Positions 1 to 64,000 of a stretch of DNA of 64,000 nt are shown here, one piece after another (position 1 is the first letter of the stretch; each line of letters begins with the position of its first letter). The stretch is from an uncultured beta proteobacterium (lineage in GTDB: Bacteria; Pseudomonadota; Gammaproteobacteria; Burkholderiales; Burkholderiaceae). Position numbers and translations under genes: made by a program. The stretch is taken from positions 25,207-89,206 of the forward strand of contig CAIKFU010000097.1 of NCBI GenBank assembly GCA_903826775.1, in the 5' to 3' direction. The notes beneath the pieces were generated by a model. The model had not been told where the DNA came from and made no database searches. It saw only the letters and a list, made by a program, of their open reading frames with translations.

Positions 1-2
1 TT

Positions 3-1010
3 GACGAATCGCATAATATTATTTTATTTAATCCATCGGCAGAACGAATGTTTGGCCTTGAATCGGAGGATATACTCGGCAAGCCTTTGTTGAGTTTATT
101 GCCGCAACGATTTCGGGATGCGCATAATGGCCATGTTCAATCGTTTACGCATTCCAATGTGAACTCAAGGACGATGGGTGGGCCACAACTTGGAATTGTT
201 GGTGTTCGCTCAGACGGCACCGAATTCCCAATCGAGTCAACAATTTCTCAAGTCGTCATCGATGGCAAGCGACAACTAACCGCGGTATTGCGCGATGTGA
301 CTGAACGGCGTCGTGCCGAGAACGAATTACGGGAAATGAATCACCAGTTGCGCGGGTTATCGGCAGCACTTGAAGACATCCGCGAGCAGGAGCGCGCCCG
401 GATTGCCCGTGAGTTGCATGACGATCTTGGTCAGCAGTTAACGGGCCTGAAGCTGGAGCTTTCGTGGCTGGGCAATCGCATTAAAGATGGACGGATGCCA
501 CCCAACGAAAGGATTGAGGAAATGCGTCAGCAGTTGGATGCTGCGATTGCATCTGTGCGTCGCATCTCCACCGAGCTGCGCCCCATCATCTTGGATGATC
601 TGGGTTTTGAGGAGGCCGTTAATTGGCTTATCAAGGAGTTCATTAAGCGAACTGGAATTCATGTAGTTGCCTCCTTAGAGGCTGGCGAGTATGTAAAAAA
701 TACCGATCTTGCGACGGCGATGTTTCGAATCGTGCAAGAGTCTTTGACCAACATTGCCCGGTACGCACAAGCAAATCGGGTGGACGTATTGCTCACCATG
801 TCTGAGCGCGTTCTGATATTGACGATTACGGATGATGGAATTGGCATGGATGGCGAACTCAATGTGGGCGGTTTTGGCTTGGTGAGCATGAGGGAACGCG
901 CAAGGGCTTTGGGGGGTCATTTTAGTATTGTTAGCGGTAACCCAAATGGGGTTACCATTCGGGTTGAATTTCCCCTTAATTTACCCATCTTCACAGAGAC
1001 TGCCGTATGA
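3..1010 (+). CDS. PAS-domain sensor histidine kinase (NarX/LuxR-partner type), 5' end cut by the window
   Basis: Sensor kinase that should phosphorylate the response regulator overlapping its 3' end. The frame is open from base 3, and the residues before the first ATG (base 48) continue a PAS fold, so the gene begins outside the window and that ATG is not the start. Visible order: PAS domain, short coiled coil rich in Arg and Glu, HisKA_3 dimerisation helix with the phospho-acceptor His in RELHDDLGQQ (codon at 417-419), then a HATPase_c domain with N-box QESLTNIARYA, DDGIGMD and GGFGLVSMRERA. No membrane segment is visible, but the N terminus is missing. The signal is unknown. Being upstream of a cytochrome module, it may sense redox state or metal; that is inference. 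Confidence 0.9.
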   Translation, partial: DESHNIILFNPSAERMFGLESEDILGKPLLSLLPQRFRDAHNGHVQSFTHSNVNSRTMGGPQLGIVGVRSDGTEFPIESTISQVVIDGKRQLTAVLRDVTERRRAENELREMNHQLRGLSAALEDIREQERARIARELHDDLGQQLTGLKLELSWLGNRIKDGRMPPNERIEEMRQQLDAAIASVRRISTELRPIILDDLGFEEAVNWLIKEFIKRTGIHVVASLEAGEYVKNTDLATAMFRIVQESLTNIARYAQANRVDVLLTMSERVLILTITDDGIGMDGELNVGGFGLVSMRERARALGGHFSIVSGNPNGVTIRVEFPLNLPIFTETAV

Positions 1011-1651
1011 AACATGAAGTGCTGGTTGCAGACGATCATGCAATTATTCGCGATGGCTTACGAAAAATTCTAGAGGATACCGAGGATTTGGTGGTAGCAG
1101 GCGAGGCTGGCAATGGAAATGCGGCATTGGATAAGGTTCGGGAGCGGGACTGGAGTTTGGTGGTGTTGGATTTATCCATGCCAGGCAGAAGCGGCATCGA
1201 ATTAATCAAGCTAATGAAGGCAGAGCGCTCCAAGTTGCCAATTTTGATCTTCAGCATGCATCCGGAAGAGCAATATGCCGTTAGGGCAATACGTGCTGGT
1301 GCTTCTGGGTACTTATCCAAAGAGGAAAATAGCGACCTATTTTTGCCTGCGATTCGACGGGTAGTGGCCGGGGGTATGTTTATAAGTCCCAAGGTTGCGG
1401 AATTGCTGGCTGCCGATGTATCCCCGGGCTCCCACACGCAGTTGCATTCAACTCTATCTAATCGGGAATACGAGGTGCTGATTCGAATTGTCAAGGGCAT
1501 TAGCTTGACCGACATTGCCGACGAGTTTTCACTGAGCATAAAGACGATTAGTACCCACAAAACCCATATACTGGCTAAGCTGGGGCTATCCAGTCAGGCC
1601 GACTTGGTGCGATACGCCATTGAGCATAAGCTCCTGGATTTGACCAAGTAA
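1007..1651 (+). CDS. NarL/FixJ-family response regulator
   Basis: DNA-binding response regulator of 214 residues, the usual family length. The receiver domain has the acidic pocket ADD near residues 8-10, the phospho-acceptor Asp55 in VVLDLSMPG and the conserved Lys105. The C terminus is a LuxR-type helix-turn-helix (about residues 148-210) with LSNREYEVL and a recognition helix near SIKTISTHKTHIL. Its ATG lies in the kinase stop region (ATGA overlap), so the two are co-translated. The next gene downstream encodes a cytochrome c, and a perfect 16-bp palindrome sits between them, making the porin-cytochrome operon the likely target. The target is inferred, not shown. Confidence 0.93.
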   Translation: MKHEVLVADDHAIIRDGLRKILEDTEDLVVAGEAGNGNAALDKVRERDWSLVVLDLSMPGRSGIELIKLMKAERSKLPILIFSMHPEEQYAVRAIRAGASGYLSKEENSDLFLPAIRRVVAGGMFISPKVAELLAADVSPGSHTQLHSTLSNREYEVLIRIVKGISLTDIADEFSLSIKTISTHKTHILAKLGLSSQADLVRYAIEHKLLDLTK

Positions 1652-1670
1652 TCGGAATCTTTCGGGTTTT

Positions 1671-1686
1671 ATAGGAATATTCCTAT
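1671..1686. promoter_or_regulatory. Perfect 16-bp palindrome, candidate operator of the response regulator
   Basis: The sequence ATAGGAATATTCCTAT is its own reverse complement. It is centred about 47 bases upstream of the start point predicted from the promoter at 1692-1719, a classic activator position. NarL-type regulators bind inverted heptamers, and TAGGAAT/ATTCCTA would be such a pair with no spacer. The half-site TCCTAT recurs at 1705-1710. Binding is inferred. Confidence 0.5.
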
Positions 1687-1691
1687 GCTTA

Positions 1692-1719
1692 TTTACCTGA
1701 TCCCTCCTATATCTATAAA
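1692..1719 (+). promoter_or_regulatory. Candidate sigma70 promoter of the mto operon
   Basis: TTTACC (1692-1697, 4 of 6 matches to TTGACA), a 16-base spacer, and TATAAA (1714-1719, 5 of 6). The predicted start is near 1726, giving a leader of about 80 bases before the cytochrome ATG. The weak -35 fits a promoter that depends on an activator. A purine-rich AGGGAG stretch just before the ATG at 1806 is the ribosome binding site. Confidence 0.45.
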
Positions 1720-1805
1720 GTGCGCCAAAAAATAGAATTCACCCTAAGTAATTAGACTTTTGGTCTTTTCCATGAGGATAAGACAGCAAAAATAGGGAGA
1801 ATTAG

Positions 1806-2174
1806 ATGAAGCAAACTCAAAGAATCGTACGTGCAGCCTTATCCACCGTAGTTATCGGAACTGCATCCTTGGTATTTGCCAATTTTGCCCAAGCGGCAGT
1901 TGATGCCGATGCTGCCAAAGCCCTGGCAAAACAAAATAATTGCTTTAAATGCCACGCTATCGATAAGGACAAAGATGGTCCTTCCTATCATGGCATTGCA
2001 GAGAAATACAAAGGCAAGGCAAATGCCGAAGCCAAGTTGATTAACCACATCACCTCTGGCGAGAAAGCCAAATTTCCTGATGGACACGAGGAAGAACACA
2101 AAATTGTGAAAACTTCCCCACCAAAAGACATGGATCAAATCAAAAATCTGATTGATTGGATCTTGGCTCAGTAA
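1806..2174 (+). CDS. mtoD: Periplasmic monoheme class I cytochrome c (MtoD-like)
   Basis: Small soluble electron carrier of 122 residues. A signal peptide ends at about residue 30 (AQA). A single heme site CFKCH lies at residues 46-50 and the distal ligand is probably Met109 in PPKDMDQ, as in class I cytochromes of the c551/c552 type. It is first in an operon followed by a decaheme cytochrome, a barrel porin and a CymA-like protein. In iron-oxidising betaproteobacteria the monoheme cytochrome next to mtoA is called mtoD, and the gene symbol rests on this context rather than sequence alone. Its likely job is to carry electrons between the decaheme conduit and periplasmic or inner-membrane partners. 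A strong AGGGAG site precedes the ATG. Confidence 0.72.
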   Translation: MKQTQRIVRAALSTVVIGTASLVFANFAQAAVDADAAKALAKQNNCFKCHAIDKDKDGPSYHGIAEKYKGKANAEAKLINHITSGEKAKFPDGHEEEHKIVKTSPPKDMDQIKNLIDWILAQ

Positions 2175-2226
2175 TTATTCAGTAAAAAAGTAAATAAACG
2201 CGAAATCGTTGGGACGAGGAAAGCAA

Positions 2227-3204
2227 ATGAAAATCTTCAAAAAACTACTAGTTATCAGTGCGGTATTGGGTGCCATGGGTATGGCACCCGTTGCCTTTGC
2301 TCAGGCCAATTTGCCTGATCTTGGGCAGTCAAAAGCCGATATTGCAAAAAACGCGTTTAAAGAAGACGCCGTTTGCACCAAGTGCCACGATGAAAGCGAG
2401 AACGCCCCCGTTCTCTCGATCTACCAAACCAAGCATGGCGTAAAAGGGGATGCCCGTACGCCAACGTGTACGTCTTGCCACGGCCAAAGCACTTCCCACT
2501 TGGGTGGTGATAAAGGCAAAGGTCGCCCAGCCCCGGATTTTGTATTCAAGAAGGGTGTTTACGACAAGAGTGCCAGTGCCGATCGTATGGATAAGTGCCA
2601 AACCTGCCATAAAGGGGCTGCACGGACGAACTGGAACGGATCGCAGCATCAGGTTAATGATGTGGCCTGTAACGATTGCCACGTAGTGCATAACCCGGTT
2701 GATAAGGTTCGTGTCAAAAAGACGCAAACCCAAGTTTGCTATACCTGCCACAAGGAACAGCGCGCAGACAGCTACAAGACTTCGACCCACCCCATTGAAG
2801 TTGGTAAGGTCGTTTGTTCCGATTGCCACAATCCGCATGGTTCAACTGGCCCAGTTATGCTTAAGAAGAATACGTTGAATGAAACCTGCTTCTTGTGCCA
2901 TGCTGAAAAACGTGGACCCATGTTATTTGAACACCAACCTGTTGTGGAGAGTTGCGCCAATTGCCACACCCCACATGGTTCTAACATTACCCCGTTGCTA
3001 AAGGATCGCCCACCATATTTGTGCCAGGATTGCCATGACGGTATGAGTCATCCAAGAGCTCCGTTTGGTCCCGCTGCAGCTGGCCGACAAGTGACTCCAG
3101 GCGTTGCAAGTCCAAGTCCAAATGCGACAGGTAGGGCTTGCTTGAACTGCCACACCATGGTCCATGGATCCAATAGCCCAGCTGGCGGATATTTACAACG
3201 CTAA
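2227..3204 (+). CDS. mtoA: Decaheme c-type cytochrome of the MtrA/MtoA/PioA/DmsE family
   Basis: Periplasmic electron conduit expected to sit inside the barrel encoded next door. I count ten CxxCH sites: CTKCH, CTSCH, CQTCH, CNDCH, CYTCH, CSDCH, CFLCH, CANCH, CQDCH and CLNCH. The length, 325 residues, matches MtrA-type decahemes. A signal peptide ends at AFA-Q. I chose the ATG at 2227 because GAGGA lies about seven bases upstream and the signal peptide then starts properly; an in-frame TTG at 2209 would add six residues. There is no porin-length N-terminal extension of the PioA type. The family works in both directions (metal reduction or Fe(II) oxidation), so the direction here is inferred from gene order only. 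Confidence 0.85.
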   Translation: MKIFKKLLVISAVLGAMGMAPVAFAQANLPDLGQSKADIAKNAFKEDAVCTKCHDESENAPVLSIYQTKHGVKGDARTPTCTSCHGQSTSHLGGDKGKGRPAPDFVFKKGVYDKSASADRMDKCQTCHKGAARTNWNGSQHQVNDVACNDCHVVHNPVDKVRVKKTQTQVCYTCHKEQRADSYKTSTHPIEVGKVVCSDCHNPHGSTGPVMLKKNTLNETCFLCHAEKRGPMLFEHQPVVESCANCHTPHGSNITPLLKDRPPYLCQDCHDGMSHPRAPFGPAAAGRQVTPGVASPSPNATGRACLNCHTMVHGSNSPAGGYLQR

Positions 3205-3236
3205 TGAACATAGATAGATACTGATAGAGGCCCGTT

Positions 3237-5684
3237 ATGAGAAACGAACGTAAATTTAATTTAAGGGTAAGTGCCATTTCACTCGCTGTCGCTAGTATGT
3301 TCATGGCCAGCGCTGCAATGGCGGATCAAGAAGAGGCTAAGGCGCTAACGCAACCGAAGAGCTCGGTGGTGGTGGAGGCTATTAGTGTCGATCAGTCCTC
3401 GGCAAAATTTGGGGAATACAACGGACTGAATCGCTCAGGCGGTTACGTGAACGGTGGGTTTGTCGTTAGACAGGGCGGTGCCTACAGTAACAATGAACAA
3501 GGCGATACATCGCGTTGGAGTGTATACGGCGATAACTTGGGCTTAACAACACGTTCTGCAGGGGCAGGTTACAGCGATCAAGGAAGCTGGAATTTAAACC
3601 TGAATTACGACGAACTGCAGCACAACATCTCCAATAGCTATCAAACCCCCTATCAGGGAACGATGGGTGGCAACTCGTTTAGCTTGCCCAGTAGTTTTGG
3701 GATTGTGAATACATCACAGACTAATGGTGGAACCGCTGCCTCAGCTACGACAGCCAATCCAACAGTTCGAACTGGTGCACAGAATTTGACCGCTACCCAG
3801 TTGAACTCTTTTGGCAACATGAATATATCGTCTACGCGCAACAACACGACTTTAAGTGGTGGTGCTGTTATCGATAATAATTCCGGGATCACGTTTGAAT
3901 ACAACAATCTGATTCAAACGGGCGCCAAATTGCAAGCCGTGCCAGGAGCTGGTTTGGGAGCAAAAGGTGTTGCAGTGGGCGAATCGCCAACGATTCTGCC
4001 AATGCCAACCAATTTCCAGACCGACACCTTTAATGTGGCTTATAACTGGAAATCGGAAGCGGCGCACTTTACAGCATCGTATTTTGGATCCTATTTTCAG
4101 GATAACAACAACAGCATTAATTTCCAACCCTGGGCAGCCAGCGTAGGGGTAACCGGCTCGGCAAACAACATGGCTATGCAGCAAATCAGCACTGCCCCAA
4201 GCAATCTGCTGAACCAACTCAATATTGGCGGCGGTTACGACTTTACGAGTAAAACCAAGTTGACGGGTAATGCTTCAGTGAGTAGAAATACCCAAAACGC
4301 CTCCTTTGCCTACGATCCGTACATGATGATTTCCCCAAGTGCTGGCGGTCTTCCCATGAGCAATGGCTCCATGAACGGTTTGGTCAATACTACCCATATT
4401 GATGCCAAGGTAACCGATCAATCGGTAAAGAATTTGACGTTGACTGCCGCCTACAGATTTGATGAGCGCGACAACTTGAGCCAATCGAACGTCTATTCAT
4501 TTAGCAGCGTGGGAAGTGCAGGCACGACGGCAACAAACGTGCATCCCGCCTTCTATCCTAATGCACCGCTAAGCTATAAACAACAACAGATTTTGCTCGG
4601 CGGCGATTACAAGCTTACTCGTGATCAGAAAGTTAGCTTGAATTACGTGAATAACGCGATGCAAAGGTGGTGTAGTCAGTATGGCGTATCTGGTACGAAT
4701 TCATTAAGTGCGAACCAATTCCCAGGGGGTACGAATTGTGTTGTGGCAACCAATAATAATGAAAATAAATTGGATGCCTTGTATAAGATTAAGGCCACCG
4801 AAGGCTTGAACTTTAAGGCCGGACTTGGTTATGCCAAACGCAATGCAACCTTGGATCCTAATGCGGTGACCAGTTATGCAACTGCGAATCCGAACATCAA
4901 TCCAGCGAATAAAACCCTTGTTCCAGGTTTAAATGGGCAGGACTATTACGGTTTTGTGCCTTTCTTTGAAGCGGCACGCAACCAATTTGTCGCCAAAGGA
5001 ACGGCCAATTGGGACGTAAACGAGAAACTGTCTTTCGCTTTGGGCGGTAAATATACCAGCGACCAATACCCAAATTCCACATACGGAATGCAAAATGGCA
5101 ATTCGTGGAGTTTGAATTTGGACGGCACCTATGCCTATAGCGAATCCGGGTCGTTGACAGCCTTTGCTACTCAGCAAAATATGCAGCGGAACTTGTCCAA
5201 CTTTTCTGGAAATCAAAGCACAACGGCGTTTAACACTTCACCCGGTTCTGGCACTTGGACGAATAATTTGACCTCCAACGCTACGACGTTTGGTGTGGGG
5301 GTTAAACAGGGTGATTTGATGGGTGGAAAAGTCACCTTGTTCGGAGACCTGCTTTATTCCATGGCCAGCACTTGGTATGCAACGAACGTGAATTACGTAC
5401 CTAGTGCCACTACGCTTTGCAATTCCCCTAACGTCATGACTTGCGGAATTTTGCCTGCGATTCAAAACAATATGGGAGCAATCAAGTTGGGTGGAAACTA
5501 CCAGATTGACAAGAATCAGAGGGTAGGCCTGATGTATTGGTACCAACATTTGTATACCAACGATTATTACTACAATGGCCTGCAATATCCTAATAGCCCA
5601 ACAGCCACATTGCCGACCAATCAAAGTAATCCTGGCTACAGCGTCAATGTGTTCTCCGTCAACTACACGTACACGTTTAATTGA
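3237..5684 (+). CDS. mtoB: MtrB/PioB/MtoB-family decaheme-associated outer membrane beta-barrel
   Basis: Outer-membrane porin of 815 residues thought to sheath the decaheme cytochrome. The signal peptide ends near AMA at residue 29. The rest is typical barrel sequence: alternating strands rich in Asn, Ser, Gly, Thr and aromatic residues, few cysteines, and a C terminus ending in a strand (NYTYTFN). It lacks an obvious N-terminal CxxC pair of the kind described for some MtrB proteins; the cysteines seen are scattered in mid and C-terminal loops. It starts 32 bases after mtoA with a GAGG site, so the two form one operon. A large N-terminal stretch of low-complexity Asn/Thr/Gly loops (about residues 130-200) may face outward. 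Confidence 0.82.
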   Translation: MRNERKFNLRVSAISLAVASMFMASAAMADQEEAKALTQPKSSVVVEAISVDQSSAKFGEYNGLNRSGGYVNGGFVVRQGGAYSNNEQGDTSRWSVYGDNLGLTTRSAGAGYSDQGSWNLNLNYDELQHNISNSYQTPYQGTMGGNSFSLPSSFGIVNTSQTNGGTAASATTANPTVRTGAQNLTATQLNSFGNMNISSTRNNTTLSGGAVIDNNSGITFEYNNLIQTGAKLQAVPGAGLGAKGVAVGESPTILPMPTNFQTDTFNVAYNWKSEAAHFTASYFGSYFQDNNNSINFQPWAASVGVTGSANNMAMQQISTAPSNLLNQLNIGGGYDFTSKTKLTGNASVSRNTQNASFAYDPYMMISPSAGGLPMSNGSMNGLVNTTHIDAKVTDQSVKNLTLTAAYRFDERDNLSQSNVYSFSSVGSAGTTATNVHPAFYPNAPLSYKQQQILLGGDYKLTRDQKVSLNYVNNAMQRWCSQYGVSGTNSLSANQFPGGTNCVVATNNNENKLDALYKIKATEGLNFKAGLGYAKRNATLDPNAVTSYATANPNINPANKTLVPGLNGQDYYGFVPFFEAARNQFVAKGTANWDVNEKLSFALGGKYTSDQYPNSTYGMQNGNSWSLNLDGTYAYSESGSLTAFATQQNMQRNLSNFSGNQSTTAFNTSPGSGTWTNNLTSNATTFGVGVKQGDLMGGKVTLFGDLLYSMASTWYATNVNYVPSATTLCNSPNVMTCGILPAIQNNMGAIKLGGNYQIDKNQRVGLMYWYQHLYTNDYYYNGLQYPNSPTATLPTNQSNPGYSVNVFSVNYTYTFN

Positions 5685-5721
5685 TGAGTTTAAATGGTCT
5701 TATTACTAGAAAGCGATAGCA

Positions 5722-6318
5722 ATGGAAAATAAACAACCGGGGGCATTGAAGCGTTTTTGGGCTTTTGTCAAAAAGCCCAGCGCCAAATATTCCATCCTAG
5801 CGATATTTTCCGTTTCCTTTATTGGAGGCATCCTGTTTTGGGGGGCCTTTAATACCGGCTTGGAAATGACGAACACCTTGGAGTTTTGCGTAACGTGTCA
5901 TGAAATGCGCGACAACGTTTACCAGGAATACAAGGAAACGATTCACTATAGCAATCGCAGTGGTGTTCGCGCCGTTTGTTCCGATTGCCATGTACCAAAA
6001 GACTGGGTCCATAAGATGATCCGCAAGTCGAAGGCCAGCATGGAGGTTTGGGGGAAATTGACGGGTTCAATTGATACCAAAGAGAAATTTGAGGCTAAGC
6101 GCATGGAGTTGGCTGGTCACGAGTGGCAGCGCATGAAAGACAATAACTCGCGTGAATGCCGCAATTGCCACAATTTTGATGCGATGAGTCCTGAATTGCA
6201 GAAACAGACGCCCTACAAGAAGCATATGAAGGCGAAAGAAGACGGTAAAACCTGTATTGATTGCCACAAGGGAATTGCGCACCAATTGCCGAAAGAGTAC
6301 GAAGAGTCGGACGATTAA
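5722..6318 (+). CDS. cymA: NapC/NirT/CymA-family tetraheme quinone-linked cytochrome c
   Basis: Inner-membrane anchored cytochrome of 198 residues that exchanges electrons between the quinone pool and periplasmic cytochromes. One membrane helix lies at about residues 22-45, followed by a periplasmic domain with four heme sites: CVTCH (followed by EM, as in NapC/NrfH), CSDCH, CRNCH and CIDCH. Last gene of the mto operon, 37 bases after the barrel gene and followed directly by a strong hairpin. In CymA-type respiration it oxidises quinol. In an Fe(II)-oxidising setting it is thought to run in reverse and reduce quinone (ImoA in some literature). The sequence cannot decide which. Confidence 0.83.
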   Translation: MENKQPGALKRFWAFVKKPSAKYSILAIFSVSFIGGILFWGAFNTGLEMTNTLEFCVTCHEMRDNVYQEYKETIHYSNRSGVRAVCSDCHVPKDWVHKMIRKSKASMEVWGKLTGSIDTKEKFEAKRMELAGHEWQRMKDNNSRECRNCHNFDAMSPELQKQTPYKKHMKAKEDGKTCIDCHKGIAHQLPKEYEESDD

Positions 6319-6325
6319 TCTCTGT

Positions 6326-6354
6326 TTGACAGTCTGTTAAGGCTCTTGGACAAT
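6326..6354 (+). promoter_or_regulatory. Candidate sigma70 promoter of the ccm operon
   Basis: A consensus -35 TTGACA (6326-6331), 17-base spacer and GACAAT -10 (6349-6354, 4 of 6) begin eight bases after the cymA stop. The start point would fall near 6361, inside the hairpin that terminates the upstream operon, so transcripts from this promoter would lack the left arm and not terminate. Confidence 0.5.
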
Positions 6355-6380
6355 GGCTGGGGTTATACCCCAGCCATTTT
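6352..6380 (+). terminator. Rho-independent terminator after cymA
   Basis: Perfect 11-bp stem AATGGCTGGGG / CCCCAGCCATT with a five-base loop, running into TTTTCC. It overlaps the -10 of the candidate ccm promoter. Confidence 0.75.
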
Positions 6381-6386
6381 CCTTTC

Positions 6387-7040
6387 ATGACAGCCAATAT
6401 CCCTTCTTTCCTTAAGCCCACAGACAAGACTTTCATGCTTAGCGCTCGGGGGTTGAGTTGCGTTCGGGGTGAGCGTACGCTTTTTACTGGGCTTGATTTG
6501 GAAATTCGCCAAGGTGAATGGTTGCATGTCCGTGGTGAGAATGGAGTCGGTAAAACCAGCCTTCTTAGATTGCTTACCGGACTCACAAAACCCGCTGCAG
6601 GAGACATTTTCTGGTGTAACCAATCCATTCGCTCCAATAGCGAAGGTTATCGCAAGAACCTCCTCTTTTTGGGTCACCGAGATTCGGTTAAGGAGGATTT
6701 GACCGCGTTGGAAAATTTGGAAATTGCCGCAGCGTTGGACGGTTCCCGGTTATCTGCAGAAGAGGGGTTGCCGGCTTTATATCGCTTTGGCTTAAAGGGC
6801 AGGGAGGATTTGCCAGTCAGCTGCTTATCGGCAGGCCAAAAAAGACGGGTATTGCTAGCAAGACTGGTAACGCGTAAAGCCAAATTGTGGATCTTGGACG
6901 AGCCCTTTAACGCATTGGACGTAAAAGCGGTTCAAATGCTATCGGATTTGATGAGCAGCCATGTTCAGGATGGCGGCATGGTCATCATGACCAGTCATCA
7001 GGAAATTCCCATGCTCAATGGTAGGGTGGTTCAACTGTGA
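6387..7040 (+). CDS. ccmA: Cytochrome c maturation ABC transporter ATP-binding protein CcmA
   Basis: ATPase of the CcmABCD complex, which releases heme-loaded CcmE for cytochrome c assembly. Walker A GENGVGKTS, signature LSAGQKRRVLLA and Walker B LWILDEP are all present. The first ATG (6387) lies only seven bases after the hairpin. An in-frame ATG at 6435 starts MLSARGLSC, which aligns better with the usual CcmA N terminus, so either 217 or 201 residues. Neither has a clear ribosome site. First of nine ccm genes in the standard order; the operon supplies heme attachment for the 15 c-type hemes encoded just upstream and for the cbb3 oxidase. Confidence 0.95.
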   Translation: MTANIPSFLKPTDKTFMLSARGLSCVRGERTLFTGLDLEIRQGEWLHVRGENGVGKTSLLRLLTGLTKPAAGDIFWCNQSIRSNSEGYRKNLLFLGHRDSVKEDLTALENLEIAAALDGSRLSAEEGLPALYRFGLKGREDLPVSCLSAGQKRRVLLARLVTRKAKLWILDEPFNALDVKAVQMLSDLMSSHVQDGGMVIMTSHQEIPMLNGRVVQL

Positions 7041-7702
7041 GCGCATTGCTAGCCGTTATCCATCGCGATTTGTTGTTGGTGTTTCGTCGCAAAAGCGAGG
7101 TATTGACGGCTTTATTTTTTTTCGTAATCGTAACGAGCCTATTTCCGCTTGGTATTGGTGCGGACACGGTCTTATTGCGTAAAATTGCCCCTGGGGTGAT
7201 TTGGGTGGCGGCGTTGTTATCGACCATGCTCGGTTTGCAGCGCATGTTTACGACCGACTATGCGGATGGCACTCTTGAGCAGATGGCTTTATCCCCAACA
7301 CCATTGGTGGTTTTGGTGGGGGGTAAAATTGCGGCACACTGGCTCGTATCCGGATTTCCTCTGGTTTTACTGGCACCGGTGATGGGGATTCAATTTGATC
7401 TTGATGCAGGCACTTTGGGAGTCTTTATGTTGGCGTTACTAATTGGCACGCCAATTCTGTCATTGGTCGGCGCAATTGGAGCAGCACTGACGCTTGGGGT
7501 TCGAGGCGGTGGCGTTCTATTAAGCTTGTTGGTATTGCCGTTGTATGTGCCCGTTTTGATTTTCGGTGCAGGTGCCGTCTATGCCAATAGCGTTGGATTG
7601 GATGTGGGAGGGCATTTTTCTTTATTGGCCGCATTGTTGGTTTTGGCAGTGTTTTTTGCTCCTTGGGCAACAACGGCCGCCGTCAGGATTGCAATCGAAT
7701 GA
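7037..7702 (+). CDS. ccmB: Heme exporter membrane protein CcmB
   Basis: Membrane subunit of the CcmABCD complex, 221 residues with about six hydrophobic helices and almost no soluble part. It starts with GTG in a four-base overlap with the ccmA stop, indicating translational coupling. The start of ccmC overlaps its stop in turn. Length and position between ccmA and ccmC are typical. The sequence lacks catalytic residues; identity rests on hydrophobicity, an N-terminal region rich in Arg and Phe (LLVFRRKSEVL) and gene order. Confidence 0.93.
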   Translation: MSALLAVIHRDLLLVFRRKSEVLTALFFFVIVTSLFPLGIGADTVLLRKIAPGVIWVAALLSTMLGLQRMFTTDYADGTLEQMALSPTPLVVLVGGKIAAHWLVSGFPLVLLAPVMGIQFDLDAGTLGVFMLALLIGTPILSLVGAIGAALTLGVRGGGVLLSLLVLPLYVPVLIFGAGAVYANSVGLDVGGHFSLLAALLVLAVFFAPWATTAAVRIAIE

Positions 7703-8472
7703 GTGATGCAGCAAATAATTTCGCAAACAATCAAGTTGTTCATTGGTTTAGATTTTCTAGTCCTTCAACTTTTTATCCACTTGCCGGAAAACTGATTCCC
7801 ATTTTTTGGGCGCTATCAATTCTGTTTGGGTTGGCGGGACTATGGATCAGTTTTTTTGTGGCTCCGGTTGATGCGGTTCAAGGTGAAGGCTATCGAATCA
7901 TCTTTGTGCACGTGCCCGCTTCTTGGATGTCGATGTTTATTTATATTGTGATGGCGATGTGGGCAGGATTGGGTCTGGTGTTTAATACCAGGTTGTCCGC
8001 AATGATGGCCCAAGCATTGGCCCCTACCGGTGCGTTAATGGCTTTCCTGTCTCTGTGGACGGGTGCCTTTTGGGGTAAGCCGATGTGGGGGGCATGGTGG
8101 GTTTGGGATGCGCGCTTAACCTCCGAATTAATTTTGCTGTTTTTGTATCTGGGGTTTATCGCATTGCAAGCGTCCATAGACGATCCGCGTCGCGCCGATA
8201 AGGCGGGAGCAATATTGGCTTTGGTTGGCGTAGTTAATGTGCCGATTATTTATTTCTCCGTAAAGTGGTGGAACACATTGCATCAAGGGGCATCGGTTTC
8301 AATCAACAAAGCTCCTGCCATGGCGCATACCATGCTGTGGGGCATGTTGTTGGTGGCGCTTTGCTTTTGGATGTATGCGATTGCCATTGCGCTCATGCGA
8401 GTGCGAGCCATCATCTTGGAACGCGAATCGCATACGGATTGGGTAAGGCAGCTTGACGAGGTAAAACAATAA
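7699..8472 (+). CDS. ccmC: Heme handling protein CcmC
   Basis: Inner-membrane protein that loads heme onto CcmE. The tryptophan-rich WWD motif is clear (WGAWWVWDARLTSELIL), with the flanking heme-ligand histidines in FVHVPASW and WNTLHQG. About six membrane helices. The frame is open from 7663, but the ATG at 7699 overlaps the ccmB stop as ATGA and gives the usual length of 257 residues, so I prefer it. Confidence 0.95.
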   Translation: MSDAANNFANNQVVHWFRFSSPSTFYPLAGKLIPIFWALSILFGLAGLWISFFVAPVDAVQGEGYRIIFVHVPASWMSMFIYIVMAMWAGLGLVFNTRLSAMMAQALAPTGALMAFLSLWTGAFWGKPMWGAWWVWDARLTSELILLFLYLGFIALQASIDDPRRADKAGAILALVGVVNVPIIYFSVKWWNTLHQGASVSINKAPAMAHTMLWGMLLVALCFWMYAIAIALMRVRAIILERESHTDWVRQLDEVKQ

Positions 8473-8660
8473 TGTGGAATTCACCCGCAGCGTTTTTCGC
8501 CATGGGCGGTTATGGGCTCTACGTGTGGAGCAGTTTTGGAGTATGCGCATTGGTATTTATTTTTGAACCGATGCAGATTCGAAAGCGCCACAAGTTGATT
8601 GTGATGCGGTTAAAACGCGAGATTCGTGCTGAAAAATTTGACAAAGAGGAATTGAATTGA
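8472..8660 (+). CDS. ccmD: Heme exporter accessory protein CcmD
   Basis: Small membrane protein of 62 residues with one hydrophobic helix (about residues 8-32) followed by a very basic cytoplasmic tail (RKRHK and RLKRE), the usual CcmD layout. It helps release holo-CcmE from CcmABC. Its ATG shares one base with the ccmC stop codon and its stop overlaps the ccmE start, so it is tightly embedded in the operon. Confidence 0.9.
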
Positions 8661-9091
8661 AGCCTAGACATAAACGTGCCCTAATCATTATCGGGGCCTT
8701 GGCCGCAATTGGGATTGCCGCTCTATTCATTCTGAATGCCCTTAATAGCAATATTGCGTTGTATGTCACCCCTAGCGAGGTTGCAAGTGGAAAATCGCCT
8801 AAAGGCCAAGCGTTTCGTATTGGGGGACTGGTTAAAGACGGCTCTTTAAAGCGAGACGAGTTGGTTGTTCATTTTGTGATTACGGATTTGGTAAAAGACA
8901 TACCGGTGTCGTACAAGGGGATTCTTCCCGACTTGTTTAAAGAGGGGAAGGGCGCAGTAGTGCAAGGACGTCTTGAGCCCGATGGGCAATTCGTTGCCAG
9001 CGAGGTGCTGGCAAAGCACGATGAAAATTACATGCCGCCCGAGGCCAAGCAAGCTCTTGAGCAGGCTCAGAAAAATGGAGCGAAGCCATGA
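8657..9091 (+). CDS. ccmE: Periplasmic heme chaperone CcmE
   Basis: Binds heme covalently through a histidine and hands it to CcmF/CcmH. The diagnostic motif [12 protein letters not shown] near the C terminus carries the attachment His and the conserved Tyr. An N-terminal membrane anchor precedes a beta-barrel OB-fold domain. The start is TTG at 8657, overlapping the ccmD stop (TTGA); no ATG is available before the anchor. 144 residues, normal for the family. Confidence 0.96.
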
Positions 9092-10998
9092 TTCCAGAAT
9101 TTGGTCATATAGCGCTGATTCTGGCGCTGTGCGTTTCCATTGTGCAAGGCGTTTTGCCGTTGCTTGGCGCGCATCTAGGGCGCCGCGAATGGCTCATATT
9201 GGCGAGACCGGCAGCGCAAGTTTCTTTCCTGTTGCTGAGTATTTCATTCGCCGTGTTGGCATGGAGTTTTTATACCAATGACTTTTCAGTCTTGTATGTT
9301 GCCGAACATTCCAATGCTCAGCTGCCCGTTGTATACCGAATCGGTGCGGTTTGGGGTGGGCATGAAGGGTCGTTGCTGCTGTGGATCTTTTTGTTGACGG
9401 GGTGGGCGTTTGCGGTTGCTCAACTTTCAAAAACACTGGATGAATTTATGGTGGCACGGGTTGTTGGTGTGTTAGGGTTGGTGGCGACTGGACTGCTGTT
9501 GTTTGTTCTGGCGACATCAAACCCCTTTGAGCGATTATTTCCTGCTGCGCAAGATGGTCGATCGCTCAATCCGTTATTGCAAGATCCAGGATTGGTTTTT
9601 CATCCACCCATGCTGTATATGGGCTACGTAGGATTTTCTGTTGCCTTTGCCTTTGCCATTGCATCGCTGTTGTCCGGAAAATTGGATGCCGCTTGGGCGC
9701 GGTGGTCGCGCCCTTGGACAACGACGGCATGGATTTTCCTGACTCTTGGAATTGCATTGGGTTCTTGGTGGGCATACTATGAATTGGGTTGGGGTGGCTG
9801 GTGGTTTTGGGATCCGGTTGAAAATGCGTCGTTTATGCCGTGGTTGATCGGCACCGCGTTGTTGCATTCGTTGGCCGTGACGGAAAAGCGCGGGGGTTTT
9901 AAAAATTGGACGGTGTTGTTGGCAATCATTGCGTTTTCAATGTCGCTCCTGGGAACTTTCCTGGTACGTTCCGGCGTACTCACCTCAGTGCATGCTTTTG
10001 CAACGGATCCTCGTCGCGGCATTTTCATTCTGATACTCCTGTCTTTGGTGGTTGGCTCCTCTTTATTTCTATACGCTTTGCGCGCTCCCAAAAGTGCATT
10101 GGGGGGCGCGTTTTCATTGATGTCGCGCGAGACATTGATATTGCTAGGGAACGTGTTTTTAGTGGTCGCGGCCGGTTCGGTTCTTTTGGGAACCATTTAT
10201 CCGTTGCTAATCGATGCCCTAAATTTAGGAAAGATTTCGGTCGGCCCCCCATACTTCAATAGCGTTTTTGTGCCGATCATGGTTCCGGTGCTGTGTTTGT
10301 TGGCTATTGGCCCCTGGGCGAATTGGAAGTCGACAAATCTGCAAACTTTGGTAAAGCACCTCTGGATCGCTGCGGTAGTAGCGTTTGTTGCAGCGATTTT
10401 AATTCCCAGAATCATGGGCGATTTTTCATTGCTGATTTCTTTGGGTTTCCTATTGTCGTTTTGGATTATTACCTCGAGTGTTTTGCAAATCATTCGTCAG
10501 GCAAAGTCAGGAAAACCCACTCGATCATTTATTGGTATGCAGTTTGGTCATATCGGCATGGCCGTTTTTGTGATTGGGGTGACCATGGTTGGGGGATATC
10601 AGGAGGAAAAAGACGTTCGCATGGCACCTGGTGATACCGTGAATGTTGGCGGATACCAGATTAAATTAATGAATGTTCGGCTTGCACCAGGACCAAACTA
10701 TGAGGCGATGCGCGGTGCCTTTGAATTGAGCCGGCATGGAAATCTCGAGACAATTTTGTATCCAGAAAAACGCAACTATTTTTCTTCAACAATGCCGATG
10801 ACTGAAGCCGCAATCGATGCGGGATTTACCCGGGATGTTTACGTATCGCTTGGAGAGCCGTTGGAGGGGAATGCTTGGGCTGTACGCGTTTACTACAAAC
10901 CGTTTGTCGATTGGATTTGGGGCGGTTGCCTCTTGATGGCTCTTGGGGGGTTATTCGCTGTTTTCGATAAGCGGTATCGCTTGAGACTTAAAAAATAA
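9088..10998 (+). CDS. ccmF: Cytochrome c heme lyase subunit CcmF
   Basis: Large polytopic membrane protein (636 residues, many helices) that, with CcmH, ligates heme to apocytochromes. The WWD motif is at [18 protein letters not shown], followed by the conserved [19 protein letters not shown]. The region [12 protein letters not shown] supplies another conserved His, and a soluble loop lies near the C terminus. The ATG overlaps the ccmE stop (ATGA). Length and motif order match CcmF/NrfE; the context says CcmF. Confidence 0.97.
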
Positions 10999-11023
10999 TT
11001 TGCTAAAGAAGAATTGAATTGAA

Positions 11024-11554
11024 ATGAAAGCAAAATTTATCATTCCGTTGTTGCTGTTTGTGGTGCTTGTGGGATTTTTGGCGGTCGGTCTAAATCGAGA
11101 TCCTCGAGAAGTGCCTTCCCCGCTGATTAATAAGCTTGCCCCGGCGTTTAATGTTCCTCAGCTTGCCGATCAAGGCAAGTCGTTTTCTCCAGAAAGCATG
11201 AAGGGGCAAGTTTGGATTTTAAATGTCTGGGCTTCTTGGTGCGTGGCTTGCCGCGAAGAGCATCCGGTTTTGGTGGAATTGGGTAGATCGCAAATTGCCC
11301 CATTGATCGGGCTCGATTACAAGGACCGCCGAGAGGATGCAATGATGATGTTGGCAAGACAGGGAAATCCATACGTTTTGTCGGCATTTGACGGGGACGG
11401 TCGCGTGGGAATTAATTATGGAGTTTATGGCGTTCCAGAAACCTATGTCATGGATAAGGCCGGAGTAATCCGCTTTAAGCAAATAGGCCCGATAACAACT
11501 GACGTGTTGGAAAAAACCATCTACCCACTGATCAATGAATTGAAAAAGAGCTAA
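11024..11554 (+). CDS. ccmG: Membrane-anchored periplasmic thioredoxin CcmG/DsbE
   Basis: Thiol reductase that keeps the apocytochrome CxxCH cysteines reduced. An N-terminal anchor (about residues 5-24) precedes a thioredoxin fold with active site WASWCVACREEHPV and the cis-proline segment GVPETYVMD. The CVAC dipeptide (Val-Ala) is a variant within the range seen in CcmG proteins. 176 residues, standard. Starts 25 bases after ccmF. Confidence 0.95.
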   Translation: MKAKFIIPLLLFVVLVGFLAVGLNRDPREVPSPLINKLAPAFNVPQLADQGKSFSPESMKGQVWILNVWASWCVACREEHPVLVELGRSQIAPLIGLDYKDRREDAMMMLARQGNPYVLSAFDGDGRVGINYGVYGVPETYVMDKAGVIRFKQIGPITTDVLEKTIYPLINELKKS

Positions 11555-11560
11555 GAAATC

Positions 11561-12025
11561 GTGAAACGCATACTAACCTGTCTTCTCTTTTTATTGTTTT
11601 CAAATATTTTGCTTGCGAATGAAGCCGTTCCATTGGCCGAGGATCCGGTGCTTGAGCAACGCTTGATTACCATTTCGGAAGAGATGCGCTGCTTGGTTTG
11701 CCAAAACGAGTCGTTGGCTGGATCACGCTCCGATTTGGCGCAAGATCTGCGCAGGGAAATTCGAGGCTTAATCAAAGAGGGTAAATCGGATGCTGAGATC
11801 AGGACGTTCATGGTCGAGCGCTATGGGGATTTTGTTTTATACCGTCCACCAGTTAAGCCGATTACGTGGCTACTTTGGCTTGGGCCTTTTGCTTTAATGA
11901 TTGCGGGTATTGCGGCATTGCTGGTTTATTTGCGTAAACGGAATAGTCAAATTACCGGCAATTTGTTGTCCGAAGAAGAAAACAAGCGCATTGATGCGCT
12001 ATTGCGGGATAGTGCAAATGATTAA
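11561..12025 (+). CDS. ccmH: Cytochrome c maturation protein CcmH (short form)
   Basis: Membrane-anchored oxidoreductase of the heme lyase complex. GTG start, signal peptide (ending near LLANEA), then the redox motif MRCLVCQNESLAGS, and a C-terminal membrane helix followed by a charged tail. 154 residues, the length of the CcmH form lacking the TPR domain, which is here encoded separately as ccmI. The stop overlaps the ccmI start. Confidence 0.95.
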   Translation: MKRILTCLLFLLFSNILLANEAVPLAEDPVLEQRLITISEEMRCLVCQNESLAGSRSDLAQDLRREIRGLIKEGKSDAEIRTFMVERYGDFVLYRPPVKPITWLLWLGPFALMIAGIAALLVYLRKRNSQITGNLLSEEENKRIDALLRDSAND

Positions 12026-13226
12026 TTTTTTAATTGCCTCAGTTGTATTGTTGGTGTTGGTTTTGGTTTTACTCTTTCGCCCTTTCTATTGGAGGTCAAA
12101 AGTTCAGCACGCTTCCCGTCGCCAATTGAATGCGGTGATCTATAAGGAGGAGCTTGAAAAGCTCGAGAAAGATCGCGCAAGTGGGGCGTTGGATGCGACC
12201 AGTTATGAGCAGGGGCACGCTGAAATGCGTCAACGTTTATTTCAGGATACGGATGAGGCCGACGGCGTATCCGTCTCGAGTTCGCCTATCAAGACCATGA
12301 TTGCAGTGAGCTTGTTCATTTCAATTGCTACCATTGGGGTGTATCTGTGGATCGGCAATGCGGATGAGGCTGTCAATGGCAGCGCACACCAAAAAATAGC
12401 CGAGCAAGATGTTGAAAAAATGGTTGCCGGACTGGCAGCAAAAATGGAGCAAGACCCAACGAACCTGAAGGGTTGGGCAATGCTGGCAAGATCCTATAAA
12501 GTGATGGGAAGGCCTTTGGAGGCCGAGAAGGCCTATGACCGGGCAGGGCCCTATATTGATGGCGATGCGCAGTTGTTGGCGGATTACGCCGATGTGGCCG
12601 CTAGCAATGCAAACGGCAGTTTTGTGGGCAAACCGCAGCAGTTGATCAATAAGGCATTAAAGGTCGACCCCAACAACATGATGGCGCTTTGGTTGGCCGG
12701 TACGGCCGCCTTTAATAACGGCGACTACAAGTCGGCCGTACGGATTTGGGAAAAATTGGAGGGGTTGCTTCCCCCCGATTCCGAGGATACTCGGACCATT
12801 CAAAGCTCAGTGTTGGAAGCGCAGCAAAAGGGGAATTTGCCGATTCGCAAAAACCCCTCCCCTCAACCAACAACTCCTTTGGTAAATGGAAGCGTTAGTG
12901 GGTTGGTTGAAATCGACCCATCGCTGAAATCCAAAGTGAATCCCGATGACGTCATTATGGTGATTGCTCGGGCCCCAGGAGCTCGAATGCCCTTGGCAAT
13001 CATGAGGGCGCGTGCCGCCGATCTGCCGGTCCGATTTGTATTAAATGATGCCTTAGCCATGACGCCAGATGCCTTGATTTCGACCTTAGCCGAGGTAACG
13101 GTCGAAGTACGGATTTCCAAATCCGGAATGGCTAAACCGGAGCCGGGTGATTTGTTGTCTGCAACGCAAAATGTTAAGGTTGGTGCAACCGGGATTAAGC
13201 TCTTGGTAAATCAGGTTCGCCCATAA
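12018..13226 (+). CDS. ccmI: Cytochrome c biogenesis protein CcmI with TPR domain
   Basis: Apocytochrome c chaperone. The start at 12018 (MINFLIASVV) overlaps the ccmH stop and yields two N-terminal membrane helices flanking a short charged cytoplasmic loop, then a periplasmic TPR region (about residues 130-260 with NLKGWAMLARSYKVMGRPLEAEKAYDRA-type repeats), then a Pro-rich linker and a C-terminal beta domain of the kind seen in CycH/CcmI. 402 residues. The frame is open further upstream (from 11901) but that part lies within ccmH. Last gene of the ccm operon; no strong terminator follows immediately. Confidence 0.92.
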   Translation: MINFLIASVVLLVLVLVLLFRPFYWRSKVQHASRRQLNAVIYKEELEKLEKDRASGALDATSYEQGHAEMRQRLFQDTDEADGVSVSSSPIKTMIAVSLFISIATIGVYLWIGNADEAVNGSAHQKIAEQDVEKMVAGLAAKMEQDPTNLKGWAMLARSYKVMGRPLEAEKAYDRAGPYIDGDAQLLADYADVAASNANGSFVGKPQQLINKALKVDPNNMMALWLAGTAAFNNGDYKSAVRIWEKLEGLLPPDSEDTRTIQSSVLEAQQKGNLPIRKNPSPQPTTPLVNGSVSGLVEIDPSLKSKVNPDDVIMVIARAPGARMPLAIMRARAADLPVRFVLNDALAMTPDALISTLAEVTVEVRISKSGMAKPEPGDLLSATQNVKVGATGIKLLVNQVRP

Positions 13227-13245
13227 AAAACTGGACAATTGATTC

Positions 13246-13303
13246 GCCGATTCAATATAAGCTCTTGATTAAATTCAATTCTTTTTCTGTGCTTTGAATC
13301 GGC
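13246..13303. repeat. 10-bp inverted repeat in the ccmI-nrdJ intergenic region
   Basis: GCCGATTCAA at 13246-13255 and its exact complement TTGAATCGGC at 13294-13303, separated by 38 AT-rich bases. It could form a weak stem (terminating ccm mRNA) or be a pair of protein sites. It does not resemble a cobalamin riboswitch. The 274-base gap 13227-13500 otherwise holds only the FNR box and promoter. Confidence 0.4.
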
Positions 13304-13344
13304 CAATCACATCAAAAAAATCATTAAAAATATCAAATCAATTA

Positions 13345-13386
13345 TTGATTTGTATCAAAAGTCTAAGCGCATGAAGGTTGCATTAT
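13345..13386 (+). promoter_or_regulatory. FNR/ANR box and class II promoter of nrdJ
   Basis: TTGATTTGTATCAA at 13345-13358 is a perfect FNR site (TTGAT-N4-ATCAA), centred at 13351.5. If it is at -41.5, the start is near 13393 and the -10 should be at 13381-13386; the bases there are CATTAT (4 of 6). The geometry supports activation of nrdJ under low oxygen. A GGAG site about ten bases before the ATG at 13501 serves translation. Confidence 0.65.
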
Positions 13387-13500
13387 GCAGTGGAGAAAAG
13401 GTTGTTTTTCGAGGGCTTGGCGCTGCCATTTTGTCGCCAGATCCAGTTGATTCAGAGTTAATTTGTCGGCTAATGTCGAGTCCAATGGAGTTTAAGATTT

Positions 13501-16500
13501 ATGTCAATTCAAGCAATTAGTATCGATGTCCTGATTGAGAAATACGCTAAGGATGGTGAGCGTGATCCGGATGTGATTTTTCAGCGAGTGGCTAAGGGAT
13601 TAGCCGTCGTTGAAAACGACGCGATACGAAATGATGTAGAGAAGATGTTTTTAGAGAACATGCGTAACGGCGCTATTGGTGCTGGGCGAATCATGAGTGC
13701 GGCAGGGACTGGCATCAAAGCGACATTAATTAATTGTTTTGTTCAGCCGGTTGGGGATTGCATTCAGGGTTTTGATGCCGACGGGTTCCCGGGAATTTAT
13801 GAGGCTTTAAAGCAGGCCGCTGAGACGATGCGGCGTGGCGGTGGCGTTGGATACGACTTCTCAAGAATTCGTCCTAAAGGCGCTGAGGTTAAAGGTACCG
13901 CTTCAATTGCGTCCGGTCCTTGCAGTTACATTAATGTATTTGACCAGTCCTGCTCTACTGTTGAGAGTGCCGGATCTAGGCGCGGCGCGCAAATGGGCGT
14001 TCTCAAGATTGATCACCCCGATATCTTTGATTTCATAACGGCCAAACGGGTCACTGGTCGTTGGAATAATTTCAACGTGTCGGTCGGGGTATCAAGTGCC
14101 TTTATGAAGGCCGTGGAGACTGATCAAACCTGGGATTTGGTTCATAAGGCAAAACCGTGCAAGGATCTGCTTGAACAAGGGGCGCATCAAAGAACAGATG
14201 GATTATGGGTTTATCGCAGTGTTAGCGCCAGAGAAATTTGGGATGCTGTGATGCGGTCTGCTTATGATTTTGCCGAGCCCGGTATTTTATTTCTCGATAA
14301 CATCAATCGGGATAACAACCTCAATTATTGCGAAGCAATTGAAGCAACCAATCCATGTGTTACTGGCGATACACGACTAGCAACGCAGTTTGGTTTGGTA
14401 AGAATTAATGATTTATTTATTACCGGCAATGAGTTGGAGGTAACTGTTGATAACCGTGCATTAGGTTTGGCGGTTGGTGGCGCTCAGGTTAGAAAGGCTG
14501 TTCCTGCGTTTTTGACTTCTCATAATGCAGAAGTTTTTGAAGTAGTGACCGCTGCTGGCTATGCAATCAAAGCAACTGCATGGCATGATTTTTATACCCC
14601 TAGGGGAAAGATTAAACTTTCAAACCTAGTGGTTGGTGATAGTCTTTATATCCAATCGGGTAAAGGCCAATTTGGTAAAGCTGGTAGCAGAGATCTGGGT
14701 TTTTTGATGGGTCTAATTACAGGAGATGGGCATTTTACAAATCGCGGAAAAGGTATTCAAGGGGCTGTAATCAGTTTATGGGGTGAAGACCAACTACTTG
14801 GCGAACGTGTGTGTGGCATTGTTCATAAATTAACGGGTGGTCAATCCAATAACCAAAGAGAATATCAAGTCGCTCCAGTAGCCGTGCCGGATAGAGACAT
14901 GACGTTTATACGCTCGACTGTATTAGCTCGAGTTTTGGATATTTATGGTTTTAATGGTGAAACCAAGTTAAGCGTTCCTAATGTGGTGTGGACGGGATCA
15001 GAGGAATGCGTAAAAGGGTATTTGCAGGGATTATTCCAAGCTGACGGAACTGTTAATGTCAGCTCAAATTCAAACAGCTGCTCAATTCGTTTGAATTCCT
15101 CATGTGAATCTTTATTAAGTGAACTTCAAATTCTCCTTTCAAATTTTGGAATTTTCAGCTCCATTCATCTCAGAAGGGAGTCGGGTTATCGGGATTTGCT
15201 AGACGGCAAAGGCGGAAGTAAACCTTATTTATGCAAAGATAATTACGAGTTAATTATTGATGGTGAATCGCGTGATCGCTTCATGTCGGAAATTGGTTTT
15301 GCGCTTCCACAAAAGGCTGATAAATACAATGTATGGGTTAAAGACAAGGCGCTAGTAAAAACCCAATCCTTTCAATCGGAAATCATCTCCATTGAACAGA
15401 TTGGTTCTGAGCCAGTTTTTGATACCACGCAAGCTGATAATAATACGGTCATTTTTAATGGGTTGGTAACCGGACAATGTGGCGAACAACCATTACCGCC
15501 TTATGGTTGCTGTGATCTCGGTCCAGTCATCTTGACGCATTTTGTGCGCAATCCATTCGGGTTTGCTGGGGAACCCAGCTTTGATTTTGAAAAATTTATT
15601 TCAGTAGTGAAAATTCAAGTACGTATGCTTGATAACGTCTTGGATGCCACATTTTGGCCTTTGCCGGAACAGGCCGAGGAAGCCAGAATTAAAAGGCGTA
15701 TCGGTGTTGGTTTTACCGGATTAGGCGATGCCTTAGTGATGTTAAAACTTCCTTATAACGAGGAAGGGGCCAGGGTGGTTGCTGCGAAGATCGCTAGGGT
15801 AATGCGCGATGCAGCCTATGAGGCCTCGGTTGAATTGGCCAAAGAAAAAGGATCTTTCCCGTCTCTCGACGTTGAAAAGTATTTGAGTGGGGACAGTTTT
15901 GTTACCCGCTTGGATGAGGACTTAAAAAATAAGATCCGGCAGTTTGGTATTCGCAATAGCCATTTGCTTTCGATTGCGCCAACGGGAACGGTTAGCCTTG
16001 CGTTTGCTGACAACGCTTCTAATGGCATCGAACCCGCTTTCTCATGGGTGTATCGTCGCAAGAAGCGTGAAGCCGACGGCACTACCTCGGAGTATGCGGT
16101 TGAAGACCATGCATGGCGTTTATACCGGGAACTTGGAGGGGACGTAGAGAACCTGCCAAACTATTTTGTGTCAGCCCTGCAAATGGCTGCAACCGATCAC
16201 ATTGCCATGATGGAGGCGGTGCAACCCTTTATCGATACCGCTATTTCGAAAACGGTCAATGTTCCAGTTGAGTACCCATATGAAGATTTCAAGAGTTTGT
16301 ATTTGCAGGCATGGCGTGCAAACTTGAAGGGATTGGCAACCTACCGCCCCAATAGTATTTTAGGGGCGGTACTTGAAACCGGGCCAAGCGCGTCTGAGGC
16401 TGCTGTAGCGAGTGAAGTTGGGTTCGACCCAATGCGAACGGTTGTGGAGAGTCGTCCAAAGGGTATTTTGCCTGCAGTTGCCGAAAAAATTGAATATTGG

Positions 16501-17019
16501 ACGCAAGAAGGCCACAAAACTTTATATTTAGTGGTTTCGTTTATCACCCTTCCCAATGGCGGTGGATCCGGAACGGTGGAGAGGGCAATTGAATTCTTCA
16601 TGCCCGTTGGTCAAAATGGTGAATCCCAGCAGTGGATTACTTCCAGTATGCGGCTGCTTTCATTGGCTGCGCGTGGAGGATTTTTAGAACGTGCTCTTGG
16701 GGATATGCGGAAGGTGGCCTGGGATCGCGGTGCGGTTCGATTGGGTACCTTTGAAAAAATCGATGGTACTCGCATGCCTTTATGGCACGATTCGGAAGTT
16801 GCGGCAATTGCCTATGCCATTCAAAATATTATTGAGCGGCGCAATGGCAATTCGCTAAATGATCTATCTGAAATGTCAGCTCGCGAAGAATCTCGCTCTA
16901 CATCTGCCCCACCGGTGATGGTGGGTAAGAAGTGTGCAGAGTGCGGCGCGCATGCCGTCATTCGCAAGGATGGTTGCGACTATTGCACGCAATGCGGGCA
17001 TTTGGGAACTTGCGGGTAA
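13501..17019 (+). CDS. nrdJ: Adenosylcobalamin-dependent ribonucleotide reductase NrdJ, intein-containing precursor
   Basis: Class II reductase that makes deoxyribonucleotides with a B12-derived radical, so it works with or without oxygen. The precursor has 1172 residues; removing the intein (residues 286-659) leaves 798. The N-extein carries the glycine-rich [11 protein letters not shown] and RRGAQMGVL segments. The C-extein starts [15 protein letters not shown], so splicing restores NPCGEQ, whose Cys is the thiyl-radical residue and whose Asn and Glu are its partners. A TSCPD-like domain and a C-terminal cysteine cluster ([19 protein letters not shown]) that recycles the active-site disulfide follow. 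No partner nrdB is nearby, as expected for class II. FNR box upstream. Confidence 0.95.
14356..15477 (+). mobile_element. LAGLIDADG intein inserted in nrdJ before the radical cysteine
   Basis: In-frame protein intron of 374 residues (precursor 286-659). It begins with Cys286 in [10 protein letters not shown] (block A), has TAWH with Thr359 and His362 (block B), two LAGLIDADG helices, [12 protein letters not shown] (Asp409) and [12 protein letters not shown] (Asp515), and ends VFDTT..NGLVTGQ before Cys660 (blocks F and G). The terminal residue is Gln rather than Asn and the penultimate is Gly rather than His, a variant known among reductase inteins. Both endonuclease aspartates are intact, so homing activity is plausible. 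Two 60-base lines I counted early in the intein (14401, 15061) are 33-35% GC and one is 43%, against 50-53% in two extein lines, consistent with transfer. Confidence 0.93.
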
Positions 17020-17028
17020 TCTAAAAGC

Positions 17029-17790
17029 TTATCCGCGTCCTACGAAGGGCATTTTTGTGGCCATGATGGTCATGGACAGAATATTGCTTTCAAGCGGAAG
17101 TTGTGCCATTTGGAGTACTGCAGCGCCGACGTGATCGACATCCATGCGCGGCTCAACTTGGATTGAGCCGTCGGCTTGGATGATTCCCTTTGACATGCGC
17201 TCCGTCATTTCGGTAGCGGCGTTGCCAATATCGATTTGACCGCAAGCAATATTAAATGGACGCCCATCTAGCGCAATGGATTTTGTTAGGCCGCTAATGG
17301 CGTGTTTAGTCGATGTATACGGAGCGGACATCGGGCGTGGGGCGTATGCAGAGATTGACCCATTGTTAATGATGCGACCCCCTTGCGGGTTTTGCGCCTT
17401 CATCATCCGCATGGCTTCTTGGCTGCATAAGAAGGCTCCGCATAGGTTGGTGTTGACAACGGCCATCCACTGTTCATAGCTGAGATCTTCCATGGGGATG
17501 GCTGGCGTACCCATTCCCGCATTGTTAAATAAAACATCGATGCGGCCAAACGCACTTTTCAGGGTTGCGAACAGTGTTTTGACGTCGTTGGGTTTGCCCA
17601 CATCGCATTGGATTGCTAAGCTGTTTTCGCTTGAGCCGCCAATGTCCCTAATGGCATTTTCCAGTTTCCCCAACGTTCGTCCCACAAGGGCTACGCGGTA
17701 GCCTCCATGAAGAAGTGCTTTGGCTGCTGCTTTACCAATACCGGTTCCGGCGCCGGTAACCAGTGCAACACGTTGTGGGGTAATAATCAT
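17029..17790 (-). CDS. Short-chain dehydrogenase/reductase (classical SDR)
   Basis: NAD(P)-dependent oxidoreductase of 253 residues. Cofactor motif [12 protein letters not shown] at the N terminus, NNAGMGTPA in the middle, catalytic Ser in [11 protein letters not shown] and [11 protein letters not shown] (Tyr-x3-Lys). The substrate cannot be told; the C terminus with [17 protein letters not shown] is common in Burkholderiales SDRs of unknown role. It converges on nrdJ with a nine-base gap and no terminator, and is divergent from the TAXI gene. Confidence 0.88.
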
Positions 17791-17916
17791 GTAATGGCTA
17801 TAAAGAGGGATTGAAAGGTGTTATCTTAACTTCATTTTTTGGAGCATTATTAATGCAGGGGCGATTCCAGTGGTCAAATCAATGTCATGGAGCATAATCC
17901 CCAAAAAAGGGTTGCT

Positions 17917-19236
17917 ATGAATTCTCTGCAAAAGTATCTATACAACTTCAAAGCATTGGCGTTGGCTTTTTTAATTTTGCTACTGATTGTCTTTGTAGTG
18001 CTTTGGAAATTAATTCCGCCCCCGCCTAAAACAATTGTGATCGCTACGGGTTCAAAGTCCGGCTTGTATTATGCTTTCGGCGAAAAGTTGAAGACTGAAT
18101 TGGCTAAAGACGGCGTGACCGTAATCGTTAAAAATACTGCCGGTGCAGTCGATAATCTGGCATTGTTGAATGACCCAAATTCAGGTGTTGATTTTGCAAT
18201 CATTCAAGGTGGGGTTGCGGATGTTGACCGCTATCCAGAATTCGTTTCTTTAGCCGGTTTGTTTTATGAGCCGGTATGGGTTTGGTATCGCGAGGAATCG
18301 TTTAAATCGGCTGGTTCTGAATTGACAATGCTAACCCAGTTGCGCGGTAAAAGAGTGGCCATTGGTAATCAGGGGAGTGGCACTTTGGCGCTTAGTAAAA
18401 AATTATTACAGGCCAATGGACTTGGGGAGAAATCCGTCCTCGCTGAGTATTTGACAACGGATGAGGCTTATTCAAAATTGGTTGCCGGTAAGTTGGACGC
18501 CGTGTTTACGGTTTCCGCTTCAGAGGCGCCGGTATTGGAGAAATTTTTGAGCGTACCGGGAATTCGATTAATGAATTTTGACCAAGCGGATGCGTATACC
18601 CGTCAATTTCCGTTTTTAACGAAAGTGGATATCCCTAGGGGTTTGTTAAGCATTCAATACGATCGCCCGAGACGAGAAATAGCGGTCATTGCCCCAACAG
18701 CAAGCTTGGTTAGTCGATCCAATGTGAGCCCTGCATTGGTCAGTTTGATATTGGGGGATTCGTACGACATCTTGAAATCGTATTCTCGCCTCCAAAAGCC
18801 CGGACAATTTCCCTCCCAAGACGGCTTGGATTTCGCGCTGCAAGCAGATGCCGAAATATACCTCAAAGACGGCCCTTCATTCTTGCACCGCCACTTACCG
18901 TTTTGGACCGCAGTATGGGTTGGTCGAATTGCCAAGATCCTGATTCCTTTGTTGGCAATTCTGATACCGTTGGCGACGTATGTTCCCTCATTGCAAAACT
19001 TTCGATTGAAGTTAAAGTTATCGAAAATCTACGCGCAGCTAAAAAATATTGAGAGAAATGCATTGGATCCCGCTAATGATGAGCGAAATTTGCGCGAGCT
19101 GTCGGCAATTGAAGGGCGTCTAAATAGCATGAAGATTTCGCAGCTAGATGCTAAAGAGCTCTATGATTTAAAGGGACATGTCAACATGGTGAGTGAACGA
19201 CTGAAGTTGATTCACGAGTCCCCTAGGAAAACGTAA
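17917..19236 (+). CDS. TAXI-family TRAP substrate-binding protein with C-terminal membrane extension
   Basis: Substrate-binding protein of the TAXI type. An N-terminal helix (about residues 12-32) anchors or exports it, then IVIATGSKSGLYYAFGEKL opens the binding domain, with RGKRVAIGNQGSGTLALSKKLL and KLDAVFTVS later. Unusual for the family, it continues after about residue 330 with a membrane helix (ILIPLLAILIPLATYVPSL) and a charged coiled-coil tail, giving 439 residues against about 320 normally. I chose the ATG at 17917 because AAGGG precedes it; an upstream ATG at 17887 has no site. No TRAP permease is adjacent; a Bug gene follows one base after its stop. Similar orphan proteins are annotated as TAXI or Imp-like. 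Confidence 0.8.
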   Translation: MNSLQKYLYNFKALALAFLILLLIVFVVLWKLIPPPPKTIVIATGSKSGLYYAFGEKLKTELAKDGVTVIVKNTAGAVDNLALLNDPNSGVDFAIIQGGVADVDRYPEFVSLAGLFYEPVWVWYREESFKSAGSELTMLTQLRGKRVAIGNQGSGTLALSKKLLQANGLGEKSVLAEYLTTDEAYSKLVAGKLDAVFTVSASEAPVLEKFLSVPGIRLMNFDQADAYTRQFPFLTKVDIPRGLLSIQYDRPRREIAVIAPTASLVSRSNVSPALVSLILGDSYDILKSYSRLQKPGQFPSQDGLDFALQADAEIYLKDGPSFLHRHLPFWTAVWVGRIAKILIPLLAILIPLATYVPSLQNFRLKLKLSKIYAQLKNIERNALDPANDERNLRELSAIEGRLNSMKISQLDAKELYDLKGHVNMVSERLKLIHESPRKT

Positions 19237-19237
19237 A

Positions 19238-20221
19238 ATGAAAACAACCTTGTTCTTTAGTAGATTTTTTTGTTTGGCTCTGGTAAGTTTATGCGCCGTT
19301 TCTGGAGCCGATGCAGTCGCTCAGACTTATCCAAACAAGCCGATAGTGATCGTAGTGCCCCAAGCTGCTGCCGGCACAAACGATATTGTCGCTCGAATTA
19401 TTGTTCCAACTTTTGGGGATGTGTTGGGCGCATCCGTTGTGGTGGAAAATCGGCCGGGAGCCGGCGGAAATATAGGCACCCAGAGTGTGGCTCGATCCAA
19501 TAAAGACGGTTACACGTTGCTGCTAACCATTAACAGCGCTCAGGCCATCAATCCTGCTTTATATAAGAATCCCGGTTTTGATCCGATTGGCGACTTTACG
19601 CCTCTGTATTACATCGGATCTACCCCGTACGTGCTGGTAAGTCCGCCTGGGTCGCCACTTAAAACCTTGGCAGACGTTGTTACAACTGCCAAAAAAAGAC
19701 CAGGGGAATTGGCATACGCTTCAGCAGGCAATGGAACCATTAGCCACCTTTTGGGGGCGATGCTCAATACCAGTGCGGGTATTGAAATGCAGCATATTCC
19801 CTATAAGGGAGTGGCGCCGGCAATTAACGATGTGCTTGGGGGGCAGGTGCCGCTAGCGTTTGCTAGCCTACCTTCTGCTTTGAATTACATTAAGGCAGGC
19901 AAGTTGCAGGCGATAGCGATTAGTTCAGCAAAACGCTCCAGCGCTGATCCTGATATACCGGCGATTGCAGAAACGTATCCTGATTGCGTAGGCGAGGTAT
20001 GGGTGGGTCTGTTTGCGCCTATAGGTGTGAATGCCGATGCGGCAAGGAAAATTCAAAATGCCATGGAAAAAACATTGTCCAAGCCAGAAGTCAGGGAGAA
20101 GCTAACCGCTCAAGGCTTGGATTTAAGCCCGATTGCCTCATCAAAATTGGCCATCCTGCTCAAGGATGAGATAGCGAAATGGGCAAAAATTGTTAAGGCT
20201 TCCGGTGCGCAGTTGGATTGA
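19238..20221 (+). CDS. Bug-family (TctC-like) periplasmic substrate-binding protein
   Basis: Tripartite tricarboxylate transporter family binding protein, 327 residues, with a signal peptide ending near AVAQ and the family opening YPNKPIVIVVPQAAAGTNDIVARI. The motif VENRPGAGGNIGTQ and HIPYKGVAPAINDVLGGQV follow. No TctA/TctB permease is encoded nearby, as for most Bug genes. It may be co-transcribed with the TAXI gene (stop and start one base apart). Its 3' end overlaps the convergent AbrB-like gene by 29 bases. Ligand unknown. Confidence 0.9.
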   Translation: MKTTLFFSRFFCLALVSLCAVSGADAVAQTYPNKPIVIVVPQAAAGTNDIVARIIVPTFGDVLGASVVVENRPGAGGNIGTQSVARSNKDGYTLLLTINSAQAINPALYKNPGFDPIGDFTPLYYIGSTPYVLVSPPGSPLKTLADVVTTAKKRPGELAYASAGNGTISHLLGAMLNTSAGIEMQHIPYKGVAPAINDVLGGQVPLAFASLPSALNYIKAGKLQAIAISSAKRSSADPDIPAIAETYPDCVGEVWVGLFAPIGVNADAARKIQNAMEKTLSKPEVREKLTAQGLDLSPIASSKLAILLKDEIAKWAKIVKASGAQLD

Positions 20222-21314
20222 GCCCTAAATCGAATTTCCGTTCCAGCCTTCCCAGCACTTGGTGAAAAAATAGTTCTGCAGATAGGATGACGAATGCCAT
20301 GCGAATAATGTGAAAGACGGTAACGGCCGGAACATTTAGGTGTAGCACATTTGCAGTGATGCCCATTTCTGCCATGCCGCCCGGAACGGTGCTCAAAATA
20401 AGCGATTCGACATCAAGACCGGAAAATTTGGTAATCGACAAGGAAAATAAGACGCTCATTAGTCCTGCTATAAATGTATAGATGCTGATACCCAAGGCTA
20501 AATTTTTGGCATGCAAAACAAAGTCTCGCGTAAAGCGAACGCCTAGACCCACTCCAATGAGCGTTTGAGCGCAGAGCGAAAGGTATTTTGGCCACGAACT
20601 GAATTCGATTCCAAGCGCAGTCAATACTCCGCTAACAAGCAAGGGTCCAAGTAAAAAGGCATTGGGCAATTTGAGGCGGTGAAAAAGAGCGATTCCCAAT
20701 GCAGAAAGTGCCAGCAAAATGCAAATGCCTTGAAAGGAAGTGGGAATGGTGCGGTTACTAAAATCGAGGTTTCCAGGCTCTCCCCAAATTTTAAAAAGCA
20801 GGGGAATGATTAATAAAATTAATAGCAGGCGCAAAGAATGTGCGGCAGCAACCAGATCGGCCCGTTCATTATGGCGTTCTGCTAATACCGTCATTTCAGA
20901 CGCACCACCCAGTGCGGAAGCAAAAAAGGCGGTGCGGAGCGAGATGTGAAAAAATCGCCAGAGCATCCAAGTTCCAAACGCCAACAGGATGGTGGACAAC
21001 AGGCAGGCAAGCAAAATATAAGGGACGTCATGTTTTAGTTCTGAGACGGCTAGCGGCGTAAAGTAAAGACCAATGGCTATGCCGATAAACCATTGCCCAA
21101 TATTTCTTCCCATTCGCGGCGCTTTTAGCGGCACGCCAAGTGCGCTGAGCATGGCGATGCTTACAAGCGGCCCTAACATCCATGGCAGCGGGGTATGAAT
21201 CAGTTGAGCCATCCAGCCGCTAAAAATGGCGATGGCATAGCAAGCGATCCACACTGGCAGTTCTCTAAGAGTTTGCTTTATTTGACTGAGGGAGAAAGGT
21301 GAAGATTCGCGCAA
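20193..21314 (-). CDS. AbrB-family putative membrane protein (COG3180)
   Basis: Polytopic membrane protein of 373 residues with about ten hydrophobic helices arranged as two similar halves; each half contains PWMLGPLVS- or FLLGPLLVSG-like segments (WMLGPL near residue 45 and AFLLGPLL near 215). Such proteins are often mis-named ammonia monooxygenase and are of unknown transport function. The C-terminal SILSTVPGGMAEMG-like segment (ILSTVPGGMAEMGI) is typical of the family. It frequently neighbours Bug genes, as here, so transport of the same organic anion is a possible role; that is inference. Confidence 0.82.
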   Translation of the reverse strand: MRESSPFSLSQIKQTLRELPVWIACYAIAIFSGWMAQLIHTPLPWMLGPLVSIAMLSALGVPLKAPRMGRNIGQWFIGIAIGLYFTPLAVSELKHDVPYILLACLLSTILLAFGTWMLWRFFHISLRTAFFASALGGASEMTVLAERHNERADLVAAAHSLRLLLILLIIPLLFKIWGEPGNLDFSNRTIPTSFQGICILLALSALGIALFHRLKLPNAFLLGPLLVSGVLTALGIEFSSWPKYLSLCAQTLIGVGLGVRFTRDFVLHAKNLALGISIYTFIAGLMSVLFSLSITKFSGLDVESLILSTVPGGMAEMGITANVLHLNVPAVTVFHIIRMAFVILSAELFFHQVLGRLERKFDLGLNPTAHRKP

Positions 21315-21402
21315 GGAATGTACTATATCGCTGAAGGGTTTTCATTTTAGCCAGTGATGGCAATTTATGCTCGTAAAGGTTGGGTTGACCTAAAATGGTC
21401 GG

Positions 21403-22152
21403 ATGATACTGTCCCCTCCAATTACCCCGAGCAGTGAAATCCGACTGTCCATGCACGAGCGGGGATTTGCGGTGCTGTCTGCCCAAACGGTTGCCCAACT
21501 GGGAAGGTGCAATCTTTCCGATTTGCAAGATCTAAAGCAATATTGGAACGATCTTCCACGGGATCCGTATTTGAGGGATGGAGGACGCTATCGTTTTCGT
21601 CGCCACGCCAGTTATCAAATTCAAGGCGAGAAGATCGAGATGGTTCCCCATCGCGCCCATTGGCAATCGCAGGAGTACAACGCATTGCATGGCGGCATCG
21701 AGCGTTGGTTTGAGCCTATTCAAGCAGTATTGGCAGCCAACCCCTCTTGGAGATCCCTCTTGTGTGGCATTGCAAATCTGCTTTCTGGATTACAGCCTAC
21801 AAATACTTGGTTTGTCGAGGCTCATCAATTTCGGATTGACACGACCGATGGTATCGGTCGTCCAACCCCTGAGGGAGCTCATCGCGACGGAGTGGATTTT
21901 GTGGCGGTATTTTTACTCGACAGAGTGGGGATTAAAGGCGGTGAAACGCGAATCTTTGAGGCCCATGATTCTTCGGGGCTGCGGTTTACTTTAACTGAAC
22001 CCTGGTCCTTATTGCTGATGAATGATGCGCGCATGATTCATGAGTCCACACCCATTCAGCCAACGGGATCGCATGGTTATCGCGATACCTTGGTACTGAC
22101 TTATCGCGCTGGCGGATTTCAGGATTCCCCTAAGAGTAGCCAGCAGCAATAG
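21403..22152 (+). CDS. 2OG-Fe(II) oxygenase (2OG-Fe_Oxy_2 type)
   Basis: Putative 2-oxoglutarate-dependent dioxygenase, 249 residues. The double-stranded beta-helix ligands can be read: HRDG (His-x-Asp), a distal His in RMIHEST and an Arg in HGYRDTLVLTYR that would bind 2-oxoglutarate. The family includes free amino-acid hydroxylases (isoleucine 4-hydroxylase type) and BsmA. Substrate unknown. It stands alone between a divergent AbrB-like gene and a convergent Bug gene. Start at the first ATG (21403) fits the conserved N terminus GFAVLSAQTV. Confidence 0.78.
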   Translation: MILSPPITPSSEIRLSMHERGFAVLSAQTVAQLGRCNLSDLQDLKQYWNDLPRDPYLRDGGRYRFRRHASYQIQGEKIEMVPHRAHWQSQEYNALHGGIERWFEPIQAVLAANPSWRSLLCGIANLLSGLQPTNTWFVEAHQFRIDTTDGIGRPTPEGAHRDGVDFVAVFLLDRVGIKGGETRIFEAHDSSGLRFTLTEPWSLLLMNDARMIHESTPIQPTGSHGYRDTLVLTYRAGGFQDSPKSSQQQ

Positions 22153-22155
22153 AAT

Positions 22156-23139
22156 TTATTCGGCCTCTATGCCTGCTTCCTTGATGGCTTTGGCCCACTT
22201 TACCGTTTCCAACTTAATTTTTTTATCCAGCATGTCCGGGCTGCCTGGCTGAGATTCAAAACCCAAAGAAGAAAACCGCTCTACCAATTCTTTTGAGCGT
22301 GCGGCTTCATTGATGGCGTGATTCAGCTTGGTCACTGCATCGGTTGGCATGCCGGCAGGACCAAATGCAGCAAAAAATGCAATCAATTCATAATTTTTCA
22401 GACCCAAGGCTTCATTGACGGTTGGCAATTCAGGAATAGCGGCAGATCGTTTTAATGAGGTGACCGCAAGGCCGTGTACTTTTCCCGATTGGATTTGCGG
22501 CAACATGACGGCAAAATCGGCAGTAAACATCATGACTTGACCCCCAATTAAATCCGTCATGGCATTGGGGCCATTTTTATAAGAGACGCCAGTCATTTTG
22601 ATACCGGTCATGCTCGCAAGCATTTCTGAAGAAACGCGTTGGGAAGTGCTGGCATAGGCAAAAGTTGTTTTGCCCGGTTCACCCTTTGCAAGGGAGATGA
22701 ACTCCGTTAGGTTTTTTACGGGAACGGCATTGTTGATCGCCACAATTAAGGGGACTGAGCCAAAATATCCTAGCGGGGTAAATGCCGTATCCTGATCATA
22801 AGGAAGTTTTTTGGTTAAACTTTTGAGTGCGGCATTGGTGCTGTTGGTGCCAAAAAGAACGGTGTACCCATCCGGCGGGGATTTAGCAACAAAATCGGCG
22901 CCAATGATGCCGTTCGCTCCGGGCTTATTTTCAACAATGACGGGCTGCCCTAATGTCTCGGACATCTTGGTGGCAAATGCTCGACCGATCTGATCGGTGG
23001 CGCTGCCAGGAGCAAACGGAACAATCGCCTTGATGGGTTTATTTGGGTAGGTCTGCGCTGAACCGGAAAAGCTTGCCATTGCCATAAGCAAGGCAAGGCA
23101 TATTTTGCGTGTGTTAATTAAGGCAAGGCAAGATTTCAT
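22156..23139 (-). CDS. Bug-family periplasmic substrate-binding protein
   Basis: Binding protein of 327 residues from the ATG at 23139, preferred over 23184 because GGAG lies six bases upstream and the signal peptide (ending SGSAQ) then begins correctly. Family segments: YPNKPIKAIVPFAPGSATDQIGRAF split across the first domain, VENKPGANGIIGADFVAKSPPDGYT, and SYKNGPNAMTDLIGGQV. Ligand unknown. Divergent from the MFS gene downstream in the window. Confidence 0.9.
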   Translation of the reverse strand: MKSCLALINTRKICLALLMAMASFSGSAQTYPNKPIKAIVPFAPGSATDQIGRAFATKMSETLGQPVIVENKPGANGIIGADFVAKSPPDGYTVLFGTNSTNAALKSLTKKLPYDQDTAFTPLGYFGSVPLIVAINNAVPVKNLTEFISLAKGEPGKTTFAYASTSQRVSSEMLASMTGIKMTGVSYKNGPNAMTDLIGGQVMMFTADFAVMLPQIQSGKVHGLAVTSLKRSAAIPELPTVNEALGLKNYELIAFFAAFGPAGMPTDAVTKLNHAINEAARSKELVERFSSLGFESQPGSPDMLDKKIKLETVKWAKAIKEAGIEAE

Positions 23140-23219
23140 AGTGGGCTCCGTTCCTATTGGTAACAGTTTAGCGCCTCTCGTCAATTTCCTTGGGCGAGTA
23201 GAATGATTCCTTCTTTCCT

Positions 23220-24464
23220 ATGCGATTTCATTCTGTCGGCTATACACCCCTTATGCTCATGGCACAAATTTGTGCCTTGTTGGGTTTTGCCTGCTACGCA
23301 GTGGCGCTAACCTCATTGCAAGATGCGTGGGGTTTAAGCAATCTGCAGTCTGGATTAATCGCGAGCGCTTTTTTCTTCGGTTACATTTTGCTGGTTCCGT
23401 TTGCTACGGCCATGACGGATCGCGTGGATGCTAGAAAGATTTATTTGTTTGGGGGAGTGTCTGCCTCCCTAGGATTGTTGGGTATGGGACTGTTCGCTGA
23501 AGGCTTCTATTCCGCTTTGATATTTATGGCTTTAAATGGGGCCGGTTTAGCCGGGACCTATATGCCCGGATTGAAGATCCTGTCTGATCGCATTGAGCAA
23601 GGTGAGCTGACCCGCCATATTGCTTTTTATACCGCCTTTTTTGGCATTGGCGTTGGATTGTCTTACGTATGCTCTGGCTGGATTTTGGATGCCTTTGGAT
23701 GGCATTGGGTTTTTCTCGGGATTGCCTTAGGCCCGTTGGCTGCAACCTCGATTGTGTATTTCCTGATTCCTCCATTGCACCATGAGAGATGGCATGGTTC
23801 CGCCAATATTCGGGTACACGATCTTTTCCCAATCAATAAATGGAAAATGGTCTTGCAGGATAAAAATGCGGCAGGATTTATTTTTGGCTATGCTGCCCAT
23901 TCACTTGAGTTGTTTGCATCGCGTAGTTGGCTAGTGGCCTTTTTTGCATTTTGTGCCAGTTTTTCCGGACAATCCTTTTGGTTGACGGCAACTACATTGG
24001 CTGGAGCCATTAATTTTTTCGGGGTTCCCTCATCGATTCTGGGCAATGAGATCGCCTTAAGGGTCGGCCGTCAAAAATGGATTTGTTTTGTCATGATTGC
24101 AAGCGCGGTGTTGGGTACTGCTCTAGCAAGTTCGACTGGGCATTCATGGTGGCTGATTGTCATACTGGCAATTGGGCATACCATTTTTATCATGGCCGAT
24201 TCTGCAACGTTAACTGCGGGTTTGGTGGTAAGTGCTCAAGATAATCTGAAGGGCGCTGCAATGGGATTGCATTCCTTGATGGGTTTTGGCGGTGGATTGC
24301 TGGGCCCGGCAATATTTGGTTTTGTTTTGGATATATCGGGTTCTCGGAGTTCTCAATCCTCGTGGATCTGGGCGTATATTTCGATAGTAATTTGGGGCGT
24401 ATTTTTTGTTTTTTATGAGCGTCAAAGCGGATGGTCCAAGAAAAAAGCGATTCAGCAGCTATAA
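23220..24464 (+). CDS. Major facilitator superfamily transporter
   Basis: Membrane transporter of 414 residues with about twelve hydrophobic helices. The loop between helices 2 and 3 carries ATAMTDRVDARKIYLFGG, the MFS signature region. Substrate not recognisable. The last 34 bases overlap the start of ccoI, so the two are probably on one transcript although functions look unrelated. Confidence 0.85.
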   Translation: MRFHSVGYTPLMLMAQICALLGFACYAVALTSLQDAWGLSNLQSGLIASAFFFGYILLVPFATAMTDRVDARKIYLFGGVSASLGLLGMGLFAEGFYSALIFMALNGAGLAGTYMPGLKILSDRIEQGELTRHIAFYTAFFGIGVGLSYVCSGWILDAFGWHWVFLGIALGPLAATSIVYFLIPPLHHERWHGSANIRVHDLFPINKWKMVLQDKNAAGFIFGYAAHSLELFASRSWLVAFFAFCASFSGQSFWLTATTLAGAINFFGVPSSILGNEIALRVGRQKWICFVMIASAVLGTALASSTGHSWWLIVILAIGHTIFIMADSATLTAGLVVSAQDNLKGAAMGLHSLMGFGGGLLGPAIFGFVLDISGSRSSQSSWIWAYISIVIWGVFFVFYERQSGWSKKKAIQQL

Positions 24465-26926
24465 AAAATCATCCACCAGTTTCATTCTGTTATCACTGCG
24501 GAAGTGAAGTGGATTCGGATTCCCTGTATGCAGAGGAAATGGGAGGGGTATGCCGAAAATTTTGTTGTGCTGGTTGCATGGCCATCGCGCAAACGATTCA
24601 CGGAGAAGGCTTAGAAGTATTTTATGCAAGGCGAATCCAAGCTGGATCAAAGCCTGGAGCGTTTTCCTCCGCTACCGATATTCCCGAAAACCTATTGGCG
24701 TACGATGACCCTGTTCTATTGAGTAGATTCACAAGGCCGCTTGCTAGTGGATCATCTGATGGATTTCTTGAGACCACTCTTCGACTTGAAAAAATTCGCT
24801 GCGCCGCTTGCGTCTGGTTGTGTGAGCAGCACCTCAAGAGAATCCCCGGTGTGTTGGATGTGCAAATCAATTACGTCACTCAAAAAGCCAAGATTGATTT
24901 TTCACCAGCAAAAACAAGTCTGGCGCGATTGCTATTTGAAATTGAAAGAATAGGTTATGAGGCATGGCCATTTGAACCATCGCTTTCTTTTGAAAAGGCA
25001 AAAAAAGAAAAACGCCAATTACTAACCCGATTGGGGGTGGCGATTTTAGGCATGATGCAGGTGATGATGTACGCGTGGCCGTCCTACACTGGTGCGCAAG
25101 ACATGTCTTCGGAGTTTGAATTGCTGCTTGGCTGGACCAGTTGGGCATTGACTGTTCCGGTAATGGTGTATTCCGCAGGACCCATTTTTTCGTCGGCTTG
25201 GCATAGCATTCGCCTTTTTCCCAAATCCCGGATGTTGGGCATGGACGTACCAATTGCCCTTGCTTTGTCTATGGCATTTTTTGCTGGGACAGTGAATATC
25301 GTGATGGGGTTTGGTCAAAGTTATTTTGATTCGATCACCATGTTTGTCGCATTTATTTTGGCGGCTAGGTATCTTGAACTCTTGGCAAGACAGGATGCGC
25401 AAGGTGGGGCTGAAGCATTGGCAAAGCAGTTGCCAGTCACGTGTGAACGCTTGATCCGATATCCTGACTCTGGAGAAGTTCAATCGGTTCCACTGGTGAA
25501 GTGCCAACCAGGCGATGTTTTGCGAGTTTCCCCAGGAGAGGTTGTGCCGGCCGATGGCGTTTTGATTGCTCAAGAAAGCGCCCTAGATGAATCGTTGCTT
25601 ACTGGTGAGGCTAAGCCGGTTAATAAAAAAGTTGGCGACAGGGTGTATGCCGGTACCCACAACATTCTCAATCCGCTGCTCATGAAAATCGAAGCGGTTG
25701 GGCAGTCAACCCGTATCGCGGGTATCGCATCGTTGTTGGATCAGGCGTTGTTGGCCAAGCCCGCTATGGTGAGTTTGGCGGAAAAATGGGCTGGATATTT
25801 CGTAGGCTTTCTGTTGTTGGCCGCATTTTTCTCTTCCGCATTTTGGTTGTTGGTAGACCCGAGTCGAGCATGGACTGTGCTCGTAGCAGTTCTGGTGGCA
25901 AGCTGCCCCTGCGCGCTCTCTCTCGCGGTCCCAACGGCAATGGCAGCCGCTCAAGGCGCCGTCACAAAATTGGGGTTGCTGATTGTGCGCGGTCATGTCA
26001 TGGAGGGGTTTGTTAAGGCAACGGATTTGGTTGTAGATAAAACCGGGACCTTGACCATGGGGCAGCCCGAATTAAAAGAAGTGTTGCATATCCGATCCGA
26101 TTTTGATCGCGCTAGCGCACTTTCACTTGCTGCAGCCATGGAGTCTGGTCAGCGGCATCCGTTGGCTTTATCGCTAATGCGTGCAGCAGAAGCGGAGAGG
26201 CTCGAGTTGCCAATTTTATTGATGCCGATTGCAAACGAAATGGGCAGAGGGCTTTCATCTGGCTTCTACCGTTTGGGAAGCGCTGCTTGGGCAGGAAATT
26301 GTCAGGTTCCAGTGGATACGCTCATCGATAAGAATGGGGAATATGGGAACGTCTATCTGTCGGATGCACAAGGACTCATTGCGAAATTTGTATTTCTTGA
26401 TACCCCAAGGGCAGGAGCTCGCGACCTTTTAAACGCTGCCAAGGATAGGAATATTTCCGTACACCTTATTTCAGGAGATGATTTGAGAACGGTTGCTTGG
26501 TGGGCGACGTATTTTGGGATTGAAAATTATCGGGGCGATTGCACCCCCGAGGATAAGTACGACTACATCGAGCAATTGCAAAAAAAAGATCGTTTTGTTT
26601 GGGCTATCGGCGATGGTGTGAATGATGCCCCCCTGTTGGCACGCGCCAATATTTCGGTTGCAGTCGGTGCGGGCGCCCCCCTAGCATCTGCCGGTGCCGA
26701 TGCCATCCTAACGGCGGTCTCTCTCTTGCCTTTAGCCAAGGCATTGCTATTGGCCGATAAAGCCCAATTGGTAATTAAAGAAAATTTGATATGGGCTCTG
26801 ATCTACAACCTGGTTGCGATTCCAGTGGCAATGATGGGGTGGGTAAACCCGTGGGTTGCGGGTATTGGAATGTCCATTTCATCTTTGGCAGTGACCTTAA
26901 ATGCATGGCGACTTAGAAAAGCGTAA
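24431..26926 (+). CDS. ccoI: Copper-translocating P1B-type ATPase CcoI/FixI
   Basis: Copper ATPase that supplies copper for cbb3 oxidase assembly. 831 residues. An N-terminal cysteine cluster (CYHCGSEV then CRKFCCAGC), an HMA domain with RCAACVW, the membrane CPC motif SCPCALSLAVPTAM, phosphorylation site DKTGTLT, TGEA in the actuator, HPLA and GDGVNDAPLLA are all present. The long N terminus with the Cys cluster is typical of CcoI. It starts inside the end of the MFS gene and is followed by ccoS and ccoNOQP, the usual order. Confidence 0.95.
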   Translation: MVQEKSDSAAIKNHPPVSFCYHCGSEVDSDSLYAEEMGGVCRKFCCAGCMAIAQTIHGEGLEVFYARRIQAGSKPGAFSSATDIPENLLAYDDPVLLSRFTRPLASGSSDGFLETTLRLEKIRCAACVWLCEQHLKRIPGVLDVQINYVTQKAKIDFSPAKTSLARLLFEIERIGYEAWPFEPSLSFEKAKKEKRQLLTRLGVAILGMMQVMMYAWPSYTGAQDMSSEFELLLGWTSWALTVPVMVYSAGPIFSSAWHSIRLFPKSRMLGMDVPIALALSMAFFAGTVNIVMGFGQSYFDSITMFVAFILAARYLELLARQDAQGGAEALAKQLPVTCERLIRYPDSGEVQSVPLVKCQPGDVLRVSPGEVVPADGVLIAQESALDESLLTGEAKPVNKKVGDRVYAGTHNILNPLLMKIEAVGQSTRIAGIASLLDQALLAKPAMVSLAEKWAGYFVGFLLLAAFFSSAFWLLVDPSRAWTVLVAVLVASCPCALSLAVPTAMAAAQGAVTKLGLLIVRGHVMEGFVKATDLVVDKTGTLTMGQPELKEVLHIRSDFDRASALSLAAAMESGQRHPLALSLMRAAEAERLELPILLMPIANEMGRGLSSGFYRLGSAAWAGNCQVPVDTLIDKNGEYGNVYLSDAQGLIAKFVFLDTPRAGARDLLNAAKDRNISVHLISGDDLRTVAWWATYFGIENYRGDCTPEDKYDYIEQLQKKDRFVWAIGDGVNDAPLLARANISVAVGAGAPLASAGADAILTAVSLLPLAKALLLADKAQLVIKENLIWALIYNLVAIPVAMMGWVNPWVAGIGMSISSLAVTLNAWRLRKA

Positions 26927-26958
26927 GCGTAGCAAGACTCAAGCTAGACTCTAGACTT

Positions 26959-27132
26959 ATGGAAAGCCTCTACCTACTAATTCCCCTGTCATTGGTTTTG
27001 GTTGGCGTATTGGCCTTGATCCTATTTTGGTCCGTTAAGAGCGGGCAATTTGATGATTTGGATGGTCCTGGGCATTCCGTTTTAATGGATGACGACTTGC
27101 CAAGGCATGAGGATCGGCAAATAAAAAAATAA
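26959..27132 (+). CDS. ccoS: cbb3 oxidase maturation protein CcoS
   Basis: Small membrane protein of 57 residues. A single N-terminal helix (LYLLIPLSLVLVGVLALIL) is followed by FWSVKSGQFDDLDGPG, the hallmark of CcoS. The acidic/basic tail ends QIKK. It is required for cofactor insertion into the oxidase in other bacteria. No clear ribosome site precedes the ATG. It lies 32 bases after ccoI. Confidence 0.92.
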   Translation: MESLYLLIPLSLVLVGVLALILFWSVKSGQFDDLDGPGHSVLMDDDLPRHEDRQIKK

Positions 27133-27178
27133 TCCCTTGAAAAAATACTTTGGATTTGGGCTCAATTTTGCTGAACCT

Positions 27179-27220
27179 TTGATATAGATCAAAACAGATT
27201 TTTGTCCTTGAATGGACAAT
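27179..27220 (+). promoter_or_regulatory. FNR/ANR box and class II promoter of ccoNOQP
   Basis: TTGATATAGATCAA at 27179-27192 is a perfect FNR site centred at 27185.5. Counting 41.5 bases on puts the start near 27227, and the expected -10 position 27215-27220 reads GACAAT (4 of 6). The leader is about 45 bases, with a strong AAGGAG site before the ccoN ATG. An fnr gene lies 5 kb downstream. Confidence 0.8.
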
Positions 27221-27272
27221 CAACCTAGTTCATTTGAATTATGTTGCGTTGTGTCAAAAATAAGGAGAAACC

Positions 27273-28712
27273 ATGGGAATTGCCGTGGGGGGTAACCAAG
27301 ATACCTTCAATTACAAGGTTGTTCGCCAGTTTGCGCTGGTGACAGTTCTTTGGGGCATTGTCGGTATGCTTGTCGGGGTAATTCTGGCGGCGCAGTTGAT
27401 TTGGCCAGAAATTACGTTCAATATTCCGTGGTTAAGCTATGGTCGTTTGCGCCCATTGCATACCAATGCAGTGATCTTTGCGTTCGGGGGCTGTGCTCTA
27501 TTTGCAACCTCGTACTACATTGTTCAACGCACCTGTCAGGTCCGCTTGTTTTGCGATAAGTTGGCCGCGTTTACCTTTTGGGGTTGGCAAGCCGTCATCG
27601 TTGCCGCAGCGGTCACGCTACCTTTGGGAATTACCACTTCCAAGGAATACGCCGAGTTGGAGTGGCCGATCGATATTTTGATCACAGTGGTTTGGGTTGC
27701 CTACGCAGTGGTGTTCTTTGGAACACTCATTAAGCGCAAAACAAAGCACATTTACGTATCCAATTGGTTTTTTGGCGCATTCATCCTCACGATTGCCATT
27801 TTGCATTTGGTAAATAATGTGGAAATGCCTGCTAGTTTGTGGAAGTCGTATTCCGCTTACGCTGGCACCCAAGATGCGATGATCCAGTGGTGGTATGGCC
27901 ACAATGCGGTTGGATTCTTTTTAACCACCAGCTTTTTGGGCATGATGTACTACTTCATACCCAAACAAGCGGAGCGTCCGATTTATTCATATCGCCTTTC
28001 CATCGTCCACTTTTGGGCATTGAACTTTACGTATATGTGGGCAGGCCCTCACCATTTGCAGCATACGGCATTGCCCGATTGGACCCAGTCTTTGGGAATG
28101 GTGTTTTCCTTGATTTTGTTAGCTCCATCTTGGGGTGGCATGATCAACGGCATCATGACCTTATCAGGCGCATGGCACAAACTGCGTCGTGATCCAATCC
28201 TCAAATTCCTCGTGGTCGCGCTATCGTTCTACGGCATGTCGACGTTCGAAGGTTCCATGATGTCGATCAAAACGGTGAATAGCCTGTCCCATTACACGGA
28301 TTGGACTATTGGTCACGTGCATTCCGGTGCTTTAGGTTGGGTTGCCATGATTTCGATTGGATCTTTGTATTACATGATTCCGCGTTTGGTTGGGCAAAAG
28401 GATATGTACAGCACCAAATTGATTGAGCTGCATTTTTGGATCGCAACAATCGGGGTGGTGGTTTATATTGCCGCCATGTGGATTGCCGGCGTGATGCAAG
28501 GTCTAATGTGGAGGGCATTCGAGGCTGACGGCACCCTTACCTACAGCTTTGTGGAATCGGTAAAGGCAACGTACCCCTTCTATGTAATTCGTTTGTTGGG
28601 CGGTTTATGTTTTCTGAGCGGCATGCTTTTGATGGCTTTTAATGTCTTCAAAACCGTGATTGATAAACCCTTCGTTGACGCTCCGATTCCAGCGTTACCA
28701 GCTGCTCATTAA
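27273..28712 (+). CDS. ccoN: cbb3-type cytochrome c oxidase subunit I
   Basis: Catalytic heme-copper subunit that reduces oxygen with high affinity. 479 residues, about twelve helices. Conserved His sites: [14 protein letters not shown] (low-spin heme), [11 protein letters not shown] and [13 protein letters not shown] (CuB and cross-linked Tyr region), [11 protein letters not shown] (heme ligands). It lacks subunit I features of aa3 oxidases. First gene of the ccoNOQP operon, downstream of an FNR box. Confidence 0.98.
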
Positions 28713-28722
28713 GGAGGCGAGA

Positions 28723-29385
28723 ATGTCAGAGCAACATCGATTTTTTTCCCACGCAACACTTGAACGGAATGTTGGATGGCTGATTATTGTTACTATTTTG
28801 GCTGTAGCCGTAGCCGGATTAGTGCAGATCGTGCCCTTATTTTTCCAGCATTCTACAACCGAACCAAGTCCGGGCGTGAAGCCGTATTCTGCTCTGCGTC
28901 TAGCGGGTCGGGATATTTTTCAGCGTGAAGGTTGTTTGGGTTGCCATTCCCAGCAAATTCGCACCTTGCGTTCCGAAGTCGAGCGCTACGGTCCTTATTC
29001 CTTGGCTGGAGAGTCGGTATTCGATCACCCATTTTTGTGGGGTAGTAAGCGGACTGGGCCTGACCTAGCGCGAGTAGGCGGTCGCTATTCGGACGATTGG
29101 CATCGCATCCATTTGCGCAATCCTCGTAACGTAGTGCCTGAGTCCAACATGCCTTCCTATCCTTACCTTCAAGGCTCGGCTGCAGCTGCCGATACCATTC
29201 AGTCTCATATGGGAGCATTGCGTCGCTTAGGGGTTCCGTATAGCGACGATGAAATTGCCAATGCCTCAAAAGAACTGGAAGGCAAAACGGAGGAGGATGC
29301 GTTGATTGCGTATTTGCAGGGATTGGGTATCAATCGCCGTTTCAACGTCGTTGAGGCAGTTGTCGTTGAGCAAGTGAGTAAGTAA
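28723..29385 (+). CDS. ccoO: cbb3 oxidase monoheme subunit CcoO
   Basis: Membrane-anchored cytochrome c subunit of 220 residues. An N-terminal helix (about residues 20-40) and one heme site [12 protein letters not shown], with a Met ligand probably in [10 protein letters not shown]. The start at 28723 follows a strong AAGGAGG; the frame is open 63 bases further upstream inside ccoN. Spacing of ten bases from ccoN. Confidence 0.97.
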
Positions 29386-29409
29386 TTAATTAGAAACAAC
29401 AGAAATCTT

Positions 29410-29577
29410 ATGGAAAATATAGCGCCATACCTATCTGCCATATCCACAGTGATTGGGCTGGTATTTTTTTTGGGGATTGTTTGGTGGGCGTGGTCTGCGA
29501 AACGGCAGCCTGCCAATCAAGAATCTGCTGAACTTCCGTTCGATCTTCCTGATGAATTTAGCAAGGACAAATCATGA
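29410..29577 (+). CDS. ccoQ: cbb3 oxidase small subunit CcoQ/FixQ
   Basis: Single-helix protein of 55 residues (helix about residues 8-28: LSAISTVIGLVFFLGIVWW) with a polar tail ending FSKDKS. It stabilises the oxidase complex. Its stop overlaps the ccoP start (ATGA). Position between ccoO and ccoP identifies it. Confidence 0.93.
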   Translation: MENIAPYLSAISTVIGLVFFLGIVWWAWSAKRQPANQESAELPFDLPDEFSKDKS

Positions 29578-30497
29578 GTGACTTTCTTAGTTCCGGTTGG
29601 AGCACCTATATCACCCTAGTAACGTTGGTTGGTATTTTCTGGTGTATCTGGCTTTTATTTTCTCAACGCAAAACCAAGGTGATTTTGAATCCCGACGGAT
29701 CGGTTGCCGATACAGGTCATGTATGGGATGGCGATTTGCGGGAATTGAATAATCCGTTGCCCCGTTGGTGGATGTGGATGTTTTTAATATGCTGCATTTT
29801 TTCACTAATTTATTTAGCTTTGTATCCTGGGCTGGGTTCTTATCCAGGAATATTGGGCTATACCACCGATGGCGCGTTAAAAGCGTCTGAAAATCAGGCA
29901 ATTCAAGAATTAAAGCCGGTGTATGCGAAATACATGGGGATGGATATTCAGCAGGTTGCTGCCGATCCAAAAGCGCGTGAAATGGGCCAACGCCTTTTCT
30001 TAAATTCATGCTCACAATGTCATGGTTCCGATGCCGGCGGCGCGAAGGGCTTTCCAAATTTAACGGATGGCGATTGGCTTTATGGTGGCACCCCTGAAAT
30101 TATCAAGACCACCATTACCAATGGTCGAGCAGGCGTAATGCCCCCATTCCCTCAGCTAAATGCAGCACAGATTAGCAATGCAGCCAATTACGTTCGCAGC
30201 CTATCGGGTCTTTCCGCCGATGCCTCGAAAGTGGCTTTGGGTGAAGAGGTGTTTAAGGCAAATTGTGTGGCTTGCCATGGCGTGGATGCAAAAGGCAATA
30301 TCGCTTTGGGGGCGCCCAATTTAACCGATAAGATTTGGTTGTATGGCAGTTCTGAGGATACGATCACCGAGACGGTCACCAAGGGTCGTAATGCGATGAT
30401 GCCGGCTCAAGCAAATATTCTTACGCCTGAGAAAATTCAGTTGTTAACCGCTTATGTTTGGGGTCTTTCAAATAATAAGCAAGAGCAAGCCAAGTAA
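29574..30497 (+). CDS. ccoP: cbb3 oxidase diheme subunit CcoP
   Basis: Diheme cytochrome c of 307 residues. An N-terminal CcoP domain with helices (about residues 8-28 and 60-85), then two cytochrome c domains with CSQCHGSDAGG and CVACHGVDAKG. Distal Met ligands are likely in GVMPPFPQL and AMMPAQ. Passes electrons to CcoO/CcoN. Confidence 0.97.
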   Translation: MSDFLSSGWSTYITLVTLVGIFWCIWLLFSQRKTKVILNPDGSVADTGHVWDGDLRELNNPLPRWWMWMFLICCIFSLIYLALYPGLGSYPGILGYTTDGALKASENQAIQELKPVYAKYMGMDIQQVAADPKAREMGQRLFLNSCSQCHGSDAGGAKGFPNLTDGDWLYGGTPEIIKTTITNGRAGVMPPFPQLNAAQISNAANYVRSLSGLSADASKVALGEEVFKANCVACHGVDAKGNIALGAPNLTDKIWLYGSSEDTITETVTKGRNAMMPAQANILTPEKIQLLTAYVWGLSNNKQEQAK

Positions 30498-30500
30498 TAC

Positions 30501-31958
30501 GTGTCCGAAAAGTCGCCGGCTGGTAAAGCTGTTTCATTTGAAATTATCGAGGAATCGCTTTACGAAATCCGGCGCAAGATTTACCCCCGCTCAGTAAGCG
30601 GGGTGTTTGCTCGATGGCGAGTCATACTGGTTCTGTTTACCCAGTTGTTATTTTATGGTTTGCCATGGCTGAGTTGGAATGGCCGTCAGGCCGTTTTATT
30701 TGACCTGATTCAACGCAAATTTTATATATTTGGCTTGGTACTTTGGCCGCAGGATGTGATTTACCTGACATTGCTGCTGATCCTATCTGCTTTGGCTTTG
30801 TTTTTATTTACTGCGGTGGCCGGTCGATTGTTTTGCGGCTATGCATGCCCCCAAACGGTTTACACCGAGATATTCATGTGGATCGAGCGAAGGGTGGAGG
30901 GAGATCGCTTTGCGCGGATACGGCTTGATGGTGAAGAGTGGCCGTGGAGTGTTCGCAAATGGCGCATCAAGATCACCAAGCATTTTCTTTGGCTTGCCGT
31001 TTCGTTTTGGACGGGGTTTACATTCATTGGGTATTTCACGCCAATTGATACGTTAAGTTCTGCGGTGGCACATTTGGATTTGGGCCCTTGGCAAACTTTT
31101 TGGCTTGGGTTTTATAGTTTTGCAACGTGGGGCAATGCGGGATTCATGCGCGAGCAAGTGTGCAAATACATGTGCCCCTATGCCCGCTTTCAAAGCGTCA
31201 TGGTCGATAAGGACACATTTTTGGTGACGTATGACGGCGTGCGGGGGGAGCCGAAGGGCGCTCGAAGTAAGTCGGTAGATCACATTGCCAAAGGCCTTGG
31301 GGATTGCGTTGATTGCAGTATCTGCATTCAGGTATGCCCTACAGGAATTGATATCCGAGACGGTCTGCAGTACATGTGTATTGGTTGTGGTGCCTGTATC
31401 GATTCTTGTGATGTCGTCATGGATAAGATCGGGTATCCGAGAGGGTTAATCCGTTACACGACTGAAAGGGCAATTCAGGATAAGGAATCCAATCAAAGCG
31501 CCATCAAACATATTCTGCGCCCACGCGTTTTGATTTATACGGCATTCATTAGTCTTTTAACCACCGCATTTATCGTTTCATTGGCAACCAGAAATCCATT
31601 GAGAGTGGATATCATGCGGGATCGGGGCGCGCTGGCCAGGGAAGTGGATGGGGCCAGAATTGAAAATATCTATAGAATTCAGGTAATGAATGCTTCAGAG
31701 AATCCAATGAAAGTTCATGTGAAGGCTACCGGTCTTGACGGCATGAAGATTCTGACTTCTCAGGGTCAAGAATTGGGAGAGATTGCCCTTGATCGGGCAA
31801 GCAACCAATTGCTGCCCATTAAAGTGAGTACCGTTATCGGTCAAAATGAACCGGGGAATTACCCCATTCATTTTGAGGTTGAAGCAAAAGAGTTGACGCA
31901 TTCCGAGGAGATCTTAAGAGTGCGGGATGAAAAATCGACGTATATTATTCCCCGTTAA
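30501..31958 (+). CDS. ccoG: cbb3 oxidase accessory ferredoxin-like protein CcoG (RdxA/FixG)
   Basis: Membrane iron-sulfur protein of 485 residues that reduces copper for oxidase assembly. Five or so helices in the N-terminal half, conserved GYACPQTVYTEIFMWIERR, and two 4Fe-4S sites in DCSICIQVCPTGIDIR and CIGCGACIDSCDVV. A C-terminal Ig-like domain (about residues 370-480) completes it. GTG start three bases after the ccoP stop. Confidence 0.96.
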   Translation: MSEKSPAGKAVSFEIIEESLYEIRRKIYPRSVSGVFARWRVILVLFTQLLFYGLPWLSWNGRQAVLFDLIQRKFYIFGLVLWPQDVIYLTLLLILSALALFLFTAVAGRLFCGYACPQTVYTEIFMWIERRVEGDRFARIRLDGEEWPWSVRKWRIKITKHFLWLAVSFWTGFTFIGYFTPIDTLSSAVAHLDLGPWQTFWLGFYSFATWGNAGFMREQVCKYMCPYARFQSVMVDKDTFLVTYDGVRGEPKGARSKSVDHIAKGLGDCVDCSICIQVCPTGIDIRDGLQYMCIGCGACIDSCDVVMDKIGYPRGLIRYTTERAIQDKESNQSAIKHILRPRVLIYTAFISLLTTAFIVSLATRNPLRVDIMRDRGALAREVDGARIENIYRIQVMNASENPMKVHVKATGLDGMKILTSQGQELGEIALDRASNQLLPIKVSTVIGQNEPGNYPIHFEVEAKELTHSEEILRVRDEKSTYIIPR

Positions 31959-31987
31959 TGACTTTGCTGAAAATAGAGAGGGAGAGC

Positions 31988-32176
31988 ATGACCGAACTTG
32001 TAGAGATGAGGCCCTGGTGGAAGCAGTTGTGGCCTTGGTTGCTTATTAGCGGACCTGCTATTGCTGTGATTGGTTGTGCAATCACGATTTGGCTTGCTGT
32101 CAATTTGTACGCCGACTTGCCGGTTCGCGATGGGGTTGTGGTGAAGGGGTTAAAAGTTGAGCAGGTGGCAAAATGA
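31988..32176 (+). CDS. Short FixH/CcoH-like membrane protein
   Basis: 62-residue protein from the ATG at 31988, chosen because GGAGAG lies just upstream; the frame is open from 31958. N-terminal Trp-rich segment RPWWKQLWPW followed by one helix and NLYADLPVRDGVV. FixH proteins begin this way (PWW.Q.WPW, then a helix and a short VRDDYY-like motif) but are normally about 150 residues, so this is the N-terminal part only. Position after ccoG fits. Its stop overlaps the next start. Likely a minimal form of the assembly protein. Confidence 0.6.
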   Translation: MTELVEMRPWWKQLWPWLLISGPAIAVIGCAITIWLAVNLYADLPVRDGVVVKGLKVEQVAK

Positions 32177-32433
32177 AATATCGGATCTTGATCTGGATTC
32201 TGTGGCCCTCGTTCCTCGTTGCCGCCCTAGCTGAAGGTTTATTTTTCACCATAGTCCAGCCAGAGGAACTGCTTTTTTTTGGGGTCCATCCCAATATTTC
32301 GGATGAGGGGCTTTATACCTTAGGATTTTTTGTGATTTGGTTCTTTTGCGCGCTTTCCAGCGCTTTGACGGCTTACGTTTTACCAGGCATCGAGTCTGGA
32401 GAAGGAAAGCCCATCGATCGCGGCCTGATCTAG
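32173..32433 (+). CDS. Small membrane protein of unknown function in the cco cluster
   Basis: 86 residues with two hydrophobic helices (about 6-28 and 48-70) and a polar tail ending PIDRGLI. I do not recognise the family with certainty; similar short genes occur in cbb3 clusters of Burkholderiales. It overlaps the FixH-like stop by four bases (ATGA) and its stop abuts that of the convergent fnr gene. Confidence 0.6.
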   Translation: MKYRILIWILWPSFLVAALAEGLFFTIVQPEELLFFGVHPNISDEGLYTLGFFVIWFFCALSSALTAYVLPGIESGEGKPIDRGLI

Positions 32434-33189
32434 CTAGCCGGTTTTTTTCAAAGACGGGTTATGGTGCGGATTGGTTTGTCCAGCCAGTTCATACAAGCCG
32501 TCCATATCAATCAATTTAATGTGGCGCTGCTTGATTTGGATTAAACCGGATTCGGCAAACCGGGAAAGCATGCGACTGACCGTTTCGATTTGAATTCCAA
32601 GGTAGCTACCAATTTCTACGCGACTCATGCGCAGATCAAATTCATTGTTGATGTACCCGCGGGCTGCTAGGCGCTGCGACAGGTTCAACAAAAATCCCGC
32701 AAGCCGTTCTTCGGCGCGTAAACTTCCCAACGAAAGCAGGTGCCGTTGGTCCTGAGTCAATTCGCGACTGAGGATGCGATGAAATTGGTGTTGCAGTACG
32801 GGGATTTGTCTAGCCAGATCCTCAAATGCTTCGAAGCGAATGATGCAAACCTCACTCTCTTCGAGGGCAATTGCATCGGATTGGTAATGGCCTTCGCCAA
32901 TCCCATCCAATCCAAGGATTTCGCCAGGGAGGTGAAAGCCTATAATTTGAAGTCTGCCATCGGGAAGCGAGTATTCCGTTTTTAGAGTGCCAAAGCGGAC
33001 GCTGTATACGGAAGTGAGTGGACTGCCATGCCGATAAAGGCTTTCGCCCTTTTGAAGTCGAACCCGTTCCTTTACCAAGGAATCAATTTTAGCTACATCC
33101 TCAGCGGACAATCCAACCGGCAGGCAAAATTGCCCCAATACGCATAATGAGCATTTATTGTTGGATTCGTCTGGGAAGATGTAATTCAT
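32434..33189 (-). CDS. fnr: FNR/ANR-family oxygen-sensing transcriptional regulator
   Basis: Crp/Fnr-family regulator of 251 residues with the four cysteines for an oxygen-labile 4Fe-4S cluster: Cys13, Cys16 and Cys22 in the N terminus, and a central one in EESEVCIIRF. The recognition helix QIETVSRMLSRF has the E..SR pattern that reads TTGAT half-sites. That matches the perfect FNR boxes found upstream of ccoN and nrdJ. Divergent from the TauE/UreH-like gene across 74 bases, convergent with the cco cluster. The gene symbol is generic; anr, btr and fnrL are used for relatives. Confidence 0.92.
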   Translation of the reverse strand: MNYIFPDESNNKCSLCVLGQFCLPVGLSAEDVAKIDSLVKERVRLQKGESLYRHGSPLTSVYSVRFGTLKTEYSLPDGRLQIIGFHLPGEILGLDGIGEGHYQSDAIALEESEVCIIRFEAFEDLARQIPVLQHQFHRILSRELTQDQRHLLSLGSLRAEERLAGFLLNLSQRLAARGYINNEFDLRMSRVEIGSYLGIQIETVSRMLSRFAESGLIQIKQRHIKLIDMDGLYELAGQTNPHHNPSLKKTG

Positions 33190-33263
33190 TTTGGCTTTAA
33201 TTTAGGTGCAAGTTTATTCTATTAGCGTTATGTCCCACAAATTTCTCTATAACCCCTGCCCCG

Positions 33264-33986
33264 ATGCTGACAATTAGCCTGCTTTTAGCCATTTTTTTGG
33301 GTGCTTTGGTCAGTGGTTGGCATTGCGCCTTGATGTGTGGCGGAATCGCAGCCGCAATTGAGCGTCCAATGGTAAAAATGTCGCCGATGGCCAATAAACC
33401 CCGTCTTTTTTACCAGCAACTGGTTATGCATCTGGGTAGATTGACGACTTATGTATTGCTTGGAGCTCTTGCCGCATGGCTTGGTGCAGGGGTTTGGCAG
33501 CAAAATTGGTTACCCATTCAACGCCCGCTCTTTGCACTAACTTCGTGCATTTTGATCGTAATGGGTTATCGATTGCTCCGACAAAGCCCTGCTGTTGGGT
33601 TGGGTCAGGCCGGTTCTTGGTTTGGGAGCCGTTTGGCGGGCTATTGGGCTAAATATTTGGGTGGACTTGCCAGTTCCCCTTCCCGTTGGTTTAGTGGGAT
33701 GCTGTGGGGTTTATTGCCATGTGGGTTGATATACAGCGTACTGCCTTTAGCTTTTTTATCAGGAGACCCTCTATCGGGGGCAGGGATGATGCTGGCATTT
33801 GGTTTGGGAACGCTACCCAATTTATTATTAATTTCCCGGTTTTCAGCATGGCTAACCCAAATTGGACAATACCCCTGGGTTCGGTATTTGGCTGCCGGGC
33901 TAATGTTTTCAGCCGGAATATTTGGCTTGTATCGCGCTTGGGTTTTGCCAGAAGCGCTCTTAAAGGGCGGTTTTTGCTTTACCTAA
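33264..33986 (+). CDS. Sulfite exporter TauE/SafE or UreH-like membrane protein
   Basis: 240-residue membrane protein with about six helices. The N-terminal motif SGWHCALMCGGIAAA has His and Cys residues typical of the UreH-like domain (COG2836), often linked to copper or heavy metal handling next to cbb3 genes. The segment WGLLPCGLIYSVLPLAF repeats the pattern. A role in copper supply is inference from context. Confidence 0.82.
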   Translation: MLTISLLLAIFLGALVSGWHCALMCGGIAAAIERPMVKMSPMANKPRLFYQQLVMHLGRLTTYVLLGALAAWLGAGVWQQNWLPIQRPLFALTSCILIVMGYRLLRQSPAVGLGQAGSWFGSRLAGYWAKYLGGLASSPSRWFSGMLWGLLPCGLIYSVLPLAFLSGDPLSGAGMMLAFGLGTLPNLLLISRFSAWLTQIGQYPWVRYLAAGLMFSAGIFGLYRAWVLPEALLKGGFCFT

Positions 33987-34004
33987 AAAGAGGTGGGAAC
34001 TAAA

Positions 34005-35633
34005 TTACGGCTTTGCCACAGCGTCGATGCCGTGAGCGAGGTCTGGATAAAAGCAGTCGGCAGAAAGAGTATCAAATAAGCCGCTTCGTTGGGTAATGTC
34101 GTGGGGTTGGTGATCCAATCCGCACAGGACCAGTTTTACCCCCTTTTCCTTGCATAGGCGATTGAGTTCAAGAAGGGTATCCATGCCGCTTGAATCGATG
34201 TAGATGATGTTTTTTAGATCGAGAATCAACGTATCGGAAGGTAAATTCTGTTCAATTTCCTCAAGCAGTTTGACCGCTCCAAAGAAAATAGCCCCATAGA
34301 GCCGATAGGCATGAATTTTTCCGTTTTGCCCTTCCAGGGCAGGGTAGGTAATCGTGCTTGCACGTTCACACCGAGACAGGCTCGAGATGCGGTATATGAA
34401 GGTGATGAAGGCGAGAAGGAGGCCAACCTCAACCGCAACCGTGAGGTCAAGGATGACCGTGAGTCCAAACACGCTGAGCATGGTGAGACGGTAGGGGAGC
34501 CGAAATTGCTTGAGGTCAAAGAATTTTTTCCATTCCCCCATGTTCCAGGCCACATATACCAAGATTGCGGCAAGGCTGGCCAAGGGAATGTTTTTAGCCA
34601 GGGGGGCGGCAAAAAGGATGACGATGAGCAAAGTCAGGGCGTGCACTATTCCCGCTATGGGTGTTCTGCCCCCGCTTTGAATGTTGGTAACGGTGCGTGC
34701 GATGGCGCCTGTTGCCGGCATGCCGCCAAAAAATGGCACAACCACGTTGGCAATACCTTGCGCCATGAGTTCCTGATTGGAATTGTGGAGATCGTTAATC
34801 AGTCCATCTGCAACCCGGGCGCAGAGCAGGGATTCGATTGCGCCCAGCAGCGCCAGCGTTAACGCTGGCGAAATCATGAATTGGGCGGTACTCCAACTGA
34901 TGGCCGGGAGTTGAAAATGCGGCAGACCAGAGGGAATGCCGCCAAAACGGGTGCCAATGGTTTCTACCGGAAGGTTGAATACGCTGGTGGCAATCGTGGC
35001 TAGAACCATGGCGACCACGGTGCCTGGTATCAGACCAAGCCATCCCAATCGGGGTTGAAAGGCTCTCCAAAAAATGAGAAGACCTAGACTTCCAAATGAC
35101 AGCACAAGGGCAGTAGGGTTGATCGTATCTAGCGCGAAATAGATGGCTTGAATCACGGCAAAAAAGTGGGAAGGCATTTTTTCAATCGATAGCCCCAGGA
35201 AATCCTTGATCTGCGAAAGACCGATTAAGAACGCAATCCCATTGGTAAAACCAATAATGACCGCAATTGGGATGAAGCGAACCAACGTCCCCAGCTTCAT
35301 GAGGCCCATTGCAAAAAGAAAAACCCCCGACATTGCCGTTGCCAACAGGAGGTTTGCTACACCATAGCGATCAACGATGCCGTAAACGATCACGATGAAT
35401 GCGCCTGCGGGCCCGCCTATTTGTACCTTACTGCCTCCCAATAGGGAAACCAGTCCGCCTGCGATGACCGCGGTAAAAATTCCCGCCTCGGGTTTTAATC
35501 CGCTGGCAATAGCAAAAGCCATCGCTAGCGGCAACGCGACAACTCCAACAGTCAGTCCGGCAAACACGTCTTTTGTAAAAAGTTGGCGGTTGTAGCCCTT
35601 GAATGAGTCTAATAGTTTGGGATGGAAAAACAT
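34005..35633 (-). CDS. SulP-family anion transporter with STAS domain
   Basis: Secondary transporter of 542 residues from the ATG at 35633; the frame is open to 35726 but the conserved N terminus (FKGYNRQLFTKDVFAGLTVG) starts after 35633. About ten to twelve helices, VALPLAMAFAIASGLKPE and GGSKVQIGGPAGAFIVI as in SulP, and a C-terminal STAS domain with LDLKNIIYIDSSGMDTLLEL. Family members carry sulfate, bicarbonate or dicarboxylates; no residue here decides. Convergent with the TauE gene. Confidence 0.9.
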   Translation of the reverse strand: MFFHPKLLDSFKGYNRQLFTKDVFAGLTVGVVALPLAMAFAIASGLKPEAGIFTAVIAGGLVSLLGGSKVQIGGPAGAFIVIVYGIVDRYGVANLLLATAMSGVFLFAMGLMKLGTLVRFIPIAVIIGFTNGIAFLIGLSQIKDFLGLSIEKMPSHFFAVIQAIYFALDTINPTALVLSFGSLGLLIFWRAFQPRLGWLGLIPGTVVAMVLATIATSVFNLPVETIGTRFGGIPSGLPHFQLPAISWSTAQFMISPALTLALLGAIESLLCARVADGLINDLHNSNQELMAQGIANVVVPFFGGMPATGAIARTVTNIQSGGRTPIAGIVHALTLLIVILFAAPLAKNIPLASLAAILVYVAWNMGEWKKFFDLKQFRLPYRLTMLSVFGLTVILDLTVAVEVGLLLAFITFIYRISSLSRCERASTITYPALEGQNGKIHAYRLYGAIFFGAVKLLEEIEQNLPSDTLILDLKNIIYIDSSGMDTLLELNRLCKEKGVKLVLCGLDHQPHDITQRSGLFDTLSADCFYPDLAHGIDAVAKP

Positions 35634-35816
35634 TGCTAGTAGGCGTTTTTGGGAATGGATTCGGAAGATCGAATTTTGAACTGACCAAAGACGGCGGATG
35701 TTGAGGTTGTCGTTAGACCAACCCAAAGTATCGCGATGGAGGATAGGACTGGTAGGAGCTCGAAGTAATTCATAAATGCTTTAGCAATTCAGTTATCCTT
35801 TAACCGTGGATTTGCC

Positions 35817-35854
35817 GATAATGATCATTATATTTGCTGCTAATTAGCATTATC
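35817..35854. promoter_or_regulatory. Fur-like palindromes between the SulP and Usp genes
   Basis: A perfect 14-bp palindrome ATAATGATCATTAT (35818-35831), with GATAATG at 35817-35823 and its complement CATTATC at 35848-35854 bracketing it. The half-sites resemble those of Fur boxes (GATAATGATAATCATTATC). It may control either flanking divergent gene. No consensus promoter was picked out. The intergenic stretch 35634-35897 otherwise shows nothing clear. Confidence 0.4.
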
Positions 35855-35897
35855 ATGGCTGGGAAGCAAAATAGTTCAATTTAAAGGGAGCGGGTAT

Positions 35898-36338
35898 ATG
35901 TTTAAGCATTTGTTGGTGCCAATTGATGGCTCAGAGATTACCAGTAAGGCCTTAAAAAAAGTTGCTGAATACGCCAAGGCGGATGGCGCTATGGTGACCT
36001 TGGTGTATGTTTCGGATCCAATGCCCCCGATGGTGTATTCGGACAGCACAATGGGCTATGGGTTTTCTCAAAAGGAACACAAGAAGGTTTGTGACGAATT
36101 TGCAAAAGGCATTTTTAAGAAAGCCATCGCTCAATTGGGTTCAGGTGTGCAGGTGCAAACGCAGCATATCTCCCATCCCAGTTTGGCTGAGGGCATTCTT
36201 GATGCCGCAAAAAAATCAAAAGCCGACGTCATCGTCATGGCTTCGCATAAACGCACCGGCATTAAGGGCATTTTGCTTGGTAGCGAGAGTCATGAGGTTA
36301 TTGTGCATTCGAAGTTGCCCGTGTTGGTTCTCGGGTAA
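35898..36338 (+). CDS. Universal stress protein (UspA family)
   Basis: 146-residue single Usp domain. Starts MFKHLLVPIDGSE and has the nucleotide-binding loop ASHKRTGIKGILLGSESHEVI ending in PVLVLG, so it belongs to the ATP-binding branch. Cytoplasmic stress protein; partner and signal unknown. Preceded by GGGAG, so its start is firm. Fur-like palindromes lie about 45-80 bases upstream. Confidence 0.92.
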   Translation: MFKHLLVPIDGSEITSKALKKVAEYAKADGAMVTLVYVSDPMPPMVYSDSTMGYGFSQKEHKKVCDEFAKGIFKKAIAQLGSGVQVQTQHISHPSLAEGILDAAKKSKADVIVMASHKRTGIKGILLGSESHEVIVHSKLPVLVLG

Positions 36339-36355
36339 ACACGCTTTACTGCATC

Positions 36356-36380
36356 AGGCCCGTCTTGTACGGGTCTTATT
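36356..36380 (+). terminator. Hairpin after the Usp gene
   Basis: AGGCCCGT / ACGGGTCT stem of eight pairs (one G-U) with a five-base loop, followed by TATT. Placed between convergent genes. Confidence 0.5.
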
Positions 36381-36390
36381 CAGATGCCGA

Positions 36391-37857
36391 TCATTCGTTG
36401 GTAATGCTGCCCAATAAGAGTAGCGCTTTAGTGAGTTGACCGCTTTCGCTATCACGCATCGACCAAAGATCCAACTGCATACTGGGGTTGTAAGGGTCGA
36501 CATAGACCCCGTCTTTTCTAAGTTCAAAGTGCAAGTGGGGTCCTGTTGATCTGCCGGTTGTTCCTACATAGCCAATTTCAAAACCTCGTCGTACCTCATT
36601 GCCCAGTTCCAAATCCACGTTATAACTACTCAAGTGGGCATAGTAGGTTCGGTAATTTCCGGGATGCTCCAAGATGATGAGGTTCCCAAATGCGCCGCTA
36701 AACCCCAAATGGACGACCTTGCCATTGGCCACGCTAAATACTGGTGTACCGATTGGGGCAGCATAATCAATCCCCATGTGCGCGCGATACCGTTGCGTCG
36801 TTGGGGTTGGGGCAGTTGCTGAGGCGGCATTTGTTTTTGAGGGGGCCCGTTTTTTGGTAACCGGAACATTTCCCACGCCTCGGGAGATGCGTCGGTAGCT
36901 TAATGGGTTGGTCCAAAATGACCGCTCGATGGCATCGCCATTGGCAGTATAAAATCCCCCAGGAATGTCTCCACGGTCAACCCAAAATGCGCTGGCAAAC
37001 ACGTCTTTCGAATTGGGATCAACAATCTCCACGGCCCAAATTTGGGCCCAGCGTTCACGGTCGCCAAAGTCGACAATAATTCGCACTACGCTGTTGGTGT
37101 TTTCAAGGGAATTGTTTTCTTCCGGGTATATCTGCTTGATCAAGGAATTGAGTTCCCAGATCAATTCAACAGGAAGTTTGTCGCCCAGTTTTTTTTGATC
37201 ATATAAAACATCCCGCAGCGGCATTTCAATTTCACTGTAACGCTGGAATTCGTCTTTGAGATTGTCTTGCTGCACTAAAAAATTGCCAACTGAGGAGGGG
37301 GTGAAAGTGAGGATTTCGGATTTCTCATCATGAACCGGGCCATTCATGATGCTTAACGATTCAAAGCGATTGCGTTTTCCCAATGCAAGCGCATAAGGAA
37401 TGCAACTTCCCCGCATTTTTGAAAAAAAGCCCTTGGTTTGATTTTTAAAAAATTCAGAAAGCTCGGCATTTTCATATCCGATGTTTGCAGGAAGGCTGGA
37501 TTCATTTAGGCTACGGCGAATGCAGCCCCGTTGAATTCGATAGTCCGGATTTCCTGCGGAGTCGCTGATAAATTCATTGTCATCGTCTCGATCAATCAGG
37601 GCTGGAGCAAGTCCGCTTCCACGACGAGACTTTGATGGCAGAGAGTCTTTGAAGCCAACCTGTTTGTCGTTTTGAGTAATAATTATTTTTTTACGCGCAG
37701 AAGTCGACTTTGAACTTTCTTTTGTTTTACTGGATTGCGCATGTGCCAATGAAATGGGGTTAATCCCATTTATATTCACAATTCCCGGTAAGGCAATCAC
37801 AAGGAACAATATTGGCATCCTCATGAGGGATGGCAGGCAGTTAAATTTCAATTTCAC
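36391..37857 (-). CDS. M23-family (LytM-type) peptidase, secreted
   Basis: Peptidoglycan endopeptidase or division-associated LytM protein of 488 residues. N-terminal signal or anchor segment (about 12-40, ending AHAQ), a long middle region with no recognised motif, and a C-terminal M23 domain with HMGIDYAAPIGTPVFS, HLSSYN and HLHFELRKDG giving all zinc ligands (H, D, H). So it is likely catalytically active. Middle region resembles the OapA-like/LysM-like part of MepM proteins only in position. Confidence 0.88.
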   Translation of the reverse strand: MKLKFNCLPSLMRMPILFLVIALPGIVNINGINPISLAHAQSSKTKESSKSTSARKKIIITQNDKQVGFKDSLPSKSRRGSGLAPALIDRDDDNEFISDSAGNPDYRIQRGCIRRSLNESSLPANIGYENAELSEFFKNQTKGFFSKMRGSCIPYALALGKRNRFESLSIMNGPVHDEKSEILTFTPSSVGNFLVQQDNLKDEFQRYSEIEMPLRDVLYDQKKLGDKLPVELIWELNSLIKQIYPEENNSLENTNSVVRIIVDFGDRERWAQIWAVEIVDPNSKDVFASAFWVDRGDIPGGFYTANGDAIERSFWTNPLSYRRISRGVGNVPVTKKRAPSKTNAASATAPTPTTQRYRAHMGIDYAAPIGTPVFSVANGKVVHLGFSGAFGNLIILEHPGNYRTYYAHLSSYNVDLELGNEVRRGFEIGYVGTTGRSTGPHLHFELRKDGVYVDPYNPSMQLDLWSMRDSESGQLTKALLLLGSITNE

Positions 37858-37914
37858 AGGGTGATTATCTAATATTGTGCGAATCGTGCCTTATTTTTTT
37901 GCTGTGTTGCAGCA

Positions 37915-37941
37915 TTTACATAAGGCGAAAAAGGGTATAGT
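37915..37941 (+). promoter_or_regulatory. Candidate promoter of the PsiF gene
   Basis: TTTACA (37915-37920) and TATAGT (37936-37941), five of six matches each, but the spacer is only 15 bases. AAGGAG lies just before the ATG at 37970. Confidence 0.3.
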
Positions 37942-37969
37942 TCCACCATCGATCCTGAAGGAGTGGTTT

Positions 37970-38227
37970 ATGTTGCGTAATGTTCTATTAATCGTTTGCA
38001 CAATGATCAGCCTTGTTTTTGTGGGCAACGTCTTCGCTAAATCATGTTCCGATATGTCTGCGGAAAAGAAGTTGGCTGGAGCCGCTAAAAATAGTTTTCT
38101 AAAAAAATGCGAAAAAGACGCCAAGGCTAGTTGCGAGGCCGACTCCGATGAGAAGAAACTCAGCGGCGCAGCTCGCAACAGCCACATGAAGAAATGCGTT
38201 AATGATGCTGTAGGCGCACCGGCTTAA
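37970..38227 (+). CDS. PsiF-repeat periplasmic protein
   Basis: 85-residue exported protein starting at 37970 after AAGGAG (the frame is open from 37877). Signal peptide ends near VFAK, followed by two PsiF repeats: EKKLAGAAKNSFLKKCEKD and KKLSGAARNSHMKKCVND, each with Cys. In enterobacteria psiF is phosphate-starvation induced, but function is unknown; no pho box was seen. Its 3' end overlaps the convergent gene by four bases. Confidence 0.87.
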   Translation: MLRNVLLIVCTMISLVFVGNVFAKSCSDMSAEKKLAGAAKNSFLKKCEKDAKASCEADSDEKKLSGAARNSHMKKCVNDAVGAPA

Positions 38228-39150
38228 TTGTCGTCGGGGGCAAGTTTTAGAACTTCAAAAGCCGCTTTCAGGCGGGTTTCGTAGTTCTGCTTGACGCGTG
38301 CCGCTTCTTCCGGGGTCCATTTGCGGAACCCTTCCCCTTTGGACATGCCGCTTTTGCCAGCCTTCACCAAATCCATGACGCATGGGGGTGGCGCAGTAAT
38401 GTTCGATAGCGAGGGGTAAATCACTTCCGCAGCCAAAGCCATGCCTTCCCAACCCGAGATTTCTTTTTGGGTCATCGGACCTACTGCTGCATAACGGAAC
38501 CCAAAACTATAACGCACGGCGGTATCAATGTCGTCCGGAGTAGCAATGCCTTCTTGAACCAGTGAGAGCGCTTCACGCATGAGCGCATGCTGAATTCGGT
38601 TTGCTAGAAATCCCGGGATATCGCGTTTGACCAGCACCGGTTTTTTCCCATGTTCCCGATAAAAACTGCAGAGTTTTTCAGCCAGGGACGGATCCGATTG
38701 CGTACCGAGAACAATTTCGACCAACGGCACAACGTGTGCAGGCATAAAGTAGTGGGCATTGAACATCCGATTGGCGGTCTTTAATCCGGCGGCAATGTCG
38801 CTGATGGGAAAGCCGGAGCTATTACTGCCTATAGGTACGTTGGGTGGAACCTTTTTATCAAGATCAAAAAACAATTGTTTTTTGAGGTCCAGTCGTTCCG
38901 ATACGGTTTCAATTACAAAATCGGTATCGGACCAATCGGTCCAGTCGGCAATGCTGCCGGCGAACAATTGTCCGGATTTACTGCGCCATAACGGATCAAT
39001 TGCATCGCTGCAGGCCTCAATCGAGGCAAAAATGGATTTCGCTTTTTCTTCATCCCGACCCAAAACAATTGTTTTCGCTCCGCAAGCCAAAAATCCGGCT
39101 GCAATGCCAACGCCCATTGTGCCGGTACCCATCACAATAACTTTGCTCAT
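38224..39150 (-). CDS. 3-hydroxyacyl-CoA dehydrogenase-family protein (L-gulonate dehydrogenase-like length)
   Basis: NAD-dependent dehydrogenase of 308 residues. Rossmann start VIVMGTGTMGVGIAAGF, then FVIETVSERLDLKKQLF and SNSSGFPIS, catalytic His region HYFMPAHVVPLVE, and PGFLANRIQHALMREAL in the C-terminal domain. It has no fused hydratase, so it resembles the single-domain lambda-crystallin or L-gulonate/carnitine dehydrogenases as much as a fatty acid enzyme. A paralog lies at 47542. Divergent from the enolase-superfamily gene. Confidence 0.83.
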   Translation of the reverse strand: MSKVIVMGTGTMGVGIAAGFLACGAKTIVLGRDEEKAKSIFASIEACSDAIDPLWRSKSGQLFAGSIADWTDWSDTDFVIETVSERLDLKKQLFFDLDKKVPPNVPIGSNSSGFPISDIAAGLKTANRMFNAHYFMPAHVVPLVEIVLGTQSDPSLAEKLCSFYREHGKKPVLVKRDIPGFLANRIQHALMREALSLVQEGIATPDDIDTAVRYSFGFRYAAVGPMTQKEISGWEGMALAAEVIYPSLSNITAPPPCVMDLVKAGKSGMSKGEGFRKWTPEEAARVKQNYETRLKAAFEVLKLAPDDN

Positions 39151-39244
39151 AAGTCACCTGTTAACCAAAAGTCGCATTATTCATCATTTACGGCAATCTT
39201 GCGATTTAAATCTCGCTACAATATTTTTTTGTCAAGGAATTGCC

Positions 39245-40378
39245 ATGTCGATGATTGAATCAGTGCACGTTGCTTCGGTTGCAGTACCTTTGGATAAAGT
39301 AACCTCTTTCTCAACGCGAACGGTTTCTGAACGGCATTATTGTTTAGTAAAGGTTCGCAATAGGGATGGGCTAGAGGGGATCGGATTTTGCTACGTGGGC
39401 AGCGCTGGTGGAGATATTGCTAAAGTTGCCGTGGAGCAATTGTTGGCGCCGAAGTTGATTGGGCAAAACAGCCACCGTAGTGAAGGCTTGTGGATGGACA
39501 TGTATAACGAATCCATGCTTCAAGGCCGCGCTGGATCCGTCATGCGCGGAATTTCAATTTTGGATGTGGCGCTCTGGGATTTAAATTCCCGTGTGGCGAA
39601 ATTGCCCTTGCATCAGTTTTTGGGATGCGTGGTTGACGATCGCGTCCCCGCCTATGCTAGTGGCGGCTACTATTTGGATGGCAAGACGCCCGCCAAATTG
39701 GGCAAGGAAATGGAGTCCTACGTCAAGTTGGGTTTTAAGGCAGTCAAGATGAAGGTAGGACGGCTTTCGCCGCAAGAGGAGGAGGCTCGCGTTCGCGCAG
39801 CCCGTAAGGCGATAGGCGACGAAGTTTTATTAACCTTGGATGCCAATAATGCGTGGCGGGATTTGCCAACCGCCCTCGAATATGTTCGGCGCTTTGAAGC
39901 CTATAACCCGTATTGGATCGAAGAGCCATTTTCACCGGATGCGATTGACTTGCATGCGGCACTGGCACGCAATACTTCCATACTGGTTGCTACTGGCGAG
40001 ATGGAGGCTGGTCGTTGGCGCTTTAGGGAATTGGTGGATGCCGGAGGTGCGGCGATTCTGCAATCCGATGCAGCGGTTTGCGGTGGTATTAGCGAGTGGC
40101 GAAGGATTTCAGCGTATGCCGATTCCAAGGGCGTCACGGTTTGCCCCCACTGGTTTCATGATTTACACGCCCCATTGGTCGCGGCGACCCCGAATGCCAG
40201 ATTCGTGGAATTTTTCTTGGACGATCAGGTGCTGAACTTTCGGCGCCTGATTAATAAACAATTGACTTTCAAGAATGGCGATTTATTTCTACATCAAAGT
40301 CCAGGACTGGGTTTCGAATTTAATGAGGCTGAAATCAAAAAAGTGGCGGGTAAGAGCGCCTGGACTAAGATTGCATGA
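39245..40378 (+). CDS. Enolase-superfamily enzyme (mandelate racemase/muconate lactonizing type)
   Basis: Metal-dependent enzyme of 377 residues. KxK motif Lys168-Met-Lys170, metal ligands Asp199, Glu226 and Glu252, a His302/His305 pair in PHWFHDLH and Asp275 in QSDAAVCGG. These residues point to a mandelate-racemase-like acid sugar dehydratase or racemase, and the neighbours point to a hydroxy or sugar acid. The start at 39245 is set by AAGGAA; the frame runs open 486 bases further upstream on the strand opposite the dehydrogenase, but that part is not coding-like here. Confidence 0.85.
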   Translation: MSMIESVHVASVAVPLDKVTSFSTRTVSERHYCLVKVRNRDGLEGIGFCYVGSAGGDIAKVAVEQLLAPKLIGQNSHRSEGLWMDMYNESMLQGRAGSVMRGISILDVALWDLNSRVAKLPLHQFLGCVVDDRVPAYASGGYYLDGKTPAKLGKEMESYVKLGFKAVKMKVGRLSPQEEEARVRAARKAIGDEVLLTLDANNAWRDLPTALEYVRRFEAYNPYWIEEPFSPDAIDLHAALARNTSILVATGEMEAGRWRFRELVDAGGAAILQSDAAVCGGISEWRRISAYADSKGVTVCPHWFHDLHAPLVAATPNARFVEFFLDDQVLNFRRLINKQLTFKNGDLFLHQSPGLGFEFNEAEIKKVAGKSAWTKIA

Positions 40379-40416
40379 TCTTTTTATCAATGCGTTGCTA
40401 AATATCTCGGGAAAAA

Positions 40417-41481
40417 ATGGCTGATGTAAGAACGGTTTCTGTTGCAAATGCAGAAAAATTTATCGCTAAAGTATTGGCTGCAGGAGGGGTGCCTACTGAC
40501 GATGCAAAACAAGTTGGTCAGCTCATGGTTTGCTCGGATCTCGCCGGTGCTGATGGGCATGGCATTTTCAGGCTGCCTGCTTATATGAAACGGATTGAAG
40601 CGGGGGGTGCGAACTTGCATCCCCAGATTGTGGTCGAGCGCGATCGAGGCGCGTCTGCCTTGTTAAATGGCGATAACGCATTAGGCCATCTGGTAATGGC
40701 CAAGGCGGTTGATTTGGCAATTTCTAAGGCGCGGGAATTTGGAGTGGGCTGGGTTGGAAGTCATCACGGTAACCATTCGGGGGCTGCTTCTGTATACGTT
40801 CGGATGATCGCTGAAGCAGGGTTGGTGGGGGTTTATATGGCCGTGGGAAATGCGAACCACATGGCCCCGTGGGGCGGAGTCGATCTCTTGCTATCAACCA
40901 ATCCCATTGCGATTGCGGTGCCCGCAAAAAATCGTCCGATCGTTCTTTTGGATATGGCAACGACGGTTGCTGCTTATGGCAAAGTGAAATTGGCGGCCCA
41001 GCGTGGTGAACAGATGCCGCAAGGTTGGATGATGGATAGGCAGGGAAAGCCGTTAACCGATCCCCAACGTTCCAGCGAAGGATCCCTATTGCCTATTGGC
41101 GACTATAAGGGTTATGGTCTGGCGTTAATGGTTAGTCTGTTGGCGGGATCTTTGAATGGCGCCGCCGCTGGAAAACAGACGATTGATTTCAATGCCCACC
41201 ATGATCTGGTTACCAATACGGGACAAGTGGTGCTTGCGATCGATCCTTCCGCTTTTGGGGATGTTGATGCGTTCTTAGATCGGGTGACTAAGGTTGTGGA
41301 GGATATAGCCAGCTCAACAAGACTTCCAAGTGTTGACAGTATTCATATTCCAGGAGAGGGCGCAGCAGCAACGGCTACTAAACGGATGGCCGAAGGGATC
41401 CCCGTTTCGGATGAATTGTTGCGATCTTTAAATGAGTGTGCGGCGCGCTTTGGGGTTGAGCCCTTGCTGACCCAGTCTTAG
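40417..41481 (+). CDS. Malate/L-lactate dehydrogenase family (Ldh2) oxidoreductase
   Basis: NAD(P)-dependent 2-hydroxyacid dehydrogenase of 354 residues of the unusual Ldh2/YlbC fold. Motifs: DGHGIFRLPAYMKRIEAG, GSHHGNHSGAASVYV (catalytic His) and NPIAIAVPA. Substrates in the family include malate, sulfolactate, ureidoglycolate and 2,3-diketogulonate. It lies 38 bases after the enolase-superfamily gene, so they likely share an operon. A Bug gene follows. Confidence 0.87.
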   Translation: MADVRTVSVANAEKFIAKVLAAGGVPTDDAKQVGQLMVCSDLAGADGHGIFRLPAYMKRIEAGGANLHPQIVVERDRGASALLNGDNALGHLVMAKAVDLAISKAREFGVGWVGSHHGNHSGAASVYVRMIAEAGLVGVYMAVGNANHMAPWGGVDLLLSTNPIAIAVPAKNRPIVLLDMATTVAAYGKVKLAAQRGEQMPQGWMMDRQGKPLTDPQRSSEGSLLPIGDYKGYGLALMVSLLAGSLNGAAAGKQTIDFNAHHDLVTNTGQVVLAIDPSAFGDVDAFLDRVTKVVEDIASSTRLPSVDSIHIPGEGAAATATKRMAEGIPVSDELLRSLNECAARFGVEPLLTQS

Positions 41482-41536
41482 CGGATGAGGTAAGCTCAAC
41501 GGATTCAAGAACGCATTTAAATTGTCTGGAGACTTT

Positions 41537-42535
41537 ATGTTGTTAAAGCAATTGGGATTCATATCCCGTCGGCTGGTATGTTTTGCGGGAATGGCCGCAT
41601 CGATTATGGGTACTATGGCATTGGCTGCAGGACCTGTTAATTATCCAGACAAGCCCATCAAAATGTTTATCGGTTATGCGCCTGGCAGTTCGACCGATAT
41701 TGTGGGAAGAATGGTCGCTCAGGATTTAAGCCTTGCTCTTAAGCAGCCGATTATTGTTGAAAACCGGGGCGGGGCTGCCGGTGCTCTTGCGGCCGATGCG
41801 GTTGCTAAAAGCAATCCCGACGGTTATTCCATTTTATTCGCGCAAAATGGTTTGGCGATCAGCGTGGCCTCCAATCCAAAACTCCCCTTTAACGGTTCGA
41901 AGGATCTCATCCCGGTAGTTGGGGTTGCAGCGACACCGCATATTTTGATTGTGAATATCGATTCTCCGATTAAAAGTGTGGCCGAATTGATTTCAAGCCT
42001 GAAAGCCAATCCGGGTAAATTGAGTTATGCCTCTTCTGGAATTGGTAATTCAGACCATATGGCCGGTGAGCTGTTTTTATCGTTAACCGGTTTAAATGCA
42101 ATCCACGTTCCGTATAAAGGCGGTTCGCCGGCCGCTACAGATGTCTTGGGTGGTCAGATTGATTTCTACTTTGCTGGTATGCCTGTAGGCTACCCTTTGT
42201 ATAAGGCCAATAAGGTACGCGGTTTGGCCGTAACCAGCAAACAGCGTTATAGCGGCACACCTGAATTGCCGACGATGTTGGAGGCGGGTGTGGCTGAATA
42301 CGATATGACGCTATGGCAAGGTGTTTTTGTTCCAGCCGGCACTTCAAAAGAAATAATTTCCCAGTTGAGTGCGAGCGTTCTGAAGGTGCTTGATACCCCG
42401 GAAATGAAAGACCGTTTTGTAAAAGCGGGCGTGCAGATCGCGCCTTTAAGTCAGGCGCGTTTTAGTGATCTCTATTATTCCGATATCGCTCGTTGGAAGA
42501 AGGTCATCGAGAAGTCAAACATCAAGCTGGATTGA
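41537..42535 (+). CDS. Bug-family periplasmic substrate-binding protein
   Basis: Binding protein of 332 residues from the ATG at 41537 (GGAGA six bases upstream; an in-frame TTG at 41522 would add five residues). Signal peptide ends near ALAAG. YPDKPIKMFIGYAPGSSTDIVGRM opens the fold and VENRGGAAGALAADAV and HVPYKGGSPAATDVLGGQI follow. Third gene after the enolase-superfamily and Ldh2 genes, so it may bind their substrate. Terminator-like hairpin follows. Confidence 0.9.
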   Translation: MLLKQLGFISRRLVCFAGMAASIMGTMALAAGPVNYPDKPIKMFIGYAPGSSTDIVGRMVAQDLSLALKQPIIVENRGGAAGALAADAVAKSNPDGYSILFAQNGLAISVASNPKLPFNGSKDLIPVVGVAATPHILIVNIDSPIKSVAELISSLKANPGKLSYASSGIGNSDHMAGELFLSLTGLNAIHVPYKGGSPAATDVLGGQIDFYFAGMPVGYPLYKANKVRGLAVTSKQRYSGTPELPTMLEAGVAEYDMTLWQGVFVPAGTSKEIISQLSASVLKVLDTPEMKDRFVKAGVQIAPLSQARFSDLYYSDIARWKKVIEKSNIKLD

Positions 42536-42549
42536 TTAACAAGACGACA

Positions 42550-42586
42550 TTCAAAACTACACCGGGTTTAATGGTGTAGTTTTGAA
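42550..42586. terminator. Bidirectional hairpin between the Bug and TRAP permease genes
   Basis: Perfect 14-bp inverted repeat TTCAAAACTACACC / GGTGTAGTTTTGAA with a nine-base loop. It includes the stop codon and last codons of the TRAP permease gene on the minus strand. No long T run follows on either side, so it may be moderately efficient. Confidence 0.6.
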
Positions 42587-44572
42587 GTGGCGAATGCTCT
42601 GGGTGATTAATACCAAGGCGAATCCAACAAAACCGACAACGTCTGCTGAGGTGGATGGGTAGGCCAGAGCAACTCCTGAAACCACCATGATGATGCGTTC
42701 TGGCCATTTGGTTTTTTCAATGAACCAGCCTTGAAGACCGCCTGCCAAGCAAATAATTCCCACAATGGCCGTAAATGAAATCCAGGCAATCTGCATCCAA
42801 TCGGCTTTTTGAAGCGCATCCATAGAACCCATTAGTAGCAACGACGATCCCGATTTATCTAAAGTAAACATAAATGGAACCAAGATTGCAGGCGCTACGT
42901 ATTTCCAGGTTTGCATGGTGGTTTTATAGGGATCGCCTTTGCAAATCGCCGCAGCGGCAAATGGGGATAAGGCTGTCGGGGGCGAGACTTCAGACAAGAC
43001 GGCGTAATAAAAGATAAACATGTGGGCTGCAAAAGCAGGTACACCTAGGTTGATCAAGGCGGGAGCTGCAATCACCGCACAAATAATGTATGAAGCCGTT
43101 ACTGGAACGGCTAAGCCGACTACCCACACGACAAGCGCGGTAAAGATTGTCGTGAGGAGTAACGATCCGCCGGCATATTCAATGACGATCGAGCTGAACT
43201 TTAGCCCAAGTCCGGTAAGGGTTACCGTGCCAACAATGAGTCCGGCGCCAGCACACGTGGCGGCAATGGCGAGAACACCGGTTGAGCCTGCTGCCAAAGC
43301 TTTGGTCAGATTGGATTGATATAGACCCGATAGCAACGGTTGCTTTCCGGTGAACCAGTCCCAGGAAATAATTGCGGTATCTCTACGCAACATGCTGCTG
43401 GCAGCAGAAACGACGGTTGCCCAAAATACGGACATGATCGGAGAAAACCCATAGAGCATAAAAACGACAATGGAAACCAAGGAGAAAAAATGGAACCAGT
43501 ATTTTTTGGTTAGGCTCCAAGCGCTTTCGATTGCTTCAAATTGAATTTGCTTCATGCCGTATTTTCTGACGTCAATTTCCACCATGACGAATAGACCCAA
43601 ATAAAACAGGATGGTGGGGATGGTTGCCATGAGCAACACGTCGAGGTAAGAAATTTTTAAGAAGTCTGCGATCAGAAAGGCTGCAGCCCCCAGAACGGGT
43701 GGCGAAATGATGGCGCCCAATCCGCCGGCAGCCAATAACCCGCCTGCGGCATTTTTATCGTACCCAACTTTATCGAGCATTGGGGCGGCGACAGAACCTA
43801 CGGTAACCGTTGTTGCTACACCCGATCCAGAAGGGCCGCCAAGCAGGAAAGAGGACATGACGATGGTTCGGCCTACTCCAGAAGATTTTCCGCCCATTGC
43901 TGCAAAGGAGAAGTCGATAAAAAATTTACCTGCCCCGGTAAATTGTAAAAACGCCCCAAAAATCGTGAAAAGGATAATGAGGGTCGCAGAAACATCTACC
44001 GCTGTTCCAAAAATACCTTCAAGCGTCATGTACATGTACCCGACAAACCGGTCGAGCTCGTAGCCTTTGTGGGTCCATGGCGCCGGTAGATAATTTCCAA
44101 ACAGGGCATACAGGATAAACATGACCGTTACGCTGACCAAGATCATCCCGTTGGTGCGTCGCACCGCTTCCAAAATTAAGCAGATTAACGCTACTCCTAC
44201 GAGGATATCCATTTGGTTGGGCGCCGTATTTCGATCTGAAAAATCGTCCCCTCCCGCAATGATGTAGTACAGGATAAATAAAGAAGTGATTGCAAAAATA
44301 ACATCCCACCACTTGAGTCTATTTTTAAAGCGCGCAGCAATCGGAAAACTAAGATAAACCAAAAACAATACTAAGGTAACGTGTACCGTTCTGAGTATTT
44401 GGGTTGGAACGATTGAGTAGGCTGCATACAGATGAAACAGGGACATGCCCACCGCGATGAGTGTGAGGAATTTGGCTAACGTGCCTCGATAGCTATTTGA
44501 ATCGCCCTCTTCCTGTGCAATGAGTGCATCCAGTTTTGCCTGGGTGATGCTATCGATGTGCGATTCGTCCAT
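42557..44572 (-). CDS. TRAP transporter fused permease (TAXI-type, 4TM-12TM)
   Basis: Large membrane protein of 671 residues with many helices, fusing the small (DctQ-like) and large (DctM-like) TRAP subunits. Motifs: MSSFLLGGPSGSGVATTVTVGS and GGLGAIISPPVLGAAAF, typical of the DctM half. A hydrophilic N terminus with QAKLDALIAQEE precedes the first helix. It is followed on the same strand by the TAXI binding protein upstream, making a complete sodium-driven uptake system for an unknown organic acid. Confidence 0.92.
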   Translation of the reverse strand: MDESHIDSITQAKLDALIAQEEGDSNSYRGTLAKFLTLIAVGMSLFHLYAAYSIVPTQILRTVHVTLVLFLVYLSFPIAARFKNRLKWWDVIFAITSLFILYYIIAGGDDFSDRNTAPNQMDILVGVALICLILEAVRRTNGMILVSVTVMFILYALFGNYLPAPWTHKGYELDRFVGYMYMTLEGIFGTAVDVSATLIILFTIFGAFLQFTGAGKFFIDFSFAAMGGKSSGVGRTIVMSSFLLGGPSGSGVATTVTVGSVAAPMLDKVGYDKNAAGGLLAAGGLGAIISPPVLGAAAFLIADFLKISYLDVLLMATIPTILFYLGLFVMVEIDVRKYGMKQIQFEAIESAWSLTKKYWFHFFSLVSIVVFMLYGFSPIMSVFWATVVSAASSMLRRDTAIISWDWFTGKQPLLSGLYQSNLTKALAAGSTGVLAIAATCAGAGLIVGTVTLTGLGLKFSSIVIEYAGGSLLLTTIFTALVVWVVGLAVPVTASYIICAVIAAPALINLGVPAFAAHMFIFYYAVLSEVSPPTALSPFAAAAICKGDPYKTTMQTWKYVAPAILVPFMFTLDKSGSSLLLMGSMDALQKADWMQIAWISFTAIVGIICLAGGLQGWFIEKTKWPERIIMVVSGVALAYPSTSADVVGFVGFALVLITQSIRHFKTTPLNPV

Positions 44573-44608
44573 GTCCCTACCTAGTAATAAAAAATTTGCC
44601 CAAACTGC

Positions 44609-45559
44609 TTAATTGATCTTGACGTTGTGTTCCTTGAAATACTTCAGAGCGCCTGGATGAAAGGCGACTGGTGAGGACTTGGATTTTTGATTCTCCAAGA
44701 GCACATTAATGTATTCCTGATGGGTGCGAACCAAATCAATTTTGTGATCAAAAATAGCTTGGATAATTTTGTAGGCTTGGTCATCAGGCATGTTGGCGTT
44801 TACAACCAAAATATTGGCCACAGCAGAGACCTTATTGTCTTTTGCCATTCCGCTATAGGTGGATTTTGGGATGACGGTGGGAAAGTAGAGATCCCCATAT
44901 TTTTTATTCATGGCAATGGATTCGTTGGCGTTGTCGATCATGACGATCTTCATTCCCGGACTATTGGCTAAATCCGTGACAGCCGCGGTTGGCAATCCCC
45001 CCACCCAGAAGAAGGCGTCAATTTTGCGGTCTTTGATGGCATTGACCGATTCCGCCACGCTGAGGCGTTCACGTTTGACGTCTTTGTCTTTATCAAGGCC
45101 GGCAGCTTCCAGTTCTCTAAAAGCCATCACTTCGGTGGCGCTACCGGGTGATCCAGTGCTTACGCGCTTGCCTTTAAGATCGCCCATTGATTTAATGCCG
45201 GTTGATTCCACTGTTGCGACATGCATGAGGTTGGGATACAGAATTAGCAGTGTGCGCAATTCGATTTTCTTGCCGGTAAATTTTCCTTCACCAACCTGAG
45301 CGTCTTTTGCAGCGTCAGCCATCACAAATCCGACATAGGGTTTGCCGGTTCCAATCAGGTTTAAATTGTCTACGGAGCCTCCGGTTACTTCGGCGGTTGC
45401 AGACATGCCGGGAATGTATTTTGATAAAACGGATGCCAATCCTCCGCCCATCGGGTAATAAACCCCTCCAGTTCCGCCGGTGGCGATGGAAAGGTTTTCA
45501 GCGTTGGCATGGCTAAAAATGAAGGCAGTAGCAATAACAAGGGTCTTAAAAAGTTTCAT
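44609..45559 (-). CDS. TAXI-family TRAP substrate-binding protein
   Basis: 316 residues, the standard length. Signal peptide ends near SHANA, then SIATGGTGGVYYPMGGGLASVLS, MSATAEVTGGSVDNLNLIGTG, KGKRVSTGSPGSATEV and DAFFWVGGLPTAAV. Lies 36 bases upstream of the permease gene on the same strand, so they form one transporter. Ligand not predictable. Confidence 0.92.
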   Translation of the reverse strand: MKLFKTLVIATAFIFSHANAENLSIATGGTGGVYYPMGGGLASVLSKYIPGMSATAEVTGGSVDNLNLIGTGKPYVGFVMADAAKDAQVGEGKFTGKKIELRTLLILYPNLMHVATVESTGIKSMGDLKGKRVSTGSPGSATEVMAFRELEAAGLDKDKDVKRERLSVAESVNAIKDRKIDAFFWVGGLPTAAVTDLANSPGMKIVMIDNANESIAMNKKYGDLYFPTVIPKSTYSGMAKDNKVSAVANILVVNANMPDDQAYKIIQAIFDHKIDLVRTHQEYINVLLENQKSKSSPVAFHPGALKYFKEHNVKIN

Positions 45560-45596
45560 TGCAATTCTCCTAGAGAAATGAAAAATCCAAATTGGG

Positions 45597-46517
45597 TTAT
45601 ACGCCGGGCATTGAGAAGTTGATTTTTTGCAATTCGTTTAGCAATTTATTTTGCTGGTCAATGGTTAATGGCATCAGTGGCGGACGCATTCTTAGCCAGC
45701 CGTCATTTTTGCTGTAGTGTGCGACTGCGGTTTTCATGCCCGCGATCATCTGATACTGGGCGAAAATGGAGCGCACCTGATCCAAGTCGGCTTGTCGCTG
45801 ATCGGCATCGGCAGCTTTCCAATTTGCCGCAAGACTGGCAATGGCTTTTGGGTTCACGTTTGCAGTAGCAGAAATGCATCCAATTCCACCTGCTCGAAGG
45901 GTAGACATTAAAAATACCTCACTGCCGGCATAGACACGAAAACCATGTGGGGCAAGCAACTTGATAACCGATTCCGTATATTCCCAATCGCCAGAACTGT
46001 CTTTCATTCCCACGATGGTTTTGGGATAGGTTTTTACCAAGTGCTCAAGCAAAGCAAGGCTTAAAGTGATTTTGGTGACGGGAGGAATGTTGTAAATATA
46101 AATCTGCAATCCACTATCCCCCACTTGCTGGATTACTTCGGAATAGTAAGCAAAAAGTCCGTCATCCGAAACGTCTTTGTAATAAAAAGGGGGAAGCATG
46201 AGTACGCCAGCGCATTTTCCTTTGACTGCCGCTCGCGTCATGGTGACCGCATCATCCACAGAACACGCGCCTGTGCCAGGCATCATGTGGGCCGGATTCA
46301 ATCCGCCTGCGAGTACCTCATCAAGTACGCGCAACTTTTGCGAGGCAGACATGGAGTTGGCTTCGGAGTTGGTGCCAAAGATTGCCTGACCAACGCCATT
46401 GGATTCTAGCCATTGGCATTGCTTTAATAATTGCTTGGCATCGGGTTCGCCGTTTACCAAAAATGGGGTTAGTACAGGAGATAGGACGGCGGGAAGTGTT
46501 GAAGGATGAGGGGTCAT
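45597..46517 (-). CDS. DapA/N-acetylneuraminate lyase-family aldolase or dehydratase
   Basis: TIM-barrel Schiff-base enzyme of 306 residues. Lys172 in IVGMKDSSGDW forms the imine and Tyr142 in IYNIPP is the proton relay, both family hallmarks. GTNSEANS replaces the usual GTTGE loop, so it is not a true dihydrodipicolinate synthase in all likelihood. Family members near TRAP and Ldh2 genes act on keto-deoxy sugar acids or 4-hydroxy-2-oxo acids. Operon with the TAXI gene is likely. Confidence 0.85.
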   Translation of the reverse strand: MTPHPSTLPAVLSPVLTPFLVNGEPDAKQLLKQCQWLESNGVGQAIFGTNSEANSMSASQKLRVLDEVLAGGLNPAHMMPGTGACSVDDAVTMTRAAVKGKCAGVLMLPPFYYKDVSDDGLFAYYSEVIQQVGDSGLQIYIYNIPPVTKITLSLALLEHLVKTYPKTIVGMKDSSGDWEYTESVIKLLAPHGFRVYAGSEVFLMSTLRAGGIGCISATANVNPKAIASLAANWKAADADQRQADLDQVRSIFAQYQMIAGMKTAVAHYSKNDGWLRMRPPLMPLTIDQQNKLLNELQKINFSMPGV

Positions 46518-46535
46518 AGGATCTCCAAAGATGGT

Positions 46536-47459
46536 TTAAATTGGCGTAAGTAGAGGTTGTTGATTAAAAAAAGCTTCTAAATTGTCAATACTTAAATTCG
46601 TCATCGCTTGGCGGGTTTCGATCGTCGCGCTGCCAATATGCGGGGTAAGCAAGACATTATCGAGGGTCAATAATACCGAAGCGGGGTTGGGCTCATTTTC
46701 GAACACATCAAGAGCGGCCCCGGCGATCAATTTTTGCTGCAGTGCAATGATTAGGGCGGCCTCGTCCACAACGCTTCCACGGGCAATATTGACCAGATAG
46801 CCCTTAGGACCGAGCGCCCGAAGGACTTCAGCGTTGATCATTTTTTCTGTTTCAGGGCTGGCAGGGCAGGCAAGCAACAGCACATCGACTTGCTCAGCCA
46901 GTTCTTTAACTGTTGATACAAATTGATAGGGAACATTTTTCTTGGAAGGGCCGGTATAGCTGATTTGAACCCCAAAAGGATGAAGCCGTTTTGCTAAATC
47001 TTGACCAATACGACCCATGCCCGCAATACCGATCTTTTTGCCAGATAGGTTTGTGGTGATTGGAAATACTCGCTTGGACCACTCTGCATTTCGGACGAAT
47101 TGATCGGCGTCGTGTATGCGGCGAAGCAGACTAAAAAGCATGCCGATTGCAAGCTCACACACTGCATCGTTTAGGACGCCAGGGGTATTGGTGGCCTTGA
47201 TACCCTGTTTTTTTAGGTAATCAATTGGAAGGTTGTCGTATCCAACGCCGCATGTGGCAATCAATTTGATGCTGGGGATCTGCTCAATCAGTTGGATCGG
47301 TACGGTGGTATTTGATCGCACCAGGATTGCTTCAAACTGTCCAGCAGGGGCAATCCCTTTTGGGTCGGGCAATCGCGCTGTTTGAATACGCCGATCAATT
47401 TCTGCCTGCATAATTTCAGGGAAAGAGCCAACCTGCAGCACCGAATTGACGGGGATCAT
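46536..47459 (-). CDS. D-isomer specific 2-hydroxyacid dehydrogenase
   Basis: 307-residue NAD(P)-dependent dehydrogenase. GIAGMGRIGQDLAKRL binds the cofactor; Arg in INIARGSVVDE-type segment (VNIARGSVVDEAAL), Glu in FENEPNPAS and His in LLTPHIGSAT are the catalytic set. Substrates could be glyoxylate, hydroxypyruvate or a 2-keto acid. Lies 18 bases upstream of the DapA-like gene on the same strand. A second family member is at 55402. Confidence 0.87.
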   Translation of the reverse strand: MIPVNSVLQVGSFPEIMQAEIDRRIQTARLPDPKGIAPAGQFEAILVRSNTTVPIQLIEQIPSIKLIATCGVGYDNLPIDYLKKQGIKATNTPGVLNDAVCELAIGMLFSLLRRIHDADQFVRNAEWSKRVFPITTNLSGKKIGIAGMGRIGQDLAKRLHPFGVQISYTGPSKKNVPYQFVSTVKELAEQVDVLLLACPASPETEKMINAEVLRALGPKGYLVNIARGSVVDEAALIIALQQKLIAGAALDVFENEPNPASVLLTLDNVLLTPHIGSATIETRQAMTNLSIDNLEAFFNQQPLLTPI

Positions 47460-47541
47460 GTCTCACTACCGTTTTTATTGAAATAATAGAAGCCATTGTA
47501 AGTGGATTTAATTGCGCATTACCCACAAAGGAGAATAAAAG

Positions 47542-48483
47542 ATGTTGTTTACGCCAGCTGAAACCAAAGTAGCGATTGTGGGTGGCGGCACGATGGGGGC
47601 CGATGTGGCTACCGTGTGTGCTCGAGGAGGGTGCGCAGTTCAGGTTGTTGAGGTGACTACTGAACGCCGCGCCCATTTGCCCGATTACTTTGTAAATAAT
47701 ATGACTGAGTTGGGTTACGAGCACCGCACCCACCTACTTTCTCTGGCGGGTTCTTTGGATGAGGTGGATTGGTCGGATGTCGATTTGGTGATTGAATGCA
47801 TACCTGAGAGGCTGGACATCAAGCAGGCCTTATTTGCAGAACTGGAAAAGCGGGCGAATGCTGAGGCTGTTTTAGCAAGCAACAGTTCAAGTTTTCCCAT
47901 CAGCGAAATTGCAAACGGTTTGCGTACTTCCGCGCGCATGATTGGCTTGCATTTTTTTATGCCCGCCCATCTGATTCCATGCGTTGAAGTTGTTTACGGG
48001 GAAAAAACCTCCAGCATGGTTGCAGACAGCTTATCTCGGTTGATGACTTCATGCGGCATGGTGCCCGTAATAGTCAAAAAAGATTTGCCTGGCTTTCTTG
48101 CTAACCGTTTGCAACACGCTTTATCGCGCGAGGCATTTGCCATGGTGGATGCCGGTATTGCCTCGTTGGAGGATATTGATAAAGCCGTACGCTTTGGTTT
48201 TGGATTTCGTTATTTAGCTGCAGGCCCTGTAATGCAAAGGGATCATGCAGGTCTTGAAATTCATGCGGCTGCAGGGGCGAGTATTTATCCTTCGCTGAAT
48301 AACTCTCCCAACATCGCGAAATGCTTGAGTGATCGTGTCAAGAGCGGCAAGTTGGGTATGAAAACCGGAGAAGGTTTTTTTCAATGGACCCCGGAGACCA
48401 TTAAGGCAGAGCGAACCCGATATGACGATTTATTGCGTGCTGGCTTAAAAATCATTCAAAAGGATTTGCCCGAGATAAAATAA
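47542..48483 (+). CDS. 3-hydroxyacyl-CoA dehydrogenase-family protein (paralog)
   Basis: 313 residues, with VAIVGGGTMGADVATVCARGG, LVIECIPERLDIKQALF, SNSSSFPISEIANGL, HFFMPAHLIPCVE and PGFLANRLQHALSREAF. Very similar in pattern to the gene at 38224 (same FPIS, PAH and PGFLANR segments), so a duplication. Strong AAGGAG site. Divergent from the 2-hydroxyacid dehydrogenase gene across 82 bases. Confidence 0.85.
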   Translation: MLFTPAETKVAIVGGGTMGADVATVCARGGCAVQVVEVTTERRAHLPDYFVNNMTELGYEHRTHLLSLAGSLDEVDWSDVDLVIECIPERLDIKQALFAELEKRANAEAVLASNSSSFPISEIANGLRTSARMIGLHFFMPAHLIPCVEVVYGEKTSSMVADSLSRLMTSCGMVPVIVKKDLPGFLANRLQHALSREAFAMVDAGIASLEDIDKAVRFGFGFRYLAAGPVMQRDHAGLEIHAAAGASIYPSLNNSPNIAKCLSDRVKSGKLGMKTGEGFFQWTPETIKAERTRYDDLLRAGLKIIQKDLPEIK

Positions 48484-48504
48484 TTCCCTTTTTGGGGCGC
48501 GGCG

Positions 48505-49710
48505 TTACGACAAGTCCTTTAGGTGTAACTTGCGTAAATGCGGCGCTAATTTATAGGTAACCAACACTACTGCGACGGTAGCGGCCCCACCAAAAATGAT
48601 TGAAGGCACCAACCCGATCATGCTCGCTGCAATTCCCGACTCTAGCGCACCAAGCTCATTTGACGAGCCAATGAATATGCCGTTGATCGAGCTAATTCTT
48701 CCGCGCATGTGATCTGGTGTAGTGAGCTGCATGATGCTGCCGCGGATGACTACTGAAACCGAGTCGCAGCAGCCAGAAAGGAATAGGAAAAATCCGCATA
48801 TCCAGAGATGACTTGAAAGCCCAAATCCAATAATGGATACACCAAAGCCGGCAACTGCCATGAAAAGGTATCGACCCGAGTTATGAAATATCGGACGCCT
48901 TGCCAAAAGAATGCCGGTAATAACTGCTCCAACTGCCGGAGAGGCACGCAGTATTCCTAGCGTCTCAGGTCCTGCATGCAACACCTCTTTTACAAAAGCG
49001 GGCAAGATCGAAACGGCACCACCAAAAAGGACGGCAAACATATCCAATGCCATGATGCCGAGTATCAATTCATGGCGTTTCACGTAATGAAGGCCTTCCA
49101 AAAAACTGTTCAAGAAGTTTTTCGTTGAGTTTTTGATGTGGTCGTTATTGGTCTGAATAATTGTGACGCCGTACAGGCCCAGCATTCCGCAGAATGCTGC
49201 CAGAGCATAAGCCCATTCCAATCCGGCAAATCCGATAACCAGACCACCTAATCCAGGGCCAGCGACAACGCATATCTGAAATGCCGAAGATGCCAGAGCT
49301 GTATAGCGGGTCATGTCCTCGCGCGGTATCATTTGCCCAAATAGGGCCTGATAGGAAGGTCGGAGCAGAGCCCTTCCGATACCTATAAAAGCAACTCCGG
49401 TATAGATGAGCGGAACCGGTGGGTTTAACCAACCGAGTGCGATTGCAGTTAGAAAAAGCGCAACACCAATGTGAATAGTGCTTGCAAGCGCGGCGATGGC
49501 GCGTCGGGAATAATGGTCAACCGCATGCCCTGAATACAAGGCAAGCAGGAAGTATGGAATGAGCTCTGCTAAGCCGATGAGCCCCAGTGAAACGACGTTT
49601 TGGGTAATGCCATAAAGATGCCAACCAACAGCCACCATCATGATTTGGTAGCTTAGTGTTGTACCAACACGGTAGAGTAAAAGGGTTTTAAATGCTTTAT
49701 TGGCGATCAT
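48505..49710 (-). CDS. MFS transporter (EntS/MFS_3 type)
   Basis: 401-residue membrane protein with about twelve helices. LYSGHAVDHYSRRAIAALAS in the first cytoplasmic loop matches the MFS signature, and the later MRGRISSINGIFIGSSNELGA is typical of the MFS_3/enterobactin exporter subgroup. No siderophore genes are nearby, so substrate is unknown. Convergent with the paralogous dehydrogenase gene. Confidence 0.86.
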   Translation of the reverse strand: MIANKAFKTLLLYRVGTTLSYQIMMVAVGWHLYGITQNVVSLGLIGLAELIPYFLLALYSGHAVDHYSRRAIAALASTIHIGVALFLTAIALGWLNPPVPLIYTGVAFIGIGRALLRPSYQALFGQMIPREDMTRYTALASSAFQICVVAGPGLGGLVIGFAGLEWAYALAAFCGMLGLYGVTIIQTNNDHIKNSTKNFLNSFLEGLHYVKRHELILGIMALDMFAVLFGGAVSILPAFVKEVLHAGPETLGILRASPAVGAVITGILLARRPIFHNSGRYLFMAVAGFGVSIIGFGLSSHLWICGFFLFLSGCCDSVSVVIRGSIMQLTTPDHMRGRISSINGIFIGSSNELGALESGIAASMIGLVPSIIFGGAATVAVVLVTYKLAPHLRKLHLKDLS

Positions 49711-49749
49711 GAATTTACGATAGTGTAAGGGAGAACCTGGTTTATTCTT

Positions 49750-50436
49750 ATGCCTATGAAGAAAAATATACTTATCTGGGACCTACCCCTGCGCGTATTT
49801 CACTGGCTGTTGGTTCTTTGTGTTTTAGGCGCGGTATTTTGCGTAGAGGTGCTTGATGACGCGATGCAATGGCATGGCTATTTTGGTTATTGCATTTTGG
49901 TTTTGGTGTCCTTTCGTATTGTCTGGGGTTTTATTGGTCCCGTTCATGCCCGCTTTACCAGTTTTGTACCAACACCAAATCGCCTGAAGAAATACTTGCA
50001 AGGCAAAACGGCAGGCGGTTTAGGGCATAACCCCTTGGGTGCGTTGTCCGTAATCGGTCTTCTGGTTGTTCTTGCCGTGCAAGCCGGTACAGGGTTATTT
50101 GCCGACGATGAAATCGCGTTTCAGGGGCCGTTGTCAAAGTACGTACCCAATTTTGTAGTGGAACTAATGTCCAAGGCTCATGAAATCAATCACACATTCA
50201 TTTATTGCCTAATCGCCTTGCACCTTGCGGCAATTTTCTTTTATCAAAAAGTGAAGGGTGAAGATTTGATTCGCCCGATGATTTTTGGTGAAAAACATTT
50301 GGATGTCGATGAGCATACCCAGGATTTGCCAAACCATTTGCGTGAGGCCGCAAAAGATGGCTGGGGACATCGCCTGCTGGCATTGCTGCTGATCGCGGGA
50401 ATTGCCACCCTCTTTATTTATGGAGTGGTTCGCTAA
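49750..50436 (+). CDS. Cytochrome b561-type membrane protein
   Basis: 228 residues with four to five helices and His residues placed as in Ni/Fe-hydrogenase-type cytochrome b561: WDLPLRVFHWLLV (helix 1), QWHGYFGY (helix 2), KAHEINHTFIY and ALHLAAIFFY. The C terminus has an extra helix after a charged loop. It faces a cytochrome c' gene across a hairpin, convergent. In Burkholderiales such b-type proteins are often paired with small c-type cytochromes for electron transfer from quinol. Confidence 0.86.
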   Translation: MPMKKNILIWDLPLRVFHWLLVLCVLGAVFCVEVLDDAMQWHGYFGYCILVLVSFRIVWGFIGPVHARFTSFVPTPNRLKKYLQGKTAGGLGHNPLGALSVIGLLVVLAVQAGTGLFADDEIAFQGPLSKYVPNFVVELMSKAHEINHTFIYCLIALHLAAIFFYQKVKGEDLIRPMIFGEKHLDVDEHTQDLPNHLREAAKDGWGHRLLALLLIAGIATLFIYGVVR

Positions 50437-50447
50437 ATCCAATCAAG

Positions 50448-50486
50448 GTTAAGCATTGTTGATTGCGGTAACAAACAATGCTTAAC
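50448..50486. terminator. Hairpin between convergent cytochrome b561 and cytochrome c' genes
   Basis: 13-bp perfect stem GTTAAGCATTGTT / AACAATGCTTAAC with a 13-base loop. No T run follows on either strand, so a terminator is likely by position but of uncertain strength. Confidence 0.45.
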
Positions 50487-50511
50487 AAGGTTCAGTGCTT
50501 CTTAAGTCGGA

Positions 50512-50970
50512 TTACTTTTTCCTGAAGTCGTCGTGGCAGGCTTTGCAAGCCTGACCGACAGCGCCAAAAGCTTTTTTAACGTTATCCAGATTGCCAGATT
50601 GGGCAGCCGAATTAAGGTCAGCGGTGGCCACTTGCAATTTGTCGGCAGCGGATTTGAATTTGGCGTTATCCGACCAAATTTCCGGTAGGGCTTTGCCCCC
50701 TTCGGTACCTGGACCAAAGGCTTGCCAAGGAAGGGTTGAAAGCGTTGCAACGAGGGCTGCATTTTTTGCAACGTCATCCTTGTTGTAAGGTGCTTCACCC
50801 TTTACAACTGCACCAATGCGACCAAAGTGGTTTGCCATGACGGTTAAGGCGCTTTGGCGATACTTGATGGCATCTTCAGGTTTTTGAAATTGGGCCAATG
50901 CGGCACCAGTTGCGGTAACGAGTAATACTGGTAAGGCAATTTTTATGCCGAGTTGACGAAAATTCATCAA
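50512..50970 (-). CDS. Cytochrome c' (class II)
   Basis: Soluble periplasmic protein of 152 residues. Signal peptide ends near ALAQF, a four-helix-bundle pattern follows and the heme site CKACHDDFRKK is at the extreme C terminus, the class II arrangement. The RQSALTVMANHFGRIGAVVKG N-terminal helix supports it. Family role: NO binding or electron transfer. Beside the b561 gene. Confidence 0.95.
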   Translation of the reverse strand: MMNFRQLGIKIALPVLLVTATGAALAQFQKPEDAIKYRQSALTVMANHFGRIGAVVKGEAPYNKDDVAKNAALVATLSTLPWQAFGPGTEGGKALPEIWSDNAKFKSAADKLQVATADLNSAAQSGNLDNVKKAFGAVGQACKACHDDFRKK

Positions 50971-51036
50971 AATTCTCCTGATTGTTGTTGTTAAATAAAC
51001 TGCGTTGAAAGCATATCGGAGAAAGTTAAACCTTGT

Positions 51037-51714
51037 TTAGAGTAGGTGTATTCCAAAAATTATTTGGATGGGGATGGTCAGCAGATTGATTATCCAAAGG
51101 AAAAAGTCGCCTAAAGGTCGCATCCATAAATTGCCGATTATTCCGGCATAGGCCAGAGCCAAAACGATAAAAAACCCATATGGTTCGATTTTTCCTAGGG
51201 CGATGGATTGGCGATACGGTAGTAGTCCCGCAAGAACCCTACCGCCGTCAAGAGGGGGTAGGGGGAATAGATTGAAAACCAATAAACCCACATTCCACTG
51301 AATGCCGGCTACGGCCATTGCGGTGAGGAATTTTTCGTCAATGCCAAATCCTAGGAGCAGGGTCAATAGAATTGCCCAGAGTAGGCCTTGCGCGAAATTG
51401 GCCCCTGGTCCGGCTAATGCCACCCATATCATGTCGATTTTCGGTTTTTTCAATCGATCAAAACGGACCGGAACGGGTTTTGCATAACCAATCAAAAAAG
51501 GCGATCCAAGCAAAATCAGCATGAGTGGTATCAGAATTGTGCCCACTGGATCAATGTGTTTCATGGGGTTTAGGGTAACGCGCCCTAGAACATAGGCGGT
51601 ATTGTCGCCAAGCAGTCGTGCCGCATAACCATGGGCAGCCTCGTGGATGGTGATGGCGAATATCAACGGAATCGCCTGAATTGCTACAGCTTGGATAGAA
51701 TAGTCAGTAATCAT
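51037..51714 (-). CDS. Site-2 protease-like M50 metallopeptidase
   Basis: Membrane zinc protease of 225 residues from the ATG at 51714 (the frame is open to 51798). HEAAHGYAARLLGD gives the HExxH site in the second helix, and NLFPLPPLDGGRV gives the third ligand Asp. VRFDRLKKPKIDMIWVALAGPGAN is typical of short bacterial S2P members found in Burkholderiales and Helicobacter. Substrate unknown; no PDZ domain. Confidence 0.88.
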   Translation of the reverse strand: MITDYSIQAVAIQAIPLIFAITIHEAAHGYAARLLGDNTAYVLGRVTLNPMKHIDPVGTILIPLMLILLGSPFLIGYAKPVPVRFDRLKKPKIDMIWVALAGPGANFAQGLLWAILLTLLLGFGIDEKFLTAMAVAGIQWNVGLLVFNLFPLPPLDGGRVLAGLLPYRQSIALGKIEPYGFFIVLALAYAGIIGNLWMRPLGDFFLWIINLLTIPIQIIFGIHLL

Positions 51715-51742
51715 GCCAATATGATATCCATAGGAGTGAATT

Positions 51743-51910
51743 GTGACTGATGATAAGAAACCCGTAGCAAAGACCCCGGCACGCGCAGTGGTTGCCAAGC
51801 CGCCTGCCAGACCTCCGGCTGGAAAAGGCCCCCAAGGTGGCAGCGGACGCCCTCAAACCGGTTTTGGTGGGGGCAAGGGCATGATGCGCAAGGCGGGGCG
51901 AGGACGATAG
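51743..51910 (+). CDS. Small basic Pro/Gly-rich protein
   Basis: 55 residues starting GTG at 51743 with AGGAG at 51732-51736, a well placed ribosome site. Starts VTDDKKPVAKTPARAVVAKPP, then a run rich in Pro, Gly and Arg (RPPAGKG, GFGGGKG) and a basic end KAGRGR. Strongly positive, likely disordered; no domain recognised. Divergent from the M50 gene and 44 bases before the next small gene. Confidence 0.55.
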   Translation: MTDDKKPVAKTPARAVVAKPPARPPAGKGPQGGSGRPQTGFGGGKGMMRKAGRGR

Positions 51911-51954
51911 TGGATAATTCCATATTTGATTGATATGCATAAAGAGGAATTAAC

Positions 51955-52092
51955 ATGAACGAATGGCACAACGAGCCCAAAGAAGAAATTAACAAGAAAA
52001 TCCTTACATTGATTGTGATGCTCGCTGTGGCTACTAGCATGGCAATCCTGTTTGCTTTGGTTGCAGCTCATACAGGCTACGTTTTCAGATAA
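51955..52092 (+). CDS. Small single-helix membrane protein
   Basis: 45 residues, ATG at 51955 preceded by GAGG. A charged N terminus (EWHNEPKEEINKK) is followed by one hydrophobic helix (about 16-38) and ends TGYVFR. Unknown function; size and layout fit the many short membrane proteins of bacteria. The DODA-type gene begins 18 bases after its stop. Confidence 0.55.
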   Translation: MNEWHNEPKEEINKKILTLIVMLAVATSMAILFALVAAHTGYVFR

Positions 52093-52110
52093 ATCGATTT
52101 AAATCACCTA

Positions 52111-52890
52111 ATGACTCGTTATCGCCAGCCCGCAATTTTTGCCGGTCATGGCAGCCCTATGTATGCCTTAGAGCCGAACCGCTATACGGAGGCTTGGGGA
52201 AAGTTGGGTTGCAGTTTAAAGCGCCCCGATTCAATTTTGGCTATTTCAGCCCATTGGGTTACTCGTGGGGTTTGGGTAACCGCTATGCCAATGCCCAAGA
52301 CAATTCACGATTTTGGCGGTTTCCCCCAAGCGCTATTTGAGGTTCAATATCCAGCCCCCGGGAGTCCGGCGTTAGCGCAACGTGTTAAGGAGTTGCTGAA
52401 TGTTCCTGTTGTGCTTGAGGAGAATGAATGGGGTCTTGATCATGGCACTTGGTCGGTACTCAAGTACATGTACCCCGATGCGGATGTGCCGGTTGTGCAA
52501 TTAAGTCTGGATGGCTCCCTTAGCGCGCAATCCCACTATGAGCTGGCGCAACAACTGCGCCCTTTACGAGATGAGAATGTGTTGATCGTTTCGAGTGGAA
52601 ATATCGTGCACAACTTGCGTACCATTCGTTGGCAAGATGATGCCGACCCTTATCCTTGGGCCACCGAATTTAACGATTTGTTTGTTTCCGAAATGCTTTC
52701 CGGTAGACATGAAGCCTTGATTCATTGGGAATCTCAAGGAAATTCTGCCCACTTATCGATTCCGACCCCCGAACATTATTGGCCTGCTTTGTATTCTCTA
52801 GGACTTCAGCTTCCTGATGAACAGGTTGCGGTAGTTATTAATGGAGTTGAAATGGGCTCCATCAGCATGTTAAATTTTTCCGTTCAATAG
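52111..52890 (+). CDS. DODA-type extradiol dioxygenase (class III)
   Basis: 259-residue ring-cleaving dioxygenase of the LigB/YgiD group. Metal ligands: His in FAGHGSPMYA, His in ISAHWVTRG, and the DHGTWSVLKYMYPDADVPV segment, with SSGNIVHNLR further on. Similar enzymes cleave catechol-like or DOPA-like compounds. No aromatic pathway nearby. Confidence 0.88.
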   Translation: MTRYRQPAIFAGHGSPMYALEPNRYTEAWGKLGCSLKRPDSILAISAHWVTRGVWVTAMPMPKTIHDFGGFPQALFEVQYPAPGSPALAQRVKELLNVPVVLEENEWGLDHGTWSVLKYMYPDADVPVVQLSLDGSLSAQSHYELAQQLRPLRDENVLIVSSGNIVHNLRTIRWQDDADPYPWATEFNDLFVSEMLSGRHEALIHWESQGNSAHLSIPTPEHYWPALYSLGLQLPDEQVAVVINGVEMGSISMLNFSVQ

Positions 52891-52901
52891 ACGCTGATCA
52901 T

Positions 52902-53279
52902 ATGTGGCTTTCTGTGCTCGCAATTTTTTTTGGCGCCGGTTTTGGAGCCCTATTAAGGGCGGGTTTTAATGTAGCAGCCAGCAATCTGGATAGCACCGTT
53001 CCAATGGGGACTCTCGGCGCAAATTTGCTAGGCGGTTACTTGGTTGGATTTGCGGTAGCCTATTTTGCGAACAATCCGGAAATTTCCCCCGAATGGCGAC
53101 TCTTGGTGATTACTGGCTTCTTGGGGGGATTGACAACCTTCTCCAGCTTTTCAGCTGAGGTAGTGAATTTTATGCAACGCGGAGAGTTCGGTTGGGCTTT
53201 GGGTACAGCACTAGTTCACCTCATCGGATCGTTAGTGCTGACTTTTTTAGGCATACTCAGTTATCAAGCGTTAAAGTAA
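52902..53279 (+). CDS. crcB: Fluoride channel CrcB/Fluc
   Basis: 125-residue four-helix protein that exports fluoride as a dual-topology dimer. GAGFGALLRAGFN and the core GTLGANLLGGYLVG, followed by GFLGGLTTFSSFSAEVV, are the family signatures (NxxG and TTFS). Twelve bases after the dioxygenase gene. No fluoride riboswitch recognised upstream. Confidence 0.95.
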   Translation: MWLSVLAIFFGAGFGALLRAGFNVAASNLDSTVPMGTLGANLLGGYLVGFAVAYFANNPEISPEWRLLVITGFLGGLTTFSSFSAEVVNFMQRGEFGWALGTALVHLIGSLVLTFLGILSYQALK

Positions 53280-53294
53280 TGATTGCTTGCAGAT

Positions 53295-54278
53295 TCACTC
53301 CGGTTTGATGTTGGCGATCTTGACTACGGCACTCCACTTGGCTGCTTCGGATTTAATCAAGGCAGCAAAATCCGCAGGTGCTCCACCGCCAATTTCATTT
53401 CCCTGAGAGAGCATGAGTTCCCGAAGTTGAGGGTCCTTGAGGGCTTCATTGGCTGCAGCATTCAGTTTGTCGATGATGGCCTTAGGTGTTCCCTTAGGCG
53501 CAATCAGTCCTTGCCAATTCAATACTTCCACCTTGGGATACCCCGCTTCCGCAAAGGTAGGCAAGTTTGGCAATAAGGGCGAACGCTTTTTGCTGGTGAT
53601 GGCAATGGCCCGCAATTTGTCAGCCTTGATGCTTGGCATGGCAGAGTACATTTGATCAAACATCATGGTGACGTTTCCAGCCATGAGATCCGTGAGGCCG
53701 GCTGAACCGCTTTTATAGGGCACATGAATCATGTCGATGCCTGCGCTTTGCTTAAACAGTTCTGCAGACAGTTGATGGCTGCCACCAATTCCACCGGATG
53801 AAAAAGTGAGTTCACCAGGTTTTGCTTTGGCTGCCGCGACGATGTCTTGAACGGTTTTGTATGGCGAGCTTGGATTGACCATCAAGATCAAGGGGCCTTT
53901 TTCGATTAGGACGATTGGCGTGAGGTCGGTTTCTGGGTTGTAGCGCAAGTTTCCAAAGAGGGTTTTGTTCACTGCCATTGGGGCAAAATTTCCCATGCCG
54001 ATTGTGTAGCCATCGGGAGCGGCGCGAGCGATATATTCAGTCCCTATATTGCCGCCAGCGCCTGGCTTGTTATCAACAATAATGGGTTGTTGCAAGACCA
54101 CACTCATTTTTTGCGCAATCTGCCTGCTGCGTGAGTCGGCGCCTCCGCCAGCTCCGTAGGGAACGATAAAGTTAATGGGCTTGTTGGGATAGTTTGATTG
54201 CGCCCACGAAGTATTCACTGCGAATAAGGTTGAAATGATTGCCAGAAGAAGGAGGGTGATTGGTCGAAAGGCGGGCAT
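53295..54278 (-). CDS. Bug-family periplasmic substrate-binding protein
   Basis: 327 residues, signal peptide ending near SWAQS, with YPNKPINFIVPYGAGGGADSR, VDNKPGAGGNIGTEYIARAAPDGYTIG and VPYKSGSAGLTDLMAGNVTMMFDQM. Adjacent to the chromate-transporter genes but not obviously linked. Ligand unknown. Confidence 0.9.
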   Translation of the reverse strand: MPAFRPITLLLLAIISTLFAVNTSWAQSNYPNKPINFIVPYGAGGGADSRSRQIAQKMSVVLQQPIIVDNKPGAGGNIGTEYIARAAPDGYTIGMGNFAPMAVNKTLFGNLRYNPETDLTPIVLIEKGPLILMVNPSSPYKTVQDIVAAAKAKPGELTFSSGGIGGSHQLSAELFKQSAGIDMIHVPYKSGSAGLTDLMAGNVTMMFDQMYSAMPSIKADKLRAIAITSKKRSPLLPNLPTFAEAGYPKVEVLNWQGLIAPKGTPKAIIDKLNAAANEALKDPQLRELMLSQGNEIGGGAPADFAALIKSEAAKWSAVVKIANIKPE

Positions 54279-54331
54279 TGATTTTCCAGTTATGTATCCA
54301 AATGCAGTTGTAAAAGGGATTTAAGAAATCG

Positions 54332-54853
54332 TTAAATGAAACCGGTTAGCCCAATCATAGCGCCAACCGCAATCAGATACAACGGGTGCCAACGGGTGAA
54401 ATACGCCGTTCCTATTGTGAGGATTGTGATGAGGTAGGCGGCGGCATCGTGATTGATTTGCGTAGAGATTTGCCAGGCGGAGGATAAAACCAATCCCACT
54501 GCTAAAGCACTGGCGGCGTAGCGAATGATTTTTTGTTTCTTAGGGTCTTTCATATTGACTATGTAACGCTGCAAATAAAAAATCATGATGGATGAGGGCC
54601 AGCAGATTGCAAATGTAGCGATTAATGCACCGGCGACACCGCTGACGTGCCAGCCGATTAAAGTCACCGTCATCATGTTGGGGCCGGGTGCGCCTTGAGC
54701 GATCGCAAAAAAATCGGCAAAGGTTTGTTGGTCAATCCAGCGCTCTTGATTTACCGAAAGCTCAAACAGTGCCGGCAATAACGCATTAATTCCGCCGAAT
54801 GCAAAAAGTGAAAATACCGACAGCTTTAAAAAAAGGCTAATGAGGGCGCTCAT
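54332..54853 (-). CDS. Chromate transporter, C-terminal-type half (ChrA family)
   Basis: 173-residue CHR-domain protein with about five helices, encoded separately from its partner. LFAFGGINALLPALFE and ADFFAIAQGAPGPNMMTVTLIGWHVSG are the family motifs (GGxxA and APGP). It overlaps the upstream half by four bases (ATGA). The pair probably form a heterodimeric anion exporter; chromate itself is not shown. Confidence 0.88.
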   Translation of the reverse strand: MSALISLFLKLSVFSLFAFGGINALLPALFELSVNQERWIDQQTFADFFAIAQGAPGPNMMTVTLIGWHVSGVAGALIATFAICWPSSIMIFYLQRYIVNMKDPKKQKIIRYAASALAVGLVLSSAWQISTQINHDAAAYLITILTIGTAYFTRWHPLYLIAVGAMIGLTGFI

Positions 54854-55389
54854 GGAAGGCCGGCCTTTCTCCAGGCAAAATAAAATGCAAATGGGGCAAT
54901 TATGAGAACGACAAGCCCAAGTCCCAAATGAAATTGCGTGACTGCCAATATCGTTGCGGTAATTACCAGCAGAATTGGTGGGTACCGCACCTCATCGCGG
55001 AGCATTTTCAATCCTGTAGCAGCAATAAGGCCTACGCCTACTGCGGAAATTCCCCGTAGCATTCCTTGAACCGCCTCAAGATAACTGAAATGCTGATACA
55101 AAATACCCAGCAAAATGACGATCGCAATAGGACCGAGAACTACTCCGAGCACCGCGGCGACTGCCCCTCGTATCCCTGAAAAATGCGAACCCACGCAGAC
55201 GGCCAAATTCACAATATTGGGCCCAGGAACAACTTGGCAAACCCCCAACATGGAACTAAATTCTTCAGAGCTTAGCCACGCTTCTTCTTCAACAATGGTT
55301 CTTCTTGCCCATGGTAGAACCCCCCCAAAACCGGATAAGCCGATTTTGCTAAAACCTAAAAAAAGCTGTAATGGAGTGCGTTCTATCAA
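54850..55389 (-). CDS. Chromate transporter, N-terminal-type half (ChrA family)
   Basis: 179-residue CHR-domain protein. FSKIGLSGFGGVLPWARR and GVCQVVPGPNIVNLAVCVGSHFSG are the conserved segments. Short-chain CHR proteins like this occur as adjacent pairs, as here. The next gene upstream on the same strand starts 12 bases away. Confidence 0.88.
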   Translation of the reverse strand: MIERTPLQLFLGFSKIGLSGFGGVLPWARRTIVEEEAWLSSEEFSSMLGVCQVVPGPNIVNLAVCVGSHFSGIRGAVAAVLGVVLGPIAIVILLGILYQHFSYLEAVQGMLRGISAVGVGLIAATGLKMLRDEVRYPPILLVITATILAVTQFHLGLGLVVLIIAPFAFYFAWRKAGLP

Positions 55390-55401
55390 AAGGGAGGATC
55401 T

Positions 55402-56379
55402 TTAATTAGGCTTAAAGGGGTGTGGGATCGGTTTTTGAGTAAGCCATGCTTCTAGCGTTTGCGTAATACCAGTGGAGAAAATCTTAAAGATCGGTTCGGC
55501 AATAAAGCCCAGATGTGGCGTTACCAGCAAATTGGGAGTGTTGCGAAGAGCGTCCTTTGTTGGCAGTGGCTCAATATCAAAGACGTCAACGGCGGCTTGT
55601 CCTGGTCGACCCGCTGCCAGGCCGGCAAGTAAATCGGGCATGTTGATTAATGCAGATCGAGAGGTGTTGACGAGTATTGAATCGGATCGCATCAACGCGA
55701 GACGATCGGCGCTAATTAAATCTTTCGTTCCTGGGCCGGCAACCAGATGCATTGTGACCACTTTGGATGTGGATAGGAGCTCCTCAAGACTTACCGATTT
55801 TGCATTTTCAACGGCTGCACGCTCAGGAGTCATGCGTGGACTCCAGGTAACCACCTCCATTCCAAAGGCGGCGCCTACCCTGGCTACGCGGCTACCAATC
55901 GATCCTAGGCCCATTACGCCTAATCGCTCACCATGCAGCATCGGCAGTAGGGAGTGAATATCACGCCACCCGCCAGTACTCATCAGTTTATTTTCTTCAA
56001 CCAATCGTTTTGCCGCGCCAAGAATAATTGTCCAAGTCAGTTCAGCCGTGGTTTCTTTCGACGGGCCGCTTGGAGTGAAGGCGATTGGGATGTTGCGTGC
56101 GACTAATGCGGATGCATCAAGTGTCCCATTGCGTTCGCCAGTAAACATCAGAAACTTTAATTTTGGTAAGCGACCTATCATGGCTTCGTTAAATGGCGCG
56201 CGATCACGAACAATTGCAATGGCGTCAGCATCTTTGACGGCCTCGTATAAAGCCTCATCGCGAAGCAATTCATGGTGGATGGTGATCTTTGCAAGCTTAT
56301 CCAATGCATCCCAGTTAGAGAAACGGCGAAGGGCGCGTTCATAGTCTCCGAGGATGACAATATTGGGCAGTTGTGGCAT
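55402..56379 (-). CDS. D-isomer specific 2-hydroxyacid dehydrogenase
   Basis: 325 residues. Cofactor motif VMGLGSIGSRVARVGAAFGM, catalytic Arg in LVNTSRSALIN, Glu in FDIEPLPT and His in LVTPHLGFI. SPSGPSKETTAELTW is a variant of the substrate loop. It lies beside the chromate and MmgE/PrpD genes on the same strand, so may act on an acid handled there. Confidence 0.88.
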   Translation of the reverse strand: MPQLPNIVILGDYERALRRFSNWDALDKLAKITIHHELLRDEALYEAVKDADAIAIVRDRAPFNEAMIGRLPKLKFLMFTGERNGTLDASALVARNIPIAFTPSGPSKETTAELTWTIILGAAKRLVEENKLMSTGGWRDIHSLLPMLHGERLGVMGLGSIGSRVARVGAAFGMEVVTWSPRMTPERAAVENAKSVSLEELLSTSKVVTMHLVAGPGTKDLISADRLALMRSDSILVNTSRSALINMPDLLAGLAAGRPGQAAVDVFDIEPLPTKDALRNTPNLLVTPHLGFIAEPIFKIFSTGITQTLEAWLTQKPIPHPFKPN

Positions 56380-56401
56380 GTTGAATCTTTCTGTGAAGTT
56401 G

Positions 56402-57775
56402 TTAGTCAGGCTGGCTAAGGCTTAGGATTTGTTTAAGGTCTGCAGCTTTTCCTAAATTCCATAAGGCCGATATTAATTGCCGAGTTTTTTCTTTGCCAAT
56501 AATCGGTTCAGTCAAGCCGGTAAATTTTTGTTCAAGATTGCTATCGGTCATGGGGTTTTCTACAGATCCAATGGCATGCTTAATGAAGATGTGCACTTGC
56601 TTCCCATTTTTCAAGATTGCGGTAACATCGACGGATGCTTCATCAATGGATAGATCGGTTGTAGCATTCACTTTGCCTCGTAGGGCGACGACATCAGCTC
56701 GATTGACGATGTTATCGGCATACTCACCTTCTCCGGCTTGGCCAAAAATTAAACCAACCGCACAACCATGGTAGACGCTGAATTTTCCTTCGAGACCATC
56801 TTTTGGGGTTTTTTTGCCCGTTAGCTCTAGCACAAGTGGGTGGACTCGAAGCTCAATGCGATCCACATCGTCAGCAGCAACGCCTTGGGCGCGTAGTTGC
56901 GCGCAAGCGTCAATCGCGGGGTGAATCACGATCCCGCAGGCAAACGGTTTGTACGTGTTCAGCGATATTTCAAAGGATTTTCCCAATTCGCGATCGATTT
57001 CCGACCAGTCGGCCTTCGTAGAAACCGTTTGAATGAATCCGCGTCCAGCCTCAAGCGCTTTAGGGCTGGCTGTAAAGCCATGTTTTGCCAATAAGGCGGA
57101 AAGTTGACCAGCACGCGCAGCGCCCCCGGGGTGAAATGGTTTGGTCATGGTGCCAAATTGCTCTCGCATGCCCACAGGTTGGGATGAGGCTATACCTAGA
57201 GCCATGGTGGTTTTTTGTGCATCCAGCCCCATTAGTCTTGAGCAGGCGGCGGCTGAGCCAAGCATGCCGGTGGATCCCGTAATATGCCATCCACGGTGGT
57301 AATGATCTGGATACATGCAATTGCCTACACGGCAAGCCACATCGATCCCTAAAACCAAAGCATCAATCATTTGTCGACCATTGACCTGGGTGTGCTCCCC
57401 AAGCGCCAGGATTGCGGATGCAACAGGACCTGCGGGATGGATAACGGTTTTCAGATGGGTATCATCAAAGTCAAAGGTGTGCGAGCTGATGCCGTTAATG
57501 AGGGCCGCTCCTCCCATATCCACCCGATCTTTGCGGCCAAGGATGCTGGCTTGTGGGGCTGGTTGAAATTCGCGAATGGCCCCAAGGGAGGATTCCACGC
57601 TTTCATGTTGGGCCGCGCCAACTGCACAACCCAACCAATTGAGGAAAGTGCGATGTGCCTCATGTTCAACTTCGTCCGTCCATCCCTTACTGGGGTGGGT
57701 GGCTACAAATTCAGCCAATATTCGGGTTGCTGGCGGCGCGTTGAAATCCGCTTGAACTTGTATTGCGTTTGACAT
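56402..57775 (-). CDS. MmgE/PrpD-family protein
   Basis: 457 residues, the typical length of the 2-methylcitrate dehydratase/cis-aconitate decarboxylase-like family. FLNWLGCAVGAAQH, SHTFDFDDTHLKTVIHPAGP and YKPFACGIVIHPAIDACAQLR are conserved. No prpB/prpC genes nearby, so methylcitrate cycle membership is not supported; the likely role is in a dicarboxylic-acid route. Followed by a 2-hydroxyacid dehydrogenase gene and preceded by a Bug gene on the same strand. Confidence 0.9.
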   Translation of the reverse strand: MSNAIQVQADFNAPPATRILAEFVATHPSKGWTDEVEHEAHRTFLNWLGCAVGAAQHESVESSLGAIREFQPAPQASILGRKDRVDMGGAALINGISSHTFDFDDTHLKTVIHPAGPVASAILALGEHTQVNGRQMIDALVLGIDVACRVGNCMYPDHYHRGWHITGSTGMLGSAAACSRLMGLDAQKTTMALGIASSQPVGMREQFGTMTKPFHPGGAARAGQLSALLAKHGFTASPKALEAGRGFIQTVSTKADWSEIDRELGKSFEISLNTYKPFACGIVIHPAIDACAQLRAQGVAADDVDRIELRVHPLVLELTGKKTPKDGLEGKFSVYHGCAVGLIFGQAGEGEYADNIVNRADVVALRGKVNATTDLSIDEASVDVTAILKNGKQVHIFIKHAIGSVENPMTDSNLEQKFTGLTEPIIGKEKTRQLISALWNLGKAADLKQILSLSQPD

Positions 57776-57798
57776 GATGATCCTATCAGATGGTGTGG

Positions 57799-58800
57799 TT
57801 ATTCGATTTCAATATTGCGATCTTTGACAAGCTTTGACCAGCGTGCAATATCGTCTTTCATATAGGTTCCAAATTGTTGTGGAGTAGTAGGCATTGGAAT
57901 AAATGCTTCGCTGGAAAATTTATCAAAAAATTCTGGGCTTGAAAGTATTTTATTTAATTCGGCATTTAACTTTGTGACGATTGGTTCTGGTAGTTTTGCA
58001 GGGCCGATCAAGCCATACCATTGCTGGCCCTCAAAACCCTCGTATCCCAATTCCTTAAAGGTTGGAATATTGGGGGCGACCGGGTTGCGTTTGGGCCCAG
58101 TGACTGCAAGCGCTCGCATTTTGTTGGTATTGATGTACGGTAATGCAGCAAACAAGGATGGGAACATGGCTTGGGTTTGCCCACCCATGAGGTCGGTAAA
58201 CGCAGGAGCAATGCCGCGATAGGGAACATGAACGCAAAAAAACTTGGCTTCATGTTTGAATTGCTCCATTGCGAGGTGTGTCAAAGTGCCGGGACCTGCT
58301 GAACCGTAACTAAATCTTGCGGGATTCTTTTGGGCGTAGGCGACAAATTCCTTTAGGGTTTTGATCGGCAAATCCTGATTGATAACCAACACGTTGGGGG
58401 TGGCTCCAATCAGGCCGATTGGAGTGAAGTCCTTGATGGCATCAAACGGCAGTTTGCGGGTGGCAGGATTGGTCCCGTGCGAGCCTACATAGGCAACCAT
58501 CAGGGTGTAGCCATCGGGAGCGGCTTTTGCGGTAGACAATGAAGCAATGACACCCCCGCCGCCTCCTTGATTATCAACGATGAAAGATTGGCCGGTAGCC
58601 CTCGTCAGACGATCCGCCAATGCGCGGGCGATATTGTCTAAACCTCCCCCAGCTGCAACGGGGGTAATCATTTTGACCGGTTTATTGGGGTAGCTATTGC
58701 CCTGAGCCAGACTTGAGTGGGATCCAAGCGATATCCACAGCGAGAAAAAAATGGTGGATAGAATAAAAACCGGCTTTTGCCGGTTGGAAAAAATGGACAT
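57799..58800 (-). CDS. Bug-family periplasmic substrate-binding protein
   Basis: 333 residues; signal peptide ends near SLAQG, then YPNKPVKMITPVAAGGGLDNIAR, VDNQGGGGGVIASLSTAKAAPDGYT, VPYRGIAPAFTDLMGGQTQAM. The gene begins the operon with MmgE/PrpD, 2-hydroxyacid dehydrogenase and chromate-transporter genes on the minus strand. Its ligand may be the substrate of those enzymes. Confidence 0.9.
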   Translation of the reverse strand: MSIFSNRQKPVFILSTIFFSLWISLGSHSSLAQGNSYPNKPVKMITPVAAGGGLDNIARALADRLTRATGQSFIVDNQGGGGGVIASLSTAKAAPDGYTLMVAYVGSHGTNPATRKLPFDAIKDFTPIGLIGATPNVLVINQDLPIKTLKEFVAYAQKNPARFSYGSAGPGTLTHLAMEQFKHEAKFFCVHVPYRGIAPAFTDLMGGQTQAMFPSLFAALPYINTNKMRALAVTGPKRNPVAPNIPTFKELGYEGFEGQQWYGLIGPAKLPEPIVTKLNAELNKILSSPEFFDKFSSEAFIPMPTTPQQFGTYMKDDIARWSKLVKDRNIEIE

Positions 58801-58890
58801 GTCTCTAGCCTATGTTTTTTAGAGTAATAATGTGGTGCTGCGTTAGGATTTTACTATTGATGCCAAATTCTTTTTGATGGAGAAAAAACC

Positions 58891-59193
58891 GTGATTTTGG
58901 AACATTGCGATATTCAGATTGATCCGAGTAAGGATAAAGAGTTCGAGGAGGCCATCTTGCGTGGCGTTGAAACGGTTATTGCGAAATCCAAAGGGTTTAA
59001 GGGGTTTAAGGTAAACCGCAGCGCTGAAAGTCCATCCCGTTACGTATTGATGATCTACTGGGAGACTTTGGAAAATCACACGGTAGATTTTCGGGGCTCT
59101 CCTGCATTTGCAGATTGGCGGGCAATCGTGGGCCCATTTTTTGCAAAACCCCCGTTTGTAGAGCACTTCAGTTTGGTAGGCAAGTCCAATTAA
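58891..59193 (+). CDS. Antibiotic biosynthesis monooxygenase (ABM)-family protein
   Basis: 100-residue ferredoxin-like fold protein, GTG start with a GGAG site upstream. FEEAILRGVETVIAKSKGFKG and YVLMIYWETLENHTVDFRGS carry the ABM pattern. Enzymatic activity is not certain in this family. Divergent from the Bug gene and convergent with the rhodanese gene. Confidence 0.78.
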   Translation: MILEHCDIQIDPSKDKEFEEAILRGVETVIAKSKGFKGFKVNRSAESPSRYVLMIYWETLENHTVDFRGSPAFADWRAIVGPFFAKPPFVEHFSLVGKSN

Positions 59194-59220
59194 ATCGGCT
59201 TGGAGGAAAGGCCGGTTACG

Positions 59221-59985
59221 TTACTGCGGTTTATTTCGTATTGACTGTTCTTTGGCGATGGAATCGAGCGTCGGTTCTAGCGCCTCACGATCATCAAATA
59301 CAAAACATGAGCCATCGTAATGTGCAGAGCCAACCTCTTCAAAGTATTTCAGAATGCCACCTTCCAGTTGGTAGCTGTGTTCTAAGCCAATCTCGCGCAT
59401 ATAAAGACCTGATTTTTCACAGCGGATACCCCCAGTGCAAAAACTTACTAGGGTTTTATTTTCTAACTCTTCTTTGTGGGCTGCAATGGCATCGGGAAAT
59501 TCTGTAAATTTTTGAATGTTAAAGTGCAAGGCATTTTTAAATGTCCCATACTCAACCTCAAATGCGTTTCGGGTATCAACCATTACTACTGGGCGTCCAA
59601 AATCATCGGTGCCACGGTCCAACCAATCGCGCAATTTTTTTGCTGCAATAAAATTGGCTCGCCCGTTTTCCGGGGCGATGGTTGGATGATTCATGCGGAT
59701 GATTTCGTTTTTGATTTTCACCAGCATCCGACCAAATGGTTGACTGTCAGACCAACTCTCTTTGACCTCAATGGGTTGAAAGCGGGCATCAGCTCGCAGC
59801 CACTCTAAGTAGCTGCGAACAGCTTGTTCTTCGCCCGCCAGAAACAGATTAATTCCCTCGTGGGCGAGCAAAACCGTTCCTTTTAAATTGTGTGCGTTGC
59901 ATGCGTTAAGCATTGCTTGGCGCAAATCCCCCAATTGCTCTAAAGTGACAAACAAATAAGCGGCGATGTTTAGTACGGGTTTCAT
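59221..59985 (-). CDS. trhO: tRNA uridine(34) hydroxylase, rhodanese type (TrhO/YceA)
   Basis: 254 residues. N-terminal TrhO domain, then a rhodanese domain with the catalytic loop FCTGGIRCEKSGLY. Hydroxylates uridine 34 of certain tRNAs. The Cys in CTGGIRC is the active site. The divergent Bug gene starts 91 bases away. Confidence 0.93.
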   Translation of the reverse strand: MKPVLNIAAYLFVTLEQLGDLRQAMLNACNAHNLKGTVLLAHEGINLFLAGEEQAVRSYLEWLRADARFQPIEVKESWSDSQPFGRMLVKIKNEIIRMNHPTIAPENGRANFIAAKKLRDWLDRGTDDFGRPVVMVDTRNAFEVEYGTFKNALHFNIQKFTEFPDAIAAHKEELENKTLVSFCTGGIRCEKSGLYMREIGLEHSYQLEGGILKYFEEVGSAHYDGSCFVFDDREALEPTLDSIAKEQSIRNKPQ

Positions 59986-60076
59986 TTTTCATCTCATGTA
60001 GCTGCACCTTGCATTATCGAGCATCGGTCGTGAGGAATGGTAACCTTATCAGTCTTAATTGCGGAGGATGGATAGC

Positions 60077-61075
60077 ATGCGGAAATATTGGAAGTTGGTT
60101 AAAAGCCTGTGGTTGATAGGGTTATTGCTATTGGGCTACGTCGGTATTGCAGCCGCTCAAGGAAGTGGGGTTGGGTCATGGCCAACCCAAAAACCGATTC
60201 GCTTGATTGCGGTTTTTCCTCCTGGAGGATCCGTTGATCAAGTGGCTCGAATCCTTGCTCCGGCATTGCAAAACGAACTTAAGCAAAATGTGATCGTAGA
60301 AAACATCGGCGGGGCTTCCGGAGTCATTGGTACATCCGCAATGACCAGGTCGGATCCAGATGGGTATACCTTTGCAGTGGTATTTGATACCCATGGTGTC
60401 AATCCCAGCCTTAAGGATAAATTGCCCTATGACACCATCAAAGATATTGCGCCTGTGACGCTCATTGGCACATCGCCAATGGTTCTTGTAGCAAGCAAGA
60501 ATTCCGGAATTACCAGTTTTAAACAATTGGTTGAGATGTCCAAAGAGAAGAAGCAATTTAGCTACGGCTCCATTGGAATTGGTAGTCTTGGCCATTTAGC
60601 TATGGCACGATTGGCGAATACCGCCGGATTTGATTGGAACCATATCCCCTATCGTGGCGGCGGTCCGCTGATGCAGGATGTCTTGGGTGGTCAGGTTCAA
60701 TTGGCGATAGGTTCCGAGTTCTTAGTCAAGCCCCATATTGATAGTGGCGGCGTCATTCCTTTAGTTGTCACAACGACCAAACGCTCTCCAGAATTGCCAA
60801 AGGTGCCAACCATTGCTGAAAGTGGATATCCTGGATTTAATGCGCCCGCATGGTGGGCGATTCTGGCTCCAGGCAAAACACCCCCTGCAGTTATTGCCGC
60901 CATGAATCAGGCGGTCACCAAGGCTTTAAAAACACCCGCGGTTGCTGAAAAGTTTCGGGCACAGGGAATTGAAATTGTTGCGGGTAATCCAGAAGCGTTA
61001 CGGGATTTCATTGGCAAACAGATTGCGATCTGGGGAAAATTTGTCGTTGAAAACAATATTAAAGAAACACCATAA
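60077..61075 (+). CDS. Bug-family periplasmic substrate-binding protein
   Basis: 332 residues starting at ATG 60077; GGAGG at 60063-60067 is nine bases upstream, so the in-frame ATG at 60068 and TTG at 60059 are less likely. Signal peptide ends near AAAQG; then WPTQKPIRLIAVFPPGGSVDQ, VENIGGASGVIGT and HIPYRGGGPLMQDVLGGQVQ. A carboxymuconolactone-type gene follows. Confidence 0.9.
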   Translation: MRKYWKLVKSLWLIGLLLLGYVGIAAAQGSGVGSWPTQKPIRLIAVFPPGGSVDQVARILAPALQNELKQNVIVENIGGASGVIGTSAMTRSDPDGYTFAVVFDTHGVNPSLKDKLPYDTIKDIAPVTLIGTSPMVLVASKNSGITSFKQLVEMSKEKKQFSYGSIGIGSLGHLAMARLANTAGFDWNHIPYRGGGPLMQDVLGGQVQLAIGSEFLVKPHIDSGGVIPLVVTTTKRSPELPKVPTIAESGYPGFNAPAWWAILAPGKTPPAVIAAMNQAVTKALKTPAVAEKFRAQGIEIVAGNPEALRDFIGKQIAIWGKFVVENNIKETP

Positions 61076-61105
61076 ACAAGCCCCATTCCCTGGAGAAATT
61101 TTTGC

Positions 61106-61660
61106 ATGTCTAAAGAACGTTTAATTCCCTACCAGCCCATGGATTTGGCTGAGCCTGCTGATCTGGTTGCAGCAATTCGTAAGCGAAGAGGCGGTCAATT
61201 CATCAATCTGGATAGGATGCTTTTGCATAGCGTTCCCATTGCCGAAGGTTGGAACCATTTTATTGGGGAAATTCGCAACAATTTATCGCTTGATCCAAAG
61301 TTGCGCGAATTGGCTATGTGTGGTGTTGCTGTTTTAAATGGGGCTGAGTATGAATTCTTTCATCATGCCCCTCCTTTTAAGAAGGCCGGCGGAACCGATG
61401 AGCAGGTGGCGGCGCTGCGGCTGTTGGGGCAACCCGCATTCCCAGTCGATTGTTTTAATCCGGTGGAGAAGGACGCTGCAGAACTCACGTTGCAAATGAC
61501 TCGCAATATCCAGGTTGACGAAGATTTGATGGGTCGATTGCGTGATGCTCTAGGGAATACCAATGTTGTTGAATTGGTAAGCGTCATTGCAGCCTACAAC
61601 ATGGTTTCCCGTTTTTTAATCGCCCTTCAGGTAAACCCAGAAGAGCATCCTCCGGCTTAA
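61106..61660 (+). CDS. Carboxymuconolactone decarboxylase-family (AhpD-like fold) protein
   Basis: 184 residues; the core LDPKLRELAMCGVAVLNGAEYEFFHHAP is the CMD helix pair with Glu and His in place of a CxxC. No AhpD-type CxxC, so it is not a peroxidase-like AhpD. Function unknown. Thirty bases after the Bug gene and 23 before the pirin gene, probably one operon. Confidence 0.85.
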   Translation: MSKERLIPYQPMDLAEPADLVAAIRKRRGGQFINLDRMLLHSVPIAEGWNHFIGEIRNNLSLDPKLRELAMCGVAVLNGAEYEFFHHAPPFKKAGGTDEQVAALRLLGQPAFPVDCFNPVEKDAAELTLQMTRNIQVDEDLMGRLRDALGNTNVVELVSVIAAYNMVSRFLIALQVNPEEHPPA

Positions 61661-61683
61661 ATTAGATAAGGCGATTTTAAGCA

Positions 61684-62535
61684 ATGATCCGAAATATCCA
61701 AAGCATCATTCCTTCAATACCCACGTCGGATGGGGCTGGGGTGAAATTGCGCCGCAGTTTGGGCGGCCAAGGAAATTTGCGTTTAGACCCTTTTTTAATG
61801 CTCGACGAATTCTCTTCAAACGATCCCAATGATTATGTGGCCGGATTTCCTTCTCATCCGCATCGTGGCTTTGAAACGGTCACGTATATGCTTGAAGGGC
61901 ACATGCTGCATGAAGACCATTTGGGGCATCAGGGCCACTTGAAAAGTGGAGGCGTGCAATGGATGACTGCCGGCCGCGGCATCATCCATTCCGAAATGCC
62001 CCAGCAGGTCAGTGGCGCCATGCGTGGATTTCAGCTGTGGATTAATTTGCCTGCAAAAGAAAAAATGAAGCCGGCTGCCTATCAAGATATCCAAGAAGAG
62101 AGTATTCCAAAGCTGGCATTAACTGGTGGCGGATCGGTCAAGGTAATTGCCGGAGAGTTCAAGGGGTTGGGCGTTTCTGTGCATGGCCCAATTTCGGGTA
62201 TTACTACAGCACCGTTATTCCTGGATGTGCATTTACCTGCGAATGCCATGTTTGATCACGCAGTGCCTAGCGAACACCATGCTTTTTTTTATGTATATGA
62301 AGGCGATTTGGATTGTGGCGAGCCGATGGTTTCGGTTCCAAAACAGGCTGTGGTGGTTCTTGGGAAGGGTGATCGACTCAAGGTAAAGGCAGGCCCAATG
62401 GGCGCGCAGTTTATTGTGCTTGCCGCTTTGCCTTTGCATGAGCCTATTGTGCAGTATGGCCCTTTTGTCATGAATACCCGCGAGGAGATTGAGCAGGCGA
62501 TTGAGGATTATCAAAATAATCTCTTAGTGGGTTAG
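61684..62535 (+). CDS. Pirin-family bicupin protein
   Basis: 283 residues. The metal site is read in FPSHPHRGFETVTYMLEG and GGVQWMTAGRGIIHSEMP, giving the His/Glu ligands of pirins. Quercetin-dioxygenase activity has been reported in the family, but cellular role is unclear. It follows the carboxymuconolactone-type gene closely. Confidence 0.92.
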   Translation: MIRNIQSIIPSIPTSDGAGVKLRRSLGGQGNLRLDPFLMLDEFSSNDPNDYVAGFPSHPHRGFETVTYMLEGHMLHEDHLGHQGHLKSGGVQWMTAGRGIIHSEMPQQVSGAMRGFQLWINLPAKEKMKPAAYQDIQEESIPKLALTGGGSVKVIAGEFKGLGVSVHGPISGITTAPLFLDVHLPANAMFDHAVPSEHHAFFYVYEGDLDCGEPMVSVPKQAVVVLGKGDRLKVKAGPMGAQFIVLAALPLHEPIVQYGPFVMNTREEIEQAIEDYQNNLLVG

Positions 62536-62580
62536 TTTTATTGTTAGGCTAAATTTTCGAAATATCCCAACTAGAGGACA

Positions 62581-63801
62581 ATGATTCCTTCAGTGAAAAG
62601 AGGGTGCATGACTACTGTGCAAGAAGATGCTATCGGTCATCAAGAGGAAATTGTCTGGAATGAAGGCGAGTTGGTATGCCAAGCGCATTGGAGATCTGAG
62701 AATGGAGTCTTGCCGCCTAAGCGCGTAATTGTTGCTGACGATACCTTGACGGCGGATACCGCCTATCGCTATGCATGCGAAGGGGTTGCCATTTTGTGGA
62801 AGGGTGATTTTCAGAACGCTCGGCAACTCTTGCAAGCCATCACGCGTAGGGTGGATCGACCATCAAAAAAAAGTAAAAAGGATGTCGACAAAATTCTGTC
62901 TCCTCTCGACAGATTTAATCAGCACCGTTTAAAGCAATCGCAGAGGGCAAGAATACTGGGTTCTGTGCTGATGGCTTGCAATGCCGATCACAGCATTGCT
63001 TTGCGTCGTGCGCCAGATATTTCAAAAGCTTGCATTGAAGCTTATGGATTGGCAAAAGACCCTTACGTTGTATCGCTTCGGGAATTGTTGGGGGTAATTG
63101 GCGCCCATGAGTGGCGCAAGAATGGGGTGTTGATTCCCGCGCTTAGCAACGACATCGAACTGCGTATTCATCCTCACTATGGTGTTTTTTCACCCGTGCG
63201 CGGTGAGTATGTGCAACTGGTTTTAAAAGCGCCTCTGCCAAAGGCTATTCAAACCAATTCACTGGCTTTCGATATTGGCACGGGTACCGGAGTGCTTGCA
63301 ATTGCATTGATTTACCGCGGCATTGCTCAAGTGGTTGGAGCCGACCAAGATCAGCGCGCACTGTCCTGCGCAATGGAAAATATCGCGAGATTGGGCCTTG
63401 AAACGCAAGTTCAAATTATTGAAGCCGATTTATTCCCGCCCGGCAAAGCGGCCCTTGTAGTGTGCAATCCGCCTTGGATTCCGGCTCGACCAAGTTCTCC
63501 GTTAGAGCGGTCGGTTTACGATCCTGAAAGCCTCATGTTAAAAGGGTTTCTAGGTGGTCTGGTTGATCATCTGCTGCCCGATGGTGAGGGTTGGTTAATC
63601 CTGTCCGACCTGGCGGAGCATTTGGGTTTGCGCACCAGAGAGGAACTGTTGGAAATGATTCACCTTGCTGGCTTAGTTGTGCTGGGGCGCCTTGATGTGA
63701 AACCGCTACATAAAAAAGTATTTGATGGCAAGGACGCATTGCACTCTGCTCGCGTTGCTGAAACAACGTCTTTATGGCGCTTAGCACCGGCGATTAAATA
63801 G
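62581..63801 (+). CDS. Class I SAM-dependent methyltransferase (PrmC/RlmG-like)
   Basis: 406 residues. The C-terminal half has the SAM loop FDIGTGTGVLAIALIYRG and catalytic VVCNPPWIP, the NPPY/NPPW motif of amino or RNA base methyltransferases. The N-terminal half (about 1-215) is not recognised, with a Lys-rich stretch KKSKKD near 97-102. Start at 62581 or the in-frame ATG 62608, both with a nearby purine-rich site. The terminator follows. Confidence 0.8.
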   Translation: MIPSVKRGCMTTVQEDAIGHQEEIVWNEGELVCQAHWRSENGVLPPKRVIVADDTLTADTAYRYACEGVAILWKGDFQNARQLLQAITRRVDRPSKKSKKDVDKILSPLDRFNQHRLKQSQRARILGSVLMACNADHSIALRRAPDISKACIEAYGLAKDPYVVSLRELLGVIGAHEWRKNGVLIPALSNDIELRIHPHYGVFSPVRGEYVQLVLKAPLPKAIQTNSLAFDIGTGTGVLAIALIYRGIAQVVGADQDQRALSCAMENIARLGLETQVQIIEADLFPPGKAALVVCNPPWIPARPSSPLERSVYDPESLMLKGFLGGLVDHLLPDGEGWLILSDLAEHLGLRTREELLEMIHLAGLVVLGRLDVKPLHKKVFDGKDALHSARVAETTSLWRLAPAIK

Positions 63802-63821
63802 CGGTGGTTGTGAACATGGAA

Positions 63822-63859
63822 CAAAGAATAAAGGCCGCAAATGCGGCCTTTATTCTTTG
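63822..63859. terminator. Bidirectional terminator of the methyltransferase gene and ssrA
   Basis: Perfect 18-bp stem from CAAAGAATAAAGGCCGCA to its complement with a two-base loop. The GC-rich upper part is followed on each strand by an A/T-rich lower stem that provides a T-rich run (TTTATTCTTT). Confidence 0.88.
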
Positions 63860-63860
63860 A

Positions 63861-64000
63861 TGGTGGAGTCGGCGGGAATCGAACCCGCGTCCGCAAATCC
63901 TCTACAGCAAGTTCTACATACTTAGTCATATCATTTGATTTAACCGGCCTGTCGCGGATTGACACGCTGCAGACTGGCGATTCGCTAAATTTTCGAGCCA
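63861..64000 (-). ncRNA. ssrA: Transfer-messenger RNA (tmRNA), 3' part; 5' end outside the window
   Basis: Trans-translation RNA read on the minus strand. The complement ends GACTCCACCA, with the encoded CCA at 63861-63863, a T-arm GGTTCGATTCC at 63875-63885 and the typical tmRNA 3' GGACGCGGGTTCGATTCCCG. The tag-coding part is beyond base 64000, so the tag peptide cannot be read. A 101-residue frame on the same strand is a shadow of this RNA. Confidence 0.93.

Follow-up and report, generated by a model that had tools for sequence, protein, structure and literature searches.

An Mto-type porin-cytochrome operon of Polynucleobacter and its predicted two-component switch

Organization of the locus

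The window analysed here is a 64,000-nucleotide stretch of a genome placed in Polynucleobacter. Judged from gene families and order in the sequence, its positions 1806-6318 hold a porin-cytochrome operon of the Mto type, which lies among the following features:

1-1010, + strand: sensor histidine kinase, 3' part (PAS, HisKA_3 and HATPase; dCache-like match just under cut-off)
1007-1651, + strand: NarL/LuxR-type response regulator (Response_reg and GerE over cut-off), overlapping the kinase stop
1671-1686, no strand: perfect 16-bp palindrome ATAGGAATATTCCTAT between regulator and mtoD, a predicted operator
1708-1713, + strand: possible −10 element TATATC, read from the sequence
1806-2174, + strand: mtoD, monoheme cytochrome (122 aa, one CXXCH; Pfam Cytochrom_C over cut-off)
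2227-3204, + strand: mtoA, decaheme cytochrome (325 aa from ATG, ten CXXCH; TIGR03508 275 bits, cut-off 192)
3237-5684, + strand: mtoB, outer-membrane barrel of about 26 predicted strands (815 aa; TIGR03509 376, cut-off 240; PF11854 318, cut-off 23)
5722-6318, + strand: cymA/imoA-like NapC/NirT-type tetraheme cytochrome (198 aa, four CXXCH; PF03264 254, cut-off 24)
6387-13226, + strand: ccmABC-E-FGHI, cytochrome c maturation (System I), with the sole CcmF match of the assembly
13501-17019, + strand: nrdJ, adenosylcobalamin-dependent ribonucleotide reductase with LAGLIDADG intein, a syntenic neighbour
17029-17790, − strand: short-chain dehydrogenase, which adjoins ccmI in mto-less relatives (83% identical neighbour in L112 and L117)

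The four electron-carrier genes of the original prediction are all present on the + strand with their families over the cut-offs: an MtrA-family decaheme with its ten CXXCH motifs, the adjoining MtrB/PioB-family barrel, the MtoD cytochrome and, within the same cluster, a NapC-type CymA/ImoA protein. A CymA paralogue of 78% identity is encoded elsewhere in the genome (L002). The ccmA gene lies directly 3' of cymA, as had been proposed, and the placing of cbb3 "next to" the operon was loose wording, since 21 kb separate it from the cbb3 genes (27273-30497). What the original prediction had missed is the kinase-regulator pair immediately 5' of mtoD. As for nrdJ, it stands outside the electron path and is a syntenic neighbour only, found also downstream of mto-ccm in loci L028 and L029 and, with extra open reading frames between, in L016, L020 and L022.

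The best PDB match of MtoD is 4xxl_A, with 153 bits against 71 for the runner-up, and 4XXL is the MtoD of Sideroxydans (PMC4412085). His98 is invariant in the aligned MtoD rows (17/17), while the sole inner Met of the window protein (109) is present in 5 of the 17; the conserved second His that replaces the Met ligand in MtoD-type cytochromes is hence found here, with His98 as the candidate ligand. The predicted model of MtoB matches MtrB (6r2q_B) with an E of 1.5e-35, the next best being 2e-9. Its count of 26 strands was our choice, since the model has 27 strands of at least 8 residues, from which 250-257 was left out.

The regulatory region

The whole kinase gene is contained in L096 (8935-11010, 691 aa), and its start lies about 1.0-1.1 kb upstream of the window. 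Of the 26 regulator-linked mto loci, 23 have a kinase homologue immediately before the regulator; in the other three the contig begins inside the regulator gene. P. finlandensis and P. sp. Latsch14-2 have regulators with 87-88% identity to that of the window.

The palindrome is single copy in the assembly. Its core, TAGGANNNTTCCTA, was found with at most one mismatch in 23/26 regulator-linked loci, a count not fully independent because the motif was derived from those same loci, versus 0/28 scanned loci without the regulator (Fisher p 2e-12 for co-occurrence, uncorrected for kinship). The scan covered all 26 loci with a regulator match directly upstream and 28 regulator-less loci with mtoD, L005, L010, L023, L034, L039, L064, L074, L078 and some others having been left out of the latter. 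The regulator-linked exceptions carry three mismatches each (L028, L032) or two (L042). If TATATC acts as the −10 element, the centre of the palindrome would be set near −41.5, and an ATA-like element occurs at roughly equal distance in other families. We predict from this arrangement that the palindrome is the operator bound by the block's own response regulator. It might instead be recognised by a different factor, or serve as a structural element, and travel with the block by chance, as the core is not rare by itself (the loose form of TAGGANNNTTCCTA occurs somewhere in 67/150 genomes). We regard this as rather unlikely: the palindrome co-occurs with the regulator across families despite unlike flanks, whose identity to the flanks in the window is no more than 16-37% in loci not of the Polynucleobacter type, and the exact TAGGAATATTCCTA is restricted to 4/150 genomes (G000, G034, G043 and G112), in two of which, G000 and G034, it sits before mtoD. 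A literature search, with subscription papers outside its coverage, brought no paper on a dedicated mto regulator to our notice; among papers naming both MtoA and a response regulator, one has a regulator that concerns lactate.

Outer-surface cytochromes and phylogeny of the conduit

A search of the full assembly (2.56 Mb, 99.9% complete) found no MtrC/OmcA over the cut-off, TIGR03507 giving two weak matches, the best with an E of 0.036, both within MtoA; no 10-heme MtrC lies beside the MtrAB-type genes either. The claimed lack of an outer-surface cytochrome is thus borne out, but the step from it to iron oxidation is weak when taken alone, because of the neighbour of locus L176 and the grouping in a published survey, both described below. 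Octaheme reading frames lie beside mto in L050, L054, L076, L077, L080 and L094. Their matches to b-type or formate-dehydrogenase-gamma-like membrane proteins are weak and do not reach the cut-off, and five of the six exceed the cut-off of PF22113 (MtrC/MtrF domain II/IV; 36-46 bits, cut-off 30), as MtoA likewise does (35.2). We lean towards membrane anchors rather than outer-surface cytochromes for all six. The octaheme encoded in the present genome (L003) is a TPR cytochrome.

In the careful MtoA tree of 51 rows, 12 MtrCAB/DmsEFAB rows are separated from 39 Mto rows with a bootstrap of 100 and an SH-aLRT of 99, and the AU test rejected grouping of the Polynucleobacter-type rows with MtrCAB/DmsEFAB (p-AU 0.013). 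In the reduced quick tree (88 rows) the 55-row Mto branch had a support of 13. Both subsets derive from a 112-row MtoA set that leaves out rows below 290 residues and six loci refetched with wider context; one of the 112 rows, the mis-picked octaheme L068_3013, was dropped after the tree. The MtoB tree, with 81 rows and without 33 loci that were mostly near-copies, gathers 62 Mto rows on one branch with support 98. Among the sampled rows, MtoA and MtoB hence fall outside MtrCAB and DmsEFAB, so that the placement named as a refutation of the original prediction was not seen, although the window MtoA forced alone into that group was not rejected in the AU test that accompanied the quick tree (p-AU 0.179). 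These types were assigned from heme counts, lengths and Fe-S motifs of neighbouring genes, the family scan being confined to the decaheme of L133; the trees hold no named PioAB, and the betaproteobacterial MtrCAB group of the survey (PMC8805035) was not deliberately sampled. The Mto branch of the MtoB tree also takes in L176, which encodes an MtoD and a 10-heme neighbour of MtrC size (as judged from nothing but heme count and length), so that MtrC-bearing loci are not excluded from this branch. In that survey, MtoA/PioA and MtoB/PioB form no function-specific clade and group with members of MtrCAB modules (PMC8805035).

Direction of electron flow

We consider it probable that the operon carries electrons inward from extracellular Fe(II) or reduced humics, and that it is switched on, as predicted above, by the block's two-component system acting at a single operator. 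MtoA would occupy the MtoB barrel in the way that MtrA occupies MtrB, and electrons entering it at the surface would pass to periplasmic carriers. MtoD, a high-potential cytochrome in ES-1 (PMC13390432), could pass electrons to a c-type oxidase, for example the cbb3 enzyme of the window, and CymA would exchange electrons with ubiquinone. Because no RuBisCO match over the cut-off was found in the genome, the imported electrons would supplement organotrophic growth, and lithoautotrophy as in Sideroxydans is not supported. The genome likewise gave no match over the cut-off to a photosynthetic reaction centre, which photoferrotrophy of the PioABC kind would require, and for the menaquinone route only a MenD match far below cut-off and no match to MqnA. 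Together these absences favour inward flow as a supplement to heterotrophy, and the absent menaquinone genes support it better than the absent MtrC.

The flow might run outward, from quinol through CymA to MtoD and MtoA, the cell using Fe(III) or humic quinones for respiration where the water is anoxic. The fold predicted for the MtoB barrel is common to MtrB, humic substances have been put forward as electron acceptors in humic lakes (PMC6344600), and in Shewanella ImoA can replace CymA, while MtoD can accept electrons from CymA and hand them on to MtrA (PMC13390432). Against this stand the missing menaquinone genes and MtrC, the high potential of MtoD in ES-1, the vicinity of cbb3 oxidase and ccm, and the 0-1 reductive versus 0-3 oxidative extracellular electron transfer genes of Trout Bog Polynucleobacter (PMC12285243, Table 1), so that outward flow appears to us improbable.

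Distribution and evolution of the block

The larger block, kinase - NarL-type regulator - mtoDAB - cymA - ccm, recurs in Comamonadaceae and is the same in cultured P. finlandensis (L016), and in a relative lacking mto the site in front of the ccm operon appears to be empty. We also advance, tentatively, a wider model, which we hold a little short of probable. A dedicated kinase-regulator-operator unit would control Mto uptake and accompany mto in its movement among freshwater Burkholderiales and Azonexaceae. It would act as a single-target switch letting organotrophs devoid of carbon fixation or menaquinone add extracellular electrons, from Fe(II) or reduced humics, to O2 respiration at the oxic-anoxic boundary. 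That the operon is decayed or silent, and retained merely as a recent acquisition, is very unlikely: an MtrB match occurs in only 2/90 other genomes of the genus, but every frame is open and dN/dS is 0.00-0.11 for the kinase, the regulator, MtoD, MtoA and CymA, in those pairs with measurable dS, dS being saturated between the window and most relatives.

Acquisition of ccm together with mto was rejected for the genus, with CcmF in 79/90 of its other genomes, and is also disfavoured by the window ccm, which is closest to Polynucleobacter-type loci including the mto-less L117. Neither did nrdJ serve as a marker of the block: TIGR02504 matches 149/150 genomes, with class II-strength matches also in mto-less ones, and the search is uninformative because the model also matches other reductases.

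Compared with its neighbours, MtoB is much less conserved, with 68% identity between L016 and L020 versus 91% for MtoA, 99.5% for the regulator and 98.6% for CcmF, and it clearly evolves fast. Exchange of MtoB alleles was considered and is not established by these data: differences at four-fold sites are raised in the conserved stretches of MtoB for L016/L020 (65/104 vs 399/901, p 6e-4) and L016/L026 (15/17 vs 174/392, p 3e-4), while the remaining four pairs (L020/L026, L016/L022, L020/L022 and L028/L029) show no such rise.

The locus bears on whether, and in which direction, abundant lake organotrophs use extracellular electrons; in metagenomes of the humic Trout Bog, recruitment to P. finlandensis reaches 11.6% of the bases (PMC11283720). 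The predicted operator provides a handle by which the signal turning the pathway on could be screened with a reporter, and its motif helps to find regulated mto loci in metagenomes.

Comparison with known systems

DmsEFAB shares the decaheme and barrel with the window and differs in lying on the other side of the tree and in adjoining genes whose sizes and motifs are those of Mo and Fe-S subunits. A conduit of DmsEF type serving an extracellular molybdenum reductase is hardly credible here, since no DmsA/DmsB-like gene adjoins it and the NCBIfam label of the decaheme, "DmsE family", is non-discriminating, the MtrA of the Photobacterium MtrCAB locus scoring higher on the same model (322 bits). 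PioABC of Rhodopseudomonas palustris is, like the present locus, a conduit without MtrC, with PioC in place of MtoD/CymA. The MtrCAB systems of Shewanella (6r2q) and Photobacterium (L133) also combine a decaheme with an MtrB-type barrel; unlike the window, they have an adjoining 10-heme outer-surface cytochrome (L133) and form a separate branch in both trees.

Extension of the trait to Burkholderiales, as first claimed, is not new, because MtrAB/MtoAB/PioAB homologues of humic-lake Polynucleobacter were already reported by He et al. in 2019 (PMC6344600). Genus and gene families are shared with the window; in the portions of that article consulted, neither their gene order nor a regulator, an operator or an insertion site is described.

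The mto cluster of Sideroxydans lithotrophicus ES-1 (Slit_2494-2498) comprises the same four families, includes a 4XXL-type MtoD and lacks an MtrC; its published order, mtoD-mtoA-mtoB-cymA (PMC4412085; PMC13390432), is also that of the window, as the original prediction had stated. By its published description ES-1 has a fifth gene, pmcA (Slit_2494), whereas no second monoheme gene lies between cymA and ccmA here. This difference speaks against the uptake reading, but we do not treat it as decisive because PmcA is a recent addition to the ES-1 model, in which PmcA, and not MtoD, binds MtoA and ImoA (PMC13390432). In the organotrophic Sideroxydans CL21, mtoD is up when lactate-grown cells oxidise iron, with mtoA and cyc2 unchanged (PMC12442390). 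The locus of a Sideroxydans MAG (L061) has neither the palindrome nor a similar pair adjoining mtoD. Relative to ES-1, the present locus is distinguished by the upstream kinase-regulator pair with the palindrome, by ccm directly downstream and by a host without RuBisCO; it is this larger block with its palindrome around the mto operon that is new here.

Composition of the operon

The four porin-cytochrome genes of the original prediction lie on the plus strand at the positions assigned to them, each in the expected family:

1806-2174, + strand, MtoD-like gene, one CXXCH
2227-3204, + strand, MtoA gene, starting at the ATG after a GAGGA motif, ten CXXCH
3237-5684, + strand, MtoB gene
5722-6318, + strand, CymA-like gene, four CXXCH

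The best PDB match of MtoD is 4xxl_A (153 bits; 71 for the second chain). 4XXL is the MtoD of Sideroxydans lithotrophicus ES-1, for which the available text reports an unusual bis-His ligation and +155 mV (PMC4412085). His50, within CXXCH, and His98 are invariant in an alignment of 17 rows, and Met109, the sole inner Met of the window protein, is present in five of them. MtoA matches 6r2q_A, the MtrA of Shewanella baltica (2e-64); that chain, the decaheme of the Mtr complex, is named 'Cystathionine beta-synthase' in the PDB sequence file, apparently a label error. Little weight is given to the NCBIfam name 'DmsE family' of the decaheme, the MtrA of a Photobacterium MtrCAB locus outscoring the window MtoA on the same model. 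The sequence of MtoB has no match in the PDB, and its AlphaFold2 model (31 sequences, mean pLDDT 68.9, pTM 0.61) is structurally closest to 6r2q_B (E 1.5e-35, TM 0.82 by target; next match 2e-9). The model has 27 strands of at least eight residues, and we assigned 26 of these to the barrel; the published count for PioB/MtoB/MtrB is also 26 according to the text available (PMC10654088). MtoB diverges far faster than its neighbours (68% vs 91-99.5% between P. finlandensis, L016, and P. sp. Latsch14-2, L020), as seen in the window, these two loci, L022 and L026. Gaps among the relatives are confined almost wholly to long, presumably surface-exposed loops, and exchange or phage pressure could possibly account for the divergence.

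The predicted absence of an outer-surface cytochrome was borne out over the whole assembly of the window (G000; 2,559,536 bases, 138 contigs, 99.9% complete): a TIGR03507 search found no MtrC/OmcA homologue, its two weak matches both falling within MtoA. The assembly holds one MtrB match and, besides the CymA of the operon, another NapC-type protein that shares 78% identity with it; the gene of this second protein (in L002, contig C15) lies near a molybdopterin oxidoreductase on the opposite strand.

Phylogeny

Reference types were assigned by context, from heme counts, sizes and Fe-S motifs of neighbours, in 33 wider stretches around MtrB matches and one Photobacterium MtrCAB; eight loci were MtrCAB-like and four DmsEFAB-like. 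In a quick 112-row MtoA tree the window falls in a 12-row Polynucleobacter-type set (SH-aLRT 99) enclosed by a 76-row Mto branch (99), with none of nine MtrCAB and none of four DmsEFAB rows inside. In a reduced quick tree, support for the 55 Mto rows was 13, and placing the window row by itself among the MtrCAB/DmsEFAB rows was not rejected (p 0.179). The careful 51-row tree sets 39 Mto rows apart from 12 MtrCAB/DmsEFAB rows at 100/99 (bootstrap/SH-aLRT), in agreement with the original assignment, and joining the Polynucleobacter-type rows to the latter was rejected (p 0.013). The 81-row MtoB tree holds one branch of 62 Mto rows (98), including L176, a locus with an MtrC-sized 10-heme neighbour; support is 99 both for the grouping of the window with P. 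finlandensis, P. sp. Latsch14-2 and L022 and for a 10-row set that brings in two Comamonadaceae loci, L028 and L029. Tree placement is no proof of electron direction, since Mto/Pio proteins form no function-specific clade in the survey text available (PMC8805035).

Gene order and possible insertion site

Directly upstream of the operon lies the NarL-type regulator, preceded by a kinase of 691 residues (dCache-like, PAS, HisKA_3) whose gene starts before the window. Directly downstream of cymA follow ccmABC-E-FGHI and then nrdJ (13501-17019) with an in-frame LAGLIDADG intein; cbb3 oxidase genes lie 21 kb downstream. Many tripartite-tricarboxylate-type binding proteins, as in organotrophs, are read from the sequence at 19238-61075. 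The kinase-to-ccm block is also present in L022, P. finlandensis and P. sp. Latsch14-2. Five further loci, whose titles name Comamonadaceae, Limnohabitans or Comamonas, carry it too (L028, L029, L036, L043, L047); nrdJ follows directly in L028 and L029, and after intervening ORFs in L016, L020 and L022.

The window host appears to belong to Polynucleobacter, the genus of genome G034, and an MtrB match was found in two (G034, G052) of 90 other same-genus genomes. The idea that the operon extends the trait to a new group did not hold: MtrAB/MtoAB/PioAB homologues had already been reported in this genus (He et al.), and the operon as such is of a known kind there. For Trout Bog Polynucleobacter the available text of PMC12285243 puts oxidative EET genes at 0-3 and reductive ones at 0-1.

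In the mto-less locus L117 (G011, no MtrB match) the order is b561, YceI, YceI, ATP-grasp ligase, ccmA to ccmI and short-chain dehydrogenase (b561 and YceI assigned by eye, ligase and dehydrogenase homologues by family scan). L016 and L020 carry the same ligase gene, then two small genes, kinase to cymA, and ccmA; L026, whose stretch stops at cymA, keeps this order from the ligase to that point. On these gene orders the mto block sits just before the ccm operon of the genus, either by insertion there or by loss in L117. The window retains the dehydrogenase flank (17029-17790), separated from ccmI by nrdJ, and has a different upstream flank. That ccm travels as a passenger of mto is ruled out, CcmF being present in 79 of the 90 same-genus genomes.

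Other arrangements were also seen. One MAG, D14_bin-1168, has four distinct MtoB genes on short contigs (L017, L018, L019, L023), perhaps from several strains binned together, and L034, from an uncultured betaproteobacterium, has two tandem MtoA-MtoB pairs beside a 5-heme ORF. In six loci (L050, L054, L076, L077, L080, L094) mto adjoins an 8-heme ORF that appears to have membrane segments. For five of them, L050 being the exception, the stretches examined show no CymA match, as though the ORF served there as an alternative quinone anchor.

A predicted operator

Between regulator and mtoD, a gap of 154 bp contains one further feature:

1671-1686, palindrome ATAGGAATATTCCTAT

With one mismatch or none, its core TAGGANNNTTCCTA is present in 23 of 26 regulator-bearing loci, and allowing two mismatches brings in a 24th (L028 and L032 have three each); none of the 28 mtoD loci without regulator that were scanned has it. 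Core-positive loci include L080 (Azonexaceae) and the related L077, with flanks 20-22% identical to those of the window, about chance; in these two, regulator and palindrome occur together with the 8-heme ORF. The loose core is not rare, as 67 of the 150 genomes searched have it; in G000 it has a single place, before mtoD. The exact form TAGGAATATTCCTA is present in four of the 150: before mtoD in G000 and G034 (which has an additional, imperfect second site), and elsewhere in G043 and G112, neither of the two MtrB genes of G112 being near its site. With TATATC (1708-1713) taken as the −10 element, the palindrome would be centred near −41.5, a classic activator position. We read this palindrome as the dedicated predicted operator of the NarL-type regulator. 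Several same-genus genomes with no MtrB match carry a similar palindrome, TAGGAAATTTCCTA, at about 145 kb (for example G076:C1:144787, G012:C1:144554, G065:C1:147667); might it be the site of another regulator? No report of a dedicated mto regulator or operator was found in the available text of the open-licence literature searched.

Direction of electron flow

Searches of G000 found no RuBisCO, no photosynthetic reaction centre and no MqnA, and MenD matches stayed at 48-61 bits, well below the cut-off of 244, as other TPP enzymes would be expected to score. With ubiquinone alone, outward drive through the low-potential CymA hemes would be unfavourable. In the available text, ES-1 is likewise without menaquinone genes and its CymA-like protein, ImoA, is taken to reduce the quinone pool; PmcA binds MtoA and ImoA, MtoD binds neither and is suggested to feed a terminal oxidase (PMC13390432). 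The window has MtoD but, unlike ES-1, no PmcA adjoining cymA. Because RuBisCO, reaction centre and menaquinone genes were not found in G000, MtoD is present, PmcA is missing beside cymA and cbb3 is 21 kb away, electrons would most likely flow inward, at least partly to oxygen, supplementing heterotrophy. A precedent for mto use in an organotroph is Sideroxydans CL21, in which, according to the text available, mtoD rises in lactate-grown cells as the ability to oxidize iron appears, mtoA and cyc2 being unchanged (PMC12442390).
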